A DNA stretch of 64,000 nt from contig NZ_LR656166.1 of the NCBI RefSeq assembly GCF_902168435.1, positions 292,363 to 356,362 on the forward strand, in the 5' to 3' direction. Below the pieces are notes generated by a model. It was not told where the DNA came from, did not search any database, and was given only the letters and a program-made list of their open reading frames with translations. The position numbers and the translations under genes are program-made. This document shows, one piece after another, positions 1 through 64,000 of this stretch. The number at the start of each line of letters is the position of its first letter. Position 1 is the stretch's first letter. This DNA comes from Bacillus marasmi. Its GTDB lineage: Bacteria > Bacillota > Bacilli > Bacillales > Cytobacillaceae.

Positions 1-311
1 GAAAAGAAAACAATGCAAACTGGATTGAACTACTAAATCAAACTGATTTATTAATTGATGGACCATTTTTAGAGACAAAGCTTGATTTAAGTAGACCTTG
101 GGTGGGGTCTTCAAACCAGCGATATCATTTCTTGACTGAGCGATACCGGCATTTAGAAGGAAAGGTGTCTACCATTCCTAATCGGCTCGAAGTCAGAATT
201 TCAAATCGGGGCATAGTAGAAATTAATGGAATGATAACCCAAATGGGTATCAGTGAATTGTTCGAAAATGTGGCATTAAGTCAGAGAATCAATCCCAATA
301 TAGGCAAATAG
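1..311 (+). CDS. Radical-SAM activating enzyme, C-terminal part (NrdG/PFL-activase-like)
   Basis: The reading frame is open from the window edge (first full codon at base 3) to TAG at 309-311, giving the last 102 residues of a longer protein. The stretch DLLIDGPF, followed by a conserved SxPW/GSSNQR-like block, resembles the C-terminal part of NrdG-type 4Fe-4S activases, which generate the glycyl radical of anaerobic ribonucleotide reductase or related enzymes. The CxxxCxxC cluster motif would lie upstream, outside the window, so the substrate enzyme cannot be assigned. A hairpin follows the stop. The family call is from recognition of this tail only. Confidence 0.6.
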   Translation, partial: KENNANWIELLNQTDLLIDGPFLETKLDLSRPWVGSSNQRYHFLTERYRHLEGKVSTIPNRLEVRISNRGIVEINGMITQMGISELFENVALSQRINPNIGK

Positions 312-322
312 GTTATTCATAA

Positions 323-350
323 AAACGCTTGGGTGAAGATCCAAGCGTTT
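323..350 (+). terminator. Hairpin after the activase gene
   Basis: A perfect 10-bp stem (AAACGCTTGG with CCAAGCGTTT) and an 8-base loop lie 12 bases after the stop. No uridine tract follows, so termination may be weak or the structure may only stabilise the 3' end. Confidence 0.5.
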
Positions 351-405
351 GTGGTGTAGTAAATATCGGTTGGGTTTTTCAAGGGTCCTGTAAGTCAATT
401 CACGT

Positions 406-549
406 TTAAAGACCGTCGGTACTTATATTTGGAGTTAGTGGTTCTAGCTCTGCTGCAGCCTTAGCATTCTGACTATGCCGATCAGTTTCGTAGCTTTCGG
501 AATTACTGTTACTGTCTATCGGTTTAGCTGCCTCCTTTTTATCAGCCAC
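406..549 (-). CDS. Small hydrophilic protein, 47 aa, unknown function
   Basis: The GTG start at 549-547 is chosen because AGGAGG lies 7 bases upstream, whereas the longer frame has no ribosome site. The product is acidic and polar, rich in Ser, Asn, Ala and Glu, with no hydrophobic segment or cysteine. It is divergent from the next gene, another small polar protein. It is not recognised. Small disordered proteins of this kind are common in spore-formers, but a spore role is only a guess. Confidence 0.5.
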   Translation of the reverse strand: MADKKEAAKPIDSNSNSESYETDRHSQNAKAAAELEPLTPNISTDGL

Positions 550-753
550 ATTATCACCTCCTAGGGTTAATATGTCCAGATGATATGTAAATTTCCCCAA
601 AACGCCTCCATTTTAAAATTTACCGAAAAAACTCTGTTAATTTCAATCCTTCCTGGCAATCAAATTTGTTTGTTTTCCCTTAAACTTGTCTACACTCAAC
701 CCTTTGTGAAGAAATATATTGATAGTATCGAGGGTAAAAGGGGTGAAAAAGAT

Positions 754-1176
754 ATGTCAAGCAAAAGAAAAAAGCATAAAGAACATTCCAAGCACCAAGA
801 TGAGCTGGTGGAAACAGAAGTAAAGAAACATGAGTGTGATGGTTGTTCCATCAATATCAACATTTCTTACACCATTAATATAGGCAATAAAGAAATCCAC
901 GTAGACCAACGAGCTGAGGGAGGCGGACAAATAAATAAACACGTCGGAACAAACGCAAACCAAGGTGGGCAAAATGCGATTGATCACAGCTCAACCCGAA
1001 ATGATCAATCAAATTTCGCAGATGGAAATGGCAGAAGTGGTATTGCTGGAAATGATAATGATGAAGCGGGTGGACAGCAAGGAATTAAGGTAAGAGACAG
1101 TATCGTGAAAAAGAGCATTATAGAATCATCTTCTGAGCACAGCGAAGGCTTGGCTCAGCAAGATGAAGAAAATTAA
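754..1176 (+). CDS. Hydrophilic protein of unknown function, 140 aa
   Basis: The ATG at 754 follows AAAAGGGGTGAAAAAG; the frame stays open further upstream but without a ribosome site. The N-terminus is lysine and histidine rich. A short patch (CDGCSININISYTINIG, about residues 30-45) alternates polar and hydrophobic residues like a beta strand pair and holds two cysteines. The rest is low-complexity Gly/Asn/Gln/Asp/Ser, probably disordered. A spore-surface or exosporium-type role would fit the composition, but no homologue is recognised. A hairpin follows at 1210. Confidence 0.6.
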   Translation: MSSKRKKHKEHSKHQDELVETEVKKHECDGCSININISYTINIGNKEIHVDQRAEGGGQINKHVGTNANQGGQNAIDHSSTRNDQSNFADGNGRSGIAGNDNDEAGGQQGIKVRDSIVKKSIIESSSEHSEGLAQQDEEN

Positions 1177-1209
1177 ATATACATTATGAATCAGCACGAC
1201 TCTTCGGTA

Positions 1210-1232
1210 CCCGCAATCCAAATGGTTGCGGG
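1210..1232 (+). terminator. Hairpin after the 140-aa gene
   Basis: CCCGCAA pairs with TTGCGGG around a short loop 34 bases after the stop codon at 1176. No uridine run follows, so it is a weak terminator candidate. Confidence 0.35.
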
Positions 1233-1337
1233 ATTCAATATGATTCTGATAAGGAAGTGGATACTGGTATTTGAAAATTAAACTAATATTTTTTTCTAAT
1301 TAAATACTATATGGGAGATGATTGGATAAGTGGGCCT

Positions 1338-1384
1338 GTGAAACAAAACCGTGAAACAAGAAAATTCGGGCGGTGACAGGCACC
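1338..1384. repeat. 47-bp dispersed repeat, copy 1
   Basis: This copy matches 3176-3222 at 46 of 47 positions. It contains an internal direct repeat (GTGAAACAA twice) and ends in GGCGGTGACAGGCACC. Its end abuts the reverse-strand stop codon of the sirtuin gene at 1385-1387 with no gap. A shorter third copy lies at 3744-3764. Confidence 0.8.
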
Positions 1385-2140
1385 TTACACCATTTGTTTC
1401 AGGGTTTCTCCAATTGATTCACGAATGACATAGGTGTCATCTTGAATATCATACCTTGTTTCTCCTATATTAATGATGATCAAAGGGACACCAGCCGATC
1501 TGTATTCTGGAAAATAGGAAAAGGGTGTGACCTTTAAGCTACTGCCTAGAACCAATAACAAATCAGCTTGTTCGATTTGTGAGAGAATCGTGTGAAATCC
1601 TTTATCCGAAAACCATTCACCTGTATCGCCGAACAGGACAACATCCGGTTTAATATAGCGCTCCCGTTTATCGCGAGTATTACACTTGTCGCATACATAA
1701 TAGTCAGGCATCACACGTTTGCGCTCAACCATTTGTTCTGCGCTATATTTACTCCCACAATTTTGACAGGACGCTGTTTTCATCGTCCCGTGAAATTCAA
1801 TCACATGCGCGCTGCCTGCCTTTTGATGAAGTCCATCAATGTTTTGGGTAATGATCGTTGAAACGCGGCCTTCTTTTTCCCATTTTGCTAAAATCTTGTG
1901 GCCATCGTTTGGCTCAGCATCTGGGTGATAAAGATGCTCAAAAGCAAATTGATAAAATTCGTCAGGATGTTGATAAAAATAATCAATCGACAGTATCGTT
2001 TCCGGTGCTTTTTGATAAAGACCAGTACGGGAACGAAAATCGTTAATTCCTGACTCTGTACTAATACCTGCACCCGTCAACACCACGATGTTTTTGGCTC
2101 TTTGAATAATATCTGTACATAATCTTGTTTGCTCGTTCAA
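1385..2140 (-). CDS. cobB: NAD-dependent protein deacetylase, sirtuin family
   Basis: Sirtuins remove acyl groups from protein lysines using NAD+, in the cytoplasm. From the chosen start the motifs run in order: GAGIS and DFRS near residues 24-37 (NAD binding), TQNIDGLH near 98-105, the catalytic His in EFHG near 117, two zinc-binding CxxC pairs near 125-128 and 150-153, then KPDVVLFGD and GSSLKV. Length (251 aa) is normal for bacterial CobB/SrtN. I prefer the TTG at 2140-2138, about 11 bases from AAGGAG; a GTG at 2152 would overlap that site. The stop codon touches a 47-bp dispersed repeat. Confidence 0.93.
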   Translation of the reverse strand: MNEQTRLCTDIIQRAKNIVVLTGAGISTESGINDFRSRTGLYQKAPETILSIDYFYQHPDEFYQFAFEHLYHPDAEPNDGHKILAKWEKEGRVSTIITQNIDGLHQKAGSAHVIEFHGTMKTASCQNCGSKYSAEQMVERKRVMPDYYVCDKCNTRDKRERYIKPDVVLFGDTGEWFSDKGFHTILSQIEQADLLLVLGSSLKVTPFSYFPEYRSAGVPLIIINIGETRYDIQDDTYVIRESIGETLKQMV

Positions 2141-2288
2141 CCTAATGCACACTCCTTAAAAATAAAACGTTTATCCTACAATCATATTATCTCAATGTGC
2201 TGTGAATGAAAATGCATCTGAAAGGAGTATTCATCGTTACAAAATTTATGATGAAATAATTGTGTTACCAAATGAATTATTTTTTTGT

Positions 2289-2319
2289 TTGACTCTGACC
2301 TTAGAGGATACCTTATCAT
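2289..2319 (+). promoter_or_regulatory. MerR-type promoter with 19-bp spacer
   Basis: TTGACT (2289-2294) and TATCAT (2314-2319) are separated by 19 bp. The spacer holds the imperfect palindrome CTCTGACCTTAGAG. The over-long spacer with a central dyad is the hallmark of promoters that MerR proteins activate by untwisting DNA. It lies directly before the merR-family gene at 2345, so autoregulation is likely (inference). Confidence 0.65.
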
Positions 2320-2344
2320 CAAATCAATGAGAGGAGAGAGAAGA

Positions 2345-3088
2345 ATGTTCACAGTTCAAGAAGTTGCTAACATATCTCACACGACTGTAAAAACGCTGCA
2401 TCATTATCATAAAATCGGCCTGTTAATCCCTGAAAAAACGACGGAAGCCGGCTATCGTTTATATGGGAGAAAGGATCTCGAACGCTTGCAGCATATTCTC
2501 TTTTACAAAGAGCTAGATTTTCCTCTCAAAGAAATCAAACAATTACTTGATGGCAAGGTCGATTTGGGACAAACGTTGATAAGTCAAAAGCAGTTATTCC
2601 TGCAAAAAATAACGCGATTGAACCAATTAGTCGAAACGATTGATTTATCAATCGACAGTGCCAAAGAAGGAGTCGAACTAGAAATGGAAAAAATGTTTAA
2701 AGGTTTCGAAACAGAAAAAGAATGGCAACAAGCATTACAGGAGCAAAATGAATATCTCATTAACGAGTATGAGGTTGATTTATTTAAACAACCACTAGAT
2801 GTTCAAGCGATGAATGAAGCTGCGATGGAAGCACAGGCATTTAATCAGGAGATGATCCATTTCTTGAAAGAAGGGCATCCAGTAAATGATACGAAAGTAC
2901 TTAATCGAATTGAGAAGCATCTATCATTTTTAGAAAAAATGGGTCATCCTTCAACACCACAGGATTTTCTAAATCAAACTGAATTTTTCCTTTCGGACGG
3001 ATTTCACAGAAATATGCTAGAACAACAGCAAACTGGCTTTGCCTATTTTCTGAATAAAGCAGCTGCATTCTATGTATCCAATCACTAA
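2345..3088 (+). CDS. MerR-family regulator with TipAS-type drug-sensing domain
   Basis: The start ATG at 2345 has GAGAGGAGAGAG just upstream. Residues 1-70 are a winged-helix DNA-binding domain (TVQEVANISHTTVKTLHHY, then EAGYRLY), followed by the dimer helix. The region from about residue 140 to the end (247 aa) resembles the TipAS antibiotic-recognition fold found in TipA, Mta and SkgA. Such proteins sense bulky drugs and switch on efflux or their own gene. A 19-bp-spacer promoter sits immediately upstream, and a strong terminator follows, so it looks monocistronic and self-regulated. The actual ligand cannot be read from sequence. Confidence 0.88.
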   Translation: MFTVQEVANISHTTVKTLHHYHKIGLLIPEKTTEAGYRLYGRKDLERLQHILFYKELDFPLKEIKQLLDGKVDLGQTLISQKQLFLQKITRLNQLVETIDLSIDSAKEGVELEMEKMFKGFETEKEWQQALQEQNEYLINEYEVDLFKQPLDVQAMNEAAMEAQAFNQEMIHFLKEGHPVNDTKVLNRIEKHLSFLEKMGHPSTPQDFLNQTEFFLSDGFHRNMLEQQQTGFAYFLNKAAAFYVSNH

Positions 3089-3095
3089 ACAAGAG

Positions 3096-3130
3096 GGCAC
3101 CTAAGAAAAGAAGTCTTAGGTGCCTTTTTT
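3096..3130 (+). terminator. Intrinsic terminator of the MerR-family gene
   Basis: GGCACCTAAGA pairs perfectly with TCTTAGGTGCC (11 bp) and six T residues follow. It starts 8 bases after the stop. Confidence 0.92.
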
Positions 3131-3175
3131 AAAAAAATTTTTCAAACCGAAAGGACATCAATTCAGGAAAAAGCC

Positions 3176-3222
3176 GTGAAACAAAACTGTGAAACAAGAA
3201 AATTCGGGCGGTGACAGGCACC
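3176..3222. repeat. 47-bp dispersed repeat, copy 2
   Basis: It differs from 1338-1384 only by C to T in the middle, and lies in the same orientation about 1.8 kb away, upstream of the DUF378 gene. Confidence 0.8.
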
Positions 3223-3283
3223 GTATGATATCCCCAATTTTAGAGATGATAATAATATAACTTAATTTAAAGGAGACGTGTAT

Positions 3284-3604
3284 ATGAAAGTTCTTCAAAG
3301 AATTGCCTTAACATTAGTTATCATTGGAGCTATTAATTGGGGATTGATTGGTTTATTTGATTTTGACTTGGTAGCGACACTATTTGGTGGTCAGGACGCT
3401 TTTTTATCAAGAGTTATTTATAGCCTAGTAGGACTAAGTGGTTTAATCTGTTTATCGCTATTATTTAAACAATGGGGAGAAACTAATTCAACAGAAGAGG
3501 CTAATAATAGGAGTAACTACGGTAAGCTTAATTATGGAACTGAATTCGGTGAAGAAGCGGACATATCTCAATTAAAAAACTCTAATAGAGAAGATGGAAA
3601 GTAA
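3284..3604 (+). CDS. yuzA: DUF378 small membrane protein (YuzA-like)
   Basis: A 106-aa protein with two membrane segments (about residues 5-25 and 42-62) and the DUF378 core INWGLIGLFDFDLV followed by a glycine hinge. The ATG at 3284 has AAAGGAG 9 bases upstream; a GTG six bases earlier is less well placed. The last 40 residues are polar and charged, an extension beyond the compact DUF378 core. Function of the family is unknown. A perfect terminator follows at 3632. Confidence 0.85.
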   Translation: MKVLQRIALTLVIIGAINWGLIGLFDFDLVATLFGGQDAFLSRVIYSLVGLSGLICLSLLFKQWGETNSTEEANNRSNYGKLNYGTEFGEEADISQLKNSNREDGK

Positions 3605-3631
3605 GGAAAACAAAGAAAGTCATCCAAAAGC

Positions 3632-3661
3632 AAAAGTCATGCAAAAGCATGACTTTTTTTT
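3632..3661 (+). terminator. Intrinsic terminator after the DUF378 gene
   Basis: AAAAGTCATGC pairs with GCATGACTTTT around a 4-base loop, with a run of eight Ts on the 3' side. Confidence 0.9.
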
Positions 3662-3676
3662 CCAGGTAAAAACATA

Positions 3677-3742
3677 CTACCTAATTGGAAACCAAATTTC
3701 ACACGATGGTTTCGGGTACTCGCCAATATATACCACTAATGA
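3677..3742 (-). pseudogene. C-terminal scrap of an AraC/GyrI-type regulator gene
   Basis: Bases 3692-3742 match 4519-4569, the 3' end of the intact AraC-family gene, at 43 of 51 positions. Translated on the reverse strand it reads VYIGEYPKPSCEIWFPIR and then TAG at 3679-3677, the same distance to the stop as in the intact gene (VYIGEYPNPSCEIWVSIK). Nothing else of the gene survives. The remnant is cut off exactly where a partial copy of the 47-bp repeat begins. Confidence 0.7.
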
Positions 3743-3743
3743 T

Positions 3744-3764
3744 AATTCGGGCGGTGACAGCACC
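3744..3764. repeat. Partial copy of the 47-bp repeat
   Basis: It shares AATTCGGGCGGTGACAG and then CACC with the two full copies, lacking one G. It is fused to the AraC gene remnant on its left. Confidence 0.6.
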
Positions 3765-3847
3765 CAAGTTGCACACATGTTTAGGGTGTTTCCTTAAAGA
3801 AAATAATGGTAAAATATAAGAAACGAATGGCTAAGGAGAAGGTTGAG

Positions 3848-4414
3848 ATGAATCATCTGTACCAAAATAGCCCCATGTCTGTTCATGAATATTATAATAT
3901 CAGAGAGAAGTCTGAGAATCTGTTAGAGTACATAGATGGAATGGTTTATATGCCACCTTCACTATCAACAGCCCATCAACGAATATCAAGAAAACTTCTC
4001 ATTCAATTGGATCATTATTTAGAAGGAAAGTCCTGTGAAGTGTTTCATGCACCGTTTGATATTGAACTAAAAGTTGATCATAGTGAAGAGGCGAAAATTG
4101 TCATTCCAGACCTCAGCGTCATCTGTGATAAGAGTGGTTTTACAGACTCTCGTTATATAGGGGTACCAACGCTAATCGTTGAAATCCTAAGCCCTTCAAA
4201 CCAAGCGCATGACTTAATTACAAAATTAAACATTTATATGAAATCCGGAGTAAAAGAATATTGGATTGTGAATCCAATGCTCCATTCAGTGACCGTATAC
4301 TCACTCAATCTAGAAGGATTATATGAACAACATGATATCCAAACAAAACAAGGATACATTACTTCAAAAATCTTACAGGGTTTCTCAGTCGATTTAAAAG
4401 AGATATTTGAATAG
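3848..4414 (+). CDS. Uma2-family (DUF820) putative endonuclease
   Basis: A 188-aa protein with the Uma2/DUF820 pattern, a PD-(D/E)XK-like fold. An N-terminal helix (SVHEYYNIRE) leads to an IDG strand, then PDLSVICDK near residue 95, and LIVEILSPSN with a following GVKEYWIVNP near 112-145. The conserved Asp of PDLSV and the Glu of VEILSPS fit the proposed metal site. The ATG at 3848 follows AAGGAG by 9 bases; an in-frame ATG at 3806 has no ribosome site. The family is widespread with unknown biological role. A bidirectional terminator separates it from the convergent AraC gene. Confidence 0.8.
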   Translation: MNHLYQNSPMSVHEYYNIREKSENLLEYIDGMVYMPPSLSTAHQRISRKLLIQLDHYLEGKSCEVFHAPFDIELKVDHSEEAKIVIPDLSVICDKSGFTDSRYIGVPTLIVEILSPSNQAHDLITKLNIYMKSGVKEYWIVNPMLHSVTVYSLNLEGLYEQHDIQTKQGYITSKILQGFSVDLKEIFE

Positions 4415-4443
4415 AGAGAATTCAAAGTCGTCTTACTATCATA

Positions 4444-4479
4444 AAAGAAGTCTAATTCACCCACGAATTAGACTTCTTT
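4444..4479. terminator. Bidirectional terminator between convergent genes
   Basis: AAAAGAAGTCTAATTC pairs with GAATTAGACTTCTTT; each strand ends in a T-rich tail, so it can serve both the Uma2 and the AraC-family gene. Confidence 0.85.
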
Positions 4480-4503
4480 GCATATAATCTGCCAAACGCC
4501 AAG

Positions 4504-5355
4504 CTATTTAATCGATACCCAAATTTCACATGATGGATTCGGGTATTCACCAATGTATACTTCTAACGAAGGGGCACTCGAAGGCTGGTACCCATTAGAC
4601 GGGAACCACTCTGAAAAAATTCGTTTCCAAGTGTCTGTGATAGCCTCTGGAATCGGGCCTTCCACCTCAAATACAACCCATTTTGAAGCAGGGATTTCTA
4701 GGCTCCGAAGACCATCAGGCACATGCTCTCCGCTAAAGGCTGTGGCGATCCAATAATCCATCGTGTCGTCACTCTCACGATAATTATCAGTTATCCCCAA
4801 TACACCTTCAACAGGACCATTATTAAGCCTAGCTAATGTCTCAAGCGTTCCATCTTGAGCGACTTTTCCCCACAGCTTTGGAATCGTCGCATCAGTATCC
4901 TTAGTACCACATGAAATGTTCTCTTTAATCCCGACCACTTGGAAAGCTTCAGCTTCTATCATTTTGTACTTCATTGGTTGAGCTCCTTTCAGACTTACCT
5001 GTATCATCAGGCGGTTATAAGATTTAATACTTCCAATTCCTTTTCGTGCATCTCTTGGTGTAAAGCCGTGCTGCTTGCGAAACGCTTTTGAAAATGCTTC
5101 AGGAGTTTCGTAGCCATACTTATAGGCAATCTCAATCACCTTGCTATCAGTATTGACCAATTCTTGAGCTGCCAATGTCAAACGGCGTCGCCGAAGATAA
5201 TCTCCAACAGATAAGTCTGTTAAAATCATAAACGTGCGCTGGAAGTGATAAGGAGATAGATTTGCCTCGTTAGCAATATCCTCAATCGTGATTTTATCCA
5301 GAATATGATCCTCCATGTAATCAATCGCCATCTGCAATGATTCTACTAATGCCAC
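4504..5355 (-). CDS. AraC-family regulator with GyrI-like effector domain
   Basis: Residues 8-105 form the two helix-turn-helix motifs of AraC proteins, including the signature EAFSKAFRKQHGFTPRDAR. Residues from about 125 to 283 are a GyrI-like small-molecule binding domain. This Rob/BmrR-like architecture usually senses hydrophobic compounds, and activates stress or efflux genes. GTG at 5355 is chosen because AAGGAG ends 10 bases before it; a TTG at 5364 would abut the ribosome site. A decayed copy of its last 20 codons lies 0.8 kb away at 3677-3742. No obvious target gene is adjacent. Confidence 0.87.
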   Translation of the reverse strand: MALVESLQMAIDYMEDHILDKITIEDIANEANLSPYHFQRTFMILTDLSVGDYLRRRRLTLAAQELVNTDSKVIEIAYKYGYETPEAFSKAFRKQHGFTPRDARKGIGSIKSYNRLMIQVSLKGAQPMKYKMIEAEAFQVVGIKENISCGTKDTDATIPKLWGKVAQDGTLETLARLNNGPVEGVLGITDNYRESDDTMDYWIATAFSGEHVPDGLRSLEIPASKWVVFEVEGPIPEAITDTWKRIFSEWFPSNGYQPSSAPSLEVYIGEYPNPSCEIWVSIK

Positions 5356-5555
5356 CCAACTCAACTCCTTAACATCATATTAACATCGTAAATTTTTCAA
5401 ATCCTGTCTTTTTATGCTTTATTTGAACAGAATTATTATACCTAATAAACAGACTGAAACCCATTAGGCGCGGGATTGTTTGAAATTACCGATAATTCAT
5501 TGAGGTCCTTTAAGTCTTGTAGTATGTTAGTCATAGAGAATGTTACTGAGAGTCT

Positions 5556-5599
5556 CGTCCGCACATCATTTTTTCGTTGATGGAGCGGACGTTTTTTTT
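5556..5599 (+). terminator. Terminator in the leader of the lipoprotein gene
   Basis: CGTCCGC pairs with GCGGACG, with extra pairing of the flanking ACATCA and TTGATGG, and eight Ts follow. It lies only 28 bases before the lipoprotein start and no forward gene precedes it, since the upstream gene is divergent. It could therefore end a short leader RNA or act as an attenuator. Confidence 0.7.
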
Positions 5600-5626
5600 G
5601 TAAATAAACCTGAGGAGGGAATTGAT

Positions 5627-6094
5627 TTGAGGAAGTACGGGCTGCTAGTAATAGTATTCACACTTTTAACTGTATTATTTGGGTGCGGGACGGATAAAGG
5701 GGAAATTTATGATAGTGACTTAGAGATTGCTAAGGAAGGAGATAGCTATACATTTGTGGGGAGAATTGGGAATCAAAGAAAAAATCAGGTTGATTTTAGA
5801 TTTAAAAAGTTTTCCGGGATGCAATCGCAATGGTTAATTGAGGCTAAAGAAAATAGTGAGATAAAGCTACGTTATGATACCGAGATTGAAAAAGGTGATT
5901 TCAAGATTGTGCTAGTAACGCCAAAACAGGAAGTTACTAACATTGCCCAGAATACCAGCAAAGGGAATTATAAAGTGAAGACTTCTAAAGGAAAGTATCG
6001 TATCAAAATCGTAGGCAGGAATGCCAAGGGGAAAATCAAAATGGATTTAGAAACTAAGGGAGTAAAGAGGGTGTCACATCAGGAAGACAATTGA
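5627..6094 (+). CDS. Putative lipoprotein, 155 aa
   Basis: TTG at 5627 is chosen because GAGGAGG lies 8 bases upstream and because it places a clean signal peptide at the N-terminus: basic MRKYG, a hydrophobic stretch, and a lipobox-like VLFGC near residue 20. The mature part is rich in lysine, glutamate and beta-forming residues, compatible with a small beta sandwich exposed outside the membrane. No family is recognised. It precedes an S41 peptidase gene by 59 bases on the same strand and may be co-transcribed. Confidence 0.7.
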   Translation: MRKYGLLVIVFTLLTVLFGCGTDKGEIYDSDLEIAKEGDSYTFVGRIGNQRKNQVDFRFKKFSGMQSQWLIEAKENSEIKLRYDTEIEKGDFKIVLVTPKQEVTNIAQNTSKGNYKVKTSKGKYRIKIVGRNAKGKIKMDLETKGVKRVSHQEDN

Positions 6095-6153
6095 TGAACG
6101 CGGAGGGGATTTATAAAAATAGATCTTGGTCATAAAGCTGATAGGAGGTTGTC

Positions 6154-7635
6154 ATGCCTATGATATTTTCAGCAAATAAATCGTATATAATCTTTCCAAT
6201 GGATACTATCATTTTGTTCGTGATCCTATTTTTACTAATTTCTTTTGTTGGTATCGTGGTGTTCAGGAAACGATTTAAAGGAAAAAGAATAAAGGTATTT
6301 GGGATATGGGTAGGAGCGTGGCTTCTCATTGGTGGTTTTCTATTTTGGGTTGGGGCATTCGGGAAATTCGTCGACTCGCAAACAATCAACATTAAAGAAT
6401 ATACGAAGGTGGAGCTTACACAGGATTTACAGGAGCTTGAAAAGCACATTCTCGAGGAGAATCCGCTTTATTTTGCCGATAAAATTAAGCTGAATGAACT
6501 TTTTAACAATGCTTATAACAATATTGAGGATGGGATGTCGGAGCTTGAATTCTATCGTTTGATTAATCCAATTGTCGCAGCCGTTAATTGCGGTCATACG
6601 AATTTATCCATATCAAAAGCGTTATATGAGAATCGTAAGGATACAGCAAAATTTTTTCCATTAAAGGTAACACTTGTCGATAATCATTTATATGTAATAG
6701 AGAATGATCCATCTTCTGGGATTTTCGCTGGTGATGAACTTCTCACAATTAACGGAAAAACTAGTGAGGAAATAATCAGCATACTTATTAACAATACAAG
6801 TGGTGATGGAGATTATGAATCCAAACGCCGCTTTTTGATTAGTAAACATTTTAACTCTAAATTTTATGATTTTGTCGATAGCAGCGACAGGTTTGAAGTG
6901 GATTTGGTAGGTGCTGATGGAGAAACTAAGAATGCTAAATTGCAAGCTATACCCCGAAAGGATTTCAATACTACTGCGTGGGATGCGCACTTTGTAGAAA
7001 CTAAAGATGGGAATTACTTTGAGAGTAAGATCTTCGAGGATTATGCAGTGCTCACCATCAAAATGTTTGCAAACGAAAACGAAAATAAGTTTGATGGATT
7101 TTTGGCCGATTTCTTTGAGAAACTTAAAGCAGAGAAAATTGACCATTTAATAATTGACCTGAGAGGGAATTTTGGTGGAGATTCCTTTTTGGCAAAGAAG
7201 TTACTGTCCTATTTGACCACACAAAAATTTGACTATATAAGCTCAGAATTGCCCTATTATTATCGTTGGCTAGGGTTTACGAAGCCTGTAACACCAAAGA
7301 ACAATTTGCCGAATTTAGAAGTGGTGGTATTAACTGATGGAGCAGTGTTTTCAACGGCTGCCCACTTTACCGCGCTTATGAAATATCATCAATTGGGGAC
7401 GGTTGTAGGCGCTGAAACAGGAGGGACCTATATTTGTACGGATGGATCAAAGGACGTAGCTTTAAAGAATACACGTCTTCGCCTGCATTATTCAACCCAA
7501 CTTTTTAAAGTCAAAGTTAAAGGGATGTCAGAAAACAGTGGAGTCACGCCAGATATTGAAGTACGACCAAGTATTGAGGATATTTTGAAAAATAAGGATG
7601 TGGTGATGGTGGCTGGAGTAGGGCAGTTTAAATAA
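6154..7635 (+). CDS. Membrane-anchored S41-family (C-terminal processing type) peptidase
   Basis: A 493-aa protein. Two membrane helices lie at about residues 12-37 and 48-68. Residues from about 80 to 290 include a helical region and a PDZ-like stretch (GIFAGDELLTINGKTSEEI). The S41 core follows: DLRGNFGGDS near 335, then TDGAVFSTAAHF with the probable nucleophile Ser400, then GAETGGTYI and the SGVTPDIEVRP tail typical of the family. Such enzymes cleave extracytoplasmic proteins. The catalytic lysine is not obvious by eye. The start has ATAGGAGG upstream. The lipoprotein gene just before could be a partner (inference). Confidence 0.82.
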   Translation: MPMIFSANKSYIIFPMDTIILFVILFLLISFVGIVVFRKRFKGKRIKVFGIWVGAWLLIGGFLFWVGAFGKFVDSQTINIKEYTKVELTQDLQELEKHILEENPLYFADKIKLNELFNNAYNNIEDGMSELEFYRLINPIVAAVNCGHTNLSISKALYENRKDTAKFFPLKVTLVDNHLYVIENDPSSGIFAGDELLTINGKTSEEIISILINNTSGDGDYESKRRFLISKHFNSKFYDFVDSSDRFEVDLVGADGETKNAKLQAIPRKDFNTTAWDAHFVETKDGNYFESKIFEDYAVLTIKMFANENENKFDGFLADFFEKLKAEKIDHLIIDLRGNFGGDSFLAKKLLSYLTTQKFDYISSELPYYYRWLGFTKPVTPKNNLPNLEVVVLTDGAVFSTAAHFTALMKYHQLGTVVGAETGGTYICTDGSKDVALKNTRLRLHYSTQLFKVKVKGMSENSGVTPDIEVRPSIEDILKNKDVVMVAGVGQFK

Positions 7636-7765
7636 AATGTCGACTTGGTCTCAAACAACAAAAAGTCTCGTCATGATTTCCAAAATCTTGAATAGAATAT
7701 CACGTTCAGAAGAAAAATATCTCCAATTGTTTCCGTAAAAATAAAGAAGCAAAGGAGATATCAAA

Positions 7766-7990
7766 ATGGCACTAGATTTCAATCTACTTCTAGCCACTGA
7801 ACGTTTTCACTACGACCATCCAGCTTGTGGTGTATTAGTTGATGTGTTTCTGAACGGCCATCATTGGCATGCAGTCGCCACTGCCGAAAGATCAGAATGG
7901 TTTTGCCATAATGGATTTGGTGAAACAAAAGAACAAGCAATCAAGGAGGCAGTCAGTGGACTATTGGTGTTGGTGAAGGATATTGATTAA
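7766..7990 (+). CDS. Small cytoplasmic protein, 74 aa, unknown
   Basis: The ATG at 7766 has AAAGGAG 8 bases upstream. The protein has no membrane segment. It shows a beta-strand then helix pattern (VDVFLNGHHWHAVATAE, then KEQAIKEAVSGLLVLV) like a double-stranded-RNA-binding or DUF-type small alpha/beta fold, and a histidine-rich loop. I do not recognise the family. It stands alone between terminators. Confidence 0.6.
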   Translation: MALDFNLLLATERFHYDHPACGVLVDVFLNGHHWHAVATAERSEWFCHNGFGETKEQAIKEAVSGLLVLVKDID

Positions 7991-8025
7991 CATTTAGCAA
8001 AAGTAAAACATAAGTCACACAACGT

Positions 8026-8055
8026 AAAGGCACTACCTTACAGGGAGTGTCTTTT
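8026..8055 (+). terminator. Weak terminator after the 74-aa gene
   Basis: AAAGGCACT can pair with GGTGTC-like AGTGTCTTTT using one G-U pair, followed by a T-rich tail. Confidence 0.45.
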
Positions 8056-8372
8056 GTTGTTTGTATCCATCACAATAGGGAGCAATCTACTGACGTAGTT
8101 CGTATAAACAAAAACAGGAAAGAATCGTCTGTGAGGTTTTTAACTAAATGATTTTTTGTCACGAAGTGTTCAAATGTTATCGACCTATTTATGAACAGGT
8201 GCACAAGGAACTCCAAATTCCAGATGATTGAATCTATAATAACGAAGTAAACAAGTTGGTTATATTGCAATCACTTGTGTTACAAGATCAAATTCATTCT
8301 AAAAATGAGAAATGCTTATTTATTTTAGAAGAATTAGAAAATGTAAAAATCAGCAATGGGGGAACGTATAAA

Positions 8373-10031
8373 ATGAGTATGTTTTGTTATCAATGTCAAG
8401 AAACATCAAAAGGTACAGGCTGTACAATCGTTGGAGTATGTGGGAAAAAAGACGATTTAGCTAATATGCAAGATTTATTAATCTATACGCTTAAGGGCGT
8501 AGCGATTGTGAACAATATGGCTCGTGAAATCGGGATAAATCAAAATAAAACTGATCGCTATATCGTAAATAGCCTTTTCATGACGATTACAAATGCCAAC
8601 TGGGATAAAAATGAATTCTTCAAAACAGTAAGTGAAGGATTAAAACTCCGTGAGGAAATTATAGCGGCTATCGTTGCAGCTGGTCACACTGTAAACAACG
8701 ATAGCGATTTTGTCACTTGGTCAGCAGAAACAAATGAACAACTAGAAATCAAATCTGCTTCACAAGAAGTTAGCATTCTAGCGACAAGAGATGAAGATAT
8801 TCGTTCATTAAGAGAGTTAGTGACTTACGGTCTGAAAGGAATGGCTGCTTACCTAAAGCATGCTGAAGCCCTTGCTTATGAAAACGAAGAGCTAAATGCG
8901 TTCATGCAAAAAGCACTTTCACTGATCACTGATGATTCTTTAGGCTTAGAGCAATTGATTGAGCTATCCATGGAATGTGGTAAGTACGGCGTTCATGCGA
9001 TGGAGCTTTTAGATACTGCCAATACTTCAACTTATGGTCACCCTGAAATGACGAAAGTAAACATTGGTGTACGTCAAAATCCTGGTATTTTAATCAGCGG
9101 ACATGACCTAAAAGATATGGAACAATTATTAAAACAAACAGAAGGCACAGGCGTAGATGTGTATACACATAGTGAAATGCTACCAGCAAACTACTATCCT
9201 GCTTTCAAAAAGTATGACCACTTTGTCGGTAACTATGGAAACGCATGGTGGGAACAAACTCGTGAATTCGAGAGCTTCAACGGTCCAATTTTAATGACAA
9301 CAAACTGTATCGTACCACCGAAGGATTCTTATAAAGGAAGAATGTACACAACTGGAGCAACGGCTGTTGAAGGTGTAACATATATTCCTAAAAATGAAGA
9401 TGGTACAAAAGACTTCTCTGTAATGATCGAGCATGCCAAGAAATGCCAGCCACCAGTAGAAATTGAAAAAGGTGAAATTATTGGCGGCTTTGCCCATAAT
9501 CAAGTGGCTCAAGTAGCGGATCAAGTGGTAGAAGCTGTGAAAAACGGTGATATCAAACGCTTCTTCGTTATGGCAGGCTGTGATGGACGCCATAAGAGCA
9601 GAACTTATTATAGTGATTTTGCTGAAGAGCTTCCAAAAGATACAATTATCTTAACAGCTGGTTGTGCAAAATATCGTTACAACAAGCTAGAGTTAGGCGA
9701 TATCAACGGAATTCCTCGTGTTCTTGATGCCGGTCAATGTAACGACTCTTACTCACTTGTTATGACTGCATTGAAGTTGAAGGACGCATTTGGATTAGAA
9801 AGTGTCAACGAATTACCTTTATCTTACAATATCGCATGGTATGAGCAAAAAGCGGTAATCGTATTCTTATCTTTACTGTACCTAGGTGTGAAAAATATTC
9901 ACGTGGGTCCAACATTACCAGCATTCTTATCTCCAAACGTAACAAACTATTTAGTTGAAAACTTTGGTGTAGGCGGGATTTCTACAACTACAGAAGACGT
10001 GGAAATGTTCATGAATGGTGCATTAGTTTAA
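8373..10031 (+). CDS. hcp: Hydroxylamine reductase (hybrid cluster protein)
   Basis: A 552-aa hybrid-cluster protein, which reduces hydroxylamine and scavenges nitric oxide under low oxygen. The N-terminal cubane ligands are C5, C8, C17 and C23 (spacing 2-8-5), the class I arrangement rather than the E. coli-type spacing. Hybrid-cluster ligands are visible downstream in [27 protein letters not shown] and GQCNDSYS. The ATG at 8373 is set by homology to the MxMFCYQCQ start and by GGGGGA upstream. No reductase partner (Hcr) is adjacent. The 382-base upstream gap may carry redox control sites, though I could not identify one. Confidence 0.95.
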
Positions 10032-10039
10032 TAGCAAAT

Positions 10040-10088
10040 GGAGACAGGTACCATCCACAAAATAGGGATGGTGCCTGTCTCCTTTTTT
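10040..10088 (+). terminator. Intrinsic terminator of hcp
   Basis: GGAGACAGGTACCATCC pairs with GGATGGTGCCTGTCTCC, a 17-bp stem with one G-T pair, followed by six Ts. The stem shares the GGTGCCTGTC core with the 47-bp repeat and with the terminator at 12550. Confidence 0.93.
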
Positions 10089-10215
10089 ATGGATTGGGGT
10101 TTAAGGAAATTTCTAAAAATCCGATGCTATTCTTCTCATTTTAATGGAAATATTTTCATGGTAAGCCAATCTTTATGACAAAAAAATGAAAGATTTCAAC
10201 TTTTAGATGTTTTAT

Positions 10216-10248
10216 ACAGTATGTTTATTTAATATTTAACTATACTGT
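10216..10248. promoter_or_regulatory. Inverted repeat before the GGDEF/EAL gene
   Basis: ACAGTAT (10216-10222) and ATACTGT (10242-10248) form a 7-bp dyad separated by 19 AT-rich bases, 27 bases before the start codon. It may be an operator or may overlap the promoter; no known regulator consensus is recognised. Confidence 0.3.
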
Positions 10249-10275
10249 TTTTAGGCATTGAGGAGTTGAATTCCA

Positions 10276-12540
10276 TTGAGTAAAAAAAGTAAATATAATG
10301 TTGATAAAAAAGGCTTTTTAATACCAATCACCATTTTCTCCTTAATCTTTATTATTATTTGTTATTTAACAATTAATAACATAAATAGAGTTTATTATCA
10401 GCATTTAGAAGAGATGTCAAAAGATTTAGCAAGCAGCTACTCGCTTAGTATTTCAAAGTCAGCTGAGGCCACAGTCATAGTAAATAATTTGCTTCAAGAT
10501 AAGCTGCTTGTAGCGAGTAGAACAATTGGCTTATATCCTGAAAGCTATAGTAACCAATTATTTGAAGAGCTTGCTGCAACACTAGAGGTTGATGAAATCA
10601 ATTTTTTCAATTCTCAAGGCGAAATCATTTTTTCTAATTTAAAAGATTTCCGTGGCTGGAAAACCCATGAGGGTCAACCTTCCTATGATTTCTTGAAAAG
10701 CAATGAATTAAAACAAGTGGAGGAAATACGACCTAGCGCTGAAAGTGGTATCCAATATAAATATGGTTATTTTCGCGTTTCTGAAAGTGGTTTTATTCAA
10801 ATTGGTGTTCGAGCAGACAAAATTTTTCAGTTTCTTGATCGATTTGAAATGAATCAATTACTCTATGAAATGCAAGTAGGCGGCATTGTTAATCAGATCT
10901 ATTTTATTGATAATCAAAATAAAGTAATTGGCAGTACGGTTAACAAACTTATTGGTAGCAAGGTGACAAATAATGAAGTAATAAAGGCTATAAATAAGAA
11001 TAAAGAATTCGGGCACAAAATTAAACAAAATGGGGAAGAGATGTACGAAGTTTTTGTTCCAATCTATTCTAATGAAAAAAAGATAGGCACTTTAGCTATG
11101 ATTAAGACATTAAATGAGGCTAAAGTAATTATGTGGCAAATCTATGTTACAGGAATTTCGATCGTAATCACTATATTCACCTTGATATTTTTCATCATTA
11201 TTTCGACTAATAAAAAAAATAATCGGCTTGTGAAATTGGCCTATTTCGATAAACTAACAAATTTGCCAAATGAACAATATTTAAAAAGTTATCTAAAAGA
11301 AGCGACAATAAAAAAGGGAAAAAACAATGCCGTTCTGCTCGTGAATTTTATTAATTTTCATCTTATTAACGAAGCTTATGGTTATGAAAATGGAGATGAT
11401 TTACTAAAAGAAGTAAGTCGAAAGTTTAAAGAGTTAGAAGATGGCAACATGAAGGTTTTTCGATTTTCCTCCGAAGGGTTTGTGTTTTATGTGGAAAATT
11501 ATGATAGTCGTGAAAGCTTGGTGTTAATCGCGAACATCATTAGCCATTTATTTGATACCCCTTTAAGAATTCATGACGCCGAACTTAATATAAAAGTAAA
11601 AATTGGAATAAGTGAATTTCAAATTGAATTAACAAAAATTGATCAAGTTCTCAAGGAAGCTTTGATTTCGATGAAGCATATAAGAAATAATGATGCCATC
11701 AACTATGCATTTTTTGATGAAGTAATGGAGAGTAAAATCCAAAGGGAACGACTCATTGATAAAGAGCTTAGAAAATCGATTGCTGAAGAAAATACTGAGA
11801 ATATTTATTTAGAATTCCAACCTCAGATTGATTTACGTAAGGATAAAGTTATTTGTTTTGAAGCCTTAGCAAGAATGAAGACCGAAAGCAATGGATTCGT
11901 ATCGCCAGTTGAGTTCATTGATGTTGCAGAAAAGAATCAACTAATTGTTCCCCTCGGTAAATTGATATTACAAAAGGCTTGTAGTTTTCTCAGGAGATTA
12001 AGTGATGAAGGTTACGAAGATATTAAAGTTGCTGTTAATATCTCAGGAATTCAAATTCTCCGTGATGATTTTTTAAGTACGGTTATGGATATCATTCACG
12101 AAACAGGTGTTAATGGCTCCAATCTTGAATTAGAAATCACTGAATCAGTACTTATGGGGAATTATCAGATTGTAACCGAAAAACTACAAATATTAAAAGA
12201 ACACAATATAGCTATTGCGCTAGATGATTTTGGAACTGGATACTCGTCTTTTGCTAGAATAAGGGAGCTTCCCATTGATACATTAAAAATAGACCGATAT
12301 TTCATCACAAAAATAACTAGTACAGATGACAAATTTCTGTTAATAGATGATATTATCTCTATGGCCCATAAGCTTGGACTAACAATTGTTGCCGAAGGTG
12401 TAGAGCTTCAGGTACAAAAGGATTATCTGTTAAAAAATAACTGCGATATTATCCAAGGGTATTTATTCAGCAAACCGATATCAGAAGTTCGGTCTATTGA
12501 ATTGTTACGAGAGGAAAACCGGAGAAGTATCTGTCTTTAA
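10276..12540 (+). CDS. Membrane GGDEF/EAL protein, probable c-di-GMP phosphodiesterase
   Basis: A 754-aa protein with one membrane helix near residues 14-34, an extracytoplasmic sensor region (dCache-like, about 35-285), and a second helix near 290-315. A GGDEF domain follows, in which the signature is SSEGF (398-402), so cyclase activity is unlikely. The EAL domain is complete: EAL at 529-531, NISGIQ, EITES, DDFGTGYSS, LKIDRYF, IVAEGVE and QGYLFSKP. The prediction is hydrolysis of c-di-GMP in response to an external signal, with the degenerate GGDEF perhaps binding GTP. TTG at 10276 follows GAGGAG. A strong terminator follows. Confidence 0.92.
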   Translation: MSKKSKYNVDKKGFLIPITIFSLIFIIICYLTINNINRVYYQHLEEMSKDLASSYSLSISKSAEATVIVNNLLQDKLLVASRTIGLYPESYSNQLFEELAATLEVDEINFFNSQGEIIFSNLKDFRGWKTHEGQPSYDFLKSNELKQVEEIRPSAESGIQYKYGYFRVSESGFIQIGVRADKIFQFLDRFEMNQLLYEMQVGGIVNQIYFIDNQNKVIGSTVNKLIGSKVTNNEVIKAINKNKEFGHKIKQNGEEMYEVFVPIYSNEKKIGTLAMIKTLNEAKVIMWQIYVTGISIVITIFTLIFFIIISTNKKNNRLVKLAYFDKLTNLPNEQYLKSYLKEATIKKGKNNAVLLVNFINFHLINEAYGYENGDDLLKEVSRKFKELEDGNMKVFRFSSEGFVFYVENYDSRESLVLIANIISHLFDTPLRIHDAELNIKVKIGISEFQIELTKIDQVLKEALISMKHIRNNDAINYAFFDEVMESKIQRERLIDKELRKSIAEENTENIYLEFQPQIDLRKDKVICFEALARMKTESNGFVSPVEFIDVAEKNQLIVPLGKLILQKACSFLRRLSDEGYEDIKVAVNISGIQILRDDFLSTVMDIIHETGVNGSNLELEITESVLMGNYQIVTEKLQILKEHNIAIALDDFGTGYSSFARIRELPIDTLKIDRYFITKITSTDDKFLLIDDIISMAHKLGLTIVAEGVELQVQKDYLLKNNCDIIQGYLFSKPISEVRSIELLREENRRSICL

Positions 12541-12549
12541 AAAGCAAAA

Positions 12550-12596
12550 GGTGACCGCACTATCAAAGGAATGGATGGTGCCGGTCACCCTTTTTT
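12550..12596 (+). terminator. Intrinsic terminator of the GGDEF/EAL gene
   Basis: GGTGACCG pairs with CGGTCACC, with further imperfect pairing inside (CACTATC with GGATGGTG), and six Ts follow. Its GGTGCCGGTCACC half resembles the core of the repeats at 1338 and 3176. Confidence 0.9.
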
Positions 12597-12652
12597 ACTC
12601 GTTAAGGATTTTTTTTCATTTACAGTAGAAAGCATAAGTAAGTTCGGTTGCT

Positions 12653-12874
12653 TTAATTCTCTTGGGAATCTACCCAATCCTTTACTTCATATATTCCAAC
12701 GATTTCCTTCTTCGCTTTTTCAATGACATCAACATTTTCGCCATCCCCCTTATAAAAGATAAAATGGGAGGGCGTTTCTGCGAGCACCCTATATCTATCA
12801 ACGTTCCCGTTTTGTGATTCAACTATGTATATTTTTCCAGAAACGAATTCTTGTGTTTGAGCTAAATTTTTCAT
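12653..12874 (-). CDS. Small protein, 73 aa, unknown
   Basis: The ATG at 12874 is preceded by AGGAGG at 11 bases (a TTG two codons earlier is also possible). The protein is soluble and mixed alpha/beta: an SH3-like strand series (FVSGKIYIVES, YRVLAE, HFIFYKG) followed by a charged helix and VKDWV. No cysteine, no signal peptide. The family is not recognised. It is isolated, with repeats upstream. Confidence 0.6.
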   Translation of the reverse strand: MKNLAQTQEFVSGKIYIVESQNGNVDRYRVLAETPSHFIFYKGDGENVDVIEKAKKEIVGIYEVKDWVDSQEN

Positions 12875-13000
12875 TATCAAACCAACCTCCTGATCTGTAC
12901 TTAATCCTATTTTAGTAGAAAACATCTGTTAAAGCAGTTTCAAAAATGTGAATAATCGGGTATATCATTTCAGAGGGGAGTTTGAATTAGAAGGTGATCG

Positions 13001-13188
13001 TTAGCGGACTTCCAAGCCTTTATTTGTGACAAAAACCGTATATTTGAGCTGGGAGCGGACACAGAATACGCTATTGGCCCAAACAACCGTCTGAGTAGCA
13101 AGATTTGGGCGAAATAAGGAATCTGCTGTCCGCAAAACTTTGAAATGATGGTATTTTTCCGCAAATAATGTCTTCTGTGTCCGCTTTA
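13001..13188. repeat. Intergenic GCGGACA repeat region
   Basis: This non-coding stretch holds GCGGAC at 13003, GCGGACACAGAATAC near 13054, TGTCCGC near 13128 and the inverted partner GTCTTCTGTGTCCGC near 13170. GCGGACACAGAA therefore appears as an inverted pair about 120 bases apart. A 64-codon reading frame across it is an accident of the repeat. Probably a dispersed intergenic element. Confidence 0.55.
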
Positions 13189-13250
13189 ATTAATACCAAA
13201 TCGCTTCAAGGGTATACCTAGGATAGAGTAAAGCAAATATACAGCCATTT

Positions 13251-15164
13251 TTATTTGTTCACAATCTGATTGTACGTATTTACTGTCATCACATAATAAA
13301 CAACATAAATGAACACAAACGCTGCCATAGCTGTAAACATCGGAACAAACATATTGGCTCCGATTAGGTTTGACATAAAGTTACTAACAAAGTGGAGGAT
13401 TGCACTTCCGTGTAATATACCAACAATTAATGGTAATCCGAATACGAAGAGCATCTGTTTGCTGATCGTTTTGCGAATTTGCTTTTTGCCGACACCAATT
13501 TTTCTTAATATTTCATAGTTTGGCTTCACTTCGTTTGCTTCTGTTAATTGTTTAAAATAAAGAATGCTTCCCGTCGCTGTCAAAAATACCAGTCCTAAAA
13601 ACCCGAGTATAAATAGATTCAGTGCATTTCCTTCTTTTCCTTCCTTATATTCTACATAAAAGGAAGCAGAAGCCTGGAAGTCATCACGAGTGAGTTCGTC
13701 GATTTTCAATCCAGTTTCTTCAGTCCTTTTTTCATCCTCTACTTCATACAACTTATAAGTTAATGGAGCAACTTGCTCGGAAACTTCTTGGAAAACATCA
13801 TCACTAACGACGACAAAGAAGTCCGGATAATCGAATGGAAGCAAACTGCCTTCCACCATTTCTGTAAAGATAAGTTCTTGATTTTGTAACGCTAACTTTT
13901 GAGCTTTAAAGGTACTATCGGTAAATTCTGTTGCTCTCGGTTTGATCACCGCAGCCTCGTTACCTGAAAGTGACAACTTTATTTTTCTATCCAAAGCCAA
14001 AGAAGCCTCATTAAAAGAACTTATAGGTATTAATTTTATAGGATCAGTTAGATAATCGAATTCAAATGAGAGTTTCCCTTTCACTTCAATAACCGAGAGA
14101 TCAAGTTGCGCCAATACAGGATGGCTTTTATCGTTCAAAATCATATTTTCTATCTGACCATCAAAAGCCTCATCCCTTGATAAATGAGAATAACTAAATG
14201 CTGCATCCTCAATTGCTTGCTTTTCATTGCCATAATATCCACCGTATGTTGCTCCGAACAAGCTAATAGTAAAAGCGCTGGATAAGGCAATCATCGTAAA
14301 CGTCCGAGCATTACCTTTAATTCGATGAAGATGTTGTGCCGTTTCAATTAAGTTTGTGCCTCGGTAATAACGCGCTTTATTTCTTTGCGCTAGCTTTAAT
14401 AAAAATACAGTGACAGAGCGGAAAAAGAGTTGAGAACCAATGATAAGTAAAACTAATGCGATCCCATAATTCAATTGGATATATTCAATTGTTAATTCAT
14501 CCGGAAATGGTCTTAGGATTAGCAGGTAACTTGCTATAAGAAAAATAAGTCCGATTGCAATGGATAGAGGGGAAACCTTAGGAACTTCTTCGCCTTTTTT
14601 CTCGGCATTAAATAATTCGATTAATTTAAAACGATACACTAAACGATAACCTTGAACAGATGTAAATAGGATAATTACCATAAATACAAGCGCTGTTTGG
14701 ATTATTGCTTTTAAAGAAAAGCCAAAGCCTATTTCGACGGTTGAGCCCATTAAATGGATTAATATATATGAAAATAAACTTGAAATAATCGTACCAAGAC
14801 CAATTCCGATCACTAGAGCGATGATACCCATGATGAGATTTTCATAAAACAACATTTTCCCGATGGTTTTCTTTCGCAAGCCTAGCATCGAATAAAGCCC
14901 AACTTCTCTTTTCCTCTGCCTGGTGAAAAATGTATTTGAATATAAAATAAACACAGCAACAAAGATAATTAATACGACGGATGCCGCTAGAAACATAAAA
15001 TTCATCGTATCCGATAGCAAAATGCTACTTTGGATATCATCACTATATTGTAAAGAAACAAATGTATAGTAAATGACCATACAAAAAACCAATGAACTAA
15101 AATAGACGAGATAATTGCTGAAATTCCCTTTAATGTTTTTCCACGCCAAACTATATAACGTCAC
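13251..15164 (-). CDS. BceB-type ABC transporter permease (peptide antibiotic resistance)
   Basis: A 637-aa FtsX-fold permease with about ten membrane helices: an N-terminal group (helices within residues 1-300), a large extracytoplasmic domain (about 310-515), and three C-terminal helices. That matches BceB/YxdM/VraG proteins, which detect and detoxify cell-wall-active peptides such as bacitracin. The GTG start has GGAGGT 6 bases upstream and overlaps the ATPase gene by 14 bases, so the two are translationally coupled. The two-component BceRS pair normally linked to such transporters is absent from this window. Confidence 0.9.
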   Translation of the reverse strand: MTLYSLAWKNIKGNFSNYLVYFSSLVFCMVIYYTFVSLQYSDDIQSSILLSDTMNFMFLAASVVLIIFVAVFILYSNTFFTRQRKREVGLYSMLGLRKKTIGKMLFYENLIMGIIALVIGIGLGTIISSLFSYILIHLMGSTVEIGFGFSLKAIIQTALVFMVIILFTSVQGYRLVYRFKLIELFNAEKKGEEVPKVSPLSIAIGLIFLIASYLLILRPFPDELTIEYIQLNYGIALVLLIIGSQLFFRSVTVFLLKLAQRNKARYYRGTNLIETAQHLHRIKGNARTFTMIALSSAFTISLFGATYGGYYGNEKQAIEDAAFSYSHLSRDEAFDGQIENMILNDKSHPVLAQLDLSVIEVKGKLSFEFDYLTDPIKLIPISSFNEASLALDRKIKLSLSGNEAAVIKPRATEFTDSTFKAQKLALQNQELIFTEMVEGSLLPFDYPDFFVVVSDDVFQEVSEQVAPLTYKLYEVEDEKRTEETGLKIDELTRDDFQASASFYVEYKEGKEGNALNLFILGFLGLVFLTATGSILYFKQLTEANEVKPNYEILRKIGVGKKQIRKTISKQMLFVFGLPLIVGILHGSAILHFVSNFMSNLIGANMFVPMFTAMAAFVFIYVVYYVMTVNTYNQIVNK

Positions 15165-15918
15165 TTACGCCACCTCCAAGTGTAGCTAGTACATCTAAAA
15201 CTCTATTGAAAAATTGCTTACGGGAACTTTCGCCCTTAATAAGTTCAGTAAACAATTTCCCGTCTTTTATAAAAATCACCCTCTGACAATAACTCGCGGC
15301 AAAGGCATCGTGTGTAACCATTAAGATCGTAGCTTGGTCATGTTCACTTAAACCCTTTAAACCTTCCAATAAATCAGTTGCCGATTTGGAATCTAGTGCA
15401 CCAGTAGGTTCGTCGGCTAGGATTAAACTTGGCTTTGCCACAATCGCCCGTGCAGCAGCCGTTCGCTGTTTTTGTCCTCCAGAGATTTGATAGGGGTACT
15501 TTTCTAATATTTCAACAATCCCAAACTTAACCGCAACTTCATTCACTCTTTTTTCAAGCTCCTGAACATTCATTTTTGCCAGTGCTAGTGGGAGTAGGAT
15601 ATTTTCTTTTACCGTTAAAGTATTTAATAAATTATAATCTTGAAAAATGAATCCAAGCTTATCTCGGCGAAAAGCGGATAATTTCTCTTCATTCATCTTT
15701 ACAATGCTTGTTCCATCAATCTTTACGTCTCCTCCAGTAGGTTCATCAATCGTCGCTAAAATGTTGAGCAATGTTGATTTTCCAGCACCAGAAGGGCCCA
15801 TAATTCCAACGAATTCACCTTGCCTGACAGTTAAGTTAAATTCATCGATTGCCGTAAATACATTTTCTTTTGTTCCATATGTTTTTTTGACTTGTTTTGC
15901 TTCTATAATAGTTTTCAT
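15151..15918 (-). CDS. BceA-type ABC transporter ATP-binding protein
   Basis: A 255-aa ATPase with Walker A GPSGAGKS (about residue 40), Q-loop FIFQDYNLL, signature ISGGQKQR, Walker B LILADEPTGALD and switch His in VTHD. The start ATG at 15918 has GGAGGG upstream; an ATG five codons earlier precedes that site. It supplies energy to the permease encoded immediately downstream. The last residues (TLGGGVSDVI) come from the frame overlapping the permease start. Confidence 0.92.
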   Translation of the reverse strand: MKTIIEAKQVKKTYGTKENVFTAIDEFNLTVRQGEFVGIMGPSGAGKSTLLNILATIDEPTGGDVKIDGTSIVKMNEEKLSAFRRDKLGFIFQDYNLLNTLTVKENILLPLALAKMNVQELEKRVNEVAVKFGIVEILEKYPYQISGGQKQRTAAARAIVAKPSLILADEPTGALDSKSATDLLEGLKGLSEHDQATILMVTHDAFAASYCQRVIFIKDGKLFTELIKGESSRKQFFNRVLDVLATLGGGVSDVI

Positions 15919-16217
15919 ATATTTGCCCTCCATAAATTACGCCTTTGAAATCACGAACGAATTATTTCTATTATTAATATTTTCAAATTGAGTGGTCACT
16001 TAGTCTCGGCATCCGAAACCGTATATTAAGCATACGAATTTTATTGGATATTAAAAACCGCCTCAAGCCTTTATAAAATTTAAGACCATAGACCTAGTCC
16101 ATAGTAATCCGAGTTAATAAAGTGTAAACATGTGGGTGATTTTTTCGCAAAGAAGGCAATATTAATGGAAGAATTGCGGAAAATAAAATGGAATCATGGG
16201 GGAGGATGGTGTACCAA

Positions 16218-16445
16218 ATGAGAAAATTTGTGCTAGAGGACAGGGAGTTTAAGTACCATGGTCCAAGAAGTGTAATCGAAAAACTTCGCTCAATGCAAGG
16301 GCAGGACATGTCCTATGAGGAGTTTTTCAAGATCTTAAAAAGACGATTAAGAATGTGGACGGGGAAGGAAGAAGTCGCGTTCTATAACGAAGACCAGGTA
16401 GTAGACCTGTTACAGGAATTAAACGAGGTGACCATTTTCGATTAA
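16218..16445 (+). CDS. Small charged protein, 75 aa, unknown
   Basis: The ATG at 16218 lies 12 bases after GGGGGAGG. The product is soluble and helical, rich in Arg, Lys and Glu (SVIEKLRSMQGQDMSYEEFF, then KEEVAFYNEDQVVDLLQEL). No family recognised. It sits alone between the divergent BceAB-type operon and the next ABC operon; the 299 bases upstream show no other gene. Confidence 0.55.
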   Translation: MRKFVLEDREFKYHGPRSVIEKLRSMQGQDMSYEEFFKILKRRLRMWTGKEEVAFYNEDQVVDLLQELNEVTIFD

Positions 16446-16640
16446 CATCGGGAATGGTATTTTTTTGATTGAAAAACCTTGATTAAAAGAACTCCTATCG
16501 ACAATACAGGTATTTATGATTTACATGTTGAATACATATAATGGGAATTTTCCCAAGAAACCTTTATTGCAATAAAAATAATGATGACCAAGCTTTTGTA
16601 CTAGTTTGATTTTAATCATATAAAAAGGACCGTGAAAAAC

Positions 16641-17540
16641 ATGACTAGTTTCATAAATGTGGAAGGTTTGTATAAATCATTTGGTGAACAAAACGTACTA
16701 AAAAATGTGAACTTTAAGGTGGAAAAAGGAGAAATAGTCGGGTTACTTGGTCCCAATGGCTCTGGGAAAACGACCTTTATCCGGATCTTGAATGGTGTAA
16801 TCAAACCAGAAAAAGGAACGATTTTATTAAACGGAATGGATCCTGCCACAGAGGGTGATACCATTAGAAAAATATCCGGAATTGTGACGGAGAGTGCGGG
16901 ACTTTATCATCAGATGAGCGGCAAAGAGAATCTAGAATTATTCGCTGATTTATATGGGGTAAAGGATAAAAAGAGATTGACTGAGCTACTTGACCTGTTT
17001 GATTTGACTGAACATCAGGATAAACCAGTAGGTAAGTATAGTACCGGAATGAAAAAGCGGTTAGCTCTGGCTAAAGCGCTGTTACACAAGCCGGACATTC
17101 TTTTTTTAGATGAACCGACAAATGGCTTAGACCCCGATGGGATTCAAATGGTCTTATCCTATTTGAAAAAATACAATCAGGAAACAGGGACGACGATGAT
17201 TATTTGTTCTCATGTCCTGCATCAATTGGAGACAATCTGCGATACTTTTGCGTTTATCGAAAATGGGACAATAGCTGAACAAGGAACACTAACAGAATTA
17301 GAGGAAAAATATGTTCAAAACGTCGTCGTAAAAGTGAATACGACATTCAAGCCGCAAGATAACCATTTCTCCGGGTTTCCTTGCAAATTGGAAGAAGAAT
17401 CCATGGTCGTTTTCGAGCTGCCTAGTAAAAAAGACATCCCAAGTTTGCTTAATAACCTGCTGAAAACAGATCCTGTTTATTCAGTTACGATTATGAATAA
17501 TGACCTACAATCGATTTATTTTAAGGTAAGGGGGATGTAA
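16641..17540 (+). CDS. ABC transporter ATP-binding protein (NatA/YhaQ-like)
   Basis: A 299-aa ATPase with Walker A GPNGSGKT (about 38), signature YSTGMKKRLALAKAL, Walker B ILFLDEPTNGLDPDG, and a switch His in CSHVLHQ. The C-terminal 80 residues form the extra domain typical of drug or sodium exporters. ATG at 16641 is preferred over the GTG at 16632, which is too close to AAAGGA. It is 3 bases from the permease gene, so they form one operon. Confidence 0.9.
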   Translation: MTSFINVEGLYKSFGEQNVLKNVNFKVEKGEIVGLLGPNGSGKTTFIRILNGVIKPEKGTILLNGMDPATEGDTIRKISGIVTESAGLYHQMSGKENLELFADLYGVKDKKRLTELLDLFDLTEHQDKPVGKYSTGMKKRLALAKALLHKPDILFLDEPTNGLDPDGIQMVLSYLKKYNQETGTTMIICSHVLHQLETICDTFAFIENGTIAEQGTLTELEEKYVQNVVVKVNTTFKPQDNHFSGFPCKLEEESMVVFELPSKKDIPSLLNNLLKTDPVYSVTIMNNDLQSIYFKVRGM

Positions 17541-17543
17541 ATC

Positions 17544-18371
17544 ATGGGCACTTATATAAGCAAAGCCTTAATAAAAAAAGATATTAAAGATATTTTTAGA
17601 AGTAAAACATTGCTGGTAACGATGATTATCATCCCGATTATCTTTTCTGTGATTTTCCCTTCCATTTTAGTGGGAGGAGCTGTATTTTTCGATGCCGAAA
17701 AAATCGCCGGAAATGATGTACAGAAACTAATCGATGCTTTTCTAAAAAGTACAACAGGTGATCAGTTTTCTTCCTATTCAATGGAACAACAAATAATTTA
17801 TATGTTCATCAATTTTATGCTGCCAAACTTATTTTTGCTCGTTCCGATCATTACAGCGATGTCAGTGGCCGCGAACAGCTTTGTTGGTGAAAAGGAAAAC
17901 CGCACACTCGAAAGCTTATTATTTTCACCGATTTCGATTAAAACGCTATTCCTGAGCAAAACAATCGCAGCTTTCATCCCGCCATTTTTTGTGTCTATCA
18001 TCAGTTTTGTGCTAATTGGAATCATCATCAATTCTTTGGGCTATAACTTGTTTGGCGAACTCATCTTCCCATCAGGTAACTGGGTTGCGTTAATCGTCTG
18101 TCTTTCGCCAATGGTAATCTTGCTGACAGTGCTGCTCAATGTCCTTATTTCATCAAGGGTAAAGACGTATCAAGAAGCCCAGAACTTCGGTGGCATCATC
18201 CTTTTACCAGTCATCGCCCTACTGATTGGCCAGGTTAGTGGACTATTTTTACTAGGAGTTCAGCTCATCATCCTCATTTCCGTAGCATTACTAATCATAA
18301 ACTTTGTCTTATGGATATTCATTTCAAAAAATAATGATAGATACGTGTTGTTCGAAAAGCAAATCCATTAA
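17544..18371 (+). CDS. ABC-2 type permease, partner of the preceding ATPase
   Basis: A 275-aa protein with six predicted membrane helices; the first large loop follows helix 1 and the motif ENRTLESLLFSPI is the coupling helix seen in NatB-like ABC-2 permeases. With the upstream ATPase it forms an exporter; the substrate is not evident. A terminator lies at 18401. Confidence 0.88.
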   Translation: MGTYISKALIKKDIKDIFRSKTLLVTMIIIPIIFSVIFPSILVGGAVFFDAEKIAGNDVQKLIDAFLKSTTGDQFSSYSMEQQIIYMFINFMLPNLFLLVPIITAMSVAANSFVGEKENRTLESLLFSPISIKTLFLSKTIAAFIPPFFVSIISFVLIGIIINSLGYNLFGELIFPSGNWVALIVCLSPMVILLTVLLNVLISSRVKTYQEAQNFGGIILLPVIALLIGQVSGLFLLGVQLIILISVALLIINFVLWIFISKNNDRYVLFEKQIH

Positions 18372-18400
18372 GAATCTGAAAGAGATATCACTCCCAAAAA

Positions 18401-18450
18401 AATAAAACCTTCTAAACAAAAACTTCTTTGTTTAAGGGTTTTATTTTTTT
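18401..18450 (+). terminator. Intrinsic terminator of the ABC-2 operon
   Basis: AATAAAACCTTCTAAACAAA pairs with TTTGTTTAAGGGTTTTATT with one small bulge, followed by seven Ts. Confidence 0.88.
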
Positions 18451-18491
18451 GTGCTGCATCACATTATCAATATCAATTGATTCTGGAACAA

Positions 18492-18680
18492 TTAATTGAC
18501 AAAATCGAAAACATACCTCATCAAACCTCTAAACATCCAAAACAGCATTCTGAAAGGCAAAAATAATAATTCTGGCACCCAAATAAGTACATCCAAAAGG
18601 AAATCTACGACCGTATACTTATTACTATCTTTGTTGCTCTTTCTTGACGCTGCTTTCTTCTTTCTCCACCATTCCTTCAT
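18492..18680 (-). CDS. Small basic membrane protein, 62 aa
   Basis: The ATG at 18680 has AAAGGA 9 bases upstream. A lysine and arginine rich N-terminus (residues 1-20) precedes an aromatic hydrophobic stretch from about 24 to 60 that forms one long or two short membrane helices (FLLDVLIWVPELLFLPF, then MLFWMFRGLMRYVF). Unknown function; the pattern is common among small Bacillus membrane proteins. Confidence 0.55.
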   Translation of the reverse strand: MKEWWRKKKAASRKSNKDSNKYTVVDFLLDVLIWVPELLFLPFRMLFWMFRGLMRYVFDFVN

Positions 18681-18820
18681 TGTGCTCAATCCTTTTTATC
18701 ATTTTATATTGTATATTCTGCTTATTTAAAAATATTTACGTTTAGGATTACATTAAGTTTCGTTTTTATCAACAAGATCTGTTGAAGTTCAGTGTTGATT
18801 TTCGTGTAGATATAATGATA

Positions 18821-19005
18821 GGGGGAGAATTTCCGCTTAATATAGTTAGGTGAGGCAAAATGAGCAGATATAAGAGGAGAAAATCCGCTTAACTACTCCA
18901 AAATAGGCAAAATCCAAAGATTTTTATGAAATAAGCGGAAAAACTCCTGTTATTTTTAGGGAAATATAGGTATTTCCCGTTTTAAGGGGAATTTCTCCAC
19001 TTATT
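18821..19005. repeat. Cluster of four AAATAAGCGGA palindromes (left copy)
   Basis: Four variants of an imperfect palindrome, roughly ATAAGCGGA-AAAT-TCCGCTTAT, occur at about 18821, 18870, 18929 and 18983. The same family occurs four times at 63179-63370. The 584-base gap between 18681 and 19264 holds nothing else that I can identify. Confidence 0.65.
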
Positions 19006-19264
19006 ACTCATACACAAGGAAATCAACTATTGGGTTTAACAGCGCCCATCAATCTACAGAATGGTAACAATTAAAAATTTCTGTCGAGTAGTATCGAGTA
19101 TATGTATAACAATTCTTAGTTTTCTATAAAGGACACAAAAAAGGTGTTCTTTTTGCTACAATCCTATGAAATAAATAACAAAAACACTAAGGATTTTAAT
19201 AAAATCAAATTAAGTTAAAATCTATAAATATGCACCGGAAAAGATATCAGGAGGTAGAATCGAT

Positions 19265-20302
19265 ATGTATGAAAACAAAACGATTGATGAACTTTTGGAT
19301 ATGGAACAGGAGCTACTTGATGCCGAGGAAGATGAGAATAATGGTATCGTTTATATGCGTATCTCTATTTATAAAGCACTCCTATCCAAAATATCAGCCG
19401 ACAAGACTAGTGAATATATCACCAGTTTAGAAAAAATCAAAACAAAATTAATCTCCTATCTTATTCAACACGGTACATACTTAAAGACTGTATATCAAAA
19501 GGACGACCATGCTGCAGAGTCTACCTTAAAGGATGCACTTAAGTATGAACGACATCTGCCAATTGTCCATTATCGTCTTGGGTTCCTAAACTATAAAAAA
19601 AGGAAATTCACTACAGCTCTAATCCATTTTGAAAATGCGCTCAAAATTCAGACGCGCGATAATAACAAGCAATACCACTTAAATCAACAGCAGTTGTACT
19701 ATTGTCATTTGTATTTAGCCAACTGTGGTTTGTTCATTGCCCAAAATGCACAAAGATCACTTGATGAATTGGAATTGAATGTAAAGCCTAATGTCATTCA
19801 GAAATATGAAACATCTTCTTTATTTCATTTAATAAAACATAATGAAGCTCTTATCGAAAAACATGGATATCAAATCATCACAAATGAAGGTAGCAGATAC
19901 TGCAGTTTGGAAGAATGTGAAGCTGCTTTCGAACGAAATAATACGATGATACTTGATTTAACAAAAAGAGAGAATATCATTTCATATAATCAAAAAGACA
20001 AGCCATTATCAAAAAATCAAGTTGAATTGCTTCGCTTTCTTTTGTTGAAAAGCAATCTAGATACCCCAATTACTAAACATGATGTGTACGATTTGTTTAA
20101 TAACGCCGATGAGAATGGTGAAATACCAACAAATACATATATACAAAACATTACCAGATTAAACCAACGGCTCTCAAATGCAGGGATTCCGATAAAAGTC
20201 ATTGAAAACAAACCGGATCATCAAGAAACGGCGTATTATTACAATCAACTGATTCCGTTTATCATCATCCATCGCAGTGATGACAACTTCATCCTTGGCT
20301 AA
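19265..20302 (+). CDS. TPR-like protein with C-terminal winged-helix region
   Basis: A 345-aa cytoplasmic protein. Residues about 75-190 look like tetratricopeptide helices (HLPIVHYRLGFLNYKKRKFTTALIHFENAL). The region 245-330 (SKNQVELLRFLLL, then ITKHDVYDLF and IQNITRLNQRLS) resembles a winged-helix domain. TPR-plus-winged-helix proteins in Firmicutes are often peptide-sensing regulators, but no exact family is recognised. ATG at 19265 follows AGGAGG. The metallopeptidase gene starts 61 bases downstream, on the same strand. Confidence 0.65.
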   Translation: MYENKTIDELLDMEQELLDAEEDENNGIVYMRISIYKALLSKISADKTSEYITSLEKIKTKLISYLIQHGTYLKTVYQKDDHAAESTLKDALKYERHLPIVHYRLGFLNYKKRKFTTALIHFENALKIQTRDNNKQYHLNQQQLYYCHLYLANCGLFIAQNAQRSLDELELNVKPNVIQKYETSSLFHLIKHNEALIEKHGYQIITNEGSRYCSLEECEAAFERNNTMILDLTKRENIISYNQKDKPLSKNQVELLRFLLLKSNLDTPITKHDVYDLFNNADENGEIPTNTYIQNITRLNQRLSNAGIPIKVIENKPDHQETAYYYNQLIPFIIIHRSDDNFILG

Positions 20303-20363
20303 TGACAGGTCTGTCATCGACCTGATGAGATAATAAACTCATCAAAGCGAGGGAGATGATTGT

Positions 20364-21758
20364 ATGAAAAACTGGAATCAATTATTAGTACGTCATGGGT
20401 GGAAGGTAGCAAAGCAGGAAGGAAATGTATTTGATTGCAGAAAAGAAACGGAAGAAAATCTTGATTTCCTATTTCAATGTCTTGAGAATGCAAATATTCC
20501 TTATCAATTTCAAGACGGCCTGCTTGAATTACCAATAGATGTGATTCAAGAAGACGCATGGATCCAAGCCGTTCAATACAGATATCGTGGCGTAGGTGGA
20601 GACCTATGGTTCCGTCCAGGTATCGATGAACCAAAGATTCGCGAGCTGGACACCTATATTGCTGGCATCGTTCGTCAATTAAACCGCCTAGGATATTATA
20701 CGAACGGCTCATGCGACGGTCATGGAAAAAGAAACCCGTATGTGATGATCATCAAGGAAAGCAATGTTCATCAGCTTGTAGAACTACTACATGCCCTAGG
20801 AATCAAAATCCAACCTAATCACAAATCGCCAACTTACCATCAGATTGCCTTCAGATTAACACCCTCTGAACTACTGGATCTTGCTGAGAAACTTAGCTTA
20901 GTAGATCCAGAATGGTTAGCTAAAGGAATTGATTTTATTAAAAAACAGCTTTTTCACAACATGCTGGAGGAATTACTCATGATTCCCGGTGCGAGCGGGG
21001 ATGAAGCTCAAGTACGTAATTACGTTTTAGAAAAATTAACACCGCATGTCGACCACTTAACTGTTGACCGATACGGAAATATTTTAGCAGAAAAAACGTA
21101 CCGCGGTGGGCAAGGACCTACCATTCTATTAAATGCACATCTTGATACAGTCTTCGAAATTGATCATGACCGAAAAATATTGAAGGAAGGAAACAGCTGG
21201 ACCAGCAGCAAGGGGATACTGGGAGCTGATGACCGAGCGGGTGTTGCAGTAATCCTTCACCAAGCGGAACAAGTAAACGATACATCCTTTAGCGGGAAAA
21301 TCAAATTCATTTTCACTGTCGAAGAAGAATGTGGTTTAGTAGGTGCGAGCCAAGTAGATGACTATTTCCTATGGAACATAGATGCAGCCATAGTCGTCGA
21401 CCGCCGTGGCAACGGAGACATCGTCACCTCATGTGGAGGCTACATCCAGTTTTGCGATACACGATATGGTGAATTTTTCGAAAAAATAGCAGTTGCAGCA
21501 GGCTTAAGTGGTTGGGCTGTTACCAAAGGAGGAAGCAGCGACACCGCCATCTGGGCTCAACACGGCATCCAAAGCGTTAATTTATCAGCAGGCTACAAAA
21601 ACGAACATAGTGAGAGAGAATCACTAAACGTGGACGATTCTTACAGAACTGCCGAACTCGTCAAAGCAGTGATGAATAATGGGAGAGAATTACAAAGAAC
21701 ATTACGTACAATTGAAAGGGAAAAATATGCAGCGACTTTAATGAAAAGAGCGTTGTAA
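20364..21758 (+). CDS. M20/M42-type metallopeptidase with an N-terminal extension
   Basis: A 464-aa protein in two parts. The first 190 residues (including GGDLWFRPGIDEPKI and a GSCDGHGKRNPYV strand) are not recognised. From about 200 it is a zinc exopeptidase: HLDT with H259 and D261, GADDRAG near 290, EEECG near 322, a further Asp in VDRRGNGD, and His in NEHSERE near 416. These give the two-metal site of aminopeptidases in the M20/M42 clan (PepT or YsdC-like). The catalytic half ends normally. GAGGGAG precedes the ATG. It probably acts on short peptides in the cytoplasm. Confidence 0.78.
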   Translation: MKNWNQLLVRHGWKVAKQEGNVFDCRKETEENLDFLFQCLENANIPYQFQDGLLELPIDVIQEDAWIQAVQYRYRGVGGDLWFRPGIDEPKIRELDTYIAGIVRQLNRLGYYTNGSCDGHGKRNPYVMIIKESNVHQLVELLHALGIKIQPNHKSPTYHQIAFRLTPSELLDLAEKLSLVDPEWLAKGIDFIKKQLFHNMLEELLMIPGASGDEAQVRNYVLEKLTPHVDHLTVDRYGNILAEKTYRGGQGPTILLNAHLDTVFEIDHDRKILKEGNSWTSSKGILGADDRAGVAVILHQAEQVNDTSFSGKIKFIFTVEEECGLVGASQVDDYFLWNIDAAIVVDRRGNGDIVTSCGGYIQFCDTRYGEFFEKIAVAAGLSGWAVTKGGSSDTAIWAQHGIQSVNLSAGYKNEHSERESLNVDDSYRTAELVKAVMNNGRELQRTLRTIEREKYAATLMKRAL

Positions 21759-21908
21759 TAACCTTTAAAACCTTTGATTTTTGTCTACTGAAATTCTTGT
21801 GAATTCTTGCAAATTCTTTGGAACGTAAATATCCAGGATTGATTGACAAAACAGGCGATTCTCCCGTATCTTTATGAAGGCATATAACTAAGGAGGAGTA
21901 AGACACCA

Positions 21909-22571
21909 TTGAACACGCATAATCATACCTCAGTAAAAATCGTTACTGCTGATCCATCTGCCCTTGGGCTGTTTGGTTTAGCCATGGTTACACTCGTAGC
22001 ATCATCACAAAAATTAGGACTGACAGAAGGCACTGCTTTAATCCTACCATGGGCTTTCTTTTTAGGTGGCCTTGCACAACTAATCGCAAGTTTCCTAGAT
22101 GCAAAAAAGAATAATATTTTTGGAACAACGGCATTTGGAGCATTCGGATTATTTTGGTTTGGAGTCGGAACAACATGGTTGATTCAACTAGGTGCTTTCG
22201 GTGAAAATCTCCTTGCTAACGGGGATACGAAACAGCTAGGTGTTGCATTCGTCGGCTATCTAATCTTTAGCATATTTATGACAGTAGGTGCAATGGAAAC
22301 CCATAAAGTACTGTTTTCTATTTTTGTCCTAATCGATTTCTTATTTGTCGGATTGTCCCTAAGCTCATTTGGCATAATGTATGAGTTTTCTCATATGCTT
22401 GCAGCCATATCTGAATTGCTCATCGCTTTACTATCATTCTATGGTTCTGCAGCAGCAATCTTAAATCCACATTTTGGCCAAGTTGTTTTACCAGTAGGTA
22501 AACCATTTGGGATATTTACAAAACAAAATGTTAATGAACAGAGAACTGAAAGACAGCTTAAGGTTGGGTAA
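21909..22571 (+). CDS. AceTr (GPR1/FUN34/YaaH) family transporter
   Basis: A 220-aa protein with six membrane helices and the family motif ADPSALGLFGLA near residue 15 (consensus NPAPLGL). Members such as SatP move acetate or succinate across the membrane. TTG at 21909 lies 10 bases after AAGGAGGAG. A terminator follows, and a serine recombinase gene lies just beyond it in the opposite orientation, so this is the last ordinary gene before the defence island. Confidence 0.88.
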   Translation: MNTHNHTSVKIVTADPSALGLFGLAMVTLVASSQKLGLTEGTALILPWAFFLGGLAQLIASFLDAKKNNIFGTTAFGAFGLFWFGVGTTWLIQLGAFGENLLANGDTKQLGVAFVGYLIFSIFMTVGAMETHKVLFSIFVLIDFLFVGLSLSSFGIMYEFSHMLAAISELLIALLSFYGSAAAILNPHFGQVVLPVGKPFGIFTKQNVNEQRTERQLKVG

Positions 22572-22630
22572 AACAAATACTGCATAATACAGAAGGATAG
22601 AACGTTTCATTCTTTCATATATAGTAGTTT

Positions 22631-22660
22631 AGAGCATCTCTTTTGGGGTGCTCTTTTTTT
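22631..22660 (+). terminator. Intrinsic terminator of the AceTr gene
   Basis: AGAGCATC pairs with GGGTGCTCT around a short loop, followed by seven Ts. Confidence 0.88.
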
Positions 22661-22717
22661 AGTCTCCTGAAGTATTTAATATCGTAAACAACAAACACAC
22701 CACCCCCTAACTACCCT

Positions 22718-22740
22718 CGACACATGTTGAATGCGTGTCG
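22718..22740. other. Dyad CGACAC/GTGTCG near the recombinase gene end
   Basis: A 6-bp inverted repeat with an 11-base centre lies between the AceTr terminator and the end of the serine recombinase gene. It could be part of an attachment site, but no second copy was found, so this is speculative. Confidence 0.2.
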
Positions 22741-22760
22741 CAGATAGTTTTGAGAGAAAA

Positions 22761-24239
22761 TTAATTCGGTAATATTGAAAACCTATAAATTATTTTAGGA
22801 ATTCCGCTTTTATCTACCTCAATTCGCTCGACGAACTGATGGAGCAGTTCCTCTGTTACGTCATCAAATGGTAAAAAACGGTTAATCGAATTCCGAAGGT
22901 TTTCAATACGTACTAAAAATTCATCATGTCGGAGTGAGGCTTCAAGCCCACTCCTTTTTATATTCAATTCATTTATCCGTCCCTGATTTTCATCAGCAAC
23001 TTCCCGGTATTCTTCATGGGTGATTTGTTTTTCTGCAAGCATCTCAAGGAAACGTTTCTTTTTTGCTTTAGAAGCTTTAATCTCATTTTCAATGTTGATT
23101 AAAATTTGAGTAACTTGCTTTTGCTTCTTTTGAGCATCTATGGCTAGGTTATTTAGGTATTCCTTATCATTAATAACTTGAGCCATTTTTTTAATATCAG
23201 AAAGGATTGTTTCTTTTAAATCCTTTTCTTTTATCGTTCTTTGAGTGCAAGCGATTTTCCCATGACGAGCGTAACTCCCGCAAATATAACCAATTCGATT
23301 CTGCCGGTACCACATGCCTGTTCCACAATCAGAACAATATAAGACATTCGTAAAAAGATGTTTTTTTACTTTTGGATGATTTTTTTTGCGGCTTTTCATT
23401 AGCTCTTGAACGGCATCAAACATTTCATGTGAAATAATTGCAGGGTGAGTGTTCTTTACAACAATTTGGTTTTCTTCAGGAACACTGTGTCTGGACTGGG
23501 AGGTAACACTTCTAGTAGTCTCCCTTCCTTGAACTAAATCACCTGTATAATGTGGATTACTTAGTATGGTTTTAATAGTGGAACCATGCCAAAAACGACC
23601 TGCATTGCTCTTCTCTGCTACCTGAGAGGGTGTTGGGTATCCCTTTTTGGAAAGAGAACGAGCAATAGAATCGAAACCCTTTCCATTCAAATATAATTCG
23701 AAAATGCTCTTAACCACTTCAGGTGTATTATCATCTGCAAAGATAAGTTTCTTATCAAATACTTTATATCCATAGGGAGCATTTGAACCGTGAAAATCTC
23801 CTCTTTTGGCATTGGTATTTAGAGCAGCCTTGATACGCTCAGAAGTACGCTGTGATTCTTGTTCATATACCCATGCATATAAGCCGAACATATGAATATT
23901 GCCCTCAAGTGAATTAATCGCATTATCAAAGGTGATGATGTGGATATTATGCTTTTCAGCAATATCCTTTATTTCGTATGAAAGCTTCCCATTCCTTGCT
24001 AGTCGCGATAGTTCCTTTGAAAGGATGACATCAAACTTATGTTGCTTTGCGTCCTCAATCAATTGCCGCAAGTTTTCCCGCTTTTTATCTTTTGTTCCTG
24101 ATTCCACATTAATATAAAAACGAAACAAATCCCATCCTTTCTCCACGATAATGTTGTAAAAGAACCGCTGCTGATTTTCCAATGAGGTTTTCTGTTCTTC
24201 CTTATCAGTCGATACACGAATGTATACTGCACATTTCAA
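22761..24239 (-). CDS. Large serine recombinase
   Basis: A 492-aa site-specific recombinase. The resolvase-type catalytic domain spans about residues 1-150 (YIRVS with nucleophile S10, then SRLARN). The recombinase domain follows (NAPYGYKV to NPHYTGDLVQG, about 155-265), then a zinc ribbon (CSDCGTGM and CGSYARHG, about 300-345) and a long coiled coil (about 365-445). TTG at 24239 follows GGGAG. Enzymes of this class integrate and excise phages and islands. Its position at the junction between ordinary genes and the defence cluster suggests it moved part or all of it (inference). It ends intact. Confidence 0.93.
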   Translation of the reverse strand: MKCAVYIRVSTDKEEQKTSLENQQRFFYNIIVEKGWDLFRFYINVESGTKDKKRENLRQLIEDAKQHKFDVILSKELSRLARNGKLSYEIKDIAEKHNIHIITFDNAINSLEGNIHMFGLYAWVYEQESQRTSERIKAALNTNAKRGDFHGSNAPYGYKVFDKKLIFADDNTPEVVKSIFELYLNGKGFDSIARSLSKKGYPTPSQVAEKSNAGRFWHGSTIKTILSNPHYTGDLVQGRETTRSVTSQSRHSVPEENQIVVKNTHPAIISHEMFDAVQELMKSRKKNHPKVKKHLFTNVLYCSDCGTGMWYRQNRIGYICGSYARHGKIACTQRTIKEKDLKETILSDIKKMAQVINDKEYLNNLAIDAQKKQKQVTQILINIENEIKASKAKKKRFLEMLAEKQITHEEYREVADENQGRINELNIKRSGLEASLRHDEFLVRIENLRNSINRFLPFDDVTEELLHQFVERIEVDKSGIPKIIYRFSILPN

Positions 24240-24434
24240 TCATCTCAACTCCCATTCCATTTGTTGAGATGTAGTAATGTTTACCTGTGAACTAATATTG
24301 TCAGTTTTTTAATTATTTAATCTGTAATGAATACTTTTTAGGTTGTTTATAGTTATTTTGATAAAGTCAAACATGGTATAATTAGAAATTGTTGGAATAC
24401 GGATTGTAAGGCATTATCAAAATAGGAGGAACAT

Positions 24435-25541
24435 ATGAATAGGAAGCAAATGAATAATATATCCTGGAAATTTAAAAGTTGGGCTATTTTTATACTATTT
24501 GCGGCAATTATAAATGCAAGTGGACTTTCAAATAATTTGACAAATGAAATAGGATTTTTTAAATATGGTACGCGCTTTCTAGGTATCGAATATTATATAT
24601 GGTTTTGGGGCTACTTAATTTCATATTTTATAGCTTACATATTACATTTCCTTACATTTTGGTTGGTTAAAAAATCAAATAAAATACAAATACCAAACTC
24701 GCAACTCGAAGATAACTTTTATTGGATAGCAATATTTAAGTTTGTGACGGATAAAGAGCAATCCAGTAAGAGTCCATCAAGATTAAAAAACATATTGTTA
24801 AGGGTAATTAGTCCGGATTATTCTTTTGCTTCCAATTTTAAGGCAATCTTATGGAGTGAAAAGTTAAATTCTGAATGTCCCATAAAAAAAGGCGAAGGGC
24901 ATTATAATACAATAAGTAAAAAGTATATCCAATGTGAAGAAGAACGTGGTAAATATAATTGTGAAATTCATCAGCAAAAAAATCGGCGGAAGGACTTCGT
25001 AATTTATTCAAACTGGGGTAATGTTGTTATAGCTTGTATTATCTGCATAATTGCTATTTTTAAAGTAGAGGGAGTATTTTATACGTTTCTCGTATTTCAT
25101 TTACTATCAAGGATAATAGAAGTTGTATTTGCCTTTTACAAAGATGTGGTAGGGGCAAAAATGAATTATTCAAATTTAAGTATAGGTTACAAGTCTTCTA
25201 ATTTAAAAAGAGGAAATAGGATATCACTCGCCTTACATAGTTATTTTGAATTTATATTATTATTCTGTTGTATTTATTATTTATCTGGTACCTACATAAG
25301 TAATTCATTTAATAATGGCTCCATGACTTCATTTATTGATTATTTTTTATATAGCATGTCCGTTTCTGCTTATAACTTTTCTTTGGACTTAGGAACAACC
25401 ACTTTTGGTAAAGTTATTCATGTCAGTCAAGTGTTCAGTAGTATGACACTTGTTATTCTATCGGTAGCTACCTACATAGGAATGAAGGATGAAATGTCAG
25501 AATATGAAATTATTGAATGGCAGGAAGATGATTACATATAA
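24435..25541 (+). CDS. Multi-pass membrane protein with a possible channel-like C-terminal half
   Basis: A 368-aa protein. Membrane segments lie near residues 14-30, 50-76, 195-235 (two), 265-285 and 335-355. A cytoplasmic region between about 80 and 185 holds four cysteines (ECPIKKGEGH, QCEEERGKYNCE). Near 300-335, YFLYSMSVSAYNFSLDLG lies between two helices like the pore helix of two-helix ion channels, but the K+ selectivity signature is absent. Homology is not recognised. AGGAGG precedes the ATG. The PLD-nuclease gene begins 44 bases later, so the pair is probably an operon. Confidence 0.6.
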   Translation: MNRKQMNNISWKFKSWAIFILFAAIINASGLSNNLTNEIGFFKYGTRFLGIEYYIWFWGYLISYFIAYILHFLTFWLVKKSNKIQIPNSQLEDNFYWIAIFKFVTDKEQSSKSPSRLKNILLRVISPDYSFASNFKAILWSEKLNSECPIKKGEGHYNTISKKYIQCEEERGKYNCEIHQQKNRRKDFVIYSNWGNVVIACIICIIAIFKVEGVFYTFLVFHLLSRIIEVVFAFYKDVVGAKMNYSNLSIGYKSSNLKRGNRISLALHSYFEFILLFCCIYYLSGTYISNSFNNGSMTSFIDYFLYSMSVSAYNFSLDLGTTTFGKVIHVSQVFSSMTLVILSVATYIGMKDEMSEYEIIEWQEDDYI

Positions 25542-25585
25542 GAGATAAAAATGTAGTAAGTAATATCAGATAAGGGGGGACTGAA

Positions 25586-26950
25586 TTGGTTAATTACCAA
25601 TGGAAACGTGGTAATTTAGTAGAATATTTTGAAAGGCTAAGTAAAATAAAATCAATTCGAATTGCAACAGCTTACTTTTCTGAGTTTGGTTTAAACTTAT
25701 TAAAAGATATAGTCAATAAAAATAAATTACCTAAATCAAAGGTCGTTATTTTTTTATCAACTGAGTTTAGTAACACTTCCCCTGTCTTTCTGTTGAAAGA
25801 ATTAAGTAATATCGCAAATGTCTTTATTGTGGACTCTTTACAATTACATGCCAAGGTTTACCTAGTGGAAAAGGAAGATGGGGATTTCGAACTTATTCAC
25901 GGTTCTGCTAATTTAACTCAAGGTGGATTTCAAAGAAACTTAGAGTTTATGAGCTATCATGAAGGAGATAAACATAACGTAGATAGGATACTCCTGTTTT
26001 TTGATTATTGTAAGAATAATGCTAGTTTAGTAGATAGTATAATTATAGATTATTATAAGGAAATTGAAGCGGAACTATTAAAATTAAATAACTTACAAAA
26101 AAATATTAGGAAAAAGCTAAATCGAAGAATTACAAATGGGGATTCATTTGAGAGGGATGAGTATGATTTAACTAAGCATTATTTTACTTATGAAGATTAT
26201 GAATCTCTATTCCATAGAAATGCTATTTTAAATAATAACGAAATTAAAGAAAGACGAAAGTTAATTCGAGATAAATTGGCAAGCATCCACAAGTTATTAA
26301 AAAAACATGTAAATTTATTAGATTTGCATGAACATTGGAAGTTGAATAATTTAACATCCGGAATTGAACCAAATTATTTTAACCATAATCGAGTTTCTTG
26401 GATAGGTGTGCGTTATGGGAAAACAGAGCAGGAAGTAAAGCAGTTAAATGCGTTTTTATCTCCTTCAAGAGGAAGTTATACATCATCTGATGAATATATG
26501 GGATTTCAAAAACATGGTTGTATCCAATTTTGTTTAGTTAGCAATGGTTTTGAAATAGTTCTTTTTCATTCTGTCGCTAATGATGCTGTGGATAGGGGAA
26601 CTATGCATGATATTATTAACCAACCTGATAAAGTGAAAATAGAAAGTATTATTAGAGAAATTGCAAAATTAAAGGGAAAAGGATTTACATGGTATATAAC
26701 CGATGCAAAGAACGATAGAACAATAGCAAGTTTTTCCTTTGACAAGAATGAAGCAGAAGATTTTATTGGTTTTTATAAGAAATATGATAAGGCAGGTTAT
26801 GAATCTTTCTGTAGCTATTTACTATCACCTAATAGTGATATATTAAAAGACAGAATCACTCTTGCAAAGTTTACACTTAAGAAGATAAGACAGCTTTTGC
26901 CATTATATCAATTAATTACTTTTAGAAATAAAGTTACAACTAAGAATTAA
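25586..26950 (+). CDS. Phospholipase D-like (HKD) nuclease family protein
   Basis: A 454-aa protein. One HxK motif (LHAKVYLVEK, H88 and K90) followed by HGSANLTQGGF gives a single PLD half-site, as in dimeric PLD nucleases (Nuc, BfiI type). The remaining 300 residues are charged and mostly helical, with no recognised domain. TTG at 25586 follows AAGGGGGGA. It shares an operon with the channel-like membrane protein. A cytoplasmic nucleic-acid nuclease or sensor role is inferred. Confidence 0.75.
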   Translation: MVNYQWKRGNLVEYFERLSKIKSIRIATAYFSEFGLNLLKDIVNKNKLPKSKVVIFLSTEFSNTSPVFLLKELSNIANVFIVDSLQLHAKVYLVEKEDGDFELIHGSANLTQGGFQRNLEFMSYHEGDKHNVDRILLFFDYCKNNASLVDSIIIDYYKEIEAELLKLNNLQKNIRKKLNRRITNGDSFERDEYDLTKHYFTYEDYESLFHRNAILNNNEIKERRKLIRDKLASIHKLLKKHVNLLDLHEHWKLNNLTSGIEPNYFNHNRVSWIGVRYGKTEQEVKQLNAFLSPSRGSYTSSDEYMGFQKHGCIQFCLVSNGFEIVLFHSVANDAVDRGTMHDIINQPDKVKIESIIREIAKLKGKGFTWYITDAKNDRTIASFSFDKNEAEDFIGFYKKYDKAGYESFCSYLLSPNSDILKDRITLAKFTLKKIRQLLPLYQLITFRNKVTTKN

Positions 26951-26973
26951 AATTGCAGTTACAATCTAATCTA

Positions 26974-27003
26974 AAAAGGACAAGTAATGTATCTTGTCCT
27001 TTT
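26974..27003. terminator. Bidirectional terminator between convergent operons
   Basis: AAAAGGACAAG pairs perfectly with CTTGTCCTTTT around an 8-base loop. Confidence 0.85.
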
Positions 27004-27030
27004 AAGTTTTAGCAATAAAATAATTAGCTT

Positions 27031-27801
27031 TTAGAAAAAAGAATTTTCGATAAATGTTAAGACCTGATTTATCGGGATAACCCACATACTCCCAGCATTT
27101 TTTTCTCCATTTGATAAGACTCCGAAACACTTATAAGGTATCAGCCCCTCTGTTATAGTGTAAGCAAAAGAACCGCTCATACCATTAAATACAGGGACAT
27201 TAACAACATCACCATTTTCATCAATTCCTGTAATTGCTGCATCTAGTTCAATCATATCTATATCTTTATCATAGCCTTTAGCAAATGTACCGTAAGGGAA
27301 AGTGGTAATTCCAATTATTTTTTTATCATAATCAATAATAGACCGCTCTCCAGGGAAGCCATGTAGGAGGACGTTATTACAAACACTTTCAAGATAATTG
27401 ACAGGTTCTGTCTCTAGTTTTTCATCTGTTACAAAATTTTTGGGGTGAAATCGAGCTACGTCAGTATTCGGTATTTCAAATGCAGCCAAATCAATATGTT
27501 TATCTTCAGCCTGATTTATTAAAACCGCTTTTGCTGTACCATCAGACACAATAGGTACAACAATTCTCTCTAGCCTCTCTTCATAGGGTATATCTTTAAC
27601 TTCATGATAATTTGTTACAACAAAAAATTTCTCTCTAAACTTTAAAAACCCTCCAGAACCTAAAAAGAAATAACGGTAATCCCCATATTCAGGGGAATCG
27701 CCTAATATACGGCAAAGGTATGGACCTGAAATGTCTTTGAAGTGTTTAAACTCTTTTAAAATAAAATCATCATTTTTATCAGGTATCTCTTTCCAACTCA
27801 T
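27031..27801 (-). CDS. Trypsin-like serine protease
   Basis: A 256-aa cytoplasmic protein with no signal peptide. The chymotrypsin-fold triad is visible: H66 in VVTNYHEV, D104 in HIDLAAFEI, and S209 in FNGMSGSFAY, with GSGGF near 48-52 before the histidine. Similar cytoplasmic trypsin-like proteases occur in prokaryotic defence and conflict loci, where they can be activated to cut host or partner proteins. It is the last gene of a three-gene reverse-strand set (glycosylase, nuclease, protease), 63 bases after the nuclease gene. Target unknown. Confidence 0.8.
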   Translation of the reverse strand: MSWKEIPDKNDDFILKEFKHFKDISGPYLCRILGDSPEYGDYRYFFLGSGGFLKFREKFFVVTNYHEVKDIPYEERLERIVVPIVSDGTAKAVLINQAEDKHIDLAAFEIPNTDVARFHPKNFVTDEKLETEPVNYLESVCNNVLLHGFPGERSIIDYDKKIIGITTFPYGTFAKGYDKDIDMIELDAAITGIDENGDVVNVPVFNGMSGSFAYTITEGLIPYKCFGVLSNGEKNAGSMWVIPINQVLTFIENSFF

Positions 27802-27864
27802 AATCTATAATACCTACCTTTTTTTATGTACTAGTATTAGCTACTCTTTCTTCTAGAAAAATCA

Positions 27865-28332
27865 TTACACTTTGCGGTAAATATGTTCATTTAATATTTT
27901 CCACCATCGAAATGATTTTTTTATCCCTGGAACTCTTCCTTGTTTTAAGGAATTTGCATCCAGGGCTTTCTTTAATGATGGGTAATCAATTACCGACAAG
28001 CTTGCTAAATTAAAATTATCATCAAGCTTGATTGCAACTAAATAGTTCCAGTTTTCATTAAACTTAATGGGTGTCGTTGAACCAGCCTTGTTTTCTTTTG
28101 TGATTGTCTTTACTGAATATTTTTCGCTCCCAATACAAAAGTCATAATCTGCTTGATTGGTCGTACTTGTGGGAATAATTGATAAATCGGGAAACTGCTG
28201 TTTAAAATAAACAATTGCGTAATACTCTCCGATTCGTCCTACAATGTTATCATTGCTGGGAATTTTTTTTGAGTCTAGCCAGCTATGAATTCTTCTTCTT
28301 GTTTTGGCATATTCGTTTATAATTTCACACAT
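27865..28332 (-). CDS. PD-(D/E)XK-like small protein
   Basis: A 155-aa protein. E36 in RIGEYYAI, D62/D64 in NQADYDFCI and the SVK strand (K75) form the E-D-xVK series of restriction-endonuclease-like folds. It has no recognition domain, so it may need a partner or act as a DNA-binding scaffold. No family name is certain. It lies between the glycosylase gene (35 bases) and the protease gene (63 bases), on the same strand. Confidence 0.65.
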   Translation of the reverse strand: MCEIINEYAKTRRRIHSWLDSKKIPSNDNIVGRIGEYYAIVYFKQQFPDLSIIPTSTTNQADYDFCIGSEKYSVKTITKENKAGSTTPIKFNENWNYLVAIKLDDNFNLASLSVIDYPSLKKALDANSLKQGRVPGIKKSFRWWKILNEHIYRKV

Positions 28333-28367
28333 TTCTTTTCTCCAGTAAACTTTTAAGGTTGCTCTAA

Positions 28368-28868
28368 CTATGAATATTTCTTGTGTTCTTTATTTAATAT
28401 TTCAACAAGACGTTGCCACCATTTTATATCCCAATATTTACTAGCTGCGCCTGAAGTAGAAGGAGCAACAAAAAGCCTAGTGTTATTAATTAATTCCTTT
28501 TGTAATCCATATGCAACTTTTTTTCTCCCTAGATAGACCTTGGCAGCTTCTTTGCCATTAAAGCAAACATATTTTGGTTGATTTATTTCAATTAATTCTT
28601 CAAACCTAGCTAAATCATATGCATCCTCATTTAACTCCCTGTCATTGCCGCTTTCCTCTTTAACTAAGTCGGTTAACCCCAAATTAAATTTTAACAAGTC
28701 CATGTATTGATTTGGTTTCAGTTGTAATGGGGTAAGACCTACTTGATGTATGGCACTCCAGAACTTGTTGTTTGGGGATGCATAGTAAAAACCGACTTGT
28801 GCAGATTTATTACCAGCAGCTGTTCCACAAAATACAATATCAAGGTTACTTTTTATTACATCCTTCAG
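28368..28868 (-). CDS. Uracil-DNA-glycosylase-superfamily protein (Mug-like)
   Basis: About 166 residues. FCGTAAGNKSA near 13-23, ASPNNKFWSAIHQVGLTP near 30-47, GLTDLV, FNGKEA and APSTSGAASKYWD match mismatch-specific glycosylases, which excise damaged or wrong bases. The Mug motif GINPG reads GTAAG, so the usual catalytic Asn is Ala, as in some UDG branches. No ATG, GTG or TTG lies at the expected N-terminus; AAGGGGGG sits 7 bases before an in-frame CTG (28868-28866), preceded by ATA. A longer frame to an ATG at 28967 crosses a promoter-like region. It heads the glycosylase/nuclease/protease set. Confidence 0.75.
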   Translation of the reverse strand: MKDVIKSNLDIVFCGTAAGNKSAQVGFYYASPNNKFWSAIHQVGLTPLQLKPNQYMDLLKFNLGLTDLVKEESGNDRELNEDAYDLARFEELIEINQPKYVCFNGKEAAKVYLGRKKVAYGLQKELINNTRLFVAPSTSGAASKYWDIKWWQRLVEILNKEHKKYS

Positions 28869-29131
28869 TATATTACCCCCCCTTACCCATTTAATTATAT
28901 AACATAATATGGTTTTACTATGGTAATATTTTACTAGATATCCTAATTCCAGACCGATTATTAACATAACGATACCATATCAAGAAGTGCGAAATTTTCG
29001 ATTCGAATTAAGTTATAGCAATGGTACACTAGCCATTTTTACCTATTAAAAATGGGTTTAGGGTACATAAAGAACAAGAGGAACATTGGAAAAATAAATT
29101 AGGGAAGTAGAAAAATAAAGGAGTGTCAGAT

Positions 29132-30217
29132 ATGGAGCCATCTTTCTGCCAATTCATAGAGTCGTTCTTATCTCAACGAAGGCAATTGGGATTTACGTTA
29201 GATGAATTAGAAGAATACGTCCTAGGTCAAACCCAAAACATGAATACCTATATTGATAGAGGCGGTAGCGCTCAATTAAAAAAGGACATTCTTTTATTCG
29301 AAGAGGAATCCAAAATCACGCCTGTTAAATCCAAAATAAAAGAGATACATCGCGTATTATCGCTCCCAAATCATTGGAGAAAGAATAAAGAACTGACAGA
29401 AGAAACCTGGGCTAGGTCGTATGTTCTCACTAAAATGACCAAACTGGACCTAAAAAATTTCATCCAGAATCCAGAAAATCAAACGGCTCTCAACAAAGAC
29501 CGAATAGATGCGATTTATTCTTTTTTGGAATCACCGAATCGGAAATTAGTGTCAGCAGAGGAACGGATGTATGAATTGTTTCAAAAAGAGAAATGGTTAT
29601 TGCCGGAACCGAATGGGGAAAACGGACAAAGCTTTTTATCAAAAATAAAAATTAGTTTGGATGATTTGAAAGCTAAAAAATTCCCTGAACCCATCCCATA
29701 CGAAACAAGAAATCGAATGCCGTTATCCGAGGTACAAACTGTTCTAATTACAGAAAATAATTCATTTTACCATTCGGTCAGAAGGACCCTCGAAGTACAA
29801 GAGGTCATAGCAGGTATTCCTGTGGATATGATAGTGTACGCCAGAGGAAAGCAAACTATTGCCAATTTAGAATATTTGTATGCACTGTTCGAGCAGCCAA
29901 CCCAAAAACAATACTACTACGTTGGGGACCTTGACCCTGAAGGCTATAGTATTTTTGCTCAAGTAAGACGAAAATACGATGATTTGTCGATTAACATAGC
30001 CAAAAACATCTACCTGTGGATGTTACGAGAAGAACCGAACCCTCCAGCGGTGGATAAAGGTCAACGGAAGAATCGAGAGGATTTCCAATTGTTCCTCCAC
30101 CAATTTAATGAAATAGAGAATGCAATGGAACGAGCCAAGCTTGAAACCATGTGGAAAGAGAACAAACGAATTCCGCAAGAAGTACTGAATTATGAGAAGC
30201 TAACAAGAAAGAAGTGA
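29132..30217 (+). CDS. jetD: Wadjet protein JetD, TOPRIM nuclease subunit
   Basis: A 361-aa protein. The N-terminal half is helical (DUF3322-like arm). The C-terminal half has a TOPRIM-type core: TENNSFYHS with the metal-binding Glu, VYARGKQ, and GDLDPEGYS with the Asp pair. JetD cuts circular plasmid DNA that the JetABC loop extruder has tested. ATG at 29132 lies 8 bases after AAAGGAG; the GTG at 29123 overlaps that site. jetA overlaps its stop by 4 bases. Here jetD is the first gene, an order that I recall for the non-type-I Wadjet groups. Confidence 0.88.
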   Translation: MEPSFCQFIESFLSQRRQLGFTLDELEEYVLGQTQNMNTYIDRGGSAQLKKDILLFEEESKITPVKSKIKEIHRVLSLPNHWRKNKELTEETWARSYVLTKMTKLDLKNFIQNPENQTALNKDRIDAIYSFLESPNRKLVSAEERMYELFQKEKWLLPEPNGENGQSFLSKIKISLDDLKAKKFPEPIPYETRNRMPLSEVQTVLITENNSFYHSVRRTLEVQEVIAGIPVDMIVYARGKQTIANLEYLYALFEQPTQKQYYYVGDLDPEGYSIFAQVRRKYDDLSINIAKNIYLWMLREEPNPPAVDKGQRKNREDFQLFLHQFNEIENAMERAKLETMWKENKRIPQEVLNYEKLTRKK

Positions 30218-31728
30218 ACAAAATGCTGAATCAAGATATATGGGATGGGTACGAGAGTCGAATGCGACTATTAAATCCATTCTTTTCGTTCGGAAAAGGG
30301 ATACAACTTGGTCCACATTTAAATCCATACATTGAAAATATCCTTTTGGCGGTTTTACTTGAATTGTTCTACCGCGAAGTCCGAAACAATGACGCGAGAA
30401 CGGAACGGGACATTGTGGAAATCGTTCAAGAGGTGCTAAAGGAAATGAAATTGGAAGCCTCAGAAAAAGACTCGGAGCGGCTCGTTACCGGATTGTTATA
30501 TTCCAATCCGCAGACTCTAGAAGCCTTTCAAGGAAAATTCTATTCAGTCAAACATCGAACCTTTGAGGTTCACCAGTTTAAATATTTGATTCCGGACTTA
30601 GAAACGATGGGCGATAATGCTCCTTCCATCCATTATAAATTATCGGACGACGCCCAGTTCATACTGTTTTCGAGCCGAGAAATCACGTCCGAGCTATCCA
30701 TTTCATTGGAGCAGCTATATATGATTCAGTTGTTGAAAAAAGGAAACATCGAAGGGGTTTTAAAACAAACGGATTTTTTATTACAACGTGTCCGCCAACT
30801 CATTGCAAAAGAAACTGCATATGGAAGAGAAATTCTTCGGGAGCCTAAGATAATCCTTCGAGAAGGATTTGATGATAGAAGTAAACGAGAGCAAGAAATA
30901 CGGAAACAGTTTCAGGAGGAAGATGAGAACTTCCGACATATGCATATGTTATTGTTCCGAATTGAAGAGAAAAACGAAGGACTGTACGACGCCGAGGCAA
31001 AGATAAAAATGAATGAGATTCGAGACCGCCTCAATCAGACAACGATTAAGCATGCGGAATTCAATACGATGGTCACAAGAAATATTGCGCTCATCCTCGA
31101 TATCCGAACAAATCGACCGGATTTATTGCTGCGAAAGTCATCCAAACGATACAAAGAAGATGTGTGGGAAAAGTTGATACGGGTGGAAGGGGTTCCGGAT
31201 GAACACATCTTACAGGAAATCCTGAACCCTTTATTTTCTCCACAATCACCCGTCTTGTTTTCTCTGGATAGAGTTTGGGCAAAACAGCGGGTTCTAACAG
31301 AAAAAGTAGTGACTACTCAACCTGTGGAACAAGAAGTCTATGAAATTAAAACCTTTGAATATGTGTTGCGTTGGGAAAATATATTAGATAAATGGATACC
31401 GATACTCGAAGAATTATTGAAACACCGGACTTTTTCCCTTCATTCCCTTGAAAGCCTAGAAGGTTGGTCAAAGGATGCAGTAGAACTTTGGTCGCAATTT
31501 ACAAAAGAGCGGTTCACGGTGCCCGTCAAGGTCTTTACGAATCAATCGTACAAAGATGAGCGTGAAGAATTCATTAGAAGAGCCATTCTTCGAAATCCCA
31601 AATACGCCGTGTTAGAGGGAAGTGTTTTTTATGTAGATAAACACTACAGTGAAACCATGCGTTACAACAATTTCGTTTTGATAACAGATGGGACGCTCCG
31701 ATTGAAGTTAGCGCAGGAAGGAGAGTAA
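30214..31728 (+). CDS. jetA: Wadjet protein JetA (kleisin-like subunit)
   Basis: A 504-aa largely helical protein. The N-terminus (LNPFFSFGKGIQLGPHLNPYIENILLAVLLELFYREVRNN region) resembles the winged-helix part of MukF-like kleisins, with coiled coils in the middle. In Wadjet, JetA bridges the SMC subunit JetC and dimerises the complex. GTG at 30214 overlaps the jetD stop; an ATG nine bases later is possible. Identification rests on gene order with jetD, jetB and jetC plus family resemblance (DUF5716 type). Confidence 0.82.
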   Translation: MNKMLNQDIWDGYESRMRLLNPFFSFGKGIQLGPHLNPYIENILLAVLLELFYREVRNNDARTERDIVEIVQEVLKEMKLEASEKDSERLVTGLLYSNPQTLEAFQGKFYSVKHRTFEVHQFKYLIPDLETMGDNAPSIHYKLSDDAQFILFSSREITSELSISLEQLYMIQLLKKGNIEGVLKQTDFLLQRVRQLIAKETAYGREILREPKIILREGFDDRSKREQEIRKQFQEEDENFRHMHMLLFRIEEKNEGLYDAEAKIKMNEIRDRLNQTTIKHAEFNTMVTRNIALILDIRTNRPDLLLRKSSKRYKEDVWEKLIRVEGVPDEHILQEILNPLFSPQSPVLFSLDRVWAKQRVLTEKVVTTQPVEQEVYEIKTFEYVLRWENILDKWIPILEELLKHRTFSLHSLESLEGWSKDAVELWSQFTKERFTVPVKVFTNQSYKDEREEFIRRAILRNPKYAVLEGSVFYVDKHYSETMRYNNFVLITDGTLRLKLAQEGE

Positions 31729-31731
31729 GGA

Positions 31732-32463
31732 ATGGAACAAGAAACAACCTTTAAAGAAGGGCTGAGAATCTATTTTTCCTTGGTGAAAAATGGTTATATA
31801 CAAACCAAAGAGGAGGAAGGGATACTTTATTTTTCGGATGCCAGAGTACGAGAGTTTGTCCGTATGTGTGCCACTCAGTCTGGCACTGAAATATTAGAAG
31901 CAGCAGAAAATATACATTTGGTTACAGCCGGAAGCGGGTCTCTTTTTGAAACCCCTTACCATCTCTTGAAAGAAAAAATAGGGTTTCAAAACCAAGACGA
32001 ATTCCATCTTTTGTGTTTGATAGCTCTTGTCTATTTAGCCGAAGTCGACGGGAATTTAGTTATTCGAAGCAGTGCGGAGCGGGATGGCGTCTCTTATACG
32101 AAACTCGCCAAAGAAGTAGATAGAGTCTTAGAAGACTGGCAAGAGAAGATGAAAGAAAATCCAAAGTGGGAAGAACAATGGGGCATCAACATCAAAACAG
32201 CAGCAGAATTGTACCTGAATAAGAATTTGCGAGACGAAAAAGTCAGTCGATTGGTTCCCTCGTTTCGGACCAAATGGGGCATTATACATAAAATCATGAC
32301 CTTTTTAAAAGAGCAAAAACTGGTCCGTTTTTTTGAGTCCAGCGACAATCTTTTGGTATATCCAACTGATATTTTGTATGAACGACTGGAATTTGCCTAC
32401 CGAGAGGATACCCGGTATGAGAATATCAAAAAAATGATACTCTCTGCGAAAGGAGCACTATAA
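31732..32463 (+). CDS. jetB: Wadjet protein JetB (kite subunit)
   Basis: A 243-aa winged-helix-like protein at the position where MukE/DUF4194-type kite subunits occur. It lies 3 bases after jetA and 3 bases before jetC, with GGAAGGAG upstream of its ATG. Kite dimers bind the kleisin JetA and help clamp DNA. The segment SFRTKWGIIHKIMTFLKEQKL region is typical of a C-terminal winged helix. Confidence 0.8.
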   Translation: MEQETTFKEGLRIYFSLVKNGYIQTKEEEGILYFSDARVREFVRMCATQSGTEILEAAENIHLVTAGSGSLFETPYHLLKEKIGFQNQDEFHLLCLIALVYLAEVDGNLVIRSSAERDGVSYTKLAKEVDRVLEDWQEKMKENPKWEEQWGINIKTAAELYLNKNLRDEKVSRLVPSFRTKWGIIHKIMTFLKEQKLVRFFESSDNLLVYPTDILYERLEFAYREDTRYENIKKMILSAKGAL

Positions 32464-32466
32464 GAA

Positions 32467-35400
32467 ATGGCAGCCATAGCAGAAATCCGAGTGGTCAATT
32501 TGCATTACGCCAAACAAAATAACTATTATGATGATTTAACTTTCCACTTTTTAACGGAAGCCGGCATTCCAAGTAATGGAGCCATTACGTTCCCAAACGG
32601 AAATGGGAAGGGTGCATTGTTACAAGCGATAAACCAAATCTTTCTGCCAGAGACCGAATGGGGGAATAACAATGAAAATACCCCGTTGCATTACTTTATG
32701 AAAGGGAACAAGTTTGCCCCTTATACATTTTACATTATGATTGAATGGTGGATTTCTTATACTCGCCGCCTTATGACAGGGATTGTTATGACCGCAGAGG
32801 AAGTCACAGACCCTAAACCAGAGTATCGAATCAAGTATCGATTATTCGGGAAAAAGTACGTCAAAAACGAATACACTATTCAACGAGTGCCGGTATGGGA
32901 TAAGGAAAACAACACGGCAGTGGACTTTTCTGTATTTGAAAACCATGTTAAAGAACAAAAGGGGATGTTTTCTTATGCACCGAGTGGAAAAGGGAAATTC
33001 TTTAAAGAGTGTCGGACGCATGGAGTCTTTGAAAGCGATTGGGCAGAACTAAAGAAAATCAACCGCTATGAAGCAGGAATTGGTCCTTATTTTGAACAGA
33101 AAAAAGCCACAAAAAATGAAACGTTTTTCCGTAATATGTTAATTCCTTCGATAGTGGACCGAAATGAAATCATCAACGGGATTGATATCCAATCTCAACT
33201 TAGCCAACAATTTAAAGATAGTGCATCGATTGCCAATAATTTACCGCATTTGTTAGCTAGAGAGAAGTACCATCGTGAGATATTAGAAATGGTCTCACAC
33301 TTTGATGCTCCCATCAAAAACTATGAATTTGCCGAAAAGCAAATAATTGAGCATAAACGAACCGGAGAAAATATTTTAGGGAATATAGACGAGAAACTCC
33401 AAGAGTTGGAAAATCAAAAGGAGAGACTTAATAACCAGACTTCGGAACTGGAAAATCAACGGGATGAAAACGAATGGGAAAAAGATAATTTAAAATATGT
33501 GAAATCACTACGAGATTTACGAGAGAAGCAAGAAGAACAGGAACAAGCGGATTTAGACCAGAAAGATGCTGCTTTTGATAAAGAAACTGCTGATAATAAG
33601 CAACGAGGAGCAGAAAGGAAACTACTGGTTAAAAAGTATCAAGTAGAAGAGAAAAAATATCAAGCTATTGAGGCTGACATTAAGCGTTTAGAACAATCAG
33701 AGGAAATGATAGAAATTTCAACAAAGGAACGAGCCATCAAGCAGACCATAGAAGAACAATGGGCTGAAAACAAAGAGGCCTTGCTACAGGTTCAAGCGCA
33801 GTATCAAGCATTTACCCAACAAAAGAAAAAGGAAGCTACTAATCTTGTCAAGGAAAGCCAAGAATTAGCTACGGCGATAGGCAGGTTAGATGTTCAACTC
33901 TCAACTGTGACAAATCGTACCAAAGAGTTTGAAACTCTACTCGGAAAAGCAAAGGAGAAATTCGGTTATTCGGTTCATGTCAAACCAGAACATGCAAAAG
34001 CGTCACTCCTAAAAGAAATAGAAGCTAATCAGTTCTTGCAAAGGGAAGCTGAAATTGAAGAGCCTTCATTACTAGCCAAGCAAGATAAACTTGCTGAAGA
34101 AGTTTGGACACTAAATAACGAGAAAAACTCGATTAAGAAACAGCAAAGAGAAGTAAAAGAACGACTACCTCAGCAACAAAGGCAGCAGTTTGAGTGGATG
34201 AATCAAGTTTCAAGGCTCTTAAAATTGACTCCAGATGAGTGTCTAGCCACGTATGATTGGCTCCAATCTGTTCTTCCTGCCCTCCAAGATTTGCGAGAAA
34301 AAAGAGAGAAACGAGTTAGAGAATTGACGGTGGAGGTTTTAAAGTTGGAGCAACAACTCCAAATATCAAATGAGGACCGCTTTCTTTTCAATGCCGATAT
34401 TCAACGAATTAGTGAAAAACTGGCTCACTACAATGTTTACCACCAGACCGGTTCCGAATTTCTTATGGAGTTAAAGGAAGAGGAGAGAGAACGATATAAT
34501 CGACAGTTCTCTAGTCTTAAATACAGCATCATTGTTCAAACCCAAAACTTAGAAGAATTAAGACGAAAACTCCAGTTCCACGATGAACTATTGCAAAGTC
34601 CGGTGAATCTTGTAGAAGCGAGACAACTGGACCAGTTATCCGATAGCACCTTTCTATTTTGGAACCAGGCAGATGAGTTTGTTGAACAACCGGAAAAATG
34701 GAAGGGATTCCTACAAGCCTCTCAAGACGAAAAGGTAAAATTAGAAGAGGAAATTCAAAAAGTCACTCAAGAAATAGATGAAATTCAAGTTCTTATTCAA
34801 GATGTGCAACGCTTTCCACAAACAGATAGTGCAGATTTTCTTAAACAGGAACTTATCCGGTTGAATAATAGATTCGAGCAATTAGAAAATGAGCTCACCA
34901 CAATGGGGTCGAAACAAACCGAACTCAAAAAGAAAATTGAAGATAACAAAATAAAACAAAAAAACGCAGGACTGATATTAAAAGAAAAGGAAAAGGACTG
35001 GCGAGAACTAGAAATTTTTATTGGGCGTCTTCATCAACATCAAGAGGATGTAACCCTTGAGTCCACTCTTTCAACGGAGCTATCACAAAAACAGTCAAAG
35101 CTAGAAGCACTCACCCAACAAGCAACCGATAGAGATGAAGAGTTAAAGGAGTGGCAAACGTATTATGCCGACTGGAAAGCGCGTATGCTCCAAAAAGTGG
35201 ACCGTATTGCCAAAATTATTCCAAATGTGGAGTTCCCAAAAGAATTAAGGGTAGAGGCAGGAATGGATGAAATCTCTACACCTAGCCTGCCGGATACCTT
35301 GTTTGACAGTATTATGGAGACTGTGGTTCAGCATGATGAGTTAACTCATACATTAGAACAAAAATCTTCTAAAATCGCTGAGTTAAAAGGAATGAATAAG

Positions 35401-36999
35401 GTCAATATCGGTCTCGTGCAAGATGCTAAAGAAGAGTTATTGAAATGCGACCCAGAGGGATTGTCGCTTTCGGAGCCGGTTGAACCGCTTGACTTCTTAA
35501 AACAACAGAAAGAAAGAGCAATCACAAATGCCCAGCACGCAGCAAAGAGGCTGCAAAGTGCAGAAAAAACGCTCGAATCGCTGACAGCGGTGGTAGGAAG
35601 AATTGAAGAGCAAGTAAATGGGCTGATAGAAGATATCCGGCAAAACCACAAATGTTCTGTAGATGACTGGGAGAATGTTGATTTAGAAGTAAAGGGAAAA
35701 GAAATTGCCGAAGAATCGAGACGGATTCATGATGAATTGAGTGCCCAAGACAAAGCATTGAAAGAACTTCAAACCATGCAGAACACATTAGAAAAGGCAC
35801 GACCGACGATTGCCGTTCATATTGGAGCTCCTCCTTCGTTGATGTTTTCCATCAAGGAAAATATCCATGGGTTAGTTGAAACCATCAACCAAGTGGTGGA
35901 AGATTGGAGCGGAGAATTTGAAAAAAGAAAAAGAAGACGAACAGAAGCGTTTAATGCATTAAATCGAATCAAGAGAAAGAGCCTGGAAGACATCAAAGTA
36001 TCCAACTGGGACGAAAAAACCAAACAAAATCTTCTTGAACAATATAACGCTATGGACGTAGCCAATCTCCCTTCCACCGTGGAAATGATAGAAGGAATTC
36101 GGGCATTGTCCAAGTATGAACTAGAAGTGATGGAAGAAGATAAGAAAAAAGGCGTTGAGGCTAGAGAACGATGGGTGAGGTATGCTGCTCAGTTTTCTTC
36201 TAATATCGCCAAAGCCATTATAGAAATGGCAGAGTCCATGGAACTCAAAAATCGTGGCGGATTTACCTTTCCGCTTGTGAAAATCAGAAACAAACGCAAA
36301 CTATCTACCAAAGCAGATGATTTTCAGGTTGCATTGGAGCGCTACTTCGATGAATCTATTAAAAAGGTGAATCAAATGAACATACCAGTGGATTCAATGA
36401 CCATTCGGGAAATCAATCAAATTATTAACATCGCCGATATTGTGTACACCGCATTGGGGAATCAATATCCGTTATTTGATATTTATTATCTCGATAAAGA
36501 CAATGTTTTTATGTACGACTCTCCAAGAACTGAATATTACGTGGATTGGGAAGTGCTAAATGAAGGGTCACTGACCAATCCGGCAGGAAGCGGTGGACAG
36601 AAGGTCGCAGGTAGGACGATTATGTTCTTGATGATGATGTCTCATAAACGGAAAGTTGCTGATAAAGACTGGCAGTTCTTTTATATGGACAACCCGTTTG
36701 CTAATGCTATTTCTGCTAGTGTGATAGACCCGATTTTCGCTATTACCGAAGCGTTGAATTATCAATTAATTGTTGTGGCTCCGCCTGAATTAATGAAAGC
36801 CGAGATTTCAATGAAGTTTCCATCTTTACATGATTTGTCATTCGAAAAAGAACCAACAGGGAAAAGTAGAGTCTTAGTTACGAGAAGACAATATTTATCG
36901 CCTAGCGGGTTTATGACAGAAGCATTTGAGGATGAAGTAATTGGCTTTTCAGCGGTAAAAAACACGGATGTGGAGCAAGGTGAATTTATCTTAGATTAA
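32467..36999 (+). CDS. jetC: Wadjet protein JetC (SMC/MukB-like ATPase)
   Basis: A 1510-aa SMC-like ATPase. The N-terminal Walker A-like FPNGNGKGALL (K48) has Gly where Ser or Thr is usual. Two long coiled coils flank a hinge region (roughly residues 290-600 and 740-1250). The C-terminal head carries the signature NPAGSGGQKVAG and Walker B-like FFYMDNPFA, with Asn in place of the usual Glu. JetC extrudes DNA loops using ATP, so JetD can cut small circles. AAAGGAG precedes the ATG. It is the last gene of the operon; a strong terminator follows at 37116. Confidence 0.9.
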   Translation: MAAIAEIRVVNLHYAKQNNYYDDLTFHFLTEAGIPSNGAITFPNGNGKGALLQAINQIFLPETEWGNNNENTPLHYFMKGNKFAPYTFYIMIEWWISYTRRLMTGIVMTAEEVTDPKPEYRIKYRLFGKKYVKNEYTIQRVPVWDKENNTAVDFSVFENHVKEQKGMFSYAPSGKGKFFKECRTHGVFESDWAELKKINRYEAGIGPYFEQKKATKNETFFRNMLIPSIVDRNEIINGIDIQSQLSQQFKDSASIANNLPHLLAREKYHREILEMVSHFDAPIKNYEFAEKQIIEHKRTGENILGNIDEKLQELENQKERLNNQTSELENQRDENEWEKDNLKYVKSLRDLREKQEEQEQADLDQKDAAFDKETADNKQRGAERKLLVKKYQVEEKKYQAIEADIKRLEQSEEMIEISTKERAIKQTIEEQWAENKEALLQVQAQYQAFTQQKKKEATNLVKESQELATAIGRLDVQLSTVTNRTKEFETLLGKAKEKFGYSVHVKPEHAKASLLKEIEANQFLQREAEIEEPSLLAKQDKLAEEVWTLNNEKNSIKKQQREVKERLPQQQRQQFEWMNQVSRLLKLTPDECLATYDWLQSVLPALQDLREKREKRVRELTVEVLKLEQQLQISNEDRFLFNADIQRISEKLAHYNVYHQTGSEFLMELKEEERERYNRQFSSLKYSIIVQTQNLEELRRKLQFHDELLQSPVNLVEARQLDQLSDSTFLFWNQADEFVEQPEKWKGFLQASQDEKVKLEEEIQKVTQEIDEIQVLIQDVQRFPQTDSADFLKQELIRLNNRFEQLENELTTMGSKQTELKKKIEDNKIKQKNAGLILKEKEKDWRELEIFIGRLHQHQEDVTLESTLSTELSQKQSKLEALTQQATDRDEELKEWQTYYADWKARMLQKVDRIAKIIPNVEFPKELRVEAGMDEISTPSLPDTLFDSIMETVVQHDELTHTLEQKSSKIAELKGMNKVNIGLVQDAKEELLKCDPEGLSLSEPVEPLDFLKQQKERAITNAQHAAKRLQSAEKTLESLTAVVGRIEEQVNGLIEDIRQNHKCSVDDWENVDLEVKGKEIAEESRRIHDELSAQDKALKELQTMQNTLEKARPTIAVHIGAPPSLMFSIKENIHGLVETINQVVEDWSGEFEKRKRRRTEAFNALNRIKRKSLEDIKVSNWDEKTKQNLLEQYNAMDVANLPSTVEMIEGIRALSKYELEVMEEDKKKGVEARERWVRYAAQFSSNIAKAIIEMAESMELKNRGGFTFPLVKIRNKRKLSTKADDFQVALERYFDESIKKVNQMNIPVDSMTIREINQIINIADIVYTALGNQYPLFDIYYLDKDNVFMYDSPRTEYYVDWEVLNEGSLTNPAGSGGQKVAGRTIMFLMMMSHKRKVADKDWQFFYMDNPFANAISASVIDPIFAITEALNYQLIVVAPPELMKAEISMKFPSLHDLSFEKEPTGKSRVLVTRRQYLSPSGFMTEAFEDEVIGFSAVKNTDVEQGEFILD

Positions 37000-37115
37000 A
37001 AATAAATCAATTTTCAGTGTGAATAACACCATCATTTTGTGTAAGAACCAGTATAATGCTAAGGGGTTCCGTTCCCTATCATAAAACGTTAATTTACATA
37101 TGAAAATGTGAAGTG

Positions 37116-37166
37116 AAAAATAAACAAAAAACACCGGTAATTTGCGGTGTTTTTTGTTTATTTTTC
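37116..37166. terminator. Long terminator hairpin after jetC
   Basis: AAAAATAAACAAAAAACACCG pairs with a complementary arm ending TTTGTTTATTTTT, about 20 bp of stem with a 7-base loop and T-rich tails on both strands. Confidence 0.9.
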
Positions 37167-37352
37167 ATAATAAAGAAGCCTAGTCCGAAATTAAATGAAC
37201 TAAGCTATTCTCTGTATATATTTTTCCTAGCTGGATTTGATTATGAATCTTTGTATCTTCCAAAGTTCGACACTTTTTGAATATTATTAATGGTTTTGTA
37301 AGAAATACCCAGTATAATAAAAGCAGATAACAAGAAAGCAGGGGCGGTAGTC

Positions 37353-39260
37353 ATGTATCTATTTCAACTAAATATATCTAATTTTAGAAAGTACGGAATT
37401 AAACCAAGTGTAGATGGGACAGTTATTCCAGGACTATGTTTAAATCTTAATCCCAAACTAAATCTTATTGTTGGTGAAAACGATGGCGGAAAAACAGCTA
37501 TCATTGATGCGGTAAAGATGGTCCTTAGTACGCAAAGCAACGATTTTATTAAGCCAGAAGTAGAAGACTTTTATCTTGAGCCTGGAAAGGAAGAAAAATT
37601 CAGGTGCAGTGAATTTAGAATTGAATGCATCTTTAAGGGATTAAGTGATGCAGAAGCAAAAAACTTTTTGGAGTGGTTGAGCTTTGAAGAAACTGCTGGA
37701 GAAACCACATTTTATCTAAAGTTAACTTTTGCTGCAAAAAGGGAAGGTAAAAATATTTATTACGATATCAAAGCTGGTTCTCATGAAGAAGGCTCACAAA
37801 TGGACGGAAAAGCGCGGGAACTATTGAGAACAACTTATCTTAAGCCACTAAGAGATTCAGAGAGAGAGTTAGGCTCCAGGAGAAACTCACGACTATCACA
37901 GATTCTGTACAATCATGATGCATTTAGTAATGAAGAAAATCATCAATTAATTAAGATTATCCAAGATGCCAACAATTCAATTAGTAACTACTTCAAAGGG
38001 TTAGATGGGCATGGTAATGAGATTGCCGATGTAGAAGGGAAAAAGTTACTAGAAGAACTAAACAGCTATTTAAATAAATTTTCAAGGGAAGGTAATCTTC
38101 TTAAGACAAACTTTAATATTGCTGATACGAAATTAAAATCAATACTAGAGAAACTGAGTCTTCTGCTCCAAAATAATAAAGCTGGTTTAGGCTCTCAAAA
38201 TTTACTATTTATTGCAACGGAACTACTCTTGTTAAAAAGAGAGAATTTTAGTGGGTTAAAACTAGCTTTAATTGAGGAGATAGAAGCACATTTACATCCT
38301 CAATCCCAGTCGTTATTAATAGAATATTTAGAGTCTGTTTGCAATGAATCATCCATTCAAATGATACTCACCACACACAGTCCAAATCTTGCTTCAAAAG
38401 TGAATGTGGAAAATCTAATTATTTGTAAAAGCTCTGGTGTCTTTAACATGGGGTCTAAGTATACTAAATTAAGGGTTGGGGACTACTTATTTCTTCAAAG
38501 ATTTTTAGATGTAACAAAATCTAACTTATTTTTTGCAAATGGAATTATTATTGTGGAAGGAGATGCTGAAAACATACTCATTCCAACCCTTTCTCAAATA
38601 CTTGGAATCTCACTTTCAAAGTATGGGATTTCTGTAATCAATGTAGGTAGCACTGCGTTTTTGAGATACTCAAATATCTTCTTAAGAGAAAACGATGCAG
38701 AAAATATGGGTATCCCTGTAGCCTGTGTGACTGATTTGGATGTTAAACCTTCCATAAGTGCCTCAACTTATAAAATAGGAGACAGAGATAATGTTACCTA
38801 TGAAGAGGCAAAAAATTACCACAAACAGAGAAAAGAAGAACTATATACAAAGGATGAAATAAAGTGCTTTGTCTCGGACGCATGGACACTAGAATATTGT
38901 ATTGCAGCAGGTGAATTTCAACATGAATTTTTTATAGCAATTAAGTTTGCAGAATACATCGAGAATAGTGAGAAATATGGACTTACCGAGGAGAAAAAGG
39001 CAGCGGGTATAGAGTTTGTGGAAGGCGAATTATCAAAATGGAAACAGGAACAACGAACCGATGAAGCAATTGCCTACGCTATCTATAATGACTATATGCT
39101 CGACAAAAAAATCTCAAAAGCAATTGTAGCTCAATGCTTTGCCGAAATTCTTTCTAGTCTTGACCCAACTGAAACTAAAGAAAGAATTAAAAAGGATGAG
39201 AACTTTTCTTACCTCGTAAATGCAATTAAGTTTGCTGCGAAATTAGGTGAAGAAGTATGA
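37353..39260 (+). CDS. gajA: GajA-like OLD-family ATPase/TOPRIM nuclease (Gabija)
   Basis: A 635-aa protein. ATPase: Walker A VGENDGGKT near 44, Walker B EEIEAHLHPQSQ near 308, and TTHSPNLAS. TOPRIM: VEGDAENILIPT near 405 and TDLD near 460. In Gabija, GajA tetramers nick phage DNA when nucleotide levels fall. It is longer than the reference B. cereus protein as I recall it. The downstream UvrD-type gene overlaps by ATGA, the usual GajA-GajB layout. ATG at 37353 follows GCAGGGGCGG. Other OLD-helicase pairs would look similar. Confidence 0.82.
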   Translation: MYLFQLNISNFRKYGIKPSVDGTVIPGLCLNLNPKLNLIVGENDGGKTAIIDAVKMVLSTQSNDFIKPEVEDFYLEPGKEEKFRCSEFRIECIFKGLSDAEAKNFLEWLSFEETAGETTFYLKLTFAAKREGKNIYYDIKAGSHEEGSQMDGKARELLRTTYLKPLRDSERELGSRRNSRLSQILYNHDAFSNEENHQLIKIIQDANNSISNYFKGLDGHGNEIADVEGKKLLEELNSYLNKFSREGNLLKTNFNIADTKLKSILEKLSLLLQNNKAGLGSQNLLFIATELLLLKRENFSGLKLALIEEIEAHLHPQSQSLLIEYLESVCNESSIQMILTTHSPNLASKVNVENLIICKSSGVFNMGSKYTKLRVGDYLFLQRFLDVTKSNLFFANGIIIVEGDAENILIPTLSQILGISLSKYGISVINVGSTAFLRYSNIFLRENDAENMGIPVACVTDLDVKPSISASTYKIGDRDNVTYEEAKNYHKQRKEELYTKDEIKCFVSDAWTLEYCIAAGEFQHEFFIAIKFAEYIENSEKYGLTEEKKAAGIEFVEGELSKWKQEQRTDEAIAYAIYNDYMLDKKISKAIVAQCFAEILSSLDPTETKERIKKDENFSYLVNAIKFAAKLGEEV

Positions 39261-41185
39261 TTTCGATTTCAACAGAGGATATCATGAAGGCAGAATCCCT
39301 CTTTTTACCCAATGGAGATACGTTTAGTGAAGAAAAACGGAGCATACTATGTTGCTTAGAGTCTAAAGATATTGTGGCATGCCCAGGAAGTGGTAAAACA
39401 ACTACTCTATTAGCGAAGTTGTCTATAATTGGAGACCATTTGCATGAATTGAATAATAAAGGTATCTGTGTACTAACGCATACAAACATCGCTATTGATG
39501 AAATAAGGGAAAGATTGAATGCCGATAGTAAGAAGTTGTTTGATTATCCAAACTACTTTGGCACAATACAATCCTTTATAAATCAGTATTTAGCTCTTCC
39601 CTTCTTTAGAAATCAATACAATAAAAACGTGGTATCTGTTGATGACGAAAAATATTTTGAAGAAGTTAAAAAGCGATATTATACATTGGAATATGGAGTA
39701 AGATATGGGCTAATAAAAACATTTAAAACTCAGGAAAATGTATTTAAGTATTTAAATGATATTCATTTCCATCCGGGGAATGATACATTAGTTAACGGAA
39801 TGGGAAAACCTTTATATAAGTCAGAAGGAAAAATATCAATTGCTTTAATGGAACTGAAAAAGGGAATTATTGAAGATGGAATATTAAGTTATCATGACGC
39901 TTATTATTTGGCGCTCAAATATATGGACAAATGTGAAAGCCAGCTAAGAAGTTTTTTTTCTGAACGATTTGCTATTGTTTTTATTGATGAAATGCAGGAT
40001 ACTTCGCCATTACAGCTTAACATTCTCAATCGAGTGTTTGATAAAGAGAAAGTAATAATGCAAAGGTTTGGGGACCCGAATCAGGCAATCTATGGAGATT
40101 CTGAAGGAATGGCTTGGGATATTGGACAAGACCCCTTAAAAATTACGAATAGTAACAGAAATTCTCCTGTAATTAGTAAGTTGATTGCTCCCTTTGAACT
40201 TTTGGAGTCTGGAATGAATGGAAATGACCAACTAGCAGTTATATCTCCTAAGATTATTGTATATGATACAGAAAATATTAATGAGGTTTTGCCGCGATTT
40301 GCTAATTTAATAATCTCAAATCGGGTACACAACATAGGAAACAATAAATTTAAAGCTGTGGGAAGAATCGGTAAAGATAAGGGTGATGAGAGAATAAAAA
40401 TCCCAAGCTATTTTCAAGAATACATTCAAAAAAGGAGCGCTGTAGGACCAAAGTTTGTTTCGGATTATTTAAACAAACGTTTTATTGACCCGCATAGTGA
40501 TTCTGATGTAAAAACATATCGAAATGCTATTTTAGCAGCATTGTTACGCATGGTTTCTATCCTAGGCATTAGAACTGACAGAGGAACATACTATTCAAAA
40601 AAATCCTTTTTAACCAAAGTTAAAGAACATGACCCAATGTTATATGATACTATTCAAGGTGAATTAATGAAGTGGTGTTTAAAGGTAAGAAAAGAGGAAG
40701 TTGTAAGAGAGGAATTCATCGAGTTTAGTAAGGAAATAATTACACTTTTGTTTGGTAATCAACCCTTTGAAAAATTGAAATCTTTTTTTGAAGGTACCCA
40801 ATTCGAAGTAGAGGCAAGTCAATTGTCATTAAATATATTCTCATATACTTGTGATGAGGGGATAACTATTAATATTGATATTGATACAATTGCTGGTGTA
40901 AAAGGTGAAACACATACCGCAACCCTCTATTTAGAAACGTTTCATTATAATTATGATGTGGGTAGCCTAATTAATTCATTTAAAGGCTACAAAAAAGAAA
41001 AAAGGGGGAAGAGGGAGCAAGCTGCCTTAAAAAATGCTTATGTTGCCATGTCCAGACCATCACATCTACTTTGTGTTGCAGCTCAAAGGTCATCTATAGA
41101 AGGGCATGAAGAAGAATTGAAAGAAGCAGGTTGGGAAATCGTCGAGGTAATACCGCCGATAATTAAGGTAAGCATAAGCTCATAA
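39257..41185 (+). CDS. gajB: GajB-like UvrD-family helicase (Gabija)
   Basis: A 642-aa superfamily 1 helicase: motif I CPGSGKTTT near 40, motif II FIDEMQDTSPLQL near 245, motif III GDPNQAIYG, motif V-like GVKGETHTATLYLET near 555 and motif VI AYVAMSRP near 595. GajB senses DNA ends or NTP use and activates GajA. It is about 150 residues longer than the reference GajB, as I recall. Start overlaps gajA by 4 bases. A 207-base gap follows, with nothing recognised in it. Confidence 0.82.
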   Translation: MISISTEDIMKAESLFLPNGDTFSEEKRSILCCLESKDIVACPGSGKTTTLLAKLSIIGDHLHELNNKGICVLTHTNIAIDEIRERLNADSKKLFDYPNYFGTIQSFINQYLALPFFRNQYNKNVVSVDDEKYFEEVKKRYYTLEYGVRYGLIKTFKTQENVFKYLNDIHFHPGNDTLVNGMGKPLYKSEGKISIALMELKKGIIEDGILSYHDAYYLALKYMDKCESQLRSFFSERFAIVFIDEMQDTSPLQLNILNRVFDKEKVIMQRFGDPNQAIYGDSEGMAWDIGQDPLKITNSNRNSPVISKLIAPFELLESGMNGNDQLAVISPKIIVYDTENINEVLPRFANLIISNRVHNIGNNKFKAVGRIGKDKGDERIKIPSYFQEYIQKRSAVGPKFVSDYLNKRFIDPHSDSDVKTYRNAILAALLRMVSILGIRTDRGTYYSKKSFLTKVKEHDPMLYDTIQGELMKWCLKVRKEEVVREEFIEFSKEIITLLFGNQPFEKLKSFFEGTQFEVEASQLSLNIFSYTCDEGITINIDIDTIAGVKGETHTATLYLETFHYNYDVGSLINSFKGYKKEKRGKREQAALKNAYVAMSRPSHLLCVAAQRSSIEGHEEELKEAGWEIVEVIPPIIKVSISS

Positions 41186-41392
41186 CTGTAAGAAAGCAAT
41201 CAAATTTCAACTTGGATGTCTTTACCATTGGAATGATGGTTTTAGCTGTAATATCGAGTAGTTTAGTTTCCATTCTTAATTGGAACCGGTTAATATTGTG
41301 ACTATCCTTTTAATAAATTTATTAGCTTAGATATAAAAAATGAAGAAAACGTAAAGTGAATAGGGTTTGAGGAATCTAGTGAGGTGAGCTAA

Positions 41393-42817
41393 ATGAATAA
41401 AATCGAAAAGGAAAATTTAGGAATATGGTTTTTGCCATCAAGTCCCACTGAGAGACTTTCAGGAACATTGATTATTGATGATGATAATGGTTGTAAGTTA
41501 AAGATGGCTCATAACTTTGGGGGATTTTCTGGCATAGGAATTGATAATTTACCTGTAATTCATGGCATATTGTCAAATGGAAAAAAAGTAACACTAATAG
41601 ACTCAACTAAAACAAATCAACAATGGGCATTCCCAGGCTTTCCTGTGACAATTTTATCTTGTAGATTAGCTGTTATAGGTGGATTTTATCAAGATGAAAA
41701 AGATATAATAATTTCCGAAATGAAAGCTACGTATGAACACTTAAATTTCTGGTTGAATAAAAATCCATTTGAGATAATAAGTCGTCAAAATGAAATCTAT
41801 ATGAATTATAAGATGCCCGAAGTTATTAAAAGTGAAATTGGCAATTTAGGTATAGAGTTTACTTATAGGGTGAGTGCCACAGGGGACCAATATAGTAAAT
41901 TTGAATTGACCCAAACAGAATTTGTAAGATTTCTTTTTAAAGAGAACACACATTATAGGGCAGCAATTGATGAAGTATATGATTTTTCTAGTTTTTTAAC
42001 TCTTTGTATTGGTAAGAAGGTAGGTAATAAAAATTTTTATGCTAAAGATATAGATGGTAATGATATTATTCTCTTATTTAAATTACAAATGGAAAATTCC
42101 CAAAAAATAAGAGAGCATGATATTTTTATTAAATTCTCTTACATCGAAGAAACATTTGAAACATGCCTACAGGCATGGAATGCAAAAAAAGCGCTACTAG
42201 AGCCAATTATTATTTACTTTGTTGAAGCACATGAAAGAGGATTTCATGTTCCTTTATCTTTTCTTAAAGTGGTACAAGCTATAGAAGCCTTTTCAAGAAG
42301 GATGAGAAACAATAAGATTTGGACTGAAGAAGAGTTTAAAGAAAAAGTTGATAGGATTGTAGCGCAATTGCAGGATGATGAAGATAAAAAGCTTATCTCT
42401 GGAATTCTTTCAAATGAACCAAGATTAAGACAAAGGTTAACAGACTTATTTGCAGAAGTTAATGATATTTTTGAAATTTCTTCTAAAAAGAGAAAATCAT
42501 ATACAAATAAAATAGTGGATACTCGCAATTATTTTACCCATTTCGATGAAGCACTAAAACCTAACGTTCTTGATGTGGATATGATGTACTATTTAACTGG
42601 GTATTTAAAGCTTGTATTACGGGTGCTACTATTGAGAGAATTAGGGATGGATAATGACCTTATTAAATGTCGTATGATTGATAGTCAAGAATTATTAAAT
42701 ATAAAAGAGGGATTAGGACTCATCCCACCGATAGAATTGATGAAAATAGAGATTAAAGATGTTACCGAGGATGATTCAAAAGAGAATTCTACAGACTCTA
42801 CAATAACTGAATCATAA
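41393..42817 (+). CDS. ApeA-like HEPN anti-phage protein
   Basis: A 474-aa protein. The N-terminal 240 residues match the ApeA N-terminal domain pattern (GIWFLPSSPTERLSGTLII, GFSGIGIDNLPVIHG). The C-terminal half is a HEPN domain with the RNxxxH ribonuclease motif TRNYFTHFD (R378, N379, H383). ApeA is a single-gene defence system in which HEPN cleavage of RNA (tRNA in known cases) stops phage growth. A bidirectional terminator follows. Name from domain resemblance only. Confidence 0.78.
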   Translation: MNKIEKENLGIWFLPSSPTERLSGTLIIDDDNGCKLKMAHNFGGFSGIGIDNLPVIHGILSNGKKVTLIDSTKTNQQWAFPGFPVTILSCRLAVIGGFYQDEKDIIISEMKATYEHLNFWLNKNPFEIISRQNEIYMNYKMPEVIKSEIGNLGIEFTYRVSATGDQYSKFELTQTEFVRFLFKENTHYRAAIDEVYDFSSFLTLCIGKKVGNKNFYAKDIDGNDIILLFKLQMENSQKIREHDIFIKFSYIEETFETCLQAWNAKKALLEPIIIYFVEAHERGFHVPLSFLKVVQAIEAFSRRMRNNKIWTEEEFKEKVDRIVAQLQDDEDKKLISGILSNEPRLRQRLTDLFAEVNDIFEISSKKRKSYTNKIVDTRNYFTHFDEALKPNVLDVDMMYYLTGYLKLVLRVLLLRELGMDNDLIKCRMIDSQELLNIKEGLGLIPPIELMKIEIKDVTEDDSKENSTDSTITES

Positions 42818-42872
42818 CTAATTAGCTATGTTAAAATATAATGTTAATACTTTAGATAAAAAGAAGACCATT

Positions 42873-42914
42873 AAATGTGAAAAAAAGGACCAATTCGGTC
42901 CTTTTTCCACATTT
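42873..42914. terminator. Bidirectional terminator after the HEPN gene
   Basis: AAAAAGGACC pairs with GGTCCTTTTT and the stem extends outward (AAATGTG with CACATTT). T tails occur on both strands. Confidence 0.85.
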
Positions 42915-42997
42915 ACCAGCAGTTATATCCAACTCTATTGCGTGTGCAAGATTAATTATGTTAGTTCTTTTGTCGAATACCATTGAGCAATAAGATA

Positions 42998-43318
42998 CTA
43001 CTGTTCTTTAATAAATATTTTGTATTTTCCATTACTAATAGCGAAACCTTCATCAATTAATATCGGCACAACATAAGATGCTATTGCTGTCTTTGTAATA
43101 TTCGCCATCAGCCATTCACCTAAGCTATTTTTCGGAGGATTAGTTCTAGAAGCACCAATTGCCAAGGTCTGACCGTTAAACTTTTCGAGAAGTGAAGAAT
43201 ATTGACTGTCGGTAACTTTAATCTTCCAGCCTTCTCCAAAATAGATGATGGTGCCATTTTTTACGGAACCATCGTACTTAAATGGCTTTTGTTTTACTAA
43301 GGTACGTAGTTCTTTCAT
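42998..43318 (-). CDS. Small protein paired with the CoiA-like gene, 106 aa
   Basis: A soluble alpha/beta protein: basic start (KQKPFKYDGSVKNG), strands TIIYFGEGWKIKV, and a central SLGEWLMANI followed by helix. It lies 27 bases downstream of the CoiA-like gene on the same strand and is probably co-transcribed. No family recognised. Confidence 0.6.
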   Translation of the reverse strand: MKELRTLVKQKPFKYDGSVKNGTIIYFGEGWKIKVTDSQYSSLLEKFNGQTLAIGASRTNPPKNSLGEWLMANITKTAIASYVVPILIDEGFAISNGKYKIFIKEQ

Positions 43319-43345
43319 TGGTATTCACCCCTTCAATCGACCTCT

Positions 43346-44659
43346 TTATTTATTACGGGTCGAAATGAAATTTTGCAGAACTGTTCTTAATTCACCAAAT
43401 GATTTACAATCATGCTTCACAAACAAATCCCAGACAACATCTGAATTTTTGTAACCAATCACGGGCATGAACGTGGTCCATAATTCCATTTGTTGTGATT
43501 GGGTTAAGCCGATTCGTTTTTTTAGAAGCAATTTAAGGCTATCATAAGAAGATACTCTCATTGTTTCTAGGTTACTGTTTAATTTTTGCTCAGATATTTG
43601 CTTTAGGATTTTTCGGCGCTGCTCCTCTTGTTCCAACCTTTGCTGCATTAATTTTTGCCTTTTTTCTTCCTCTTGCTGCTGCCGTTTTTTTTCAATTCTT
43701 TGTTGCTCATAAAAATCGAATTGTAGCTGCTTGAATTTTTGAATAAATTCATTTTGGTACTGAGCTTCTAGTGTGGGGTTCCTCAAAAGGAATTCATTTT
43801 TTATTAGAACCGCATCAGAAAATGGAATTTCATATCCGTCCCCTAGAAGGAATGCCCGGTAAGGCTTTACAAGATGGTCTTTTAAGAACCGTTGGACTTT
43901 GACTACAATTCGGTCCTCGTTAGAATAAATGTAATACATGCTTAGAACATCAATTGCAATGTTTTCCGTGGATACAGGATAATTAAAATATTTAAAAAAC
44001 ATTGTGTCCTTCATAAGGGAAGCAAGTAAAGAATCCCATTCTCTATCTTGATTTGTTTTTGCCGCAATTGTCAATTCAGCATCCCACAACACTATGGAAT
44101 TTTTTTCTCTTTCAATTGCTTGTTCCTTCTTTTCTACAAACCAAATAGGTTCTATACCTTGTTCCAGAAAGTATTGATGCCTTTTGCTGATTGTATTTGA
44201 AAGTTTATTATCAACTAACGAATTTACGTTGGTAATCACTGAAAGTGCAAATTCCCTATCGGCAACCTTTACCCAAATATCCGGAAATTCTTTCAAGTCG
44301 GGTTTTGCCCTGAAGCCATAGTCGACTTTAATCATTGTATTATTCTTAGCCTGATTCGAGATTTCATCATGAAGAATGGCTTGAATAGTATTATGAACAC
44401 TTGTTTCCCTTTCAATCTGGCGTCTATACCTTTTCTCTGCCTGGTCAATTTTCCTAGATTCTTCACAAGCTTCAGAATGCTGATGTGAAAAATATATTCC
44501 TTTTGTGTCGCCGTATTTTACTATTAGTTTTGCTTTACAATGGGGGCATTGGAAAATGTCTTTATCTGCTAACTTCTTAAAATTATTCACTTCTTCTTTG
44601 GTTGCAGAATATGGAAGTTTGTATAATTCGTTATCAATTACATGAAGAGCCTCTCTCAA
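43346..44659 (-). CDS. CoiA-like nuclease-domain protein
   Basis: A 437-aa protein. An N-terminal zinc-finger-like patch (C38, C41, H59, H61, C65 in CPHCKAKL and YFSHQHSEAC) is followed by a CoiA-type region, a degenerate PD-(D/E)XK nuclease (VDYGFRAKPDLKEFPDIWV, then LSVITNVNS) around residues 80-180. A long coiled coil rich in Gln, Arg and Lys spans about 315-370. CoiA is a transformation nuclease, but this divergent copy sits among defence genes. TTG at 44659 follows GAGGTGA. Confidence 0.72.
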   Translation of the reverse strand: MREALHVIDNELYKLPYSATKEEVNNFKKLADKDIFQCPHCKAKLIVKYGDTKGIYFSHQHSEACEESRKIDQAEKRYRRQIERETSVHNTIQAILHDEISNQAKNNTMIKVDYGFRAKPDLKEFPDIWVKVADREFALSVITNVNSLVDNKLSNTISKRHQYFLEQGIEPIWFVEKKEQAIEREKNSIVLWDAELTIAAKTNQDREWDSLLASLMKDTMFFKYFNYPVSTENIAIDVLSMYYIYSNEDRIVVKVQRFLKDHLVKPYRAFLLGDGYEIPFSDAVLIKNEFLLRNPTLEAQYQNEFIQKFKQLQFDFYEQQRIEKKRQQQEEEKRQKLMQQRLEQEEQRRKILKQISEQKLNSNLETMRVSSYDSLKLLLKKRIGLTQSQQMELWTTFMPVIGYKNSDVVWDLFVKHDCKSFGELRTVLQNFISTRNK

Positions 44660-44903
44660 AAATCTTCACCTCAGTTTCCCTTTTTTTCAAGAATCATATA
44701 TTACTAGAAGGAAGTCAATATGCAACTATATGAAAATATTATGGATACTGGTGAAGAGATTCCTTATAACATTATTAAGACAAGGGGATAGACTGTGAGG
44801 TTCCAAATTCAATTATTTCGGAGTAGGGATATTTTTGGAAAAGGTATATTTTGAATCTTCATGAAATTTATACAAGTAATAGTCTATTCACGGTACGCAT
44901 CAT

Positions 44904-44949
44904 AAATAGCCATATATCATTGATTTTTTAATCAGATATACGGCTATTT
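44904..44949. terminator. Hairpin at the end of the IS66 remnant
   Basis: AAATAGCC pairs with GGCTATTT and the inner ATATATC with GATATA; it immediately follows the remnant stop codon on the reverse strand. Confidence 0.6.
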
Positions 44950-45164
44950 TATATTCCACATTGAGCCTGGATCATTTTTGACCAAGGCAAATATTGTTTT
45001 AATATTTCTGGATTTCTGTGAATATCAAGATTCGGAAGATCCGTCAATAACTTCACAAGGTATTGATAAAAATCTACGCCGTTCGCTTTGGCTGTTTCTG
45101 CGATACTCAAACAAATTGCGTTGGCTTTTGTACCAGCTTCACTAACAGAGTGGAGCTAGTTTTT
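44949..45164 (-). pseudogene. IS66-type transposase remnant, C-terminal end
   Basis: The reverse strand reads HSVSEAGTKANAICLSIAET, then AKANGVDFYQYLVKLLTDLP and NPEILKQYLPW before TAA at 44951-44949. That is the usual C-terminus of IS66 transposases. An in-frame TAG at 45158-45156 replaces the Trp of a GRKNWL-type motif. Further upstream the frame is lost at a 13-bp palindrome. Everything else of the IS is gone. Confidence 0.75.
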
Positions 45165-45194
45165 GCGGTTATGTTCTTGAAAACATAACCGCAA
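45163..45194. repeat. Perfect 13-bp inverted repeat
   Basis: TTGCGGTTATGTT pairs with AACATAACCGCAA around a 6-base centre, exactly where the IS66 remnant breaks off. It may be the end of another mobile element. Confidence 0.6.
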
Positions 45195-45413
45195 TGTTTG
45201 GCTTAGCCTGGTAAATCCCCTGACAAACAGTGGTTAAAACATGGCAAAGGTGGTAAAATCCCTTGGCTGTAATCACTCATATCTAGTTCCTTTTTACATT
45301 GAATGATTGCAAAGGTCGCTTTAGGATTCTTTTCGAAAACAATAAAGTACTGGTAAATTCGTTAAAGAAGAAGATTTTATGGTTATTTGAAAATTTGATA
45401 AATGAAACTGATT

Positions 45414-45441
45414 ACTCCCCACAAGAAATATTGTGAGGAGT
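45414..45441 (-). terminator. Displaced terminator of the restriction gene
   Basis: ACTCCTCACAA pairs with TTGTGGGGAGT on the reverse strand. It is 28 bases beyond the ancestral stop codon of the restriction enzyme gene, from which it is now separated by the 2.8-kb IS. Confidence 0.55.
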
Positions 45442-45469
45442 AGTTTAATGTTTGAGATTAGGATTATTC

Positions 45470-45474
45470 AGTGG
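45470..45474. repeat. Target-site duplication, left
   Basis: AGTGG directly left of the IS21 end, identical to 48295-48299. Confidence 0.85.
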
Positions 45475-45634
45475 TGAGTATTGCAGATAGATTGAGCCAG
45501 TGGTGCGGAGCTTTAAGCCGTGGTTTGCGGATGAAAGAGCCAGTATTTGTGTGAAAGGGAGCCACTGTTAATAATGCATAAAATAATTTTACAGCCATTT
45601 GAACAGAGACCTGTTCAAATGGCTGCTTATCGTA

Positions 45635-45835
45635 TTATTTAAATCTTTTATTCTCTAACTCCTTGTCAATAATCTCAATTGCCCAACGAACAAGTTCATC
45701 AAGATTCAAATCCTCATCTCTGGCGCATATGCAGGAGGATAATAGCTTACTTTCAACTTGGTTCATCACTTCATTAGGTAAATATCTATGAAAAAAATAC
45801 TTAGCTATGCGATTCTCAACTTCTATTGGAATCAT
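45635..45835 (-). CDS. Small IS21 accessory protein, 66 aa
   Basis: The gene starts with an ATGA overlap on the istB stop codon, so it is translated with the transposition genes. The product is helical and acidic at the end (VENRIAKYFFHRYLP, then LVRWAIEIIDKELENK). No known function; the coupling argues that it is a real third gene of this element. Confidence 0.65.
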   Translation of the reverse strand: MIPIEVENRIAKYFFHRYLPNEVMNQVESKLLSSCICARDEDLNLDELVRWAIEIIDKELENKRFK

Positions 45836-46587
45836 TTAATTCCCGCCAATCCATGACGTTCTCTCATAGAGACATCCCCATCAACTAGAATCTTATATGA
45901 ATCTTGAACGATACGGTCGAGGATCGCATCAGCCACCTGTGCTTGTCCTAACTTAGAATGCCAACCTTCTGGGGAAAATTGAGAACAGAAAATAGTAGAT
46001 GCTCTTTTAAACCTTGCCTCAATAATTTCCAACACATGAAGTACATTTTCCTCAGAAAGATCTGTTAATAACCACTCATCTAGAATTAATAAATCAATCT
46101 TTCTATATTTTTGAATTAATTTCCGGAAGCTACCATCAGCTTCATATTTTGCTACAGCTAATTCATCAAGTAATTCAGGTAATCTAATATATTTTACTTT
46201 GTAAAATTGCCGACACGCATGAACCCCAAAGGCATTTGAAATCCACGTCTTTCCGTTGCCTGATGCACCCATTAGAATAATGTTATGATGATTTTGAATG
46301 TAATTTCCTGAGGCTAACTCTAGTATTAGGTTTTTATCTAAATTGCGGTCAGGATGATATTCTATATCTTCAATTGCTGCCATTGGTTCGTTAAATGTGG
46401 CCATTTTAATTAATCGCTCAAGCTTATTGGATTTGCGACGATCATACTCATAATCTACCATTAGGTTGAATCGATCATCAAAGTCCATTTTACGGTATTC
46501 TTTATTCTGATTTTGTTGCTGGTACATTTCTGCCATCGCACCCATTTTCATTTCTGTTAATTTTCGTAAAGTTTCTTGGTTCATCAT
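45832..46587 (-). CDS. istB: IS21 helper ATPase IstB
   Basis: A 251-aa AAA+ ATPase related to DnaC: Walker A GASGNGKTW near 107, Walker B LLILDEWLL near 168. IstB loads target DNA for the IstA transposase. The start overlaps the istA stop by 4 bases, giving translational coupling. Confidence 0.95.
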   Translation of the reverse strand: MMNQETLRKLTEMKMGAMAEMYQQQNQNKEYRKMDFDDRFNLMVDYEYDRRKSNKLERLIKMATFNEPMAAIEDIEYHPDRNLDKNLILELASGNYIQNHHNIILMGASGNGKTWISNAFGVHACRQFYKVKYIRLPELLDELAVAKYEADGSFRKLIQKYRKIDLLILDEWLLTDLSEENVLHVLEIIEARFKRASTIFCSQFSPEGWHSKLGQAQVADAILDRIVQDSYKILVDGDVSMRERHGLAGIK

Positions 46588-48131
46588 TTTTGGTCCCTCC
46601 CAAAGTATTTAGCACCACGAACGAATCCATAGTCATTAGCGTTGGCTGGATGACTATTAGTATCTGTTTTTCGTTTTTGGTTTCGCTTCTTACTTCTCTC
46701 CAGTACGCCTTTTAAAACAGAAACAGAGGGGTTTGTAGATATTTCAAGTAAAGTTTCAGATGCCTTTTCTAATTCATACTTTGTATATCTATCAGATAAA
46801 TTCCTTAATGTGCTAAGGATATTTAAAGCTTTTTTCTCCACGTTCGTTTCCAAGATATTAGAAACAAATTGTGTCATAGATGGCCCAATGGTTTCAGCCC
46901 ACTTAAGATTACTCGCAGGATTATGATCCAGATATAATCTGTGATTATCAGGCATATGATCTATGTTCGTAGAAAATTGGCCAATTTCACCGTGTAATCG
47001 TTTATGGGATGCAATTCGAGCTTCTTTGAAGTAAACTTCTATTAAATCCGTGGTTAGTCGTACGTCGACATCCTCACGGACATAATCATACGGAACGGAA
47101 TAATACATTCGTTCAATTTGGATGTGGTAGTTCAATTGAACTCTTGCTGTTTTCCATTCCGTAAACTTGTACCGTGTTTGAGGAAGCTGCAGAAGGTGGG
47201 ATTTCTCTTCTTCCTCAAACACTTTTTTACGCGAACCTGGGCGCTTTTGAAAAATTATAGTATTAATTTCCTCTAGCTTCTCAAGTATTTTCTGGTTCAA
47301 ATCTTCGATATGAAAACTCTGATAGTTCCTTAAAGCAGCTATAATCTGCCGAGAAATATATCCAACAGTCCCTTCGACGCTTGCTTTATCTTTAGGTCTC
47401 CGAACACGGCTCGGGACAATCACTGTTCGATAATAATCTGCTAATTCACGATAGGCTTCATTGAGTATAGGCTCACCACGAAGTGCTTTCGTAACTCCTG
47501 TTTTCAAATTATCTGGAACCATCGTTTCAGGAACACCTTCAAAATACTCAAATGCATGGATATGAGCAATAAGCCAATTGGCTGATTTCATATCTAAAAA
47601 TGCCTCCACATAACTGAATTGACTGTAAGGCAATGTTGCAATAAAAACATACGCTGGAATCTTTTCTCCGGTTAAACGATCGTAAATATGAAGTGTTGAG
47701 CCAGCCCAATCCACCTCCATGATCTCACCTGGTTTTCTCCGAATAGGCATCGTTAACTTATATTTCTTCGCATATTTCCCATACTTTTCACAAAAAGTTC
47801 GGTATGCATAGGGAATCTTGCCACCTTCACGTGCTTCTGTTTCATACTCATGATGCAATAGAGTCAAGGTGACATTCTTTTTCTGCAGTTCCTTATGCAC
47901 TTCTTCCCAGTCCACCGGATAATAACCTTTTTCAACAGCTTGTTTCTCAGGAAAAAGATATACTTCTAGCCATCGATTGGTCATTGTATCGTTCAAATTA
48001 TCTATACCAAGTTTCCTGGCACGATGAACGACTTCGGATACTGTATTTCTTGAGTGCCCAGTACTAGAACTAATTGTTCTTTGACTGACCCCTTCAAAAT
48101 ACAGTTCCAGAATCTTACGACAATTAACCAT
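46584..48131 (-). CDS. istA: IS21 transposase IstA
   Basis: A 515-aa transposase. An N-terminal helix-turn-helix (SQRTISSSTGHSRNTVSEVV) precedes the DDE catalytic core: Asp in EVDWAGS, Asp in MVPDNLK and Glu in DKASVEGTVG. The C-terminal beta-barrel region follows (SVPYDYVREDVDVR). ATG at 48131 follows CAGGAGG; the frame extends upstream with weaker starts. Full length, so likely functional. Confidence 0.95.
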   Translation of the reverse strand: MVNCRKILELYFEGVSQRTISSSTGHSRNTVSEVVHRARKLGIDNLNDTMTNRWLEVYLFPEKQAVEKGYYPVDWEEVHKELQKKNVTLTLLHHEYETEAREGGKIPYAYRTFCEKYGKYAKKYKLTMPIRRKPGEIMEVDWAGSTLHIYDRLTGEKIPAYVFIATLPYSQFSYVEAFLDMKSANWLIAHIHAFEYFEGVPETMVPDNLKTGVTKALRGEPILNEAYRELADYYRTVIVPSRVRRPKDKASVEGTVGYISRQIIAALRNYQSFHIEDLNQKILEKLEEINTIIFQKRPGSRKKVFEEEEKSHLLQLPQTRYKFTEWKTARVQLNYHIQIERMYYSVPYDYVREDVDVRLTTDLIEVYFKEARIASHKRLHGEIGQFSTNIDHMPDNHRLYLDHNPASNLKWAETIGPSMTQFVSNILETNVEKKALNILSTLRNLSDRYTKYELEKASETLLEISTNPSVSVLKGVLERSKKRNQKRKTDTNSHPANANDYGFVRGAKYFGRDQK

Positions 48132-48291
48132 AAAAAAAACCTCCTGTATATTGGTGTCATGCTTATGCATGCAACTCAATTATACAAAAGGCTATTTTAT
48201 TCGGCGGTTTACTATGTCGCAGAAGATGGCTCAGTTCTCCGCACTGAATGGCTCTAAACTTAGCATAAGTGGCTCTAATTAATCGCAATAA

Positions 48292-49677
48292 TCAAGTGGT
48301 TTCAATGATTTTTGCGATGTAAGTGTTATTTAACCAAAAACACTGTTTCGTAATGACTTGCCCATTTGGTAGAACTACTTTATCAGACCCATCTTTTCCT
48401 TTTGGACGGATATGTGTTACGCCATTAAATCCAATTTTAGGCAAGTTATTGGTTTCAATCATTTTATTTCCATGTTTCTTGTATTCAATTTTTATCCCTT
48501 GTATAATAACATTATTTACCTGTTCCCAAAGTTGTTTAATTTCATTCTCGATGGTGGTTACAGGCATATTCCATAGTTTTATTCCTTTAAGATATAATTG
48601 ACGAAGTGGATTTTCTTTCTTTGTTTCTTTATATTCAAATACAACGAGTAGAAATTTTGTTTCCAAAAAGCGCTGACGTATGTAGCTATCTTCCCATGAT
48701 TCGCTTACCCATTGATGAAAATCTATATTTTCAAACGACATATGCTGCTCGGGTTTTCCGTTTGGCTCTAATCTAATAGTTTTAAATTGAATATTAGCTT
48801 TTGCAAATTCATCAATATCATCTAATCTCGTTCCTTTTATACCAAGTAAAGAGCTTACTATTAATGGAATAAAACTTTTGGATTTGGGGTTATAGGTTAT
48901 ATCGAATATTTTTGCAATTTCTTTATCAGTTTTACCGGTAAATGGTGTGAATCTTTCTTTAAGTAGTTCTTGGAGGGATTTCTGTTTTAACTCATCCACT
49001 TTGGTAAAACTAATAAGTTCTTCATTATTAATGTGTTTTCTCACCAATGCAGTCATATAAGATTGTTTAAGAGAAAATGCTCTTTGCATGGCTAAAGTAT
49101 CCGAAAAGGGTTGTTTTCTTAACGAACCCTTATTTGCCCCTTTAGGACATGCACCAAGGTAGTTAGTATCACTTTCTGATAGAAGATGTGCATTTCCGGA
49201 TTTAATTTTTGAAACGATTATTTCCCAATCATTCTTGATGATTTCTAAATCAGCTTCAGGATAAGTAAAAAGAATACTTTTGAAAATACGATAATCCTCA
49301 CGATTTTTTTCTGGAAGCCATTCATAAAACATAAGTAGTAGTTTTGCATTCTTTCTCCAAAAACTTGATGATTTAAATGATTCATTTACTTCTTCAAAAT
49401 AATTAATAATATTTAAAACTAATCTTTCCTTAGCTGAAATTGTGCCGTTTTTGTTATGCTTAAAAGGGGTTACTTTCAGTTCAATTCCTAAGTTATCAAA
49501 GTCTGGTCTTGCTTCTGAATTAACTGTGTATCCAAAAAAACTTTCTTCAATTACTTGTCCAAGACTTCCTTTGGATTTTTTATTATTTAGCCTATTCGTC
49601 TCATCTATTTCCCCGAATGTTTTTCCTTCGGCCTCATGTGCTTTTCTAAGTAAGTGATCCGTTGTTAAATATTCCAT
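48292..49677 (-). CDS. Sau3AI/MutH-family type II restriction endonuclease
   Basis: A 461-aa protein, close to the length of Sau3AI. The N-terminal MutH-like catalytic half has GSLGQVIEESFFG (38-49) and RPDFDNLGIELKVTP, supplying D59 or D61, E66 and K68. The C-terminal half is a second related domain used for allosteric DNA binding. Cleavage at GATC is inferred from the family. ATG at 49677 follows CGGGAGG. The TGA stop (48294-48292) consists of the first three bases of the IS21 end; the pre-insertion gene ended one codon later (GAA TAA), so only a terminal Glu is lost. Confidence 0.88.
   Translation of the reverse strand: MEYLTTDHLLRKAHEAEGKTFGEIDETNRLNNKKSKGSLGQVIEESFFGYTVNSEARPDFDNLGIELKVTPFKHNKNGTISAKERLVLNIINYFEEVNESFKSSSFWRKNAKLLLMFYEWLPEKNREDYRIFKSILFTYPEADLEIIKNDWEIIVSKIKSGNAHLLSESDTNYLGACPKGANKGSLRKQPFSDTLAMQRAFSLKQSYMTALVRKHINNEELISFTKVDELKQKSLQELLKERFTPFTGKTDKEIAKIFDITYNPKSKSFIPLIVSSLLGIKGTRLDDIDEFAKANIQFKTIRLEPNGKPEQHMSFENIDFHQWVSESWEDSYIRQRFLETKFLLVVFEYKETKKENPLRQLYLKGIKLWNMPVTTIENEIKQLWEQVNNVIIQGIKIEYKKHGNKMIETNNLPKIGFNGVTHIRPKGKDGSDKVVLPNGQVITKQCFWLNNTYIAKIIETT
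48295..48299. repeat. Target-site duplication, right
   Basis: AGTGG directly right of the IS21 end, identical to 45470-45474. It encodes part of the last two codons of the restriction enzyme gene. Confidence 0.85.
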
Positions 49678-49912
49678 TGTTACCTCCCGTATGTTCATTT
49701 GATAATAATCGCCAATCCAATTAATTAGTGAATAAATTCCAAAAAATATAGAACGATCGTTCTTTTTGTGATACATTTATTTATTATGAAGTATTATCTT
49801 TGATTAATTATGTTTAGCAATTCTTAATTTTCACTAGTTTTTGTAAATCACTGAAAAAATGTTGATATTGTGATAAGATTATTTTTTATATTAAATGGTA
49901 TTAGTATTAAGG

Positions 49913-49941
49913 TTGATCTTTTATTCAATTTTTATTATAAT
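49913..49941 (+). promoter_or_regulatory. Sigma-A-type promoter of the methyltransferase gene
   Basis: TTGATC (49913-49918) and TATAAT (49936-49941) are separated by 17 bp, 39 bases before the start codon. It lies in the 303-base divergent gap of the restriction-modification pair, which holds no other gene. Confidence 0.75.
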
Positions 49942-49980
49942 ACTTCTTAGGTATATTCAATACCGAAAGGATGTTCGTGC

Positions 49981-51240
49981 ATGTTGAATGTAATAGAGTT
50001 ATTTGCAGGGGTAGGAGGATTCAGAATCGGACTCGAAAAAACAAAGGGATTTGACGTTGTATGGGGGAACCAGTGGGAGCCTTCTAAAAAGACACAAGAT
50101 GCCTTTAATTGTTACTCGAGAAATTTTGAAGGTCGAGGTATTCATTCGAATGAAGATATTGCGTCTGTTAACGAACAGACACTAAAGGACATAAATGTTG
50201 ACCTCATAGTTGGAGGTTTTCCTTGTCAGGATTACTCTGTTGCTCGAAGTCTATCTGGTGAAAAGGGGATAGAAGGTAAAAAAGGTGTTCTCTTCTGGGA
50301 GATTGTTAGACTAACTGGGGAATTAAATCCTAAATATATTTTACTAGAAAACGTAGATAGGCTACTGAAGTCACCATCTAAGCAGAGGGGCAGAGATTTT
50401 TCGGTTATGTTAGCTGCTTTTAGGGATTTAGGTTATTCTGTTGAATGGCGTGTTATTAATGCAGCGGAATATGGTCAAGCCCAAAGGAGAAGGAGGGTAT
50501 TCATATTTGCTGTCCGAAATGAAAATATGTTTTTGGAAAAAAGAAAGAATGTTGATGATTCTATAATGCTCCAAGCTGAAGGCTTTTTTGCAAAAGCATT
50601 TCCCGTCATTCAAGAAGAAGGCAAGAAGATTCACTACTTTGATTTTAATGATGATATTATTGATATTTCGGAAAAGTTTTCTAAAACTTATTATAATGCA
50701 GGTATTATGAGAGATGGGAAAGTTTATACAGAGGAGCTAATACCGACATTAGAAGAAAATCCTATTACATTAGGTGAAATTCTACAATTGGGTGTAGATG
50801 AAAAATATTATTTAGGTGAAAATGCGATTGCCAAATTTGAATACTTAAAAGGTCCTAAAAAAATCGAAAGAACTTCTGCAAATGGACATAAATATGTTTT
50901 CTCAGAGGGAGGAATGTCTTTTCCGGAACCATTAGATAAACCGGGTAGGACAATGTTAACAAGTGAAGGAACAGTAAATAGAAGTAGTCATGTTGTGGAA
51001 GATTTAGAAACTAAGAGGTTACGTATTTTAACACCTGTTGAGTGTGAGAGACTGAATGGATTTCCAGATAATTGGACAGAAGGAATGTCTGAAAGAATGA
51101 GATATTTCTGTATGGGAAATGCGCTAGTTGTTGGATTAATAGAGCGGATGGGAAATCGTATTTTAGAAATTGAGAACGAAGACAAAGAAGCTTTAGCAGA
51201 AGAACCTCAGCAATTAAGTATAGATAATTATATATTTTAG
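49981..51240 (+). CDS. DNA (cytosine-5) methyltransferase of the R-M pair
   Basis: A 419-aa C5 methyltransferase. Motif I ELFAGVGGFR binds SAM, motif IV GGFPCQDYS holds the nucleophile C82, motif VI is ENVDRLL (E123), motif VIII QRRRRVFI, and motifs IX-X are RILTPVECERLNGFPDNW and MGNALVV. The target domain lies between about 190 and 320. As partner of a Sau3AI-like enzyme it probably methylates the C of GATC (inference). GAAAGGATG precedes the ATG, and a sigma-A promoter lies upstream. The two genes diverge, as is common in R-M systems. Confidence 0.93.
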   Translation: MLNVIELFAGVGGFRIGLEKTKGFDVVWGNQWEPSKKTQDAFNCYSRNFEGRGIHSNEDIASVNEQTLKDINVDLIVGGFPCQDYSVARSLSGEKGIEGKKGVLFWEIVRLTGELNPKYILLENVDRLLKSPSKQRGRDFSVMLAAFRDLGYSVEWRVINAAEYGQAQRRRRVFIFAVRNENMFLEKRKNVDDSIMLQAEGFFAKAFPVIQEEGKKIHYFDFNDDIIDISEKFSKTYYNAGIMRDGKVYTEELIPTLEENPITLGEILQLGVDEKYYLGENAIAKFEYLKGPKKIERTSANGHKYVFSEGGMSFPEPLDKPGRTMLTSEGTVNRSSHVVEDLETKRLRILTPVECERLNGFPDNWTEGMSERMRYFCMGNALVVGLIERMGNRILEIENEDKEALAEEPQQLSIDNYIF

Positions 51241-51316
51241 TTTGATGTGTAGCTTCTAAAGGAAAGGGCCTTTGTTTCATCCGTGTAGAAAAGGCTATCT
51301 TGAGGATTAATAATTG

Positions 51317-51346
51317 AAGGCAGACTCTAAATATAGGGTCTGCCTT
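51317..51346 (+). terminator. Terminator after the methyltransferase gene
   Basis: AAGGCAGACTC pairs with GGGTCTGCCTT, then a T-rich tail. Confidence 0.8.
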
Positions 51347-51416
51347 TGTTATTTATTAGAAATCATTATGGTAAAATAATCCTATGTTTGAGTGATAACG
51401 AGAAAGGATGTCCAGC

Positions 51417-52631
51417 ATGAATGGCCTTCAATTTGGGTGGATTGATTTTTCTAAAGAGCAGAGAAATAAAGTGTTAAGCGTGATAAATCTTCTAACAGAG
51501 CCAGGTGCGGTGGATGAATTGGGGATTGGGGTTGTTCGTGATGCTTTTGCAAATATCTTTTTTCCTGGTACATCTACCATCCAAACGAGGGCTAAATATT
51601 TTCTTATTGTCCCGTACCTATTTACAGAACTTGAAAGTGAAAAAGCGTTAAATCCTGACAAGATGTTGAAGCTGCTGCATGAACGTGAGCTCGAGTTAAT
51701 TGATGTTCTGAAACAGAGTAATGAATGGGGCATAATCGGAGAAAATGCCGGCAGGAGCTTGCAACGAAAGCCTTCTGATATTTATTGGAATGGGTTGAGA
51801 ACATTCGGTATTTTTACAGATGAGAGTATGACCATGAATGAATATGTCCGTGCCTTTCATTTTTTAAAAGAGAAAAAGAAAACGACTAGATCACATGGGT
51901 TTATTCATCAAAATAATAGTGATCAAGACGGAGATGATAATAATGCTGTTTCCGAAGAGCTTGCAAAGGGTTTTTGGCGAGTACCAGAGCATTCAAAGGA
52001 CTGGCGTGATACTTTAAATATAAAACTGTCTTCTGATGAGGCTCTATTCTTGAAATATAGAATCATACAATCCGTGCCTAATTCATTGTTAGCCTGGGTA
52101 TTAGAAAACAATGTGACTGACTTTTGTAGTTATGGGACTTTCGAGCAGCTTGAAGCGATGCTAGAGCAGTTTCCTGAGCAAATTCGCTCCGATTATCAAA
52201 TGGCAAAATCCTTTGCTGAGTTTATTTATGGTGCACATCTCCGTTATAATGTGATCCTTTCCAATCATGAAGATGATGGTGTTTTACAAAAATGGGAGGA
52301 ATGGCACGAGAAAATGGAACCGTATTCAAGTTTAGATCTTCAAGAAATCGTAGTGAAACGATTACATATCAATAACCCGAAGTTGTTGCCATTTTTAGTA
52401 AAGCTTCAGCTGGCGATGCAAGCGGATCATATCGACAAGCTTGATGAACTCATTCTTCAGCGGGAGAAAAGCTTAAAAGGTAGGAAGCGTTCGAAGCTAT
52501 ATAATCGGCACGAATTTACTTATGAAGGTTGGGTTGGGATTGATAAGCTCCAATTTCGATTAAGACAAGCAAAAAATATATTAGGTGATATTTTCGAAGG
52601 GCTAGGCGAGACGTATGTTAAAACCAAGTAG
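51417..52631 (+). CDS. DUF6361-type protein, first gene of a three-gene helicase operon
   Basis: A 404-aa mainly helical protein starting MNGLQFGWIDFSKEQR, with SIQTRAKYFLIVPYLF-like conserved region near 50-70 (here TSTIQTRAKYFLIVPY). That pattern is the DUF6361 family, known from loci with PLD and helicase genes. Its activity is unknown. ATG at 51417 lies 8 bases after AAAGGA. The next gene overlaps it by 17 bases, so the three genes are coupled. Confidence 0.75.
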   Translation: MNGLQFGWIDFSKEQRNKVLSVINLLTEPGAVDELGIGVVRDAFANIFFPGTSTIQTRAKYFLIVPYLFTELESEKALNPDKMLKLLHERELELIDVLKQSNEWGIIGENAGRSLQRKPSDIYWNGLRTFGIFTDESMTMNEYVRAFHFLKEKKKTTRSHGFIHQNNSDQDGDDNNAVSEELAKGFWRVPEHSKDWRDTLNIKLSSDEALFLKYRIIQSVPNSLLAWVLENNVTDFCSYGTFEQLEAMLEQFPEQIRSDYQMAKSFAEFIYGAHLRYNVILSNHEDDGVLQKWEEWHEKMEPYSSLDLQEIVVKRLHINNPKLLPFLVKLQLAMQADHIDKLDELILQREKSLKGRKRSKLYNRHEFTYEGWVGIDKLQFRLRQAKNILGDIFEGLGETYVKTK

Positions 52632-54399
52632 TGATCGACTAGATTATAGTAATATGCTGACACCTCCAACGGGTTATGAGACGAGCTTTGCGATTGGCAC
52701 AACCTATTCATTGGACCTTAATACATTAATAGGTATCAGCATTGCCCTTGGATTGTCAGAATCAATTGACAGTGCCTTGAAGAATCAGCCTATCTATTTA
52801 TTAGAAGCTTTGAAAAGGACGGCGGATAAGGTTCTCATTTTTTGCGAGGGTGGTCAAATAAAGGCACCGGCAAATCCGAGTCCATTACATATTCTTTTGG
52901 AAAAAATGGTCGTTGAAGTGAAAATGAAAAACAAAAAATCATTCCATCCGAAATTTTGGTTTGTTAAATACGAAAACGAGGATGGGGACGCTTTGTATCG
53001 ATGTTTGATTTTAAGCAGGAACCTTACCTTTGACCGAAGCTGGGATGTCGCTGTTGGTGTTGATGGGGTTTATAAGCCTGATGGTAGATACACAAATGGA
53101 TATCCGAAGTCTAAACCAATAAGTGATTTCCTAAAATCTTTATTAAAACTTGCAGGAACAAATGCGTTTCTATCTGATAAGCGGAAAATGGTGTCTAAAT
53201 TATCCTCTGAAGTACTGGATGTGAAATTCGAGTTACATGATAAGCGTTTCCTGGAATTTGATTTTTGTCCTGTTGGGATTGCTGGATATGATATTGATTC
53301 AACGGGTTTGTTTCAAAATTTTCATGAGTTGCTTATACTTTCTCCATTTTTAAGTGACGAAATCATTCTTGATTTTAATAAAAATGCATTAACAAATCCT
53401 CATCGAAACACACTGATCACACGACGGTCGGAGCTCCCGAGGTTAAGAAAATCTTCGGTCACACACTTCGATGTTTTTGTCATGAAGGATGAAATTGTCG
53501 ATGGGGAAGAGGCCTTGAGTGAAGGTGAGCAGGAGGAAGAAAAGCTTCAGCAAGATATTCACGCTAAGGTTTATTGTAAAACAAAATACGCTAATAGCGA
53601 GTTATACATTGGCTCATTAAATGCCTCAACTAGCGCTAGCTATGGAAATGTTGAGTTCATGCTAAAATTGGCTGCGAAAAGAAGATATGTAAATGTAGAC
53701 ATATTAAAGCACGATTTATTCGGTGATAACGAAAAGGAAAATCCATTTGAAAAAGTGGAAATTAGTGACCAGGTTAATGGGGAAGTCACAGACACAGTTG
53801 ATCTCCAAAAGTTAATTAAGGACGTTTCACGACTAACCTCATCAGCCAAGGTATTAGAAAACGAAGATCACTACGATTTAGAAATAACATTTGAAAATCT
53901 AATCAATAACGAAAATATTTCTATTTCCCCTTTGTTTTCAAAACAAAGAGCAGATCTATCATCCTGCATTCGTTTTACAGGATTGTATATTCTGCAGCTC
54001 TCTGAATTTTATGTTATTGAAGCTGTTGGCGAGGAAGAAAGCTTAAAAAGAATCATTAAAATTCCTACAAGCAACATCCCGGAAGCTAGAGAGAGCAGTA
54101 TTGTTAATGAGATTATTAAGGATAAAAACGGATTTATTCAGTATCTATCATTTTTACTTGGCGACGACTACTTACTTGCTTTTTTAGAAAATAAACATCA
54201 GCTGAAAAATAGCTTTATCTATGGGTTTGGGGAACCAATTCCTGCACTCTATGAAAAAATGCTCAGAGCTGCTGCTCACTCACCTGGGAAATTAGATGAA
54301 ATTCAAAAGCTAATGGAATTGATTTCTGATGAAGAAATTATCCCAGATGGATTTAGGGACGTGTATGATGTTTTTGCAAAGGCAGTGAAGGGATCATGA
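52615..54399 (+). CDS. Phospholipase D-like protein with two HKD motifs
   Basis: A 594-aa protein. The first HKD motif is FHPKFWFV (H111, K113) with LSRNLTFDRSWD near 133-144. The second is IHAKVYCK (H316, K318) with GSLNASTSASYGNVEF near 335. Two half-sites in one chain make a complete PLD active site, typical of nucleases such as those near DISARM-like helicases. It overlaps the upstream gene by 17 bases and the helicase gene by ATGA. Confidence 0.82.
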   Translation: MLKPSSDRLDYSNMLTPPTGYETSFAIGTTYSLDLNTLIGISIALGLSESIDSALKNQPIYLLEALKRTADKVLIFCEGGQIKAPANPSPLHILLEKMVVEVKMKNKKSFHPKFWFVKYENEDGDALYRCLILSRNLTFDRSWDVAVGVDGVYKPDGRYTNGYPKSKPISDFLKSLLKLAGTNAFLSDKRKMVSKLSSEVLDVKFELHDKRFLEFDFCPVGIAGYDIDSTGLFQNFHELLILSPFLSDEIILDFNKNALTNPHRNTLITRRSELPRLRKSSVTHFDVFVMKDEIVDGEEALSEGEQEEEKLQQDIHAKVYCKTKYANSELYIGSLNASTSASYGNVEFMLKLAAKRRYVNVDILKHDLFGDNEKENPFEKVEISDQVNGEVTDTVDLQKLIKDVSRLTSSAKVLENEDHYDLEITFENLINNENISISPLFSKQRADLSSCIRFTGLYILQLSEFYVIEAVGEEESLKRIIKIPTSNIPEARESSIVNEIIKDKNGFIQYLSFLLGDDYLLAFLENKHQLKNSFIYGFGEPIPALYEKMLRAAAHSPGKLDEIQKLMELISDEEIIPDGFRDVYDVFAKAVKGS

Positions 54400-56906
54400 A
54401 ATTAGACTTAAACCAAATCGAAACTGAGATAATGCAAGGTTTAAAGGACTTCCAGCGAGCAACTGTTAATCGTGTGTTCGAGCTTTTCCAAACTGGACAA
54501 AACAGAGTATTGGTTGCCGATGAGGTTGGCCTTGGGAAAACGCTCATTGCCAAAGGGATTATCTCAAAAACGTCTAGATACCATTATGAAGAGCTTAAGG
54601 ATGATCTTTTTAAGGTGGTTTACATTTGCTCTAATTCTAGTATTGCTAGTCAGAATATGAAAAAACTTAAGATAAGTAAAGACGTAAAAATAGAGAATGT
54701 TTCTGATACGCGTTTATCCATGCAGCATTTAAAAATTTTTGAACAAGAGAATGATGAGGAGGTAAAGGATTCCTATATTCAGCTAATTCCACTTACTCCT
54801 TTGACTTCATTTTCAATGACGAATGGTGGGGGAAATGTATCTGAGCGAGCGCTGATGTTTGCTATTTTGAAGCGAATGGAGTTATTTAAACCACTAGAAA
54901 AAGAACTTGAAACCCTATTTATTGATACTGCATTTTCTGGCTGGAAATGGGCTTATGGTATTTATGAGCCGCGGGTGAGTGCATGTAACGAGAAAACGAA
55001 TGGACAATATATATTAACCATGATAAGAGAAATCGAAGCATACCTGAATGAGCATCCGCTTTTACCAGAAATTATCTATATTTGTAAAGCGATAAGAGAA
55101 AATGGATACGAGAGAATATCAGGCACTTATCCGCTTTTACAAAATTTAAGAATGATGTTTGCAAGAATTAGTGTTGAAAGAATGAACCCCGATTTGGTCA
55201 TTATGGATGAATTTCAACGGTTTAAATTTTTAATTTCACAAGATATCGAATCAGAAACAGGGATATTAGCAGACCGATTTTTAAAAGGAAATGAAACGAA
55301 TATTCTTTTGCTATCTGCTACACCCTACAAGCTCTATTCCACCCTTGAGGAAATTAGCGAGAACCAAAGTGACGACCATTATGCCGAATTTTTCCAGGTA
55401 ATGGACTTCCTGTTTCAACAAAAGCTGAAACAAAATGAATTCAAGGAAATATGGAGTAATTATTCTGCAAGCCTTCGTGAAATCAATCACGATCACTTTA
55501 CCCTTTTAGAGGTGAAAAATAAAGCAGAGGATGCAATGTATCAAGCTGTGTGTCGCACCGAGCGGATTTCTGCTATTGATACTGGCGATTTTATCGATGA
55601 TAGAAGTGTGAAAGCACCAATTAAGATTACGAATAAAGATGTATTGTCCTATATTGAGGCTGAAAATTTATTATCAGAAATCGGTGAGCATCATCATGTA
55701 CCGGTTGATTATGTAAAATCTACACCATATTTGCTGTCTTTTATGAAGCAGTACCAATTAAAACAGCACGTTGAAAAGTTCTTTAAAAAGTATCCCGACC
55801 AGATCAATTTAGCTAAAAAAAAGCACTTGTGGATAGATAAGAAGCAGCTCCAAAATTATCGGGAACTTGAACCAGCTAATGCTCGATTAGAAAAATTAAA
55901 AGAGGCGGCGTTTGAGAATCAAGCGGAATTGCTGTTGTGGGTTCCACCCTCCAAACCATACTATGAACCACAGGGCGTATATAAAGATAAAAATAAATTT
56001 TCTAAGATATTGGTGTTTTCCGCATGGGAAATGGTGCCGAGAATGATAGCCTCGCTTATTTCTTATGAGGCCGAACGGAAAACGGTTGGGAGGCTCGTTG
56101 CCAAAAACAAGGATAAAAAGAACACTAGTTATTTTGCTCCCAATAACAAACGGTTTCCGGTTGCACGGCTACGTTTTAATGTTGACAAAGGTACTCCTCA
56201 TTCGATGAGTTTGTTTTGCCTACTTTATCCATCAGTAACCTTAGCTAATTTATATGATCCTATTTCTCGTTTAAATGAGGGGAAATCCCTTGAAATGATT
56301 GAAAACGAACTAATGATTAAGGTAAGTAACTTGATTGATGGGTTAAAGGATTATCAGAATGACCGCAATCGGACTGATGATCGGTGGTATTTTCTTGCGC
56401 CATTATTATTCGATGGAATGGAAACGGTAAAAAGTTGGTTTGAACATAGGACAGAATTGCTGCAAAGTATGGAGGATGAAGAGGAGGAAAGGGGTCATAA
56501 AGGTTTTCTTGTCCATTTAGATCATTTAGAGGAGTTATTTCATTCGATTTCTGAACTCGATTTGGGAAAAATGCCTAATGATTTGACTCAAGTCCTAGTA
56601 AAGTTGGCCATCTCCTCTCCAGCAGTCTGTGCCTATCGTTCAAACGGTAACAATGGTTTGTATGCCTCACAATTAGCAAAAGCGATGATTAATCTATTTA
56701 ATCGGACAGAAGCAACGGCGATTATCGAACTTTGCTATGGTGGGAAAAATAGTGATGCCCATTGGAAAAATGTTTTACATTATTGCTGTGATGGGAATTT
56801 CCAGGCTCTATTTGATGAATACGTGCATTTGATGGTTGAATCAAATGGCGTAAAAATACCGCTGATCCATACAAGCACATTCACAAGAATCTATTGGAAT
56901 CGATGA
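54396..56906 (+). CDS. SNF2-like helicase, N-terminal part (frameshifted gene)
   Basis: A superfamily 2 DNA helicase. Motif I is ADEVGLGKT (41-49), motif II is MDEFQRF near 270, and motif III is LLLSATPYKLYS near 305. The frame ends at TGA (56904-56906) before motifs V and VI, which lie in another frame from 56894. Adding one A in the A5 run at 56852-56856 would join the two parts in one protein of about 1073 residues, reading SNGVKNTADPYKHIHK across the junction. Either the gene is broken, or there is a base-calling error. As written, the product lacks part of RecA lobe 2. Confidence 0.8.
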   Translation: MKLDLNQIETEIMQGLKDFQRATVNRVFELFQTGQNRVLVADEVGLGKTLIAKGIISKTSRYHYEELKDDLFKVVYICSNSSIASQNMKKLKISKDVKIENVSDTRLSMQHLKIFEQENDEEVKDSYIQLIPLTPLTSFSMTNGGGNVSERALMFAILKRMELFKPLEKELETLFIDTAFSGWKWAYGIYEPRVSACNEKTNGQYILTMIREIEAYLNEHPLLPEIIYICKAIRENGYERISGTYPLLQNLRMMFARISVERMNPDLVIMDEFQRFKFLISQDIESETGILADRFLKGNETNILLLSATPYKLYSTLEEISENQSDDHYAEFFQVMDFLFQQKLKQNEFKEIWSNYSASLREINHDHFTLLEVKNKAEDAMYQAVCRTERISAIDTGDFIDDRSVKAPIKITNKDVLSYIEAENLLSEIGEHHHVPVDYVKSTPYLLSFMKQYQLKQHVEKFFKKYPDQINLAKKKHLWIDKKQLQNYRELEPANARLEKLKEAAFENQAELLLWVPPSKPYYEPQGVYKDKNKFSKILVFSAWEMVPRMIASLISYEAERKTVGRLVAKNKDKKNTSYFAPNNKRFPVARLRFNVDKGTPHSMSLFCLLYPSVTLANLYDPISRLNEGKSLEMIENELMIKVSNLIDGLKDYQNDRNRTDDRWYFLAPLLFDGMETVKSWFEHRTELLQSMEDEEEERGHKGFLVHLDHLEELFHSISELDLGKMPNDLTQVLVKLAISSPAVCAYRSNGNNGLYASQLAKAMINLFNRTEATAIIELCYGGKNSDAHWKNVLHYCCDGNFQALFDEYVHLMVESNGVKIPLIHTSTFTRIYWNR

Positions 56907-57613
56907 AAACCCATTCAGCAAATTATCGAGTTGATACTTATAAAACATTTAAAAGCAAGATAAAGGGGGGCAAAGATAAGGGAATTGCTCTACGTTCCCA
57001 CTTTGCTGTTGGATTTTATAAAGATGAAGGTGAAAATCAGAAAGGCACTGATCGAAAGGAAAGTATCCGGAATTCTTTTAATTCCCCTTTTCGACCATTT
57101 GTCCTCGCTACTACTTCCATTGGTCAGGAAGGCTTGGATTTTCATTTTTACTGTAGAAAAATAATGCATTGGAATTTACCTTCAAACCCGATCGATTTGG
57201 AGCAAAGGGAAGGGAGGATCAACCGCTTTAAATGCTTGGCAATTCGCCAAAATATTGCATTGAAGTTTGGTGAGCAAATTTCATTCGAAAAAGATATATG
57301 GGAAGAATTATTTGATTTTGCGAAACAAACCTATTCCGGCAGGTATTCAGAACTTATCCCATTTTGGTGTTTACCTGATGATCAGGAGATAAAAATCGAA
57401 AGGATTGTCCCTTTGTATCCAATGAGCAAGGATATAGGAAGCTATCAGAGATTAATAAAAATCCTGTCGCTTTACCGAATTACGCTCGGACAAGCAAGAC
57501 AAGAAGAATTGCTGGAATATCTTCTTGAAAATAGTGATAGCAGTGAGGATCTTAAGGATTTGTTTATTATTTTGAGTCCTTACTATAGAGAAAACTCTAC
57601 AATCATTCTTTAA
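56894..57613 (+). CDS. SNF2-like helicase, C-terminal part (out of frame)
   Basis: The 239-aa frame holds helicase motif V (ATTSIGQEGLDFHFYCRKI) and motif VI (DLEQREGRINRF with its arginine fingers), followed by a helical tail. It is the rest of the helicase lobe 2 and not a separate gene: its TTG start has no ribosome site, and the same frame carries good helix-forming sequence upstream (HIHKNLLE) before it reaches TTG. The gap relative to 54396-56906 is a missing base. Confidence 0.78.
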   Translation: MESMKTHSANYRVDTYKTFKSKIKGGKDKGIALRSHFAVGFYKDEGENQKGTDRKESIRNSFNSPFRPFVLATTSIGQEGLDFHFYCRKIMHWNLPSNPIDLEQREGRINRFKCLAIRQNIALKFGEQISFEKDIWEELFDFAKQTYSGRYSELIPFWCLPDDQEIKIERIVPLYPMSKDIGSYQRLIKILSLYRITLGQARQEELLEYLLENSDSSEDLKDLFIILSPYYRENSTIIL

Positions 57614-57673
57614 AATCTAACTAACAAAATATTTTAATTACATTGGTTATATTTACCATTTATTTCAAGTAAA

Positions 57674-57706
57674 AAAGCTAGGGACAATATAATGTACCCT
57701 AGCTTT
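57674..57706. terminator. Bidirectional terminator between helicase and nuclease genes
   Basis: AAAGCTAGGG pairs with ACCCTAGCTTT, with flanking ACA/TGT, between two convergent genes. Confidence 0.82.
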
Positions 57707-57712
57707 ACGTCA

Positions 57713-58786
57713 TTATATAAACTTTTTCGCAACTTCCACCAGTTTGTCTTTATGTAAGCTGATATCAGTAACTTTGTCAATATTCACAAAAGACCTGTCT
57801 TCATCATTGAACTGTATGTATTTTTGTGACTGGTTAAATCCTAAACGACAAATCCATTTTCGGATATTATTATCTAAGAGGATGTTAAAATAACTTAAGT
57901 TATCACGATAGCCTATACGATCATCATCAACAATATCCATTAGTAAAAATTTGGTTATGGCATATCCCTCGACTTCTTCCTCTGATGTCTCTATTTTTGG
58001 TTCGTTTTTTTCTTCTTCAATATTCTGAACATCGGTACTTAGTTCAGCCTCTTGAGGAGTGTCCTCATCGTTAGTTGATTTTAATGCGGCATTCAATTTA
58101 TCATTGACCATTTCATTAATGAATTGTTTAAATGCTTTTTTTATAATAGGTTCAAACTTATCAATTGTATTTTTGGTTTTTACACCATTATATATTTGGC
58201 CAATCATGAATTTTACAAATTCGTCAGAAGGGGTTTCCAACTGTTCGTTAAAAAATTTTTTGAGTTTGTTTAAGTATTTTAATTCTGAGGCAGTATTAAA
58301 TATTTTTTCTAAATCAAAGCTATTTTTCTTAAATTTTGCTAATTCGTGTATGGAGCTATCTTTTAAATCTAAAATGTTAAATTCTAGGAAGGGTGCAGCA
58401 TCCATTTTATTTTGTTCTTCTAAATCAGTATAAAAGCGATAAATAAGACCATTGGTAAGGATGGCAAATTTTGCAGAAGTTGTACCAAAATATCTAAAAA
58501 GCTGGGAGTCATGTTTGTGTAGTTTTTCGTTTATTGATTTTGCTTCAATTAAGATAACCGGCTTTCCATCACTCATGATTGCGTAATCAACTTTCTCTCC
58601 CTTTTTTATCCCAACATCTGCAACAAATTCTGGTGTGAATTCCTCAGGATTAAAAATGTCATAACCAAGGATTTGAAAAAAGGGCATTATTACTGACGTT
58701 TTTGTTGCCTCTTCTGTAGAAATAGAGTTTTGCAATTTTTCAACGCGTTTCGAAAAAGTCTTTATTTGCTCGATAAAATTATCCAT
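57713..58786 (-). CDS. HSDR_N-type restriction nuclease-domain protein
   Basis: A 357-aa protein. Residues 20-150 form a type I restriction R-subunit N-terminal nuclease domain: NPEEFTPEF, KVDYAIM (D68) and PVILIEAKS (E81, K83). The middle is charged and helical with a Glu-rich linker (about 235-265), and the last 90 residues look like a separate small domain (FLLMDIVDDDRIGYRDNL). There is no helicase or methylase gene with it, so it is a stand-alone protein. ATG at 58786 follows AGGGGAGG. Confidence 0.78.
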   Translation of the reverse strand: MDNFIEQIKTFSKRVEKLQNSISTEEATKTSVIMPFFQILGYDIFNPEEFTPEFVADVGIKKGEKVDYAIMSDGKPVILIEAKSINEKLHKHDSQLFRYFGTTSAKFAILTNGLIYRFYTDLEEQNKMDAAPFLEFNILDLKDSSIHELAKFKKNSFDLEKIFNTASELKYLNKLKKFFNEQLETPSDEFVKFMIGQIYNGVKTKNTIDKFEPIIKKAFKQFINEMVNDKLNAALKSTNDEDTPQEAELSTDVQNIEEEKNEPKIETSEEEVEGYAITKFLLMDIVDDDRIGYRDNLSYFNILLDNNIRKWICRLGFNQSQKYIQFNDEDRSFVNIDKVTDISLHKDKLVEVAKKFI

Positions 58787-59179
58787 TGACAATCCTCCCC
58801 TTAACATAAATAGATTATTAGAAGAATATGTAAATTAGTTGTGTTTTACCATATATTTTTAATTATTGATTAAAAAATAATATTCACTATCTTCACTCGT
58901 AAATATATTCTGATCAAATTCAAAAACCTGGGAATTTGATTGCATAGAGTTATATTTCCAAATTAAATTCCAAATATACCCTCTGTTTTGGATAAGGTAC
59001 AAGTACAGCAAATGATAGGTGGAAATATCATAATTGTGAATACTAAAAACCGAGAGATGCTACCGGTTTTGGAGGTATTGGTTTCCACCAAATTAATGTG
59101 ACGGATCCTAAAATTCACATTTGAAAAGCAAAGACCTTAGTGTAAACAGTCCGTGTTATTTGCATTAGTAGATCAAAAG

Positions 59180-59542
59180 CTATCTCCGCTTCAACACCCC
59201 TTTTTTTACTAAATTCACAAGTGTCCCCTTATTTTTATATCTTTGATAAGCAATTAGGCGGTTCAGATCTTTTATAGTCAATGCGGCTGGATCGATTGTG
59301 AGTTCAAATTCATTCTTAATTTTTTCAATGATGGACAAGGCGTAATCTACTTGTTTTGGCGTCAAGGTGTAATCATCCTGGCTAGTGGGTGGAACTTGTG
59401 TGTTTTGCTTTAGTGGAGATGGATTTGTAGCTGAATGCTGTTTGATTTTTGCATCGACGAGCGCTTCGATTTCTTCAGGACTAATTTGTTTATTATTTGA
59501 CGGAGTTGGTTTGAATAATTTATTTATGATTCCTTTTAGCAT
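59180..59542 (-). CDS. Unknown protein, 120 aa
   Basis: The ATG at 59542 follows TGAGGAG. The N-terminus is a short amphipathic stretch (MLKGIINKLF), followed by a polar linker with Pro/Ser/Gln (residues 38-58), then helices (VDYALSIIEKIKNEFEL and TIKDLNRLIAYQRYKNKG) and a basic end. No family recognised. It may be an ordinary gene that borders the defence genes. The 393-base gap between the preceding genes (58787-59179) shows nothing I can identify. Confidence 0.55.
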   Translation of the reverse strand: MLKGIINKLFKPTPSNNKQISPEEIEALVDAKIKQHSATNPSPLKQNTQVPPTSQDDYTLTPKQVDYALSIIEKIKNEFELTIDPAALTIKDLNRLIAYQRYKNKGTLVNLVKKGVLKRR

Positions 59543-59775
59543 ATTTTCACTCCTCATTCAAAGCAGTTGTATTTATGTAGTATTTATCTGTTACTATTTT
59601 ACCAAAATTATCTTATAAAAGAATATTAGAATAGGAAGATATTTGTTAATAATGGAAAAAGTTTAATAAATTTGTATCATTTATATTGTAATTTTGGTAA
59701 AATACTGTAATTTTTATGAGTCGAAATAACTTTTATAGTATAATTAAGAAAAATGCGACTTATGGAGAGGGTATT

Positions 59776-61686
59776 ATGGCCATTACCGTTCCTGAAACGA
59801 TAAGATCTTCCGCTACTGCTGGGGAGAGGTTGCTTTTTCGAACTCTGAAAACCTTTTTACCAGACGATTATATAGTTTATTATGAAGCAGAAATCCAAGG
59901 GAGAAGACCTGATTTTATTATCATTGGTCCTGATTTGGGAATTGTCGTTCTTGAAGTGAAGGATTATACGAAGAATACCTTGTTTCAGCTCAATCATGAT
60001 GAATGGCATATTCTTACGACTTCGGGGGATCAAGCAGTTATTAAAAGTCCGATGAAGCAAGCTCGTGAATATATGTTTTTAGTTTCAAATACCCTAAAAA
60101 AAGATAAAAGCCTAGTTCAACTAGATGGTAAGCACAAATTCCAATTAAAGTTTCCTTGTGGATATGGTGTTGTTTTTACCAGAATGAGCACGAAGGATTT
60201 CATTCAAAACGATTTATATTCTGTGATTGATCCTAATCTTTGCTTAACGCGTGATGAGATTGATCCAGATAAAGAATCATTTTCTGAAGAAATATTGATG
60301 GAAAAGATCATGAACATGTTTGTTGTTCCGTTTCGTGTAAGGGCACCTTTAACATTCGAAGACATCAATGCAATTCGGTATCACTTGTTCCCAGAGGTTC
60401 GAATTAGTGCGGAATTTAGAGGACAAGTGCCTTATCAGGATCAGCTACTATTATCATTACATGACATCAAAACGATGGATTTACATCAAGAGAATTTGGC
60501 GAAGCAGCTTGGTGATAAAAACCGGTTAATTCGCGGTGTTGCTGGGAGTGGGAAGACGATTATTCTTGCGAGCAGGGCTAAAATGCTGGCTAAGGAACAT
60601 CCTGATTGGAAGATTTTAATTCTTTGCTACAACATTTCTTTGGCCAATGGGATTCAGCACATGTTAAATCACATGCTGAATGAGCCAGAGGATTTGTTTG
60701 ATTTTGACCCAGTTGCCAAAGCTACTCAAAGTAACAATATCATCGTTCGTAATTTTCACTCGTGGTTGAAAAATGATCTGAAAATAAGAGATTTCAATCT
60801 TCCTACCATTATGGAAAAAATAGAGAAGAAGGAAACGATTCTCCCAACCTATGATGCGGTGCTAATCGACGAAGGCCAGGATTTTGAGGCAGATTGGCTA
60901 AAGCTAGTTAGCTTATTAATCAATGAGGAGACACAATCCTTATTATTGGTTGAAGATCGAGCCCAAACGATTTATAGTCGCAAACGCTCGTATTTGCAGG
61001 ATACAGGATTAAGTTTCCAGGGTCGGTCAAAGGTCTTAACGATTAATTATCGTAATTCTCAACAAATCGTGAAATTTGCTTGGGATTTTTATCGAAAGCA
61101 TTCAGTATTTAAGAACAAGGTTGTTGGCCGTGAGCTTGATGGTGAAATTATCGCTCCACAAAGTACAAAAAGACGAGGGCCGGAGCCTGGAATCATTAAG
61201 GCTAAGAATTTCTATGAGGAAATGAGAATCGTAGCTCGACAGATTAAGAAATTAAGTGAGGGCAAGAAGGTTCCGCTAGAAGAAATTCTGATTTTATATC
61301 GGGTGAAACGAACATCATCCTATCCGATTATTGATATCATTAAACGGGGGTTAGATGATCTAAACTTGCCGTATTTTTGGATTACGGAAAGTGATTCATC
61401 TAAGCGTTCTTTTGAAAAGGTTGATGGAAAAATCAAAATTAGTACGATTGATAGCAGTAAGGGACTGGATTTCCAAGCAGTCTTCATCGTCAATATCGAC
61501 TCAATGCCGTTTCCTTTAGAAGAGGATAGGGAGCGGGAGGTTTCTTTATTTTACATAGGGATGACGAGAGCGAAGGAGTATTTGTGCTTGTCGTATTCAG
61601 GGGAGTCAGAGTTTACTTTGTATTTGGATAGGGTATTGAAAGAGCGGACTGAGTCAAAGGCAGGTAAGATGTTAAAATCGAATTAG
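59776..61686 (+). CDS. NERD nuclease-UvrD helicase fusion
   Basis: A 636-aa protein. An N-terminal NERD (nuclease-related) domain has GERLL (E17), RRPDFIII (D46) and VVLEVKDYT (E60, K62), a PD-(D/E)XK-type site. From about 255 a superfamily 1 helicase follows: VAGSGKTI, LIDEGQDFEADW near 365, ISTIDSSKGLDFQAVF near 555 and YIGMTRAKEYL near 590. Such fusions occur in defence islands and resemble nuclease-helicase immunity proteins. ATG at 59776 follows GGAGAGG; the frame is open 20 codons further upstream without a ribosome site. Confidence 0.85.
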   Translation: MAITVPETIRSSATAGERLLFRTLKTFLPDDYIVYYEAEIQGRRPDFIIIGPDLGIVVLEVKDYTKNTLFQLNHDEWHILTTSGDQAVIKSPMKQAREYMFLVSNTLKKDKSLVQLDGKHKFQLKFPCGYGVVFTRMSTKDFIQNDLYSVIDPNLCLTRDEIDPDKESFSEEILMEKIMNMFVVPFRVRAPLTFEDINAIRYHLFPEVRISAEFRGQVPYQDQLLLSLHDIKTMDLHQENLAKQLGDKNRLIRGVAGSGKTIILASRAKMLAKEHPDWKILILCYNISLANGIQHMLNHMLNEPEDLFDFDPVAKATQSNNIIVRNFHSWLKNDLKIRDFNLPTIMEKIEKKETILPTYDAVLIDEGQDFEADWLKLVSLLINEETQSLLLVEDRAQTIYSRKRSYLQDTGLSFQGRSKVLTINYRNSQQIVKFAWDFYRKHSVFKNKVVGRELDGEIIAPQSTKRRGPEPGIIKAKNFYEEMRIVARQIKKLSEGKKVPLEEILILYRVKRTSSYPIIDIIKRGLDDLNLPYFWITESDSSKRSFEKVDGKIKISTIDSSKGLDFQAVFIVNIDSMPFPLEEDREREVSLFYIGMTRAKEYLCLSYSGESEFTLYLDRVLKERTESKAGKMLKSN

Positions 61687-61803
61687 CGTATGTCTTCAGT
61701 TTTTCTTTTTACATTGTTGTAAACTTCAAAATGTAAATCCTATATGCTCGATATTTTGAAGGCAGTGACCTTTCTAAAGTTTATACAATAATTATGCAAC
61801 CAG

Positions 61804-62318
61804 TTTGGGCACATAGAGCTAATCTATGTGCCCGTTTAATGGTTTGCGAGAGTGATTTGGTCACGTAGAGCGAGTCTACGTGCCCGTTTAGTGGTTTGCG
61901 AGAGTGTTTTGGTCGCGTAGAGCCAATCTACGTGCCCGTTTCGTGGTTTTCGAGAGTGATTTGGTCACGTAGAGCCAGTCTACGTGACCGATTCGTGGTT
62001 TGCCAGAGTGATTTGGTCACGTAGAGAGAGTCTACGTGCCCGATTAGTGGTTTAACAGAGTGATTTGGTCACGTAGAGCGAGTCTACGTGCCCGTTTCGT
62101 GGTTTGCCAGAGTGATTTGGTCACGTAGAGCGAGTCTACGTGCCCGATTAGTGGTTTACCAGAGTGATTTGGTCACGTAGAGCGAGTCTACGTGCCCGAT
62201 TAGGAGTTTAACAGAGTGATTTGGTCACGTAGAGCGAGTCTACGTGCCCGATTAATGGTTTGCGAGAGTGTTTTGGTCGCGTAGAGCGAGTCTACGTGCC
62301 CGATTAGTGGTTTGCTAG
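61804..62318. repeat. Ten tandem 52-bp repeats, each with a hairpin
   Basis: CACGTAGA-GCGAG-TCTACGTG palindromes start at 61810, 61862, 61914, 61966, 62018, 62070, 62122, 62174, 62226 and 62278: exactly 52 bases apart. The linker between them is also conserved (CCC, GATTAGTGGTTTG, CAGAGTGATTTGGT), so they are not CRISPR spacers. In unit 1 both arms change together (CACATAGA with TCTATGTG). The array fills the space between two convergent genes. Confidence 0.92.
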
Positions 62319-62434
62319 GAATTAGGCTTGTGACACGCTTTTTTTAAGAAAATCTTTTGAATAATGTTGTTGTGCTGTTCAGATGGTAGGTTGTTCATCA
62401 TAAAGTGAAGCGCCTTACAAATTTTCAAAGGTAA

Positions 62435-63091
62435 CTAATGATTTCGTCGCTTGTTCACTTCAATCGAAATGAACTCTGGTAAATAGTTGGGAGTACAGCC
62501 TTTTGATACTTTATCATCTTTGTAAAGACTCGTTTTCTCACCAAGTTTGATACAACGCTCACGATACATTTCATCAAAAATACCTATCCAGCCTGCGGTG
62601 AAATTCATAGCCCACTGAACTTCGGGTTCTTCCTTCGAAATATTAGCTTCTAATGTAGATAGTAAGTCTTCAGTGTTATCAGGCGGTGTTTGTCCAGTCC
62701 ATCTTAATCGGCCTTGATAATACCAGAAAACTCGCCTTTGAAGTGCAGAAGGGCTATTTTCCCACGACTCCATCAATGCAATTAACTTCTTGTCTTTAGT
62801 CAGCTGGTTAGCCATTAGCCAATCCATTAAGTTATTTCGTTCATCAATAGTATGAATCTGCATATCTTGGTCGAGCTTATTAAGCACATCTTCCGAAAGA
62901 AGCTTTTTGTCCATAATTAAGATTGCTAATTGTCTAGGCAAAAACTCTTCGGTTGTCCACAGTTCCATAGCAAGTTCGTGATCTTTTTTAATTTCCTTCG
63001 CGATTTTTCGTAAGTCGCCTAGCTTAGTATTTCTATTAATCTGAGCTAGAATGTTTTCTGCTTTAGATGTGCGTTTTATTTTTTCATTCAA
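62435..63091 (-). CDS. DNA alkylation repair protein (AlkD-like HEAT repeats)
   Basis: A 218-aa helical-repeat protein. Pairs of helices ending ELAMELWTTEEFLPRQLAIL and NNLMDWLMANQL resemble AlkD-type DNA glycosylases, which excise N3- and N7-alkylated purines. Key Trp/Asp residues are present (ENSPSALQRRVFWYYQGRLRW region). TTG at 63091 lies 9 bases after AAAGGAG; an earlier TTG overlaps the ribosome site. It marks the return to ordinary chromosome after the island. Confidence 0.8.
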   Translation of the reverse strand: MNEKIKRTSKAENILAQINRNTKLGDLRKIAKEIKKDHELAMELWTTEEFLPRQLAILIMDKKLLSEDVLNKLDQDMQIHTIDERNNLMDWLMANQLTKDKKLIALMESWENSPSALQRRVFWYYQGRLRWTGQTPPDNTEDLLSTLEANISKEEPEVQWAMNFTAGWIGIFDEMYRERCIKLGEKTSLYKDDKVSKGCTPNYLPEFISIEVNKRRNH

Positions 63092-63178
63092 TTTATACAA
63101 CTCCTTTGCTGAAGAGTGGTTTGATTATTAATTGGATGAAGCTTATCATCTATCTTTTTAAAAATAAATCAGGTGTGG

Positions 63179-63370
63179 AAAATAAGCGGAGATTTTCCGG
63201 TTAAATTGGGAATGTTATTCATTTCGGGTAAAATAAGAGGAGATTTTCCTGTTAAGTAAAGAAAAAAGCTCCATTTTAATGATTTTCGATTAAATAAGTG
63301 GAATTCCTCCTGCTATTTTGGCCATTTTTGAAGGTATTCTCAAAATAAGCGGAAACCCTCCGTCTATTTT
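63179..63370. repeat. Cluster of four AAATAAGCGGA palindromes (right copy)
   Basis: Units at about 63179, 63230, 63290 and 63341 read AAATAAGCGGAGATTTTCC-type palindromes, as at 18821-19005. They fill the 392-base gap between divergent genes. Confidence 0.65.
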
Positions 63371-63483
63371 AGTTCATTACATTCCAATTTTCATAGTAAG
63401 TATCGACATATTGAGCAATTATTAGGTCCACATCAGATTCATATTTTAAGAAGACGAGCGTCGCAAATCAGGAGGTTTGACAT

Positions 63484-63921
63484 ATGAAAATCAATAGAAT
63501 TGATCACGTAAGTATAAACGTCAATGATCTTTCAGAGGCTAAAGCGTTTTTCATAGATTTAGGACTTGAAGTGAAAGCGGAATGGGAATTGGATGGAGAA
63601 CAGCTGGACAGAATCGTTGGGCTAAAAGGTGTTAAAACGGCTTGTGTTGGTTTGGGTATGCCAGATGGAAAGACATGGATAGAGCTAGTCAAATATATTA
63701 CGCCGTCAGATGAAGGTGAAATTCAGCAAACTTTTGCCAATACGCTTGGTATTCGTCATATTTGCTTTGCGGTTGAAGATATAGAAGCAATCATTGCAAA
63801 ATTGAAACAGAAGGGCACTGAAGTCTTTAGTGAGATCGAGCAATATGGAGAAAGTTATAAGTTATGCTACGTGCGTGGTCCAGAGGGGATTATTTTAGAA
63901 TTGGCGGAGAAAATCGGGTAA
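63484..63921 (+). CDS. VOC-superfamily (glyoxalase/bleomycin-resistance fold) protein
   Basis: A 145-aa protein with the paired beta-alpha-beta-beta-beta modules of the VOC fold. It begins INRIDHVSINVNDL (metal-ligand H8) and ends GPEGIILELAEKIG, with the likely second-module ligands in IRHICFAVED and the terminal Glu. Substrate unknown. ATG at 63484 follows AGGAGG. Confidence 0.85.
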   Translation: MKINRIDHVSINVNDLSEAKAFFIDLGLEVKAEWELDGEQLDRIVGLKGVKTACVGLGMPDGKTWIELVKYITPSDEGEIQQTFANTLGIRHICFAVEDIEAIIAKLKQKGTEVFSEIEQYGESYKLCYVRGPEGIILELAEKIG

Positions 63922-63928
63922 AAAGATA

Positions 63929-63956
63929 AAAGGCTACGGCAAAAGCCATAACCTTT
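63929..63956 (-). terminator. Terminator of a reverse-strand gene entering from the right
   Basis: On the reverse strand AAAGGTTATGGC pairs with GCCGTAGCCTTT using two G-T pairs, followed by a T-rich stretch. On the forward strand the same bases give two mismatches. Confidence 0.6.
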
Positions 63957-63971
63957 AATGGTGGAACATTA

Positions 63972-64000
63972 TTATTTATTTTTGTCAGCGTATACAGCCA
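63972..64000 (-). CDS. Last codons of a reverse-strand gene (partial)
   Basis: The reverse strand encodes AVYADKNK and then TAA (63974-63972), right before a reverse-strand terminator. Only nine codons are visible, so the product cannot be named. Confidence 0.4.

What the first reader, a model, noticed from the sequence alone, without database searches (positions are those of the whole stretch)
27031..28868. Glycosylase, PD-(D/E)XK-like protein and trypsin-like protease as one operon inside a defence island
Seen: three genes on the reverse strand, 35 and 63 bases apart, encoding a Mug-like glycosylase (motif GTAAG), a small E-D-xVK protein and a cytoplasmic serine protease with an intact H66-D104-S209 triad. 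Known: glycosylases that attack modified phage DNA, and proteases that activate partner proteins, each occur in immunity. Inferred: base excision on phage DNA could be sensed, with the protease executing a response. I do not know this combination as a named system.
Basis: partly seen in the sequence, partly recalled or inferred. Interest (0 to 1): 0.75.

Follow-up and report, generated by a model that had tools for sequence, protein, structure and literature searches.

The report
Glycosylase-nuclease-protease operon in defence island
Three neighbouring bacterial genes, for a DNA-base remover, a small DNA cutter and a protein cutter, really sit together inside a cluster of antivirus genes, but the trio turned up in only this one genome among those searched, so it is either a rare new combination of known parts or a lucky neighbourhood.

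Summary
Three reverse-strand genes (28868-28368, 28332-27865, 27801-27031; gaps 35 and 63) sit in a defence island with Wadjet III, Gabija, ApeA, a type II RM system and Zac. (1) The glycosylase is a second Mug, distinct from the resident one; it lacks the canonical Asn but keeps the Asp93 equivalent of Deinococcus MUG2. (2) The small E-D-VK protein is a distant member of a restriction-enzyme family (PADLOC mREase_II); 8 of 15 distinct relatives examined lie within about 6 kb of RM genes, three directly after Vsr. (3) The third protein has an HtrA-like His-Asp-Ser signature (0 of 100,000 shuffles; otherwise four HtrA-like proteins of this genome among 598 frames), but profile scores are weak and no homologue was found. 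The trio does not recur: 0 of 16 nuclease loci hold a Mug or this protease, 0 of 51 Mug loci hold the nuclease or protease. I narrowly favour a base-excision restriction module (MUG2 glycosylase plus RM-type nuclease, protease target unknown); chance assembly is almost as likely. The protease-gated pro-nuclease model lacks its key feature: no extra loop in the nuclease compared with a relative that has no such protease.

The parts
28368..28868 (-). Gene 1: MUG2-class (Deinococcus-type) mismatch/uracil DNA glycosylase, GTAAG motif, Asp equivalent to DrMug Asp93 in ...EESGND...; apparent CTG start behind GGGGGGG (28882-28876). An in-frame ATG at 28967 would add 33 aa.
   Evidence: Pfam UDG 1e-12; best PDB hit DrMug 2c2p 2.5e-27; alignment and tree; start read
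27865..28332 (-). Gene 2: small PD-(D/E)XK-like nuclease (E36, D64, V74-K75), distant member of the PADLOC mREase_II family
   Evidence: PADLOC PDLC03205 3.5e-8; relatives L057, L059, L060 match that model at 1.7e-54 to 7.5e-66; conserved columns
27031..27801 (-). Gene 3: orphan trypsin/HtrA-like serine protease, H66-D104-S209, no hydrophobic N-terminus by eye
   Evidence: signature test; motifs; weak Trypsin_2 E=0.24; no homologue found
26974..27003 (-). hairpin followed by T, possible bidirectional terminator between gene 3 and the convergent PLD gene
   Evidence: fold -16.2 kcal/mol for the 52-base stretch that holds it; sequence; not listed by the consensus scan
28869..29122 (.). intergenic region between gene 1 and divergent Wadjet jetD, presumed promoter region
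   Evidence: position only; the promoter scan of 26800-29300 gave 8 sites against 10.7 expected by shuffling
29123..36999 (+). neighbouring Wadjet type III (jetD, A, B, C); context, not part of the trio
   Evidence: PADLOC JetD3/A3/B3/C3
25586..26950 (+). neighbouring convergent PLD/NgoFVII-like nuclease gene; context
   Evidence: Pfam RE_NgoFVII 3.6e-8
22761..24239 (-). large serine recombinase to the left; context
   Evidence: Pfam Recombinase 1.5e-27
48292..51240 (.). Sau3AI/MutH-type REase (-) and C5 methyltransferase (+), the only C5-methylating system that I recognised in the window; context
   Evidence: PADLOC REase_II 5.8e-110, MTase_II 7.6e-180; Pfam MutH

Best explanation
The trio is a horizontally acquired DNA-restriction cassette. 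The MUG2-class glycosylase removes a uracil-like or otherwise non-canonical pyrimidine from invading DNA (candidates: uracil or hydroxymethyluracil DNA of Bacillus phages). The small restriction-family nuclease cuts the DNA at or near the abasic or mismatched site, and the protease regulates or adds to the response by cleaving a partner or target not yet known. Shown: the three genes, their families and key residues, operon-like packing, island context, the second Mug being distinct from the resident one, and the frequent RM neighbourhood of the nuclease family. Inferred: horizontal acquisition, substrate, cooperation of glycosylase and nuclease, any role of the protease, and antiphage activity.
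For: Tight co-directional packing with a hairpin after the last gene. Defence island with Wadjet III, Gabija, ApeA, RM and Zac. The glycosylase is a second Mug beside the resident GFNPS-type gene (G000:C35; sequence) and falls outside the canonical Mug clade (98/96, 19 rows). It keeps the residue that differs between 2c2p and 2c2q (position 93 by counting in the alignment), which PMC5128194 (passages) calls the novel catalytic residue of MUG2, an enzyme active on U:G, U:A and single-stranded U. A similar gene (L105) lies next to an OLD-like ATPase and about 4 kb from PglZ. Nuclease relatives sit in or near RM operons at 8 of 15 distinct places, three directly after Vsr. Brig1 precedent: a UDG-superfamily protein in the vicinity of Wadjet (PMC11078745, passages).
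Against: Neither the trio nor a pair of it was found elsewhere (0 of 16 and 0 of 51 loci). The protease has no known homologue. The glycosylase start codon is non-standard, so expression is uncertain. The nearest nuclease relatives (L043, L044, L045, L005) show no RM gene by eye and no glycosylase, and L045 and L005 do not match the mREase_II models at E<=0.01. The Asp is missing in Microvirga P0002 and in L106-L108, which otherwise resemble the window gene. No structure prediction was available.
Confidence: 0.36

Rival explanations
1. Chance assembly: three independently acquired defence-island genes that landed side by side. The glycosylase does base-excision repair or stands alone, the nuclease is a solitary restriction remnant, and the protease has its own unrelated role.
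For: No recurrence of the trio or any pair in 16 nuclease loci and 51 Mug loci; protease orphan; nuclease relatives have variable neighbours: GIY-YIG, TumE toxin pair, type ISP RM, Vsr. The closest Mug relative by score, L104, has no defence gene that I recognised by eye around it.
Against: 35- and 63-base gaps, same strand, near-equal G+C (0.345, 0.333, 0.342; flanking genes 0.289 and 0.387), hairpin after the last gene. Few close relatives are available and most Mug loci are short, so the recurrence test has low power.
Confidence: 0.34
2. 5-methylcytosine mismatch-care cassette: in several relatives the nuclease sits beside C5 methyltransferase and Vsr. Here Mug takes the place of Vsr and repairs T:G mismatches from deaminated 5mC made by the island's own C5 methyltransferase; the nuclease is a leftover restriction partner.
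For: Vsr directly upstream of the nuclease relative in S. meliloti, R. etli and Rhizobium T1470; methyltransferase beside it in L060, annotated in L063-L065, and read by eye in L062; a C5 methyltransferase at 49981-51240 in this island.
Against: No methyltransferase in the trio and about 21 kb between them; the MUG2 passages speak of uracil, not thymine (PMC5128194); a resident Mug already exists; the protease is unexplained.
Confidence: 0.15
3. Protease-gated pro-nuclease, as in the nuclease-protease pairs of Hachiman, AVAST and Canu: gene 3 cleaves and activates gene 2, with gene 1 as sensor.
For: Nuclease immediately upstream of a trypsin-like protease, the order described in PMC12799240 (parts 1-3 of 6 read); active-site signature intact.
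Against: The nuclease shows no metallo-beta-lactamase match and the protease is not fused to a sensor. The nuclease has no insertion compared with its 50%-identical relative L043 (158 aa vs 155 aa), whose 14 kb locus shows no such protease.
Confidence: 0.1

Closest known systems
DrMUG / MUG2 class of mismatch uracil DNA glycosylase (PDB 2c2p)
   Same: Closest solved structure (2.5e-27); lacks the canonical Asn, keeps the Asp93 equivalent; outside the canonical Mug clade
   Different: Encoded in a defence island beside a nuclease and protease; substrate unknown; direct grouping with DrMug unresolved in the tree
Brig1 / Brig3 antiphage DNA glycosylases
   Same: A DNA glycosylase gene in a defence island (Brig1 is also of the UDG superfamily and near Wadjet); a small operon
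   Different: Mug family; partners are a nuclease and a protease, not BapA; no activity data; no Brig sequence was compared here
PADLOC mREase_II family nuclease of C5-methyltransferase/Vsr restriction operons
   Same: Gene 2 matches PDLC03205 (3.5e-8) and shares the E and D columns
   Different: No methyltransferase or Vsr beside it; only 19-24% identity to the RM-linked members aligned (L059, L060, L062)
Nuclease-protease pairs of Hachiman, AVAST, Lamassu, DRT and Canu (PMC12799240)
   Same: Nuclease gene immediately upstream of a trypsin-like protease gene inside an immune locus (trypsin-type pairs)
   Different: Different nuclease family, stand-alone protease, no gating insertion seen

Membership tests
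MUG2 class glycosylase | UDG-superfamily match by sequence | tested here: met
   Pfam UDG 48.8 bits, cut-off 24.3
MUG2 class glycosylase | Asp93 equivalent instead of the motif-1 Asn | tested here: met
   SGND aligned with DrMug SGVD; GTAAG vs GINPG/GFNPS
MUG2 class glycosylase | Groups apart from canonical Mug | tested here: met
   Canonical clade 98/96 excludes it; grouping with DrMug itself is unresolved
MUG2 class glycosylase | Uracil excision from U:G, U:A, ssU | not testable with these tools
   needs enzyme assay
mREase_II family nuclease | Match to the family model | tested here: met
   PDLC03205 3.5e-8, residues 19-81 only; a library label without a curated cut-off; relatives L045 and the Vibrio protein do not match at 0.01
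mREase_II family nuclease | Catalytic E, D, VK residues (recalled as the PD-(D/E)XK pattern) | tested here: met
   invariant in 5 rows; in 8 rows E and D only, L060 lacks VK
Type II RM system with Vsr | C5 methyltransferase in the same operon | tested here: not met
   none among ORFs between 25586 and 29123; nearest recognised is 49981-51240
Type II RM system with Vsr | Vsr gene | tested here: not met
   no Vsr match for the trio or its flanking genes scanned; Mug stands there instead
Nuclease-protease pair (HamM/Avs1a type) | Metallo-beta-lactamase nuclease | tested here: not met
   no such Pfam hit for gene 2 at E<=1
Nuclease-protease pair (HamM/Avs1a type) | Protease fused to HamA, Avs1 or LmuA-type partner | tested here: not met
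   256 aa, no other domain above cut-off, no PADLOC hit
Nuclease-protease pair (HamM/Avs1a type) | Active-site-blocking insertion in the nuclease | tested here: not met
   no insertion against L043, whose locus has no such protease; no structure available
Trypsin/HtrA-like serine protease | Ordered His-Asp-Ser signature | tested here: met
Trypsin/HtrA-like serine protease | Profile match above family cut-off | tested here: not met
   Trypsin_2 12.6 bits, cut-off 27.6; not listed; hhalign 22.3 vs best 20.0 of 50 shuffles
Brig-type antiphage glycosylase | Antiphage activity through base excision of modified phage bases | not testable with these tools
   needs plaque and glycosylase assays

The most novel reading that the evidence does not exclude
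A new type of base-excision immune system: a MUG2 glycosylase, of a family other than the one that phage Ugi inhibits (recalled), flags uracil- or hmU-type phage DNA, a restriction-family nuclease cuts at the flagged site, and a cytoplasmic HtrA-like protease is switched on by the product to execute or limit the response.
Probability: 0.1. Interest if true: 0.85.

Novelty: new variant of a known kind. Interest (0 to 1): 0.4.

Why it matters
If the trio works as one system it would couple base excision to a restriction nuclease and a protease, a combination that I did not meet in the paper searches made, and would link the new antiphage glycosylases with classical restriction. Even if not, two points are useful: MUG2-like glycosylases occur in two defence islands (this one, where it is a second, non-resident copy, and L105), and a small nuclease family recurs beside Vsr and C5 methyltransferases.

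Tried and rejected
Tried and led nowhere. Protease homologues: none; PDB sequence matches at E 0.08-0.73 are unrelated enzymes. The scans use exact 8-residue patterns and so reach close relatives only. Viral hits L003 and L004 are chance matches of one octapeptide in an unrelated phage protein and were dropped. Weak nuclease hits L007-L009 (E 0.005-0.01) and L052-L056 were not followed. Of the 12 plasmid records, six were opened by annotation (H30, H32, H33, H34, H36, H39); a seventh (H31) appears to be locus L058, because its record length equals that of the G805 contig; five were not opened (H35, H37, H38, H40, H41). L059 and L067 are taken as the same plasmid on the same ground, so 16 loci are 15 distinct places. 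L061 is a weak member (no PADLOC hit). One search opened no further place. The same-genus comparison with the Wadjet gene found it only in the window's own genome (1 of 5), so no empty site was studied.

Considered and rejected: that gene 1 is ordinary housekeeping Mug (a resident Mug exists and the tree separates them); that gene 2 is a standard RM enzyme with its own methyltransferase (none adjacent); that gene 3 is an exported HtrA (it starts MSWKEIPDKNDDF, no hydrophobic N-terminus by eye).

Papers. PMC12799240: parts 1-3 of 6 of the text read. PMC11078745, PMC13160076, PMC5128194, PMC8150378, PMC13092281: passages only. All others: listing only. None of the ten searches listed a paper that I recognised, by title and start of abstract, as describing a Mug-nuclease-protease trio; no paper held all terms. 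DefensePredictor (PMC13092281) names a UDG among predicted systems in a figure legend; its partners were not visible to me.

Full report
What is there. Three reverse-strand genes lie between a convergent PLD nuclease gene (25586-26950) and a divergent Wadjet type III operon (29123-36999). In transcription order they are a glycosylase (28868-28368), a 155-residue protein (28332-27865) and a 256-residue protein (27801-27031). The gaps are 35 and 63 bases. The terminator scan lists no site in either gap, though it lists one inside gene 3 (27699-27678); a hairpin at 27003-26974, not listed by that scan, follows the last gene. The island also carries Gabija, ApeA, a Sau3AI/MutH-type enzyme with a C5 methyltransferase, ZacABC and a serine recombinase.

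The glycosylase. It passes the Pfam UDG cut-off and its nearest solved structure is Deinococcus Mug. The genome has another Mug on a different contig (37% identical; sequence). In all, 49 of 101 genomes (own included) have a match to the window gene at E<=0.001; the 11 of these that were aligned carry a GxNP motif, as the resident does (three further loci gave no sequence in that script). The window gene reads GTAAG there, without the Asn. It has Asp at the position that is Asp93 in DrMug: the residue differs between 2c2p and 2c2q in the alignment, and counting from its printed start gives 93. A review passage (PMC5128194) names Asp93 as the novel catalytic residue and MUG2 as the class. In a 30-row tree the canonical clade (19 rows, with E. 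coli Mug and the resident gene) has support 98/96 and excludes the window gene, which lies in an unresolved fork with DrMug, L104, L105, L106-L108 and a Microvirga protein. The Asp is kept in L104 and L105 but missing in L106, L107, L108 and the Microvirga protein (kept in 2 of these 6).

The small protein. Its own library match is modest (PADLOC mREase_II, 3.5e-8). One Vibrio plasmid homologue gave an alignment that found three more: Paenibacillus glacialis (50% identity), Saccharibacillus and a proteobacterial MAG. Of these four, the first two Bacilli match the model at 8e-6 and 6e-6, the MAG and Vibrio proteins not at 0.01. Further searches added others; L057, L059 and L060 match at 1.7e-54, 7.7e-56 and 7.5e-66. 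Sixteen loci (15 distinct places) were examined for context. Eight hold RM genes within about 6 kb: L060 (methyltransferase and TdeIII REase), L062 (methyltransferase read by eye), L063, L064, L065, L066, L067/L059 and L068. In L063, L065 and L066 Vsr is the gene directly before it. In the other seven I recognised no RM gene by eye (L005, L043, L044, L045, L057, L058, L061); L043 and L044 have a GIY-YIG gene nearby (in L044 at 21.6 bits, just under Pfam's cut-off) and L045 a TumE toxin gene.

The protease. Profile evidence is weak: Trypsin_2 E=0.24, not listed in the own-genome Trypsin_2 search at E<=1, hhalign 22.3 against a best of 20.0 in 50 shuffles and 11.7-18.9 for five other window proteins. 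But the ordered signature TNxH, DLA, GxSG was absent from 100,000 shuffles and, among 598 frames, present only in this protein (five copies of the same gene) and in four of the genome's five HtrA-like proteins. I therefore accept a trypsin-like fold, with the caveat that no structure could be predicted. No homologue was found in any collection searched.

Do they belong together? A six-frame check found no Mug, no protease match and no trypsin signature in the 16 nuclease loci (212 kb), and no nuclease, no protease match and no trypsin signature in 51 Mug loci (259 kb). The positive controls found the expected gene in 16 of 16 and 51 of 51. Forty-two of the 51 Mug loci reach only about 1.5 kb to each side, and not every Mug match was fetched, so linkage further out would be missed. 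This result favours chance adjacency; packing, composition and a shared end favour an operon.

Mechanism. The best reading is a restriction module that starts with base excision. The MUG2 enzyme attacks uracil broadly (PMC5128194 passages), uracil-DNA phages of Bacillus exist and carry the UNG inhibitor UGI (PMC8150378 passages), and a glycosylase of another family would escape that inhibitor (recalled, not tested). That the nuclease family often sits beside Vsr and C5 methyltransferases suggests work on DNA with modified or mismatched cytosines. The protease step is the least supported. The published nuclease-protease pairs (PMC12799240) share the gene order but not the nuclease family, the fusion or the gating insertion.

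Verdict. Known parts in a combination seen once; interest moderate.

Noticed in passing
The Mug part lacks the Asp loop..
   Followed up: partly
   Followed up: partly
L063, L065 (Sinorhizobium and Rhizobium plasmids): Same order in both: CopG regulator, C5 methyltransferase, hypothetical, Vsr, small nuclease relative, with the last genes overlapping..
   Followed up: no
window 28868-28890: Glycosylase seems to start at CTG behind GGGGGGG, with a five-codon ATG...TAA mini-frame overlapping the ribosome site..
   Followed up: no
window 54396-57613: The ZacC match covers 54396-56906 and stops short of the profile's end (781 of 1019); a further helicase-like frame by eye (56894-57613) follows, so the gene may be split..
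   Followed up: no
L043:5522-6474 (Paenibacillus glacialis): The closest nuclease relative overlaps a GIY-YIG gene, a possible two-nuclease pair with transposase-like genes in the same locus..
   Followed up: no
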